From a virus, in IMG/VR virus record IMGVR_UViG_3300042430_000568, positions 1 through 24,213 of that record: 24,213 nt of DNA; one strand, 5' to 3'. Made by a program: the position numbers and the translations under genes. Shown piece by piece: positions 1 to 24,213 of this stretch; the first letter of the stretch is position 1, and every line of letters starts with the position of its first letter. Under the pieces are notes generated by a model, which did not search any database, was not told the origin of the DNA, and worked only from the letters and a program-made list of their open reading frames with translations.

Positions 1-43
1 CAGACAGGTTGTTGCGTACCGTCAAGACAGGGGCAAACCTCAT
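1..43 (-). CDS. Partial small phage protein, cut by the left window edge
   Basis: Only the first 14 codons are inside the window, reading MRFAPVLTVRNNLS before the edge. The ATG overlaps the TGA stop of the gene upstream (40..312) in an ATGA arrangement, the same junction used by other genes of this minus-strand operon. A GAGGTGG stretch lies a little upstream and could serve as a ribosome binding site. Nothing can be said about function. The start is inferred from junction style only; it could be false if the frame closes soon beyond the edge. Confidence 0.5.
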   Translation of the reverse strand, partial: MRFAPVLTVRNNLS

Positions 44-312
44 GACACGACCACCTCAGGTACAGACAAGTCCTCCTCATAGATAAGGTGCGTCACCATC
101 CCTGTCACCTTCGTAGCAGTGATGTGCTTTACCTTGACCTGTGTGATGCGGAACCGCCAGCACCCACGGTACTGTGCCTGCTCACGGGCGTACTCAATGA
201 GGCACTCAGGGGTACGGTTCTGACGGGCAGACCTGCCATCCACTGTGACAATCTCGCTGTCATTCCATGCGAACTTGTCGGCGTGGTATTCAATCTCGTA
301 TGTCCCGTTCAT
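40..312 (-). CDS. Hypothetical small phage protein (90 aa)
   Basis: This minus-strand gene starts at an ATG preceded by a strong GGAGGT ribosome binding site. The start overlaps the TAA of the upstream gene by one base (TAATG), so the two are probably translationally coupled. The 90-residue product begins MNGTYEIEYHADKF and is acidic at the C-terminus. It contains a basic stretch (CWRFRITQVKVKH, about residues 51-63) that could form beta strands. I see no signal peptide, membrane segment or catalytic motif and do not recognise the family. It belongs to the distal part of the unit driven from about 1580-1634. A longer open frame on the opposite strand is a shadow. Confidence 0.8.
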   Translation of the reverse strand: MNGTYEIEYHADKFAWNDSEIVTVDGRSARQNRTPECLIEYAREQAQYRGCWRFRITQVKVKHITATKVTGMVTHLIYEEDLSVPEVVVS

Positions 313-620
313 TATTTACCTCCCAAGATTTGTGAGGCTAGTTCCCTGTATGCGTTGATGAGATTGTCATCCTGTGCCTTGACAGTTCCCTCTGCTACGC
401 ACACCCAACGGCTACCGTTAGTCTCCCCATTGTCCACTGCGTATGCACTGACAGTTACCTTGTCGTCAATGTGGTACAGGTTTAAATCCCATCCGTCACT
501 ATGGTTCCATTCGTCATACTCTGCGTTGGTGTCTGTTGTGTTGGCTAGGTATCCCATTAGCCATAGTTGTGCTGACCGTACCGCCTTTGCTGATACGTCT
601 TCTACTGTTAGTTGTTTCAT
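312..620 (-). CDS. Hypothetical small phage protein (102 aa)
   Basis: The start chosen is the ATG at 620 (MKQLTVEDVSAKAVRSAQ), because AAGGAGAAGAACA sits immediately upstream as a ribosome binding site. The frame is open for 13 more codons, but those overlap the upstream gene. The ATG overlaps the TGA of the 44-aa gene (ATGA). The product has a helical N-terminus followed by a Trp-rich middle (EYDEWNHSDGWDLNLYHIDD) and an alternating beta-like segment. It ends in a helix, ASQILGGK, whose codons also supply the ribosome binding site of the next gene. The function is not recognised. No membrane span or cysteine pair is present. Confidence 0.8.
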   Translation of the reverse strand: MKQLTVEDVSAKAVRSAQLWLMGYLANTTDTNAEYDEWNHSDGWDLNLYHIDDKVTVSAYAVDNGETNGSRWVCVAEGTVKAQDDNLINAYRELASQILGGK

Positions 621-751
621 TGTTCTTCTCCTTCTGTTGGGTCTTGATTGATGTAGCAAGTAGCGCAGTACCTACCACTGGCAAACGTGATGCCTGCCCC
701 TGTTGGTGTCCACTCTCCGCAGACCACGCATTGTTTATCAGGTGTTTCCAT
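617..751 (-). CDS. Zinc-ribbon-like miniprotein (44 aa)
   Basis: Reading the minus strand from the ATG at 751 gives a 44-residue product, METPDKQCVVCGEWTP and so on, ending PTEGEEQ. It has two CxxC pairs (Cys8/Cys11 and Cys29/Cys32) separated by 17 residues, the spacing of a small zinc ribbon. An AAAGGGAAAACAAC ribosome binding region precedes the start. The stop overlaps the next ATG (ATGA). The tight fit between 620 and 774, the ribosome site and the paired cysteines make this a real gene despite its length. Zinc binding is inferred from the spacing. The partner and role are unknown; other Cys-pair miniproteins lie in the same arm. Confidence 0.75.
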   Translation of the reverse strand: METPDKQCVVCGEWTPTGAGITFASGRYCATCYINQDPTEGEEQ

Positions 752-773
752 TGTTGTTTTCCCTTTCTATGGA

Positions 774-968
774 TTACTTCTGTACCGTACCACGGTTGTG
801 GTTGTGATACAAATCTTTACGTTGTGACGGGTGTCTCTCATACGAGCCACGCCTATGGTCACGCTTGACATCTCGCCATGCCTCCCACAAAATCAGTAGG
901 AAGATAGAACCGAACGCCATGCCCATCCACATTAGGGCGATATAAATATGTTCATTGTTTGCGTTCAT
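774..968 (-). CDS. Small single-span membrane protein (64 aa)
   Basis: The 64-residue product has one strongly hydrophobic segment near residues 8-28 (IYIALMWMGMAFGSIFLLIL). A highly basic, His/Arg-rich tail follows (WEAWRDVKRDHRRGSYERH). By the positive-inside rule the tail would be cytoplasmic and the short N-terminus outside. The start ATG overlaps the TGA of the upstream zinc-ribbon gene (ATGA), so translation is probably coupled. Small one-span proteins in phage early regions can act on host membranes, for example in superinfection exclusion or lysis control, but nothing here shows which. Location is inferred from hydrophobicity; function is unassigned. Confidence 0.75.
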   Translation of the reverse strand: MNANNEHIYIALMWMGMAFGSIFLLILWEAWRDVKRDHRRGSYERHPSQRKDLYHNHNRGTVQK

Positions 969-1129
969 TTTGTTTCCATTTCTTTATTAAACTCTGTAAC
1001 GATTGTGTCTATTGTCTGCCAACAAGTGAGGCAGTATGAGTAATCCCACTTGTGAACCATACGGTTCAGGGTGTGAGGTTCACCACATACGTGGCACTCG
1101 TTCAAGATGATTCTTTCTGTTGTGTTCAT
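965..1129 (-). CDS. Zinc-ribbon-like miniprotein (54 aa)
   Basis: The start chosen is the ATG at 1129 (MNTTERIILNECHVCGEPH), which has AAGAAGGTGGCG just upstream as a ribosome binding site and overlaps the TGA of the preceding gene (ATGA). A longer open frame to 1249 would run through the upstream gene and is rejected. Two CxxC pairs (Cys12/Cys15 and Cys33/Cys36) indicate a small zinc-binding fold. A helix follows (QTIDTIVTEFNKEMETK). Such proteins can bind nucleic acid or host enzymes, but there is no direct evidence here. It is part of the unit driven from about 1580-1634. Confidence 0.75.
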   Translation of the reverse strand: MNTTERIILNECHVCGEPHTLNRMVHKWDYSYCLTCWQTIDTIVTEFNKEMETK

Positions 1130-1314
1130 TGCGCCACCTTCTTGTTTGATTCCGCAAGGCTTGACCCGTTGGGGTAGATAATGTCGTACCCCCCGTGAAG
1201 TGTGGCGTAGTAGATACTCTGCCCCTGCTGGCGTAGAAGATAACGCCACGCCTCGTTCTCTGTTCTGAATGTGGCGAGTGTTCGCCCGTCCCGTGTTACT
1301 TCGTATGTTTCCAT
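1126..1314 (-). CDS. Hypothetical small phage protein (62 aa)
   Basis: The start chosen is the ATG at 1314 (METYEVTRDGRTLATFRTEN), preceded by GAAAGGGAAGATTAGAA. The upstream extension to 1374 overlaps the neighbouring gene in another frame and is not favoured. The pattern YEVTRDGRTLATFRTENEAWRYLLRQQG suggests a beta-beta-alpha unit in which a short hairpin precedes an amphipathic helix; similar layouts are common in small phage proteins of unknown role. It overlaps the next gene by ATGA. No cysteines, membrane span or catalytic motif are seen. Confidence 0.75.
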   Translation of the reverse strand: METYEVTRDGRTLATFRTENEAWRYLLRQQGQSIYYATLHGGYDIIYPNGSSLAESNKKVAQ

Positions 1315-1330
1315 TTCTAATCTTCCCTTT

Positions 1331-1549
1331 CTATTTCTGTAACAATGCGATGATGAAATCACGGTGGGCTTCACGCTCTGCCCGTGGTGTGTCTAGTAGA
1401 ATGTCAATCATTACCTTGACACCCTTTAGTGTTGGGTGGCTATGGTCGTCCTCTGTTGTGGCGAACCACACCTGACGACCTAGCGGTGTCCCTGCTGTTC
1501 CTTGTTCGTGCTTTACGATTACGTAACCACGGTATGTGTATGTAGCCAT
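1331..1549 (-). CDS. Hypothetical small phage protein (72 aa), first gene of a unit
   Basis: This is the first gene after the 1580-1634 promoter module. Its ATG at 1549 follows AGAAGGGAAACATA, a good ribosome binding site. The 72-residue product begins MATYTYRGYVIVKHEQ and ends in a charged amphipathic helix (ERE..RDFIIALLQK). The promoter, leader and first codons are identical over 45 bp to those of the gene at 2242..2454, but the proteins diverge after the first residues (MAT in both). I do not recognise the family. It is probably one of the most strongly expressed genes of this unit because of its position. Confidence 0.8.
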   Translation of the reverse strand: MATYTYRGYVIVKHEQGTAGTPLGRQVWFATTEDDHSHPTLKGVKVMIDILLDTPRAEREAHRDFIIALLQK

Positions 1550-1585
1550 TATGTTTCCCTTCTGTTGGCTATGAGTAACACGGTA
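1541..1585 (-). repeat. 45-bp direct repeat, copy 1 (promoter -10, leader and first codons)
   Basis: All 45 bases are identical to 2446-2490. The repeat runs from the -10 box TACCGT through the leader and ribosome binding site into the first three codons (MAT). Exact identity over untranslated and start sequence points to a recent duplication or gene conversion, or strong selection on the leader. Confidence 0.9.
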
Positions 1586-1608
1586 CAGCCATTCCGTACC
1601 AGTGTCAA
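1580..1608 (-). promoter_or_regulatory. Promoter of the 1331..1549 unit
   Basis: On the minus strand a perfect TTGACA (1603-1608) is followed after exactly 17 bases by TACCGT (1580-1585). This fits a sigma70/SigA-type promoter with start near 1573. An inverted repeat GGTAC-N9-GTACC lies across the spacer and -10. The whole arrangement recurs at 2485-2513, 3260-3288 and 3355-3383. Confidence 0.8.
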
Positions 1609-1618
1609 GTATTTATTT

Positions 1619-1634
1619 TGTGACATATGTTACA
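1619..1634. promoter_or_regulatory. CRP/GlxR-like dyad (operator A)
   Basis: TGTGACATATGTTACA fits the CRP/FNR-family pattern TGTGA-N6-TCACA with one arm mismatch. It ends exactly 10 bp upstream of the TTGACA at 1603-1608. The centre is about 53 bp upstream of the expected transcription start. The binding protein is unknown: it could be a host CRP/GlxR or a phage factor. Confidence 0.65.
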
Positions 1635-1647
1635 CTCACTAACTCAA

Positions 1648-1663
1648 TGTTTCACGTTAAACA
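1648..1663. promoter_or_regulatory. parS-like site 1
   Basis: TGTTTCACGTTAAACA differs by one base from the bacterial chromosomal parS TGTTTCACGTGAAACA. It lies 13 bp upstream of operator A. ParB binding is inferred from similarity. Confidence 0.55.
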
Positions 1664-1701
1664 TCTACTTGTATAGAGCAACTATTATTTATAGGTTAGG
1701 C

Positions 1702-1893
1702 TCACCTGATATTCTTTACCGACCAGTGTGACACCCACACCGAACCAGTCCCCGACATTGGTGCTATGAGATAATCCGTATTCCCGAACCGTTCCCTAGC
1801 GTCGATGATTGCTACGGTGAAACTCACCCCGTCTATTTTGTTGTAGTCTGCAACCTTTCCGATTGCGCTCTGTAATTCTGTTGCCGTTCTCAT
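1702..1893 (-). CDS. Hypothetical small phage protein (63 aa)
   Basis: The ATG at 1893 is preceded by AGAGGGGTGAACCA, a clear ribosome binding site. The product begins with a helix (MRTATELQSAIGKVADYN) and continues with beta-like segments (GVSFTVAIIDARERFG, DYLIAPM). It is the last gene of the unit headed by the promoter at 2485-2539. The stop is followed by about 150 nt containing a parS-like dyad and the promoter of the next unit. I see no convincing terminator hairpin with a T-tract here, so readthrough into the next unit is possible. Function is not recognised. Confidence 0.75.
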   Translation of the reverse strand: MRTATELQSAIGKVADYNKIDGVSFTVAIIDARERFGNTDYLIAPMSGTGSVWVSHWSVKNIR

Positions 1894-1897
1894 TGGT

Positions 1898-2239
1898 TCA
1901 CCCCTCTTGAATCTTGTGTAATGCTGTACGTGCCGACTTAAGGCTTGCGTACTGACCGAACTCTCCTACCGTGTCAATGCTCCCCGTACCATCCGCTAAT
2001 CGGATTGTGTACTCACGTTGTCCATTGGTGGCGTAGTTGTTCATTTCGCTAGTGATGAAGTACCGACCTAAATGTAGGTCTTCATACACTTTGCTCTTGA
2101 AAAATCGCAGAGTGTCGGGGCTAAAGAAGTGATGCCCGATGTCCTCGTTGTGGCGTTTGATTTGCGTCACGCTGAGGTACTTGCCCCCATGCTCCGCTTT
2201 AGGTGCGTACACGCTTGTTCGTTCTGTTGTTGTTTCCAT
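1898..2239 (-). CDS. Conserved phage protein with GHHFF / FITSE motif (113 aa)
   Basis: The start chosen is the ATG at 2239 (METTTERTSVYAPK), three bases from the TAA of the upstream gene. An earlier in-frame start at 2302 lies inside that gene. Residues 35-65 carry a distinctive pattern, GHHFFSPDTLRFFKSKV then GRYFITSE. The C-terminal part has YTIR, a glycine-rich turn, TVGEFGQYAS and a final helix. From memory this pattern recurs in small proteins of many phages and some plasmids, with no settled function; a database search would be needed to name the family. It is the most recognisable product of the left arm. Confidence 0.8.
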   Translation of the reverse strand: METTTERTSVYAPKAEHGGKYLSVTQIKRHNEDIGHHFFSPDTLRFFKSKVYEDLHLGRYFITSEMNNYATNGQREYTIRLADGTGSIDTVGEFGQYASLKSARTALHKIQEG

Positions 2240-2241
2240 TT

Positions 2242-2454
2242 TTAGTATTCCATTTCTTCGTAGTAATCTGTTTCTTGTCCGTAGAAAATACGGGCGGAGC
2301 ATACCGTTCCCTTGTGGGTTTCTGCTCCTAGCATTTGGTAGGCGTAGCCTTGTGCGTTTGCCTGTAGTGAGAACGTAACGATTCGGATTATCTCCCCCTC
2401 CTCGTTGAACGTAACTACTTTGTAGTTGGTTGTCTGTTCTGTTGTTGTAGCCAT
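2242..2454 (-). CDS. Hypothetical small phage protein (70 aa), first gene of a unit
   Basis: This is the first gene behind the promoter module at 2485-2539, with the same AGAAGGGAAACATA ribosome binding site and leader as the gene at 1331..1549. The product begins MATTTEQTTNYKVVTFNEEG, and its pattern (VVTFNEEGEIIRIVTFSLQANAQGYAYQML) suggests a beta-beta-alpha layout like that of the 62-aa gene at 1126..1314. It is acidic at the C-terminus (ETDYYEEMEY). No family is recognised. The next gene starts within three bases of its stop. Confidence 0.8.
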   Translation of the reverse strand: MATTTEQTTNYKVVTFNEEGEIIRIVTFSLQANAQGYAYQMLGAETHKGTVCSARIFYGQETDYYEEMEY

Positions 2455-2490
2455 TATGTTTCCCTTCTGTTGGCTATGAGTAACACGGTA
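2446..2490 (-). repeat. 45-bp direct repeat, copy 2
   Basis: This is the identical partner of 1541-1585, offset by 905 bp, heading the 2242..2454 unit. Confidence 0.9.
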
Positions 2491-2513
2491 TCGTGTTGGT
2501 TGTTAGTTGTCAA
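2485..2513 (-). promoter_or_regulatory. Promoter of the 2242..2454 unit
   Basis: TTGACA (2508-2513) and TACCGT (2485-2490) are separated by exactly 17 bases on the minus strand. The -35 box lies inside the last codons of the gene at 2503..2775. From the -10 onward the leader is identical to the one at 1541-1585. Confidence 0.8.
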
Positions 2514-2775
2514 GTATTTCTTCTGTGACTTTTGTCACACTGTCGTAGTGGTATTTAGTTGTAGTAAATCGGCGTTGAAAAAATAGTTCCCATATTTTTC
2601 CGTTATCTGCCATGTGTTCTAGGTCACATTTACATTGGTGGCAGATATCTTCTAACAATTCTTCACCATTAGGCGTAGACCATTTAGGCGTAAACATATC
2701 GGTACGGTATGAGGCTCTATATTCGGGCGTATCCATATCGCAACGTGAACAGTATTTGTTGAGTGTTGTTAGCAT
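2503..2775 (-). CDS. Cys-cluster small phage protein (90 aa)
   Basis: The start chosen is the ATG at 2775 (MLTTLNKYCSRCDMD), which overlaps the TAA of the upstream gene by one base (TAATG) with GGGGAACAAT upstream. A CxxC pair (Cys9/Cys12) and a CxxCxC cluster (Cys45/Cys48/Cys50) suggest a bound zinc ion. The remainder is helical and aromatic (KIWELFFQRRFTTTKYHY). Its last codons contain the CRP-like dyad and the -35 box of the next promoter, so regulatory DNA is embedded in coding sequence. That dual constraint may explain the SVTKVT residues encoded there. Function is unknown. Confidence 0.8.
   Translation of the reverse strand: MLTTLNKYCSRCDMDTPEYRASYRTDMFTPKWSTPNGEELLEDICHQCKCDLEHMADNGKIWELFFQRRFTTTKYHYDSVTKVTEEILDN
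2524..2539. promoter_or_regulatory. CRP/GlxR-like dyad (operator B)
   Basis: TGTGACTTTTGTCACA is a perfect TGTGAC-N4-GTCACA dyad, again exactly 10 bp from its TTGACA. It lies within the coding sequence of 2503..2775. Confidence 0.7.
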
Positions 2776-2966
2776 TATTGTTCCCCAATTTCTTCGTGGC
2801 AGATATCGCAAGTCATATCGTGACATTCGTCACTAGCGAAGATAGGTTGTGGCATATCTCGTGTAGTTTGCGCATACCTAACGGTAGGCGTATGGTCTAG
2901 ACAGTAAGCGGAACCATTAAAGGTATGTCCTAGCACTGTCCATGTTTTCATGTAGTAAGTAGTCAC
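2775..2966 (-). CDS. Cys-rich small phage protein (63 aa, GTG start)
   Basis: A GTG at 2966 preceded by AAAAAGGGAAAATATA is the best start (MTTYYMKTWTVLG); an ATG five codons later is the alternative. Cysteines at 22, 48, 53 and 56 (YCLDH, ECHDMTCDICHEEIG) suggest a zinc-binding knuckle. The layout, a short beta N-terminus, PIFASDE and then CxxC near the end, looks like a recurrent small phage protein type, but I cannot name it. Codons for SDECH contain another GTGAC-N4-GTCAC dyad (2819-2834). The gene follows a perfect parS-like palindrome. Confidence 0.75.
   Translation of the reverse strand: MTTYYMKTWTVLGHTFNGSAYCLDHTPTVRYAQTTRDMPQPIFASDECHDMTCDICHEEIGEQ
2819..2834. promoter_or_regulatory. 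Possible CRP-like dyad inside a gene
   Basis: CGTGACATTCGTCACT has perfect GTGAC/GTCAC arms like the promoter operators, but no TTGACA follows at the usual distance. It encodes Ser-Asp-Glu-Cys-His of the 63-aa gene. It may be an auxiliary site or chance. Confidence 0.35.
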
Positions 2967-2986
2967 TATATTTTCCCTTTTTCTAA

Positions 2987-3002
2987 TGTTTCACGTGAAA
3001 CA
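2987..3002. promoter_or_regulatory. parS-like site 2 (perfect)
   Basis: TGTTTCACGTGAAACA is an exact match to the ParB-binding consensus, and the palindrome extends to 20 bp (2985-3004). It fills the gap between the genes at 3005..3202 and 2775..2966. No parA or parB gene is present in the window. Confidence 0.75.
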
Positions 3003-3004
3003 TT

Positions 3005-3202
3005 TTACCTTTCGTATTCTGTCCATGTCCATTCATCACACTGACTGCGTAGCCAGGTAGAACAAGTGGTGAATGGGTAGTCTTCTTCTGTTACGTGCCC
3101 GACAACTTTTGTATCGGTCACAATATCTGTCCATACGGACATTCTTTTGTTGGGTTGGTCACTATGCCAATTAGTGACTATGTAATGCCTGCCTTGTACC
3201 AT
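3005..3202 (-). CDS. Hypothetical small phage protein (65 aa), first gene of a unit
   Basis: The start chosen is the ATG at 3202 (MVQGRHYIVTNWHSDQPNKR), preceded by GAAAGGGAAAACAAA. An upstream in-frame ATG at 3238 lies inside a parS-like palindrome and has a poorer ribosome site. The product is Trp/Thr-rich (WHSDQ, VWTDIV, STWLRSQCDEWTWTEYER) with no membrane span. It is the first gene behind the tandem promoters at 3260-3314 and 3355-3409. Its stop codon directly abuts a perfect palindrome on the other side, so the gene is bracketed by parS-like sites. Function is unknown. Confidence 0.75.
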   Translation of the reverse strand: MVQGRHYIVTNWHSDQPNKRMSVWTDIVTDTKVVGHVTEEDYPFTTCSTWLRSQCDEWTWTEYER

Positions 3203-3221
3203 TTTGTTTTCCCTTTCGTAA

Positions 3222-3237
3222 TGTTTCCCGTGAAACA
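3222..3237. promoter_or_regulatory. parS-like site 3
   Basis: TGTTTCCCGTGAAACA differs by one base from the consensus. It lies in the leader between the promoter at 3260-3288 and its first gene, so it would also form a hairpin in that mRNA. Confidence 0.55.
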
Positions 3238-3259
3238 TTTTCCCTATCTGTTGGTAACT

Positions 3260-3288
3260 ACTCTATCAAGCGTTGCACACTTTGTCAA
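3260..3288 (-). promoter_or_regulatory. Promoter of the 3005..3202 unit
   Basis: TTGACA (3283-3288), 17 bases, then TAGAGT (3260-3265) on the minus strand. The expected start near 3253 gives a leader of about 50 nt that contains a parS-like palindrome before the ribosome binding site. Confidence 0.8.
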
Positions 3289-3298
3289 GTATTTATTG

Positions 3299-3314
3299 TG
3301 TGACCTTTGTCACT
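3299..3314. promoter_or_regulatory. CRP/GlxR-like dyad (operator C)
   Basis: TGTGACCTTTGTCACT matches the dyad with one terminal mismatch and sits exactly 10 bp upstream of the TTGACA at 3283-3288. Confidence 0.65.
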
Positions 3315-3354
3315 ATCTCTAGGGCTCCTAATCGGCTCCCCGTTGATATGTACA

Positions 3355-3383
3355 ACACTACAGGAACCCGACCCACTTGTCAA
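3355..3383 (-). promoter_or_regulatory. Tandem upstream promoter
   Basis: TTGACA (3378-3383), 17 bases, TAGTGT (3355-3360) on the minus strand. No gene lies between it and the promoter at 3260-3288, so the two appear to be tandem promoters for the same small-gene unit. Confidence 0.7.
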
Positions 3384-3393
3384 GTCTTTTCTA

Positions 3394-3409
3394 TGTGACT
3401 TCCGTCACA
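3394..3409. promoter_or_regulatory. CRP/GlxR-like dyad (operator D)
   Basis: TGTGACTTCCGTCACA is a perfect-arm dyad placed 10 bp from the TTGACA at 3378-3383. Its core and flank (GTGACTTCCGTCACACC) recur exactly 100 bp away at 3495-3511. Confidence 0.7.
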
Positions 3410-3441
3410 CCCCCAAACATACCCCCAAGGGTATCCAAACA

Positions 3442-3455
3442 CGAACACATGTTCG
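3442..3455. promoter_or_regulatory. LexA (SOS) box 1
   Basis: CGAACACATGTTCG fits the Gram-positive/actinobacterial SOS box CGAACRNRYGTTCG at every position. It lies between operators D and E. No gene start is close, so its target is probably the tandem promoters to the left or an unrecognised transcript. Confidence 0.65.
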
Positions 3456-3493
3456 GTCTGCGAGAGCCTACCGCCAACCCCACCCAATTCCAC

Positions 3494-3509
3494 CGTGACT
3501 TCCGTCACA
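3494..3509. promoter_or_regulatory. Orphan CRP/GlxR-like dyad (operator E)
   Basis: CGTGACTTCCGTCACA shares its core with operator D, exactly 100 bp upstream of it. No TTGACA follows at the expected position, so it may be an auxiliary site for cooperative binding or looping, or a decayed fifth module. Confidence 0.55.
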
Positions 3510-3520
3510 CCAACCAACAA

Positions 3521-3534
3521 CGAACACACGTTCG
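3521..3534. promoter_or_regulatory. LexA (SOS) box 2
   Basis: CGAACACACGTTCG is a second full match to CGAACRNRYGTTCG, 79 bp from the first. It abuts a hairpin (3534-3550). Confidence 0.65.
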
Positions 3535-3580
3535 CCTATCGTTCATAGGCAGTTGTTAGGTGCCCCTACCTATTTTTTTT
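3534..3580 (+). terminator. Hairpins with T8 tract, possible rightward terminator
   Basis: Reading rightward, GCCTAT-CGTTC-ATAGGC (3534-3550) is followed by a shorter TAGGT-GCCCCT-ACCTA hairpin (3557-3572) and then eight T residues (3573-3580). This is the order of an intrinsic terminator on the plus strand, although the last stem is only 5 bp. No rightward gene ends here, so the transcript it would stop is unknown. Confidence 0.4.
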
Positions 3581-4328
3581 AGTTTGCTGGGGGTAGCGGG
3601 GTGCTTGCTGTAGTTAGCGATTAAAGATAGGGAACGATGTTGTTGCATTTGCAACTATCTTTCCTAGGTGCGTAGCAACAAGCAACTGGGGTATCTGCCG
3701 AGGCACTCCCCCCTATATATATATCATACTGTTGAGAGAGGGTTTCACTCTTTTGCCTGGTTTGGTGGTGTGTGACTCTGAGTGGGGGTTGACTACTGTG
3801 CGTGGTTAAAGTGTGTTGGCTCTTGAAGCGGATGGAGCCTAGAGTTTTACGTATGGTCCGAGCCGTTGCACGTTCTGTGCAATTCACAGGCTGGAGACAA
3901 ACAGCCTTAGTAAAAGAAAAAAGGAAAAAAGAAAAAGTCACCCGAATGGTTTTACTAGCAGTACCAACTTGCTCACGTCTTCTTTGTGACCAACCGCAGC
4001 GAAGCAAGGGCGGTAGCCCTAACCAGAACAACCAGCCATCTAGATGTGTTAACTCCCCCCACGGTTTACCACTCAAAGTGGATGGTCGCCGTAGCCAAGA
4101 TTTTAAGCCGACACCAAAAGGTCTACGAGATGACGTTCGTAACGCTGCTTGTCCCACTTACACAACAGGGGCATCAACTACTTAATGAGGCTTGGTTGCA
4201 GGGAACATCAACCCACGTTCCCGTGTATTAAATGCGCCGCATCATGCAACCGATGTACCGCCATGCCTGCCTTGCCGATATCCCATCGGGGAGGACTTGT
4301 GAAGTTGTAGACGAGTGTACACCTCATC
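3581..4328. other. Gene-free divergent region
   Basis: About 750 nt without a convincing gene lie between the leftward and rightward arms. Visible structure: a hairpin GTTGC-ATTT-GCAAC flanked by AAAGATAG and CTATCTTT (3623-3662); a nearby GCAACAA (3675-3681) that could compete for the same strand; a TA-repeat (3714-3724); TTGCAC-GTTCT-GTGCAA (3866-3882); a purine-rich tract (about 3912-3938); GGGAAC-N10-GTTCCC (about 4200-4221); and CCGAT-ATCCC-ATCGG (about 4277-4291). Open frames here (for example 3832-4185 plus, 3621-4157 minus) lack ribosome sites and look non-coding. The region could hold a packaging site, an origin or a structured RNA. Confidence 0.5.
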
Positions 4329-4337
4329 TGATACTCT
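4329..4337 (+). promoter_or_regulatory. -10 region of a probable leaderless promoter
   Basis: TGATAC/TACTCT lies 6-9 nt before the ATG at 4344, and no ribosome binding site precedes that ATG. A TTGTAG-like -35 lies 18 bp upstream of TGATAC. Transcription would begin at or next to the start codon, the leaderless arrangement common in actinobacteria. Confidence 0.5.
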
Positions 4338-4343
4338 TGCAAC

Positions 4344-4874
4344 ATGGCAGCAAAAAAGAAACCAGCATCAGCAGCAGACTTCCGTAAAGCAGAAGAAGCA
4401 AGCAAGAAGAAGCCATCTATTCAGACCACAGCAACCTACAAAGGTCAAAAGGTTGATTGGCAAACACCAAAGCCTGTCGCTGGTAACACAGTTAAACCAG
4501 CGAAATCAACACTCCGCAGCGGCGGTAAACTTTCCGAAGCACAAAACATCGCCCGTGGTATTGCTGTTGGCGGTCCAGTCATTAAATCGCTTGTAGGAAA
4601 AATTGTTAGCGGAACCGCACCTAAAGTAACGGGCAGTGCCTTAACAGGTAAAGGTACCTACACCACACCTAATCCTTCTGTCGCAAACAGTTATTCTTCT
4701 GCAAGTTCTTCATCTTTGATGGGCAAAGGTTCCTACTCAGGTAGCGCCAACGCAGCAGGAAGTTATTCGTCTATCCGAGGCATGAACGTTTCTGGGAAAA
4801 CTGTCCTTCAAGAAGATTTAGGTATCCCTATCGCAATAGGTGCGGTTCTTTCTAAGAAGAAAAAGAAGAAGTAA
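4344..4874 (+). CDS. Lys/Ser-rich low-complexity phage protein (176 aa)
   Basis: This is the first gene of the rightward structural block, starting MAAKKKPASAADFRKAEEASKKKPS. Both ends are strongly basic, and the last residues are LSKKKKKK. The middle is Gly/Ser/Thr-rich with repeated MGKGSYSG/TGKGTY-like units (about residues 95-140) and one hydrophobic stretch, ARGIAVGGPVIKSLVGKIVSG (about 70-90). No enzyme motif is present. Basic low-complexity proteins next to terminase genes may bind DNA or be carried in the virion, but that is inference. The start has no ribosome site, which agrees with leaderless translation. The stop overlaps the next start (TAATG). Confidence 0.8.
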   Translation: MAAKKKPASAADFRKAEEASKKKPSIQTTATYKGQKVDWQTPKPVAGNTVKPAKSTLRSGGKLSEAQNIARGIAVGGPVIKSLVGKIVSGTAPKVTGSALTGKGTYTTPNPSVANSYSSASSSSLMGKGSYSGSANAAGSYSSIRGMNVSGKTVLQEDLGIPIAIGAVLSKKKKKK

Positions 4875-5134
4875 TGCCCCAAGACCCTCGTCTTAAACGA
4901 GCAGGTGTCACTGGTTTCAACAAACCAAAGGCAACACCCAGTCACCCAACGAAGTCACACGTAGTTGTAGCCAAAGTAGGCGACCAGGTGAAAACAATTC
5001 GGTTTGGTCAACAAGGTGTAAAAGGTTCACCAGAAGGTTCGGCTAGGAACAAAGCGTTCAAAGCCCGCCACGCTGGTAACATATCCAAAGGAAAAATGTC
5101 TGCCGCATACTGGGCTGACAAAGTTAAGTGGTAA
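4874..5134 (+). CDS. Small basic conserved phage protein (86 aa)
   Basis: The gene begins at the ATG of a TAATG junction with the previous gene. The product is basic and carries two motifs: KTIRFGQQGVKGSP (about residues 40-53) and, at the C-terminus, AFKARHAGNISKGKMSAAYW followed by ADKVKW. From memory this RFGQQG...KARH...AAYW...W pattern is widespread in small proteins of marine and freshwater phages near packaging genes, and it resembles a short domain of giant DNA viruses; its function is not established. The conserved Trp/Arg/His pattern suggests nucleic acid or metal contact. Its position just before the terminase suggests a packaging or virion role. Confidence 0.8.
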   Translation: MPQDPRLKRAGVTGFNKPKATPSHPTKSHVVVAKVGDQVKTIRFGQQGVKGSPEGSARNKAFKARHAGNISKGKMSAAYWADKVKW

Positions 5135-5140
5135 ACCCGT

Positions 5141-7117
5141 ATGGGAACAAAACGAACTGTATCCCCTGCGGATAAAGCCAAATTCTTTGCAGCCATCACT
5201 GCTGGACAAACAATCACCCAAGCATCTAGGACTGCTGGCATCCATGTTAATACTGGTTCCAAGTGGGTAGCGAAAGCAAAAGCAGCCGAGGCTCTCCGTA
5301 AAGAAACAGACGCTAAAGCAGCCAAGGTAAGACGCAACGAGGGTGGCGAGCAACGTGATGAATACAACGCCTTCATGGATGCAATTGATTTGCCATCTGC
5401 TGTACCTGACGACAGGCTATGCCCTGAAGCGCAACACGGCAAAGAAGACTTTGCTTTCTTCCGTGAGTATTACCTAGGACGTGTCCCATCCCCGTGGCAA
5501 GTAGAAGCCGCACTAGAACTAGTAAAACTTCTAGAGTCCGAAGAAAAAGAATTCGTTGTAGTGAACGTCCCCCCAGGTGCGGGCAAGTCCACCCTGTTCC
5601 ACGATGTTGCTGTATGGGCGATTGTTCGTGACCGAAAAATCCGTATCATGATTGGGTCTGTATCACAAAACATGGCGAAGTTGTACTCCCGCCGTATCCG
5701 TGAAACACTTGAACGTCCTATGCCTATCCAGCCAGACCCCCAACTGGTACGCAAAGGATTAGCACAAGACGCACAAGGATGCCTATCAATTGACTACGGC
5801 AGGTTCAAACCAACCGATAAAGGTGCATTGTGGCGAGCCGATGAGTTTGTAGTGGAACAACTAGATGGGAATGGACTTGACAACAAGGAACCGACTGTTC
5901 GTGCTTACGGTATTGAAGCAGAGTTCATCGGACATCGTGCCGACCTCTGCCTATTTGACGACGTGGCTTCACCTGATAACGCCCGTGAATCTGTCGCCAG
6001 AGATAAACTTCTTGAAAGATGGGACAACGTGGCAGAAGCACGTTGCGACCCAGGTGGGCTACTGGCGGTTGTTGGACAGCGCCTCGGACCAGGCGACCTA
6101 TACGCACACTGTCTCTCCAAAGTTGCTTATGACTTGGATGATGAAGATTATGACGGGTCGGACATAATCACACCTGAACAAGTGGAATCAATGGAACCAT
6201 TGAAGTCACAAAAATACAAGCACATCATTTATCAGGCGTATTACCCTGACCTTGACACAGGGAAAGAGTCACGACGGTTTGACGCACCCCCATATCCTGA
6301 CGGTCCACTCCTAGAACCCAAACGTCTACCCTGGAAAGACCTGTCATTTATCCGATATAACAAACCTGAAGTGTTTGAAGTGGTGTATCAGCAGGGAGAG
6401 TTGGATTTAGACGCATACCTTATTGACAGGGTGTGGATTAACGGCGGTATGGGCGCAGATGGTGTCCAATATCAGGGCTGTATTGACCATGAACGTGGAC
6501 ATGGCGAGATTCCCCCAGGTTTAGCCCCACCTGTCCTGTCTATTGTGGCGGTTGACCCCAGCCCCACAATGTTTTGGGCGTTGACATGGATTCTGTACCA
6601 GCCAGAAACCAATCTGTACCACGTTATTGACATTGAACGATGCAAACTAACAGCCGAAGACCTGCTCGGCTACAACACCACCACAGGTGAATACTCAGGA
6701 ATCATGGATGACTGGCAAGAACGGTCTTTACGCATGGGATACCCCATCTCGCATTGGGTTGTGGAGATTAACGCAGCCCAACGTTTCCTTTTAGCGCACG
6801 ACTTTGTACGCAAATGGCAGTCCAGCCGTGGTGTCAACGTAGTTCCACACACCACATCCCGTAACAAACTGGATGAAAAGATGGGTGTTGAAGCCCTACT
6901 CCCGCAGGTATTCCGTACTGGTGCTATCCGTCTACCCCATATGCGTGGTAACTGGAAGACCCTTGCTGCTGTGGAAGAACTAACGAAATGGACGAGAGAT
7001 AAAAAGTCTGGCACTGACATTGTGATGTCTATGTGGATGGCTGTCTTGAACATCCCGAACCTGACACAGATGAAGTTACCTCCCCGCCAGTGGCGACCAT
7101 CGTGGCTCAACTCCTAG
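5141..7117 (+). CDS. terL: Terminase large subunit with N-terminal HTH
   Basis: This is the DNA-packaging motor that cuts concatemeric DNA and pumps it through the portal. Residues 8-48 (SPADKAKFFAAI to SKWVAKAKA) form a helix-turn-helix like those of small terminases. The ATPase follows: Walker A PPGAGKST at 144-151, Walker B LCLFDD at 269-274 and a VVGQRLGPGDL coupling segment near 310-320. The C-terminal RNase H-like nuclease shows IVAVDPSP (Asp472), HWVVEINAAQ (Glu542) and SGTDIVMSMWMA (Asp626), the expected acidic triad. At 658 aa it is longer than a typical terminase, largely because of the HTH extension. No separate small-terminase gene is evident in the window. Start at ATG 5141, 6 nt after the previous stop. 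Confidence 0.95.
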   Translation: MGTKRTVSPADKAKFFAAITAGQTITQASRTAGIHVNTGSKWVAKAKAAEALRKETDAKAAKVRRNEGGEQRDEYNAFMDAIDLPSAVPDDRLCPEAQHGKEDFAFFREYYLGRVPSPWQVEAALELVKLLESEEKEFVVVNVPPGAGKSTLFHDVAVWAIVRDRKIRIMIGSVSQNMAKLYSRRIRETLERPMPIQPDPQLVRKGLAQDAQGCLSIDYGRFKPTDKGALWRADEFVVEQLDGNGLDNKEPTVRAYGIEAEFIGHRADLCLFDDVASPDNARESVARDKLLERWDNVAEARCDPGGLLAVVGQRLGPGDLYAHCLSKVAYDLDDEDYDGSDIITPEQVESMEPLKSQKYKHIIYQAYYPDLDTGKESRRFDAPPYPDGPLLEPKRLPWKDLSFIRYNKPEVFEVVYQQGELDLDAYLIDRVWINGGMGADGVQYQGCIDHERGHGEIPPGLAPPVLSIVAVDPSPTMFWALTWILYQPETNLYHVIDIERCKLTAEDLLGYNTTTGEYSGIMDDWQERSLRMGYPISHWVVEINAAQRFLLAHDFVRKWQSSRGVNVVPHTTSRNKLDEKMGVEALLPQVFRTGAIRLPHMRGNWKTLAAVEELTKWTRDKKSGTDIVMSMWMAVLNIPNLTQMKLPPRQWRPSWLNS

Positions 7118-7161
7118 TAATGTGTTAGCCTTTACTCGTTTCCGTTACACAAAAGGTCAGT

Positions 7162-9024
7162 ATGAGAACAGTTGAAGAAATAGTTGACCTATACCGAGAG
7201 CGTGTCACCGCCCAAGGTCCTATTCTTTCCCAGATGCGCCAAGTACGCCAACTTGCCAATGGCGACATTGTTGTTCCCCTCAACGAATTAGACCGTAACA
7301 CCAAGTCTTCGGTAGCAAACCTGCTTGTTCAAGGTCTTGACCAGATGAGTATGCGTGTCGCATCAACGATGCCGTCACCTTATTTCCCTGCTATGCGTGA
7401 AGGACAAGACCGTTCCATGCAGTTGGCTCGTGACCGCAAGCGAGCAATGCTTGCTATCTGGGACCAGAACCGTATGGGTATGAAGATGCGTCGTCGTGCC
7501 CGCCACCTCCTTGCATATAGCAACTCACCTGTATATATCAAACCTAACTTTGATAAGCGAATCCCAGAATGGCAGTTGCGTAACCCGCTTGATACCTTCC
7601 CTGCCCCCATCGCAGACACAGACAACCCTGTCCCAGAGAACGTAATCTTCTCATATAGTCGTACATATTCATGGCTTGCACACAACTTTGGTGATGCAAT
7701 TAACGGTCAACTCCGTGTTGGACAGCCACGACCAGACGACATGTTCACGATTCTTGAATATGTTTGTGCAAACGAAATCGTCATGCTTGCAATGGGCTAC
7801 GAAAAAGACCGTGACCCTGTTAGCGGTACCTACTACATGGGTGCGCCAGCCGTAGAACTATCCCGCATCGTCAACCGCACAGGGATGCCACTAGTTATTG
7901 TCCCTCAGCGCATCACTCTTGATAAGCCACATGGACAGTTTGATGGTCTTCTTGGTATGTACTACACACGTGCCCGTCTTCAGGCACTCACCGAAATCGC
8001 TATTGAACGTGGCATCTTCCCCGATGAATACCTTATTGCACGTCCTGGTGAGAACCCAGAAATCATGCAGATTGCAGATGGCAAGTCTGGACAGTTGGGT
8101 GTTGTTAAGGGTGGCGACATTCAACAGTTGCAGTCAAACCCTGGCTACAAAACAGACGTAGCATTGGACCGTTTGGAACGTCAAGAGCGTTTAGAGGGTG
8201 CTATCCCTGCTGAGTTCGGTGGAGAATCAGGTAGCAACATCCGTACAGGTCGCCGTGGTGACAGTGTATTGGCAGCAACCGTTGACTTCCGAGTACAAGA
8301 AGCACAAGAAATCTTTGCCTCATCTATCAACGAAGAAGATAAAGTTGCTATCGCAATTGAAAAAGCCTATTGGGGTTCCACCGCTAAGTCTTTCTTCATG
8401 CCAGGCATGGGCGGCGGCATCAAGGATTACACACCAAACAAACTGTGGGAAACAGATTTCCACTATGTCGCATACTCGGCTGCTGGCTCCGACGTAAATA
8501 GTCTCATCGTTGGATTGGGTCAGCGTCTTGGTACAGGACTTATGTCTAAGGAATCTGCTCGTGAAGCAGACCCGCTTATCTCTGACCCAGAGTTGGAGAA
8601 AGACCGCATCGTTGCCGAAGGTATTGAAGCAGCATTGTTGTCTTCTATCCAGGCACAGGCAGCAGACCCGAATGGTCCATACCAGCCTGATGACCTTGCA
8701 TATATTGCATCGCAGGTTCAGTCAAACAAGATGACTTTGCCGCAGGCAATTATGGCTGCACAGAAACGAGCGCAAGAACGACAGGCAACACCTGCCCCTG
8801 CTGGCGCACCAGAAACAATGCCAGGTTTGGCACCACCAGGCATGGGCGCTGAACAACCAATGGGTCCACCTGAAGGACCTGGCGGTTTGGAAGCAATGCT
8901 CGCACAACTAGGTGGAGGAGGCGGTATGCCTCCAGGTATGGGCGCACCTCCTGCTGGAGCATCAGCACAACCAGGTTCTCCTGGCTCAGTTCTTAGCCTT
9001 GCTGGACGACTCGGAGGAGCATAA
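7162..9024 (+). CDS. Portal protein
   Basis: This is the probable dodecameric portal at the packaging vertex. It follows terL directly, and the 620-aa size and all-helical/beta mix suit a portal. An AAAAGGTCAGT ribosome site precedes the ATG. The N-terminus is helical (EEIVDLYRERV); the middle shows DTFPAPIADTDNPVPENVIFS and the C-terminal third has GAIPAEFGGESGSNIRTGRRGD, segments like those of portals from short-tailed and metagenomic actinophages. Residues about 540-615 are Pro/Gly/Met/Ala-rich and probably disordered. Assignment rests on position, size and general pattern rather than a single diagnostic motif. The stop overlaps the next start (TAATG). Confidence 0.85.
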   Translation: MRTVEEIVDLYRERVTAQGPILSQMRQVRQLANGDIVVPLNELDRNTKSSVANLLVQGLDQMSMRVASTMPSPYFPAMREGQDRSMQLARDRKRAMLAIWDQNRMGMKMRRRARHLLAYSNSPVYIKPNFDKRIPEWQLRNPLDTFPAPIADTDNPVPENVIFSYSRTYSWLAHNFGDAINGQLRVGQPRPDDMFTILEYVCANEIVMLAMGYEKDRDPVSGTYYMGAPAVELSRIVNRTGMPLVIVPQRITLDKPHGQFDGLLGMYYTRARLQALTEIAIERGIFPDEYLIARPGENPEIMQIADGKSGQLGVVKGGDIQQLQSNPGYKTDVALDRLERQERLEGAIPAEFGGESGSNIRTGRRGDSVLAATVDFRVQEAQEIFASSINEEDKVAIAIEKAYWGSTAKSFFMPGMGGGIKDYTPNKLWETDFHYVAYSAAGSDVNSLIVGLGQRLGTGLMSKESAREADPLISDPELEKDRIVAEGIEAALLSSIQAQAADPNGPYQPDDLAYIASQVQSNKMTLPQAIMAAQKRAQERQATPAPAGAPETMPGLAPPGMGAEQPMGPPEGPGGLEAMLAQLGGGGGMPPGMGAPPAGASAQPGSPGSVLSLAGRLGGA

Positions 9025-9395
9025 TGGCTGACTACGCAAACCGTAGCGATTTAAGAAACCCTGTAGCAAAAATGGCTGCAACAGGACAAACATATGGAGA
9101 AGCAGGTCAACAACTTGACGCACAATCTGCTGTCCCTATGGGTGCATCACCTGGAGATATGCAAGCACAGGCTGCTACCCGTATGCCTGGACCTATGCCT
9201 GGGTCTGTTGTTGATTTAAACGCACCAACACAACGCCCTGATATGCCGATGAACAACAACTTCATGGCTGACATGCCACCACAAAAGTATTCTTTTGGTG
9301 ACCCAGTGATGGACCAAATCAAAGAGTTGTACTACGCATACCCTAATGATGACCTCGCACAATTAATCGCCGCATACGATAGGTACTTTCGTTGA
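9024..9395 (+). CDS. Hypothetical structural-block protein (123 aa)
   Basis: A GGAGGAGCATA ribosome site and a TAATG overlap with the portal gene define the start (MADYANRSDLRNPVAKMAATG). The first 80 residues are Ala/Gln/Met/Pro-rich and probably disordered. The last 40 form helices (GDPVMDQIKELYYAYPNDDLAQLIAAYDRYFR). The layout resembles a linker or chaperone for the giant protein encoded next, but no function is recognised. Its stop TGA overlaps the TTG start of the giant gene. Confidence 0.8.
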   Translation: MADYANRSDLRNPVAKMAATGQTYGEAGQQLDAQSAVPMGASPGDMQAQAATRMPGPMPGSVVDLNAPTQRPDMPMNNNFMADMPPQKYSFGDPVMDQIKELYYAYPNDDLAQLIAAYDRYFR

Positions 9396-12300
9396 GACTA
9401 AATGATATTTTCCCAGGCAAAGATGAAAACAATGCTTTGGGGGCAATGAAAGATTATGTAGACAAAAACGCTGCATACGCTAACTCTGTTTCTAACCGTA
9501 GACTGTTTGGAGAAATTACTCCTGAGGCTAAAGCAATCGGAGAAAAATCTAAGTTAGAGGCTGAAAGATATGGTGCTATTCATAAGATGGCTCCACACTT
9601 AACGCCTGGTGTTGTTTTATCTTTGGTTAGTTCTGGGGCGAGCGACCAGGTTGTTGCCAAGGTTGGTCTTGCTGCGTTGGCTGTTGAAAAAGAAAAAGCG
9701 GAACAGGAAGATAATGACCGCAATATTTTAGGTGACGCTTATGCAGTCCTTAAAACAGGTACACGTTGGGTTGGAATGACAGCGAACAGTGCTTTGGATT
9801 TTGCTAATACTGCTGCAACTTCCACATTTTTTGATGCTGCAAATTCACCAGAACAAGGTAAGTTCCTTAAATGGAATCCTAAGAACCCTTTCCGTTCTGG
9901 TGTTTTTGCTTCAACAGAACTTGGCGCAGCAATCGCAAACCCAACTGATACTGGAACAGGAATTTTTGGTATCGGTGGGGAAGCAGCACAATACAAATCA
10001 CGCAAACAAATGGAATTCGCTGGTTCAATCCCGTTAACCATTGAGGCTGGAGCAGCAGAAAATACAGCGTTCCAAGCAGACCCAGACCAAATCAATACTC
10101 TTGCTATGCAGATTCTTGCAACAAAAGATATTACTTATGAAGAAGCATATGACGAAGCAAACAGAATGATTCGTTCTGAAGCACGTCAGGCTTTAACTTT
10201 TTCTGGTATCGCACCTTTAAGCAATTTTATTCCAAACATAGGTTCATTCAAAATTGGGGTTGACCCAAATAGCAGGATGCCAGTTTTGAGCATAGAAAAA
10301 TTTGAATTTGGTGATATCGGAACACCAGAATATGCAATGACATCTGCTGTTGCAACTTTGGCTTTGGCTGCTGTTCTTCCTGATGCCACTGTTGCTGCAT
10401 GGAGAAACGTTGCAAAGCCGTTGTACTCATACGGTAAAGGAATCAAGTATGTAGATGAAGCGGGTAACTTCACTATGGATTCCCGCAACATTGCACAAAA
10501 CGGTGCTGAAGCAGAGTTCATGGCAAAGATGGATTCTTTAAACGTTATGGTTAACGACTTTGAAGTTGCTGGTATTTCTGCTGCTGACGAGGCTGTTGAA
10601 ATGTTGACACCAGAACCAGGAACATGGTGGCATGGTTCTCGTGGTTCTGGTCCTGCCGACGGAAACTTTTTAGGCATTGAAGACCCTCGTGCCCCAGTAG
10701 GAGAACACCATCTTTACGGTCCTGGTTTGTACCTAACAGAAGCAAACCTTATGGGAACAACGTATGTTTCTCTAAATGCTGATGGCACAAGAGAGTTGCT
10801 CACTCAGGAAGAAGCAATACTTCGTGGACTGGTTCCAAAAGTAAACCCCGATGCAATTGATATACCAACCGTTCGCATGGGTCTCCCAGCATCAGAAGTT
10901 CCAGAAGGTGTTGAACCTGGGACATTGTTTAGGTTTAGGGAAATGGAGGATTACAACCCATCCTTGCTGAATCCAGAGTACGGGTTGAGTGGTCAAGCAG
11001 AAGAAAGTTTTGTTTCACAACTTGCAGATTTGTGGGTTGATTCAAAAAACCCACAAATTACTGGTTTGGAATTACTCGGCAGTGAAGACCCAGTAACAAA
11101 ACTATTCACAACATTGGGTATTGAAGATATTGTAAAAACTAGTCACGACAGAATTGTGCAAGACCTTTTAACAAAAGGCATTTCACACACACACGGTACT
11201 GTGGGAGCAGGTCTTGTTACTTCAAATCTTCAAGAATCTTTAACAATAAAAATTAGAAATGGTGAATTAAACGATTTTTTCAACAGCGAATTCACTTTAA
11301 CTGCTAATGCAGTGCAGACACGATTGGTGAATCATTTATCTGAATTCGCAATTCAATTTGGTCGTGCGCCTTCCTCTATTGATGAACTTAAATCTTTCAA
11401 AGGAACAATGTCATTTGACGACATAACAACAAAACCAATTTCTATTGCCAATGGCGACGACGTTCTCAGAACAGATACTTTACCGTATCTGGGAATAGAC
11501 GAAGATTCATTTACATTGCCAAACAGAACAAGGCTTAGTTCAATTTTTGATTCTGATATTAACGACATTTACGCTGCACATGCAAAGGCTATGGAAGAAG
11601 CAACCGCAAATGGTCAACCATACATTGGGCTTAATAAATGGCTTGATGAAAACCCAACGATTAAACAAAAATACGATTTGTTTAGGGAAATGAGCAGTCT
11701 TCATCGTGACCCAAGAGTTGCGTATTCTCCACATTTGGGAGACTTTGTAAACGGCAATTTTAAAAGTTTATTTTATTCTTCTTCTGAATCTCTTTACCCT
11801 CTTATGGACACAGACGATTTGACATCAGGGCTTCGTTCTGTTGTAGAGCAATCAATGTTTGAATTGTCTGACAGATTCAACCCTATTGTTTCCGAACGAA
11901 TTCAAAGAATGAACATTGATGATGTCACTAAACAAACATTAGAAGATGTATCAACAAAAAATCTTTCTCATCCAGGCATTGAAGATATGCCTATTTGGTC
12001 TGCTGGTACACCGCAGACACGACGTTCTTGGCTCACTGTAAATGAATGGCTTGCAAGAAACGGCATTGACGGCTACATGCACCAAGGTGGCAATGTTGCT
12101 GGTCAAGGAACATACCTTCACCGTGTAAGAGTTTTATTTGACCCAATGAAACACCTTGACGTTGCTGATGTTTTAACAGGCGAACGCCTACCAGTGAACG
12201 AAGCAATTAACAAGATGCGTGAATCAGGTGAACTCGCAACACGTGCAGGAGAACTTCGCACACAGGCAGATGAACTCCAAGCAATGCGTGACGCTGGTCA

Positions 12301-15300
12301 TATACCTGGGTATGGTGATGCTGTTGACCCAGAAACATTCAACTCTTTCTTCACACAGTCACGTGCTGGTAAATATGCCGCAGATAAAATTTGGGCTGCG
12401 GTAGAAAAAACAAAAGATGCTGTCACAGGCGACGAAGCATGGTACGACCTATGGAAAATGTTTGATGGGAAACTTCCTTTAAACATTTTAGATGAAATTA
12501 AAAATGCTGGAAGCAAATCAGAAATGGTTAGCATCATCAACAAAAACGTTGGTTACACTCCAGGTCTTTCAAATATCGGTGACCTTAATTTCAGTCTTTC
12601 AAAAACGTTTGACCAATTAAAATCAGTATCACGCATTGATACTTTGATGGAGAAGGCAAGCGAGTTCGCTGGTCCATTATTTGGTCGCAGCCCTAAATCA
12701 AAAACATTGAATTTTTTTGGTTCTCAACGTGAGCAACTTCAGGCTTTGAAAGACCTAGATGCTTTCATCACAACTGGTGTACGAGGCGATGTTAACATCT
12801 CGGCTGACACTGGTTACAACCTTAAAAAAAGAACCATGTTCCAATTTGCCGAAGCAATGCGAACAGGGGACCGTACATATATGTACAGTATTTCACAAAA
12901 TATTGCGGATATTATTAAATACCGAATTCTTAACGAAACGAAAGATACGTTACAAGCACAGGCAGCATCAGACCTGTGGGCTTCAGCATTTGACTCTGCA
13001 TCAGGACGTGGCATCTACAGCGTCGGAGAAGCAGGACGACGGACAGACAACGGATACGCCGCCGTACTTGCAGACAACGGCAAGTTGGAACTTCGTGGTA
13101 TGGAACATGGTGGTCCAGCACTTCTTAGCGAACTTCAAAACACCCCACTTGAATTGCCAGACATTCAAGCATTGCGCCGCATGACAACATTCCTTGGAGT
13201 GTTCACAGGCAAACAAGGATTGCAACGGTTCATTAAGAAAAGTGAATTTCGTACCAACGCTTTGAAGACATTTGGTGTTGACCTCAGCAAAAAGGATTTA
13301 GAAAAACTTGGCGAACTACGCATACCTTTGCGTCTTACTGACTTTGTGATGACAAAAGTGTGGAAGAACTCAAAGAAACTTTCTCTTGCTTATGGTCTTC
13401 GTAATAGCATGGAAGCCCAGGCTCGCCTTGCTTTCTCAGACATTGATAATGTTTATACTCATCCTGTTGACCACATTCTTGTAGCGACACATAACCGTAT
13501 CCCTGATGACATTGCCTTGGGTGAAGAATTCAACCCTGAAGGTTGGAGTGGTCTTGGACAGGCGCATGAAAGTGCTGGAGAAGGATACCGTGAGATGCTT
13601 GCAGCCGCATATTACGGTTCTGATGGACGTATGGACATGGTTGCGTCACAGTTTAAAAACGGTGAATTTGTTGTATACAGCAAAGACAACCCTTCTAAGT
13701 GGGCAAAGGCTGGAGCATATGAACTTCGCCAGTTGTTCAATGACCCTATTGCCCGTCGTTTGGCTGGCGGTGCAGATACGGATTCTGTTATCAAATGGCT
13801 TAACTCTGATGACCCTATTGCACAAAAGGCATTGCGGGAAATTAAAAACACCATGTCAAGTGGTGAAGTTTTTTACGACTCAGCAGGTTACGCAAAAATT
13901 GTTCCTGTTGAACCAACACCAGCGAACATTCGTTTGCGTATTGAATCAATGCAGAAAGAACGTGTTGCCCTTAAAACTGGTTCCGACCCTTCATTGACAG
14001 AGGTTGTTTCGCAAGGACAGTTGAACGGTGTTGATGCTTTTAAACCTAATGGTTCTGCTACAAAAGAACTTCTTGACTATTTAGCGTCACGAGTACAAGA
14101 TACCAACCTCCCATCTTTCTACAAGGGTCGTGGTGAGTCTGCATCATTAATCAAAATGAAAGAATCCCAATTTGACCAGGCGGTAAACTGGTTCTTTAAC
14201 GGTTTGGTAGGTCGGGCGCACAACTTTATGGACCGTTCACCGTTGTGGCGACAGGAATACACTAAAGAAGTTAACCGTCTTGCAGTGTTGATGTCTCCTA
14301 AAGCAGCAGCAGAAATGAAAGCGTTAATTTTAAATCGCACTTCACACTACGACTCTATTGCTCAATCAAAAGGTTTCGCACGTACATTCACATTGAAGGA
14401 TTACCTTGGTAAAAATGTTGATGCCGACGAACTATTTGAATCCCTTGACAATGCTAAAGGTTGGATGAGCCGTGACGAAGTTCACGCTTTTGCTAACGCT
14501 TTAACATTGGACAAGATTGAAGGATTGCTGTTTGATGCTACGGCACGTAACTCTATTACCGACGCAGCCCGCATTGTTTCACCATTCGGTGCAGCGTTTG
14601 CAGAAGTAACAAAAACATGGGCTGGTCTTCTTGCCAAGAACCCAGACAAAGTTGTAAGCCTTGGACGCAAATACGAAATTCTTACTGGCGACAGAGAATC
14701 AGAAGCATTACAAAACAAAGGCTTGCTACGCAAAGACCCCATTAGCGGAGACATGATGTACTTCCTTCCAGGTTCGGGAAGCATATTTAAAATGTTTAAC
14801 AAACTTACTGGCGGTGAAGACACAGGTTCTAACTACAACCTTCAAGCACCAGTCAAAGGTATGAACATGGTGTTCAACTTCACCCCAGGTTTCAGCCCTA
14901 TCGTTGGTTTCCCTTTCGGTAAACTTCTTTACGGTTCACCTAAACTTCGTGACTTCGCATCGTTCCTGCTTCCATACGGACAACCAAAATCTCCAACAGA
15001 CATAAAAGAATATATGCCTGGATGGATGAGCAAGATTGTTTCTGGTTTGCTTGACAACCCACGTACCCCTGGGGTATTCGGAGATACATTGTCTGAGGTG
15101 ATGCGTGTTGAAATGGCAACAGGTAAATATGATTTGAGTGACCCTGACCAGCGTTCACAGTTTGAAAAAGACGTTGAACATAAGGCTCGTATTCTTACGA
15201 TGATGCGTGGTATTGGTCAAGGTCTTGGACCTTCTTCGCCGACAGTAGAAGCAAAAGTTCGCACAAAATCAGGTGATATTTTTTCTGGTTATTTAACAGC

Positions 15301-16027
15301 AGAGTTCCACAAACTCCAAAGCGAAGACTACGACACAGCCATTGAACGATTCCTGTTTATGTTCGGGGAAGAAACATTTGGATTTATGGCTGGAAAAACA
15401 AAGTCACTTGTGTCTGGCGTTGAATCAACATCCGAATTTGCTAAATGGGAATTAGAAAACGCTGATTTGTTTGACACCCCTTATGGCGACATCGCTGGTT
15501 TCTTCGCTCCCAAGGGTTCCAACTATGACCATGCTGCATGGGTATACCAAATCAACACTGGCAAGCGTGAACGTATCCCGCCTATCCCTACACAGGTTGA
15601 AATCGCTGAGTATGTTTTGGGTATGCACAAGTATCGTGCGCTTGTTAACGCTGCTGGTCCACGACCTAACGAAAAACAACGCACTGCCATTGCCGAGCAA
15701 AAACTTTTGTTAGAAGCAGAATACCCTGGCATGGTTACACAGTCCGTTTTGGACGTAGAAAAAAGCAAAAAGAATATGAAGATGCTTCGCCTGGCGACGC
15801 AAGACTCACGCTTGAAAGATAACGAGACTGTTATCGCTTTGAAAGATTATCTTGATTTCCGTGATATGGCTATTGCTGGTGCGAAGGCTGCTGGCAATGA
15901 ATGGGGTAGTGATGCTGCTGCTGGTTTAAGAGCAGTGTTACGTTTCCAAGGTCAACGTCTTGTGAAAGAAACACCTGAGTTTGCTCGTGTTTTTGATAGA
16001 TTACTTTTACCTGAATTGGACAAATAA
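9392..16027 (+). CDS. Giant virion protein (2211 aa) with ADP-ribosyltransferase-like motifs
   Basis: The frame opens with a TTG at 9392 that overlaps the previous TGA, with AGGT upstream; the first in-frame ATG is at 9446. The product, about 240 kDa, is probably an internal or ejected virion protein. Residues 410-450 carry TWWHGSRGSG ... GPGLYLTE with His414 and Tyr447, resembling the first two elements of the H-Y-E ADP-ribosyltransferase fold. The closing element, NGIDGY ... RVRVLFDPMK, appears only at 890-920, after about 440 mostly helical residues. Later segments (LSLAYGLRNSMEAQARLAFS; ARIVSPFGAAFAEVTKTWAG; DTPYGDIAGFFAPKG) resemble giant structural proteins of actinophages from memory. 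Its place between portal and scaffold supports a virion role. Enzymatic activity is inferred. Confidence 0.85.
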   Translation: MRLNDIFPGKDENNALGAMKDYVDKNAAYANSVSNRRLFGEITPEAKAIGEKSKLEAERYGAIHKMAPHLTPGVVLSLVSSGASDQVVAKVGLAALAVEKEKAEQEDNDRNILGDAYAVLKTGTRWVGMTANSALDFANTAATSTFFDAANSPEQGKFLKWNPKNPFRSGVFASTELGAAIANPTDTGTGIFGIGGEAAQYKSRKQMEFAGSIPLTIEAGAAENTAFQADPDQINTLAMQILATKDITYEEAYDEANRMIRSEARQALTFSGIAPLSNFIPNIGSFKIGVDPNSRMPVLSIEKFEFGDIGTPEYAMTSAVATLALAAVLPDATVAAWRNVAKPLYSYGKGIKYVDEAGNFTMDSRNIAQNGAEAEFMAKMDSLNVMVNDFEVAGISAADEAVEMLTPEPGTWWHGSRGSGPADGNFLGIEDPRAPVGEHHLYGPGLYLTEANLMGTTYVSLNADGTRELLTQEEAILRGLVPKVNPDAIDIPTVRMGLPASEVPEGVEPGTLFRFREMEDYNPSLLNPEYGLSGQAEESFVSQLADLWVDSKNPQITGLELLGSEDPVTKLFTTLGIEDIVKTSHDRIVQDLLTKGISHTHGTVGAGLVTSNLQESLTIKIRNGELNDFFNSEFTLTANAVQTRLVNHLSEFAIQFGRAPSSIDELKSFKGTMSFDDITTKPISIANGDDVLRTDTLPYLGIDEDSFTLPNRTRLSSIFDSDINDIYAAHAKAMEEATANGQPYIGLNKWLDENPTIKQKYDLFREMSSLHRDPRVAYSPHLGDFVNGNFKSLFYSSSESLYPLMDTDDLTSGLRSVVEQSMFELSDRFNPIVSERIQRMNIDDVTKQTLEDVSTKNLSHPGIEDMPIWSAGTPQTRRSWLTVNEWLARNGIDGYMHQGGNVAGQGTYLHRVRVLFDPMKHLDVADVLTGERLPVNEAINKMRESGELATRAGELRTQADELQAMRDAGHIPGYGDAVDPETFNSFFTQSRAGKYAADKIWAAVEKTKDAVTGDEAWYDLWKMFDGKLPLNILDEIKNAGSKSEMVSIINKNVGYTPGLSNIGDLNFSLSKTFDQLKSVSRIDTLMEKASEFAGPLFGRSPKSKTLNFFGSQREQLQALKDLDAFITTGVRGDVNISADTGYNLKKRTMFQFAEAMRTGDRTYMYSISQNIADIIKYRILNETKDTLQAQAASDLWASAFDSASGRGIYSVGEAGRRTDNGYAAVLADNGKLELRGMEHGGPALLSELQNTPLELPDIQALRRMTTFLGVFTGKQGLQRFIKKSEFRTNALKTFGVDLSKKDLEKLGELRIPLRLTDFVMTKVWKNSKKLSLAYGLRNSMEAQARLAFSDIDNVYTHPVDHILVATHNRIPDDIALGEEFNPEGWSGLGQAHESAGEGYREMLAAAYYGSDGRMDMVASQFKNGEFVVYSKDNPSKWAKAGAYELRQLFNDPIARRLAGGADTDSVIKWLNSDDPIAQKALREIKNTMSSGEVFYDSAGYAKIVPVEPTPANIRLRIESMQKERVALKTGSDPSLTEVVSQGQLNGVDAFKPNGSATKELLDYLASRVQDTNLPSFYKGRGESASLIKMKESQFDQAVNWFFNGLVGRAHNFMDRSPLWRQEYTKEVNRLAVLMSPKAAAEMKALILNRTSHYDSIAQSKGFARTFTLKDYLGKNVDADELFESLDNAKGWMSRDEVHAFANALTLDKIEGLLFDATARNSITDAARIVSPFGAAFAEVTKTWAGLLAKNPDKVVSLGRKYEILTGDRESEALQNKGLLRKDPISGDMMYFLPGSGSIFKMFNKLTGGEDTGSNYNLQAPVKGMNMVFNFTPGFSPIVGFPFGKLLYGSPKLRDFASFLLPYGQPKSPTDIKEYMPGWMSKIVSGLLDNPRTPGVFGDTLSEVMRVEMATGKYDLSDPDQRSQFEKDVEHKARILTMMRGIGQGLGPSSPTVEAKVRTKSGDIFSGYLTAEFHKLQSEDYDTAIERFLFMFGEETFGFMAGKTKSLVSGVESTSEFAKWELENADLFDTPYGDIAGFFAPKGSNYDHAAWVYQINTGKRERIPPIPTQVEIAEYVLGMHKYRALVNAAGPRPNEKQRTAIAEQKLLLEAEYPGMVTQSVLDVEKSKKNMKMLRLATQDSRLKDNETVIALKDYLDFRDMAIAGAKAAGNEWGSDAAAGLRAVLRFQGQRLVKETPEFARVFDRLLLPELDK

Positions 16028-16797
16028 TGGAATTTACAAAAGAATTAACCGCAGAAGAAATAGCAAAACTTACCCCTGCACAACAGCAAGCATATTTAAT
16101 TTGGCTTGGGCAACAAGGCGGGGATTCAGGTTCAACTGGTTTACCATCAGGTTATAAGTTACCGCCACGTAAGTGGACAGACCCAAACACTGGCGAAGTA
16201 AAAACCTACAACGGTAGCCAACTTCTTAATATGACAACTGGCGCAGAGCAGAGGTTGTATTTACTTGACCAAGACCCAACAGCAATCATTGGTGACAAAC
16301 TAACCAAAGAAGGACCGATAGGTCTTTTAAAGTTTTTACGCAACATTAAATCTCTAGGGTTTTACCAGGGAGCGCAAGTAGGTAACGGCAACTCGTCAGC
16401 AGACATTGCTGCTGTGTCAAGTTTCTTGCGTTACGCAAACCAGCAAGGTTTAGAAATGAACTCTGCTATGACCGTTGCTAAGTCAGATACTTCTGGGCTG
16501 TTCAGTTCCTCAGCAGGAATGGGACCAGCACGTGTTACAAGCCCGACAGATTTGAAGTCTGTGTTCCAAAGCGTTTCTATGTCAACCCTGGGTCGTGGAC
16601 TTTCTGATTCCCAAATTGATGGGATGGTCCAGTCGTACCAGCAACTTGAACGTAGTGCAGCATATGGTTCAACACAAGCACCAAATGTGCAGACGTATGC
16701 TAATGAGAATTTGCGTTCACGGTTCAAAGGTGAAGCACAAGATTTCCAGGCGATGAATGTCGCAGACACAATGCTAGATATTATTAAAGGTTCATAA
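16027..16797 (+). CDS. Virion-associated protein (256 aa)
   Basis: The gene starts at a TAATG overlap with the giant gene. The N-terminus is helical (EEIAKLTPAQQQAYLIWLGQQGG) and a low-complexity linker follows. Residues about 185-215 read SMSTLGRGLSDSQIDGMVQSYQQLE, a helical pattern that I associate with virion proteins of several marine and actinobacterial phages. The C-terminus is helical (NVADTMLDIIKGS). No enzyme motif is seen. It probably assembles with the giant protein or the two gene products that follow, as an inner core or tail-base component; this is inference from gene order. Confidence 0.75.
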   Translation: MEFTKELTAEEIAKLTPAQQQAYLIWLGQQGGDSGSTGLPSGYKLPPRKWTDPNTGEVKTYNGSQLLNMTTGAEQRLYLLDQDPTAIIGDKLTKEGPIGLLKFLRNIKSLGFYQGAQVGNGNSSADIAAVSSFLRYANQQGLEMNSAMTVAKSDTSGLFSSSAGMGPARVTSPTDLKSVFQSVSMSTLGRGLSDSQIDGMVQSYQQLERSAAYGSTQAPNVQTYANENLRSRFKGEAQDFQAMNVADTMLDIIKGS

Positions 16798-17906
16798 TGG
16801 TTGACGACGCAAAGAAACTAAAGAAATCTCTTGACAAGGATTTTCTTGGATTTAAAAATAACCAACTCACAAAGTCATACAAAAATGTCAATGCGTATTT
16901 AACTGACGATGGCAAGGCTCCTGTTGGTAGTGCTGTGTATAACCGTCGTATGGCTGCATACAATAAGTTTTCTACAGAGTGGAAAGACAATCTGAACGAG
17001 GCTGGTATCCAGTCAGGGAAACTTCTTCCTGCGTATCAGCAGCAAATTGAGAAGATGTACCCATCTTTGGCTGCTTATATGAAGCAGTATCCTGAGTTGC
17101 AACAGATTTTCCGTGACGCTGTAACTTCCCCTACTCCTCCTTCACCTCAGATGCTGAATACTAAGATGCGTGGGACACAGTTTTGGCAGACCTTAACTGA
17201 TTCATCTGTAGCCTATGACACCGCTACTGATGCGACACGTCAACAAATGGTTGATGGTTCATTGATGAAAATCCAAACTATCGCTCAGGGCACTGGTGTC
17301 AAGATTGACATTAATGAGGCGAAGTTTAAAGATTTGGCGGTTAAGTCTGTGCGTGAGGGCTGGACTGACCAGATGGTTTCTAACGCTTTGGGTGGTCTTC
17401 TTGTTGAAGACGACGAAGATGTTATACAGTTGCGTCAAGGTCTTGTCGGTACAAAAGTAAATCAAACGCTTGACACTTGGGGATACCCTGGTAGCCGTAG
17501 CGGTAGACAAGATTTTGTTAATCAATGGATTAGCAAGATTGCTACTGGTGCTGAGTCAAATGAAACTTTACAGAGTTATTTGAAAGAACAGGCAAAGGTT
17601 TGGTACCCATCTTTTGCTAATGAGTTTGAGGGTGGTCGTACCTTCAAGCAGGTCATTGACCCATATGCCCGCATTGCAGCCAGCACATTGGAGAAGGACC
17701 AGGATTCTATTGACTGGACTGACCCTTTGTATTCCCAGGCTTTAAACCAAGGTGCTGAAAAGGGCAACGCTCCGATGTCGTTTTCTGATTGGAATAAAAA
17801 GTTACGCACTGATGCTTCGTATGGTTGGAACCAGACACAACAGGCTAATGATTTGGCTGCCACTATTGGTCGTTCTTTGACTCGTGCTTTTGGTAAGGTT
17901 AGATAA
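16797..17906 (+). CDS. Virion-associated protein (369 aa)
   Basis: A TAATG overlap sets the start (MVDDAKKLKKSLDKDF). The product is mostly helical. The segment LKEQAKVWYPSFANEFEGGR, followed by a PYARIAASTLE stretch and then MSFSDWNKKLRTDASYGWN, makes up the last third. From memory this ordered pattern (YP-x-(L/F)A ... dPY ... MS-x-x-(D/W) ... lR-D) recurs in uncharacterised virion proteins of actinophages. No membrane span or catalytic motif is present. It is flanked by two more TAATG junctions, so the genes at 16027, 16797 and 17906 form a coupled set, probably parts of one complex. Confidence 0.75.
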   Translation: MVDDAKKLKKSLDKDFLGFKNNQLTKSYKNVNAYLTDDGKAPVGSAVYNRRMAAYNKFSTEWKDNLNEAGIQSGKLLPAYQQQIEKMYPSLAAYMKQYPELQQIFRDAVTSPTPPSPQMLNTKMRGTQFWQTLTDSSVAYDTATDATRQQMVDGSLMKIQTIAQGTGVKIDINEAKFKDLAVKSVREGWTDQMVSNALGGLLVEDDEDVIQLRQGLVGTKVNQTLDTWGYPGSRSGRQDFVNQWISKIATGAESNETLQSYLKEQAKVWYPSFANEFEGGRTFKQVIDPYARIAASTLEKDQDSIDWTDPLYSQALNQGAEKGNAPMSFSDWNKKLRTDASYGWNQTQQANDLAATIGRSLTRAFGKVR

Positions 17907-18742
17907 TGGCTGACGCACGTGACACTCTCGCTTCTTATCTTCGTCCTTTTGGTCTTGATGCACAGGACGTTATTGATGCAGCGTGGACTTTTGTTCAGGC
18001 GAATCCTGGTCTTGCAGAGAATGAGGCGTTGATTGTTGACTCAACTAGGAACACCAAGTCCTATAAGGACAGGTTCGCTGGTAATGCAGCCCGTGTTGCC
18101 AAGGGTTTACCTGAGTTGACCCCTGGTGCTTACCTCCAGTACGAGGAGGCTTACCGCCAGAAGTTGCGTTCTTCTGGTATGCCCATAGGGTTTTACGATT
18201 CACAGCAGGATTTAGCCAGGTTCATTGGGAACGACACAGACCCTGACGAACTGAAGCAAAGAATTGACCAAGGATACAAGGCTGTCAAAGATGCCGACCC
18301 ACAGATTGTTGCAGAGATGAAACGCCTCTACATGGTTGACGATGCCTCCCTCGCTGCTTTCTTCATTGACCCTGAGAAGTCAAGGGACATTGTTCTGCGG
18401 CAGGCACAGGCTGCCCAAATTGCAGCCGAAGCACAGACCCAGGCAGAGATGCGTTTGTCTGCCCAGGAAGCAGAAGGTTTGGCACAGCGAGGAATCACAA
18501 GCACACAAGCACGTCAAGGCTTTGGAAGCCTCTCAGCATCAAGAGAGTTGTTTGACACAACTATGGCTGGTGAAGAACAAATTACCCGTGAAGAACAAAT
18601 CAGTGGCGTACTTGGCACCAACGCAAATGCAGCCCAACGCATCGCACAACGCCAACGCAAGCGCAAGGCATCCTTTGAAGAAGGCGGCGGTCTAGTTGAA
18701 ACTCAACAAGGAATCACAGGACTACGCACAGCAGGACAGTAG
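17906..18742 (+). CDS. Virion-associated protein (278 aa)
   Basis: The start is an ATG in a TAATG overlap (MADARDTLASYLRPFGLD). Helices dominate. Residues about 52-100 read YKDRFAGN ... LPELTPGAYLQYEEAYRQ followed by GMPIGFYDSQQDLARFIGND, and a later part has AAFFIDPEKSRDIVLRQAQAAQIAAEAQ. Ala/Gln-rich coiled-coil-like stretches follow, then a basic tail (QRIAQRQRKRKASFEE). The YDS ... IGND ... DPEK pattern recurs, in my memory, in actinophage structural operons with no known function. It ends the first structural transcription block; a promoter and leader for scaffold/capsid follow at once. Confidence 0.75.
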   Translation: MADARDTLASYLRPFGLDAQDVIDAAWTFVQANPGLAENEALIVDSTRNTKSYKDRFAGNAARVAKGLPELTPGAYLQYEEAYRQKLRSSGMPIGFYDSQQDLARFIGNDTDPDELKQRIDQGYKAVKDADPQIVAEMKRLYMVDDASLAAFFIDPEKSRDIVLRQAQAAQIAAEAQTQAEMRLSAQEAEGLAQRGITSTQARQGFGSLSASRELFDTTMAGEEQITREEQISGVLGTNANAAQRIAQRQRKRKASFEEGGGLVETQQGITGLRTAGQ

Positions 18743-18758
18743 TGTGATATAGTTCACT
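18743..18758 (+). promoter_or_regulatory. Extended -10 promoter fully overlapped by a CRP/GlxR-like dyad
   Basis: TGTGATATAGTTCACT begins one base after the previous stop codon. Its centre is TATAGT (18748-18753), preceded by TGA as an extended -10, with no good -35. The same 16 bases fit TGTGA-N6-TCACA, and the GlxR form TGTGANNTANNTCACA, with one mismatch. A protein bound here would cover the -10, so repression of scaffold and capsid transcription is the natural reading. Confidence 0.55.
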
Positions 18759-18759
18759 C

Positions 18760-18876
18760 TGTAAGCCGATGGCTGAAACCTACGGGAAATCCCCCGATAC
18801 CGTAGCGTCACATGGGGTGTAAATTATGTAGCCACCACGTTCCTCCGATGTGGTGTGGACCTAAGGAGAGTGCCAT
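18760..18876 (+). promoter_or_regulatory. Structured 5' leader of scaffold-capsid mRNA
   Basis: The roughly 117-nt leader can form AGCC-GAT-GGCT (18764-18774), CTACGG/CCGTAG (18780-18805) and CACCAC/GTGGTG (18833-18855). A strong AAGGAG (18863-18868) lies 8 nt before the ATG. It matches no riboswitch class I recognise. The hairpins may stabilise an abundant mRNA or control translation. Confidence 0.5.
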
Positions 18877-19347
18877 ATGTCAAATTTCGCAGATACCTAC
18901 GAAGATGACGAATCCATCTATGACGAGTCAGTCCAAGAAACGAACCCAGTTCGTTCACGGATGAAGCAGTTGGAGAAGGAAGCCAAGGAACTACGCAAGC
19001 AAGTTGCAGAGTTCCAAACCACTAAACGAGAGATGGCTTTCGTTAAGGCAGGTATTGACCCTGCTTCACCACAAGCCAAATACTTCGTTAAAGGTTACGA
19101 CGGCGACCTAGACCCAGAGGCTATTAGACAAGCCGCAGAGGAAGCACAACTGATTACACCCCAAGCCACACCGCAAGACACGGACAAGGCAGCATGGCAG
19201 CAGACCAACAAGATTGCTGCTGGAGCCGAAACCGCATCAAGTGGACCATCTTGGAGAAAACGAATCAGTGACGCAGCGTCACAAGAAGAACTCTTAACGA
19301 TTTTTGCAGAGGCACAAGCCCAAGGTGTTGACCTTGGGGAAATTTAA
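18877..19347 (+). CDS. Scaffolding protein
   Basis: This is the probable internal scaffold that guides procapsid assembly and leaves before or during packaging. It lies immediately upstream of the major capsid gene, has 156 residues and is acidic at the N-terminus (DTYEDDESIYDESVQE). A coiled coil follows (RMKQLEKEAKELRKQVAEFQTTKREMAF, about residues 28-55), then AGIDPASPQAKYFVKGYDGDLDPEAIR, a segment typical of phage scaffolds. A charged helix ends the protein and may contact the capsid. It has the strongest ribosome binding site of the right arm, which fits the high copy number needed. Assignment rests on position plus composition. Confidence 0.85.
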   Translation: MSNFADTYEDDESIYDESVQETNPVRSRMKQLEKEAKELRKQVAEFQTTKREMAFVKAGIDPASPQAKYFVKGYDGDLDPEAIRQAAEEAQLITPQATPQDTDKAAWQQTNKIAAGAETASSGPSWRKRISDAASQEELLTIFAEAQAQGVDLGEI

Positions 19348-19375
19348 ACCCTCTACCTATTAAGGAAAAAATCAA

Positions 19376-20341
19376 ATGGCTGATTACTACGCAGCAGAAA
19401 CAGGCACCTCCAACCTTTCGGTTGACCAGGTTGCTTTTGAGAAGTTGGCATACTTTGCCCTTCGTCCAGAAATGTACTTTGACCAGTTCGCAGACGTGCA
19501 AGCCACGAACGCAACAAACCCAGGTGCATCCGTTAAGTTCACGGTCTTCGCAGACCTTGCAGCAGCAACAACTGAACTTGGTGAAGCAGAAGACGTAACC
19601 CCAGTTGCAATGAGCGACAACCAGGTTACCGTCACACTCAAGGAATACGGTAACGCAACAGTGACCACGGCGAAACTTCGTGCTTCGTCTTTCCTCCCTG
19701 TTGACCCAGTAGCCGCTAACGCTGTTGGTTACAACGCTGGTTTGTCAATTGACACCATCGCTCGTGATGTCCTCCAGGCTGGAACAAACGTCATCTACGC
19801 AACAGGTGGAGCAACCCAGGAAACAGCACGTGCTGACCTTGACGCTGACGACACCATCACTGCTAAGGACATTCGTCGTGCAGTTGCACAATTGCGTGGA
19901 GCAAACGTTCCAACAATCGGTGGCAACTACGTCGGCTTCATCCACCCAGACGTATCGTATGACCTTCGTGGCATCACCGATGCTTCAGGCTGGCGTGACT
20001 CGTACAAGTACACCAACGCAATGCCTCTTTACAACGGTGAAATCGGCATGTTTGAAGGCGTTCGTTTCATGGAGTCGCCACGTGCGCCTCTGTTCGCTAA
20101 CGCAGCAAACACCACAGTTGACGTGTACGGTACCCTCATCATGGGTCAGCAGGCACTTGCCAAGGCTGTCTCAATGGGTGGCGAGTATGGTTCACAGCCA
20201 ACAATCGTTTACGGTGCAGTCACCGACCTCCTCCAGCGTTTCCGTCCAGTCGGTTGGAAGCACTTCGTTGGTTACGGTGTGTTCCGTCAGGAAGCATTGC
20301 GCCGCATTGAATCATCTTCAAGCATCGGTGTAAACGCCTAA
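19376..20341 (+). CDS. Major capsid protein, N4-gp56-like
   Basis: This is the HK97-fold shell protein. The 321-residue product starts MADYYAAETGTSNLSVDQVAFEKLAYFALRPEM after an AAGGAAAAAATCAA ribosome site. The early LRPEMYFDQFADV, PGASVKFTVFADLAAAT, KEYGNATVTTAKLRA, FIHPDVSYDLRG and LLQRFRPVGWKHFVGYGVFRQEALRRIES segments match the pattern of N4-gp56 family capsid proteins. Codon use looks more uniform and G/C-ending than in the giant gene, as expected for the most abundant virion protein. It is co-transcribed with the scaffold, and a UUCG hairpin follows about 45 nt after the stop. Confidence 0.92.
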   Translation: MADYYAAETGTSNLSVDQVAFEKLAYFALRPEMYFDQFADVQATNATNPGASVKFTVFADLAAATTELGEAEDVTPVAMSDNQVTVTLKEYGNATVTTAKLRASSFLPVDPVAANAVGYNAGLSIDTIARDVLQAGTNVIYATGGATQETARADLDADDTITAKDIRRAVAQLRGANVPTIGGNYVGFIHPDVSYDLRGITDASGWRDSYKYTNAMPLYNGEIGMFEGVRFMESPRAPLFANAANTTVDVYGTLIMGQQALAKAVSMGGEYGSQPTIVYGAVTDLLQRFRPVGWKHFVGYGVFRQEALRRIESSSSIGVNA

Positions 20342-20350
20342 TAACCCCTG

Positions 20351-20356
20351 TATAGT
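20351..20356 (+). promoter_or_regulatory. Possible -10 box of a short transcript
   Basis: TATAGT lies just after the capsid stop, with no clear -35. Transcription from about 20363 would run through a GTGTC-CCAGA-GACAC hairpin and stop at the UUCG hairpin after about 60 nt. Confidence 0.3.
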
Positions 20357-20385
20357 GTTGGTGTCCCAGAGACACAGCACAGCAA

Positions 20386-20419
20386 GCGAAAGCCCTTCAC
20401 TTCGGTGGGGGGCTTTTGC
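20386..20419 (+). terminator. UUCG hairpin after the capsid gene
   Basis: A 15-bp stem, GCGAAAGCCCTTCAC against GTGGGGGGCTTTTGC (with three G-U pairs), closes on a TTCG tetraloop. The stem ends in a short T-run (CTTTTGC) rather than a following T-tract. It probably terminates or stabilises the scaffold-capsid mRNA. Confidence 0.65.
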
Positions 20420-20425
20420 TATTGT
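20420..20425 (+). promoter_or_regulatory. -10 box of a probable leaderless promoter
   Basis: TATTGT directly follows the terminator hairpin and is 6 nt from the ATG at 20432, which has no ribosome binding site. This fits leaderless transcription. Confidence 0.4.
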
Positions 20426-20431
20426 GTAGGC

Positions 20432-20689
20432 ATGGCAACTTTCCGCCCACCAACAGACAACTTTGTGAACTGGGCTTTGCCAGGGGAACGTGGAATCCTT
20501 GCGTATCTGAAACCAGGTAGGCGTGGACGTAACGTGTTCAAACTAAAAGACGGGTCATTCACTGAATGGCAACCAGGGGACTTTGAAGATATTGCTTTCA
20601 CCTACCACGGTGGGCATATCCACGAGTTGACGGCACAAGAGGAAGCAGACCTTCGGGCTGCTGGATATGGTGATTACATTGAAGCATAG
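20432..20689 (+). CDS. Small conserved phage protein (85 aa), head-tail region
   Basis: The start chosen is ATG 20432 (MATFRPPTDNFVNWALPGER). The frame is open back to a GTG at 20405, but that lies in the terminator stem. Motifs: YLKPGRRGRNVFKLKDGSFTEWQPGD, then ITxx-like AFTYHGGHIHELTAQEEADLRAAGYGDYI at the C-terminus. From memory this layout recurs next to capsid genes in actinophage and metagenomic phage genomes; its role is unknown. It is compact, mixed alpha/beta and has no membrane segment. An adaptor or fibre-base role is possible from its position between capsid and tail fibre genes. Confidence 0.75.
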   Translation: MATFRPPTDNFVNWALPGERGILAYLKPGRRGRNVFKLKDGSFTEWQPGDFEDIAFTYHGGHIHELTAQEEADLRAAGYGDYIEA

Positions 20690-20951
20690 AGAGACACATC
20701 CAAACTTGGATGTTGAGGGTTGTTTCGGATGCCGAGTGGCAGGGGTGCAGATGGGTGCAAACTCCACCACCACTAAGGGTGAATCGGTAGCGGCGATTAA
20801 CCAGCGTGAAAAGAACTGGTCTAAAGATATGCCTGCCTATAAGCGTTTACGGGCTGAAGGACTCCAACCTAAAACGATTGATGGGTGCCACGCCGTTGAA
20901 CAGTTAGCGACTTCTCGTCATCAGATTGAGGGAACTCCAGCGCCGCAATAG
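20667..20951 (+). CDS. Small CxxC phage protein (94 aa)
   Basis: The gene overlaps the end of the previous one. ATG 20667 gives MVITLKHRETHPNLDVEGC; a TTG at 20679 (MKHRETHP...) with GGTGA upstream is an equally good start and would shorten the overlap. The motif HRETHPNLDVEGCFGCRVAG contains a CxxC pair (Cys19/Cys22). The second half, NWSKDMPAYKRLRAEGLQPKTIDG, is helical and basic. From memory, proteins with HxETH...VEGCFGC and MPAYKRLR...GLQP occur in many actinophage structural regions, with unassigned function. Metal binding is likely but not shown. Confidence 0.75.
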   Translation: MVITLKHRETHPNLDVEGCFGCRVAGVQMGANSTTTKGESVAAINQREKNWSKDMPAYKRLRAEGLQPKTIDGCHAVEQLATSRHQIEGTPAPQ

Positions 20952-20954
20952 TGC

Positions 20955-20960
20955 TATGAT
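20955..20960 (+). promoter_or_regulatory. Extended -10 of a probable leaderless promoter
   Basis: TGCTATGAT contains an extended -10 (TG-C-TATGAT), 9 nt from the ATG at 20970, with no ribosome binding site between. The TCTT-N5-ATGGC spacing resembles that upstream of 4344. Confidence 0.45.
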
Positions 20961-20969
20961 TCTTACCGT

Positions 20970-22356
<1,387 letters not shown>

Positions 22357-22357
<1 letters not shown>

Positions 22358-23358
22358 TGCCCATCAGACACGGGTTTATTGCTTCGTCTGTTGCACTGGC
22401 ACCAACTGTATCTTTGTCGGCTGCAAGTAACTTCAACCAATCCATAGCGACACTCAACGCAACTGTTAGCGCAAACTTCTACTCAACAACAGTGAAGTTT
22501 CAGTACAACAAAACCAATAACTTTTCTTCGTACTCAGAAGTTAACGCTGCTACTACACCGATTACTGGGCAAAGTGTTTCTTCATATGCCAACATCACTG
22601 GCTTAGATGAAAACTCAACATACTATTTTCGTTGTGTCGCAACCAATGCTATCGGGACAACCACCACATCGGTGTCTTCATTCGTTACATGGGCGAAGCA
22701 AACATTCAGCAAGACAGCATCAGGCACTTGGAACATCACTATCCCGACTGTCACCCCTACTGGCGGTTCTATTGTTGTCCCATCAATTACTTCTGTCCAG
22801 TTAGTTGGTGCAGGAGCAGGCGGTAATGGTGGTGGAGGTGGTGGCGGTGCGGGTTATTCATCTGCGACTTTGACGTTTGCTAGTGGTTCAAGCACCGCAA
22901 TCTCTGTTGTGGTCGGTGCTGGTGGCGGTGCTGGCAGTGCTGGAGGGTCATCGTCTATCTCCAATCTTTCTGTTTCTGCTGCTGGAGGAAACGCACCAAC
23001 AGGAGATGTTTTTACTGGTCGTGCTGGCTCTAGTGGTTCAGGAAACTTGGGTGGTACAAACACTGGCGCTATTGACAAAAACGGCAACATTGTCAGTTGG
23101 GGATATGGCGGCGGCGGTGGCAATGCTGGCGGCGGTGGCAGTGCTGCACCTGATTACGGTGGCGCAGGTGGTGGACCATCATCATGCGTATACGGCGGTG
23201 GGACCTTCGGCGGTGGTGGAGGCGGCGATGGTGCTGTTGGCGATGGTTCAAACGGTGGGGGGAACTATGGTGTTGGTGGAAACGGGGCAGGAGGTGCGTC
23301 TGGTTCGCCAGGTCGTGTCTACTTCCAATACTATGCAAGTTCGGACTTAGCACCATGA
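22357..23358 (+). CDS. FN3 plus glycine-rich adhesin (333 aa)
   Basis: This is a probable tail-tip or fibre adhesin. Residues about 14-112 (APTVSLSAASNFNQ ... TVKFQYNKTNNF ... ITGLDENSTYYFRCVATNAI ... SFVTW) form a fibronectin type III-like domain. A linker then leads to residues about 145-325, an extreme glycine-rich region (GAGAGGNGGGGGGGAG, YGGGGGNAGGGGSAAP) punctuated by short beta segments. Such Gly-rich tips, as in phage T4-type gp38 adhesins, carry variable loops that bind receptors. The start overlaps the fibre stop (TAATG). The C-terminus is RVYFQYYASSDLAP. The function is inferred from domain layout and location. Confidence 0.82.
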
Positions 23359-24213
23359 TTCAAACACAGCCATTCACAACAACAATCCTCACAACGCACA
23401 GAGGTTTTTTCATCCTTGACAAACTCCCTAAGTTTGCAAGTGAACTAGACGTGTGGATTCAAACACCAACAGGTAACGAATCAGTTGATTTCATTGACGT
23501 ATTTGTCCTGCAAGACGGGACACTTCTCGCTGCATGGGTGCATCCATTCCAGAAACTACCCCTACACAACCTCACAGTGTTTTGCGATGGCGCAGTCCAA
23601 GTCCTCAATCTCTGCCCGCTTGAACGCATCATTGACATTTATAACCGACCATTAGATGCAAATCTTGGAACATTCAGTTTTGCAAAGTCAATACCTATTG
23701 ACGGTGGAGACTGGCGATGCCATCGTGGTGCGTATGGTCCTTGGCAGTTTACCGATGACAACCACCAAATCGTCATTGATGAAGTAACACAGATTGTTAT
23801 TTACGAATCGTTGCTGAACTTAAACAACGCTGGGTATTTGGTTTATTTAGAGGCAACAGGGAAGACCCAACTTGCCGAACAGAAAGTCAACAACAGCATC
23901 GCACCCGTTACGGGGCGTACACTTCAGGAAACCATGCGCCTCATCTACGAATGGTCAGTCCTCGCAGAAGAACCATTCAACAGCACAGACGAAGCAGCAG
24001 TAGCAGCCAAGACATTCCTTGATTTCCTTGGGTTCACCAGCGATGAACGCACAGCCCTAGCATCCTTGCCTCCTATGCAAATCAGCAACTACCTAGCAGG
24101 TAGCGAGACAGCCCGTGTCCGACCATCAAACATCCCCGCCCTAGATGACGCAATTAAAACAATGGTGTTCAAACGCATGGCTTCATCATCACTGTCAGCC
24201 CTGTTCAAGATTC
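23355..24213 (+). CDS. Structural-block protein, cut by right window edge
   Basis: The ATG at 23355 overlaps the previous TGA (ATGA), and the frame stays open for 286 codons to the edge. The product begins MIQTQPFTTTILTTHRGFFI. The first 140 residues alternate beta strands (ELDVWIQTPTGNESVDFIDVFV, LTVFCDGAVQVLNL). After residue 185 it becomes helical (TGRTLQETMRLIYEWSVLAEE ... AKTFLDFLGFTSDERTALA). I do not recognise the family. Following two fibre genes, it may be another tail or fibre component, possibly a chaperone. The C-terminus is outside the window. Confidence 0.75.
   Translation, partial: MIQTQPFTTTILTTHRGFFILDKLPKFASELDVWIQTPTGNESVDFIDVFVLQDGTLLAAWVHPFQKLPLHNLTVFCDGAVQVLNLCPLERIIDIYNRPLDANLGTFSFAKSIPIDGGDWRCHRGAYGPWQFTDDNHQIVIDEVTQIVIYESLLNLNNAGYLVYLEATGKTQLAEQKVNNSIAPVTGRTLQETMRLIYEWSVLAEEPFNSTDEAAVAAKTFLDFLGFTSDERTALASLPPMQISNYLAGSETARVRPSNIPALDDAIKTMVFKRMASSSLSALFKI

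Follow-up and report, generated by a model that had tools for sequence, protein, structure and literature searches.

Chromosomal-type parS sites in the control arm of a phage genome, candidate landing pads for host ParB

What are the closest described counterparts of a phage that carries chromosomal partition sites? In the chromosomal ParABS systems of Bacillus, Corynebacterium, Streptomyces and others, parS is a 16-bp palindrome present in clustered copies. The identical palindrome, again clustered, occurs in the phage DNA analysed here (the window: positions 1 to 24,213 of IMG/VR record IMGVR_UViG_3300042430_000568, which may be a fragment); unlike its chromosomal counterparts, it lies on a phage, away from the host oriC and with no adjoining parA or parB. 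Meijer et al. (2005, EMBO J) reportedly found that the parS sites of the phi29 family are read by host Spo0J, their role in phi29 being entry into spores. This family resembles the window phage in having parS without ParB in a phage, as in B103 and Goe18, which contain no ParB_N domain, but it represents another phage type with another host. On its incomplete record, the window phage falls into this phi29-type class of phage genomes with parS and without parB.

GIL01 is a tectivirus unrelated to the window phage, whose own LexA control is a motif match only. GIL01 has a linear genome, does not integrate and is kept repressed by the LexA of its host (PMC4551915, PMC9700832); like it, the window phage has SOS-type boxes in its control region and no integrase domain was seen in it. 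RedRock, a parABS cluster A mycobacteriophage, has genes for both partition proteins, ParA and ParB, and in its parS loci an 8-bp motif is directly repeated (PMC7157519). RedRock and, probably, the window phage are actinophages without integrase that carry partition sites; in contrast to RedRock, the window phage has the chromosomal palindrome, and neither protein was seen. The Lacachita-type Staphylococcus phages have a parB-like gene and no parA (PMC10286716). They share with the window phage an incomplete partition set and the lack of a recognised integrase; however, they have the protein, whereas the window phage shows only the site.

The parS sites and the control arm

Site 2 (2987-3002) is an exact TGTTTCACGTGAAACA inside a 20-bp palindrome verified at 2985-3004, and sites 1 (1648-1663, TGTTTCACGTTAAACA) and 3 (3222-3237, TGTTTCCCGTGAAACA) are parS-like with one mismatch each; for comparison, the Corynebacterium glutamicum parS is given as TGTTNCACGTGAAACA in PMC7022226. 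All three copies and the palindrome had been picked out in a sequence-only reading of the window, and a motif scan recovered them, with no further match of up to three mismatches in all 24,213 bases. That reading also judged chance to be a very unlikely source, and the numbers agree: a first-order Markov model predicts 3.2e-5 exact copies for the window, or 1.2e-3 when one mismatch is allowed, and shuffled windows contain a mean of 0.26 matches with at most three mismatches, none of 100 shuffles reaching three. An intergenic position, claimed for all three, holds for site 1, flanked by ORFs 1331-1549 and 1702-1893, and for site 2. Site 3 and the longest form of ORF 3005-3238 overlap, but the site falls in the 5' leader if this leftward gene starts at ATG 3202 (AAAGGG eight bases upstream). 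The surroundings are terminase, portal and head genes on a phage contig, not a chromosomal origin; they include the terminase large subunit (phrog_38; 5141..7117, plus strand), which anchored our comparisons, and the major head protein (phrog_1357; 19376..20341, plus strand). We rejected an RNA hairpin reading, judging from the letters rather than by folding, since the window variants alter one arm without its partner and the exact DNA recurs in unrelated phages.

Four consensus matches on the minus strand are candidate promoters: P1 (1580..1608) and P2 (2485..2513), both TTGACA-N17-TACCGT, P3 (3260..3288, TTGACA-N17-TAGAGT), beyond whose -10 end site 3 lies by 22 bp, and P4 (3355..3383, TTGACA-N17-TAGTGT). 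A separate promoter scan of 1500-4400 gave 6 hits versus 4.4 in shuffles, and P3 is the only one of the four among them. Each candidate has a Crp/GlxR-type palindrome upstream, at 1619..1634 for P1 (repeat D1, TGTGACATATGTTACA, one mismatch to TGTGAN6TCACA), 2524..2539 for P2, 3299..3314 for P3 (one end base off) and 3394..3409 for P4; another, at 3494..3509 and also one end base off, has no adjoining -35 box. parS site 1 adjoins a Crp-type site. The window also contains two CGAACN4GTTCG boxes, at 3442..3455 (CGAACACATGTTCG) and 3521..3534 (CGAACACACGTTCG), which match the consensus of the LexA/SOS type. In a survey of 40 genomes, 15 have LexA-type boxes in the upstream arm, 35 boxes in all, and the 12 kb downstream contain none. 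Because Crp/GlxR-type and LexA-type sites are so dense around parS, the arm appears to be connected to several host regulators. The sequence-only reading, which had suggested segregation, silencing or titration as consequences of ParB loading, did not mention these further sites. A palindrome close to site 1 was considered as a DtxR/IdeR iron box and left unassigned: the window has 3 mismatches to the consensus, and across relatives the palindrome is TTAGG-N4-CCTAA with a free centre, mostly inside TGTTAGG...CCTAACA.

Recurrence in relatives and in unrelated phages

Is parS kept in related phages? Our set of relatives comprised 160 loci (L004-L163; 1.63 Mb, some overlapping), and parS with at most one mismatch occurs in 14 of them, always 1.2-3.7 kb upstream of the terminase; counted over the terminase loci with at least 1.5 kb upstream, this is 14 of 54. 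The record of L031 is the fifteenth with parS; its copy has one mismatch and precedes the terminase by 3.36 kb. On the terminase tree, the 15 rows with parS (of 48) are spread over three parts, and the other 33, even with one mismatch allowed, have no copy in the upstream stretch examined (1.9 to 4 kb). With the exception of L095, every row in the near clade of the window has the site (10 of 11). The sequence-only reading had named absence from close relatives as grounds for giving it up; the near clade shows the opposite, while presence among distant relatives is patchy. The parS pattern read backwards, a control, has no match in 25 related records. The slot of site 1 has a counterpart at the equal place in L085 and L086, and the slot of site 3 holds an exact parS in both. 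In one shared slot, compared over three sequences, 14 of 16 site columns are conserved versus 109 of 160 flank columns, a moderate difference only. Two-mismatch copies lie elsewhere, 8.8 kb downstream of the terminase start in L114 and L115, and also in the record of L136.

The palindrome extends well beyond this family. The parS 20-mer matches 356 of 50,697 named phage records (E up to 10), 315 of them with no less than 99% identity across the aligned part, and two control palindromes have no match in the same records. In IMG/VR, at least 120 stretches contain the exact 20-mer, three of the window's family being among the matches listed, and the control palindromes are found in 0 and 6 stretches. 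The 16-mer occurs in phages of Butyrivibrio, Lactobacillus, Ruegeria, Vibrio, Arthrobacter, Gordonia and others, the named ones including Glutamicibacter Voltaire, Gordonia Hello, Arthrobacter Mimi, Vibrio phi 3 and Lactobacillus Lpa804. Copies can be many, with six exact ones in a 6.2-kb inovirus, four exact ones within about 1 kb in vB_BcoS-136, four one-mismatch ones in phi29-like Goe18, and one exact plus one one-mismatch copy in B103. In some named phages parS lies inside a gene and in several it is scattered over the genome; it stands in the terminal repeat of Vibrio phi 3 and at the ends of phiPsa267. A role as genome-end marker would suit these last two, but not Voltaire, Lpa804 or vB_BcoS-136. 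The 21 parS-bearing named phages that were inspected include 2 with a ParB_N match, of which one exceeds the cut-off, and the 38 long viral contigs include 5, four of which exceed it. Our search for accounts of phage parS without ParB, made by title and abstract opening with preprints and most subscription papers outside its scope, found none among the papers listed. Among the matching records, 92 carry Listeria names, and by names and lengths many look like lysate contig sets, maybe with host DNA.

Reader and role of the sites

Which protein reads these sites? Domain searches covered 26 records, that of the window and 25 related ones, of which many are fragments. In these 26 possibly fragmentary records there was no ParB_N and no AAA_31 (ParA), as the sequence-only reading had noted for the window, and hence no parA/parB cassette of their own as in P1 and RedRock; a phage-encoded ParB was dropped as a candidate. 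Neither tyrosine integrase (PF00589) nor serine recombinase (PF07508) was detected in the same records; a set of 96 ORFs from four relatives gave one weak phrog 'integrase' match (E 5.9e-4). The same 96 ORFs include no recognisable replication initiator, in a search that would miss origins of the RNA type, which are known to exist (PMC7157519). Since parS is found again both in relatives and in phages outside the family, the controls are empty and 19 of the 21 inspected phages are without ParB_N, host ParB is the likely reader. That host ParB binds the phage sites, as the sequence-only reading had proposed, is in our view very probable, and a number of unrelated phages seem likewise to borrow the host's sorting protein.

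We propose that the phage has kept chromosomal-type parS sites as landing pads. Loading there as a CTP-dependent clamp, host ParB would spread through the arm in the way known from the host oriC and so couple the phage genome to host ParA and SMC. In a slow or stalled infection (a carrier or pseudolysogenic state), a non-integrating genome could in this way be held with the nucleoid and shared out at division, and the adjacent Crp-type and LexA-type sites would make its expression depend on the nutrition of the host and on DNA damage. Tethering of this kind is our best explanation, with about an even chance of being right; granted ParB binding, that the benefit comes from tethering and segregation rather than from titration, compaction or silencing is a slightly more tentative proposition. 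Several parS-bearing named phages, such as the T5-like Vibrio phi 3 and the phi29-like ones, we take to be virulent types, so a prophage-plasmid role cannot be general.

Those presumably virulent types favour titration, in which replicated phage copies, each with one to three parS, pull ParB off the host origin, halting segregation and SMC loading and freeing resources with no need of a partition benefit. The multiple copies in the inovirus, vB_BcoS-136 and Goe18 also suit it, but one to three sites per genome should make a weak sponge early in infection, and a sponge would not require clustering in the control arm; we consider it unlikely. Similarly improbable is a transcriptional switch, in which ParB that sits at parS, or has spread across the arm, keeps the leftward promoters repressed until it is diluted or phage copies rise. 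The parS sites do stand among Crp-type and LexA-type sites, and at window site 3 and in L085 and L086 parS lies past the low end of a leftward promoter, at a distance of 38 bp (37 in L135). However, parS is upstream of a promoter at window site 1 and at copies in L085 and L086, other family copies lie between genes, and at window sites 1 and 2 and in L088, L096 and L115 it is either upstream of a promoter or not near one; three parS-bearing terminase rows have neither Crp-type nor LexA-type sites. These varied surroundings suggest that the 16-mer is conserved, not one promoter design. Less probable still is condensin loading, in which ParB at parS would bring in host SMC to condense or arrange the phage DNA, whether for its replication, its packaging or its protection. 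Recruitment of SMC by ParB-parS is known from several bacteria, C. glutamicum among them (PMC7022226), and the window sites are near the terminase, where packaging may begin, but in several named phages they are scattered. Operators of a phage-encoded DNA-binding protein that merely resemble parS, the alternative of the sequence-only reading, would fit the many uncharacterised ORFs of the small-gene arm and the one ORF among the 96 that matches an HTH DNA-binding phrog; the identical 16 letters in unrelated phages of many hosts and the lack of ParB_N in the 26 family records make this very improbable. Chance, ruled out for the window by the Markov expectation and shuffles, and contamination, conceivable where IMG/VR includes mis-sorted contigs or Listeria-named lysate sets hold host DNA, together merit almost no weight, given that parS lies upstream of a phage terminase on the same contig in 14 relatives.

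If host ParB does load on such genomes, phages exploit the central machine of chromosome segregation, and lineages regarded as strictly lytic may pass through a carrier state in which their genomes are segregated. A bolder and unlikely extension is a non-integrating actinophage lineage whose dormant plasmid-like state is run by host LexA (as damage-sensing repressor), Crp/GlxR (as nutrient input) and ParB/ParA (for partition), needing no repressor, integrase or partition genes, with parS without ParB as a common phage adaptation across bacterial phyla. The combination of parS, LexA-type and Crp-type sites would show a phage outsourcing its whole decision circuit. The cultured phages among the named parS carriers make the reading by host ParB directly testable.

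Host and phage kinship

Pattern-based scans of 84,980 species genomes for the terminase and the head protein confirmed no relative, and a prophage in a known host was set aside. The host is probably an actinobacterium, as indicated by Streptomyces-phage relatives, by the type of LexA box and by a Transglycosylas domain, of the Rpf type, in one relative (E 3.5e-4). In the Streptomyces phage FlowerPower (Beephvirinae), which has no parS at up to 3 mismatches, unlike the window phage, the head protein is about 42% identical to that of the window, whereas the terminase is 33% identical over 29% of its length; the layout is similar, with a leftward small-gene half. Lower-ranking matches of the head protein are to Vibrio and Bacillus phages, and those of the terminase are to Salmonella and Mycobacterium phages.

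parS sites in the phage and in its relatives

The window is the whole of one virus record, a linear fragment of 24,213 bases. In its left 3.3 kb, small genes form a leftward arm; rightward genes follow, among them those for terminase (5141-7117), portal (7162-9024) and major head protein (19376-20341). A Pfam search with ten of the window's ORFs, nine in the left arm and one adjoining, matched DUF7447 only. The structural region holds one very long ORF (9392-16027, 2211 aa), and six relatives have ORFs of 1509-2203 aa at the same place. The sequence-only reading had placed three chromosomal-type parS sites in the arm, and a pattern search confirms their positions: an exact copy at 2987-3002 and one-mismatch copies at 1648-1663 and 3222-3237. 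From a first-order Markov model, the window should contain 3.2e-5 exact copies, and 1.2e-3 if up to one mismatch is allowed. The second and third sites share a 42-base block that is 83% identical (2972-3013 and 3207-3248).

Are these sites kept in relatives? IMG/VR searches provided the best 80 of 224 relatives by terminase (L084-L163) and the best 80 of 303 by head protein (L004-L083), together 160 loci and 1.63 Mb; some of these loci overlap or are nearly the same. Fourteen of the 160 have parS with no more than one mismatch. They all come from the terminase search, and the site is always upstream of terminase (-1187 to -3742); among the 54 terminase loci with at least 1.5 kb of upstream DNA they make up 14 (L084-L088, L090, L094, L096, L097, L114, L115, L118, L135 and L145). 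Scanning whole records adds a one-mismatch site 3.36 kb upstream of terminase in the record of L031. Two-mismatch copies are present in L114 and L115, 8.8 kb downstream of the terminase start, and in the record of L136.

We placed the sites on a terminase tree of the window and those 47 of 80 terminase loci that extend at least about 1.9 kb upstream (48 rows, 43 different; L149, with 1,957 bases upstream and no site, was omitted). Fifteen of the 48 rows carry parS, spread over three parts of the tree; 1.9 to 4 kb of upstream DNA was read per row, and absence is soft in short loci. parS is present in 10 of the 11 rows of the near clade (the exception is L095), in three of the five rows of the L114/L115/L118 group, and in both members of the pair L135 and L145. 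A formal count of parS rows against the 14 site-free rows with Crp-type or LexA-type sites, excluding 19 rows with none of the three motifs, requires three changes.

Promoter-like and host-type sites around parS

The window, L085 and L086 have two parS slots in common. In slot A, parS stands in a leader, 38 bp past the low end of a leftward promoter-like site (TTGACA-N17-TANNNT), and in slot B it is upstream of another such promoter-like site and the Crp-type site that goes with it. In the slot A alignment of the three genomes, 15 of 16 site columns are identical and 75 of 168 flank columns, mostly on one side; the promoter side is common to all three and the gene side largely is not, which places this parS at a mosaic border. 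In slot B, identical columns number 14 of 16 in the site and 109 of 160 in the flanks. The surroundings of parS differ in L088, L094, L096, L114, L115/L118, L135 and L145. Four promoter-like sites of this form in the window (1580-1608, 2485-2513, 3260-3288 and 3355-3383), which are consensus matches only, are each accompanied by a Crp/GlxR-type palindrome whose start is exactly 39 bp from the low end (1580-3409 overall), and the same design is found again in relatives. A separate promoter scan of 1500-4400 found 6 promoters against 4.4 expected, with 3260-3288 the sole one of the four among them.

Other host-type motifs share this arm. Across 36 relatives' loci, near copies included, TGTGAN6TCACA and CGAACN4GTTCG each occur 40 times upstream of terminase and never downstream, and controls with reversed or shuffled half-sites occur on neither side; the looser GAACN4GTTC has 57 upstream and 9 downstream copies, versus 7 and 8 for its control. 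An unbiased palindrome search covered 40 genomes including the window (some near copies remain), up to 6 kb upstream and 12 kb downstream, and kept palindromes present upstream in at least six genomes and at four times their downstream number. At or near its top, all without a downstream copy, stand GTGACN4GTCAC, which we take to be of Crp/GlxR type (52 copies, 17 genomes), CGAACN4GTTCG, presumably the LexA box of Gram-positive bacteria (35 copies, 15 genomes), TTAGGN4CCTAA (26 copies, 17 genomes), CATAAN6TTATG (16 copies, 16 genomes) and the parS core (12 copies, 11 genomes). The window has an additional GTGACN4GTCAC at 2820, inside an ORF, and, in the region that separates the leftward arm from the rightward late genes, two LexA-type motif matches (3442-3455 and 3521-3534). 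Of the 15 tree rows with parS, 12 have sites of both types, Crp and LexA; since the other three have neither, and 14 of the 33 parS-free rows have one or both, parS is not dependent on these sites.

The TTAGG palindrome sits mostly inside TGTTAGG...CCTAACA and is present in L085, L086, L096, L098, L122, L125, L134, L148 and nine others; a degraded copy lies near 1691-1709 of the window. CATAAN6TTATG is single-copy, in most cases with GCC just before it, and lies roughly 0.6-1.5 kb upstream of the terminase gene (L098, L135, L136, L138-L142, L144, L145, L148, L152, L155, L156, L158 and L159).

parS in unrelated phages

At E up to 10, 356 of 50,697 phage records match the N-padded 20-base parS palindrome, 315 of them with at least 99% identity at the best place; for two control palindromes of equal base composition there is no match. 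Ninety-two of the 356 are named Listeria; by their names and lengths many of these may be lysate contig sets, possibly with host DNA included. The exact 20-mer occurs in at least 120 IMG/VR stretches, three of this family among the matches listed, and the controls in 0 and 6. Among 38 long viral contigs taken from these matches (the others are shorter than 20 kb or belong to this family), ParB_N matches five, four above cut-off.

We inspected 21 parS-bearing named records, picked for variety among the matches listed, and the Streptomyces phage FlowerPower as a parS-free relative. Nineteen of the 21 have exact parS; phiPsa267 and Goe18 have one-mismatch copies only. ParB_N has no match in 19, matches Microbacterium phage Paschalis above cut-off and matches Arthrobacter phage Ranunculus weakly. 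The phage phi29 reportedly carries parS without ParB, read by host Spo0J, and the phi29-like phages inspected are B103, Goe18 and Voltaire, the last with two exact sites 3 bp apart. Herelleviridae Lpa804 and Ruegeria phage DSS3P8 are also among the bearers, and a 6.2-kb inovirus (PQ006097) has six exact sites. Pseudomonas phiPsa267 (NC_073686) has its one-mismatch site at both genome ends, and Vibrio phi 3 (Demerecviridae; NC_028895) carries two sites within its annotated left terminal repeat and another two at the mirrored positions of the right end. The left-repeat parS of Vibrio phi 3 adjoins A1/A2-type genes. Some sites in Paschalis, Kozie, B103, Goe18 and Ranunculus are intragenic.

A host protein as the probable reader

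What reads these sites? The sequence-only reading had seen no parA or parB, and domain searches agree: ParB_N (PF02195) has no match in the window record or in any of the 25 related ones, and these 26 virus records, which may be fragments, likewise contain no match to AAA_31 (ParA), Phage_integrase or Recombinase. The ParB_N search matched 10 of 14 positive-control genomes. Scans of 84,980 species genomes with patterns from the terminase and from a head-protein alignment confirmed no relative. Relatives encode an annealing protein, a RecE/YqaJ exonuclease, SSB and a RusA-like resolvase; of 96 ORFs from four relatives, none was recognised as a replication initiator. One of the 96, from a single relative, resembles the DNA polymerase III beta clamp (E 5.6e-4); in the phage itself no polymerase was recognised.

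Unrelated phages keep the same 16 letters, most of them without a reader protein; this points to a conserved host protein as reader, and to our knowledge chromosomal ParB is the only protein known to have this site. Judged from sequence, host ParB likely binds the phage sites. For this family we favour a role in which binding would tether phage DNA to the nucleoid during slow or carrier infection, since host-type sites for regulators of damage and nutrient responses lie in the same arm and genes for integration or partition were not seen. Titration, promoter control and condensin loading are less favoured alternatives.

In the literature searched, with partial coverage, no paper was seen that treats parS lacking ParB as a trait of phages in general, nor one on parS combined with LexA-type and Crp-type sites. 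RedRock-like parABS actinophages differ in having their own proteins and different sites (PMC7157519), GIL01 uses host LexA (PMC4551915), ParB-fold proteins are widespread among phages (PMC12704722), and a parB-like gene occurs in the absence of parA in some Staphylococcus phages (PMC10286716). The host of this family is probably an actinobacterium, as suggested by the Streptomyces-phage relatives, by the type of LexA box and by one relative that encodes a Transglycosylas (Rpf-type) domain; phages of other hosts also match, ranking below the Streptomyces phages.
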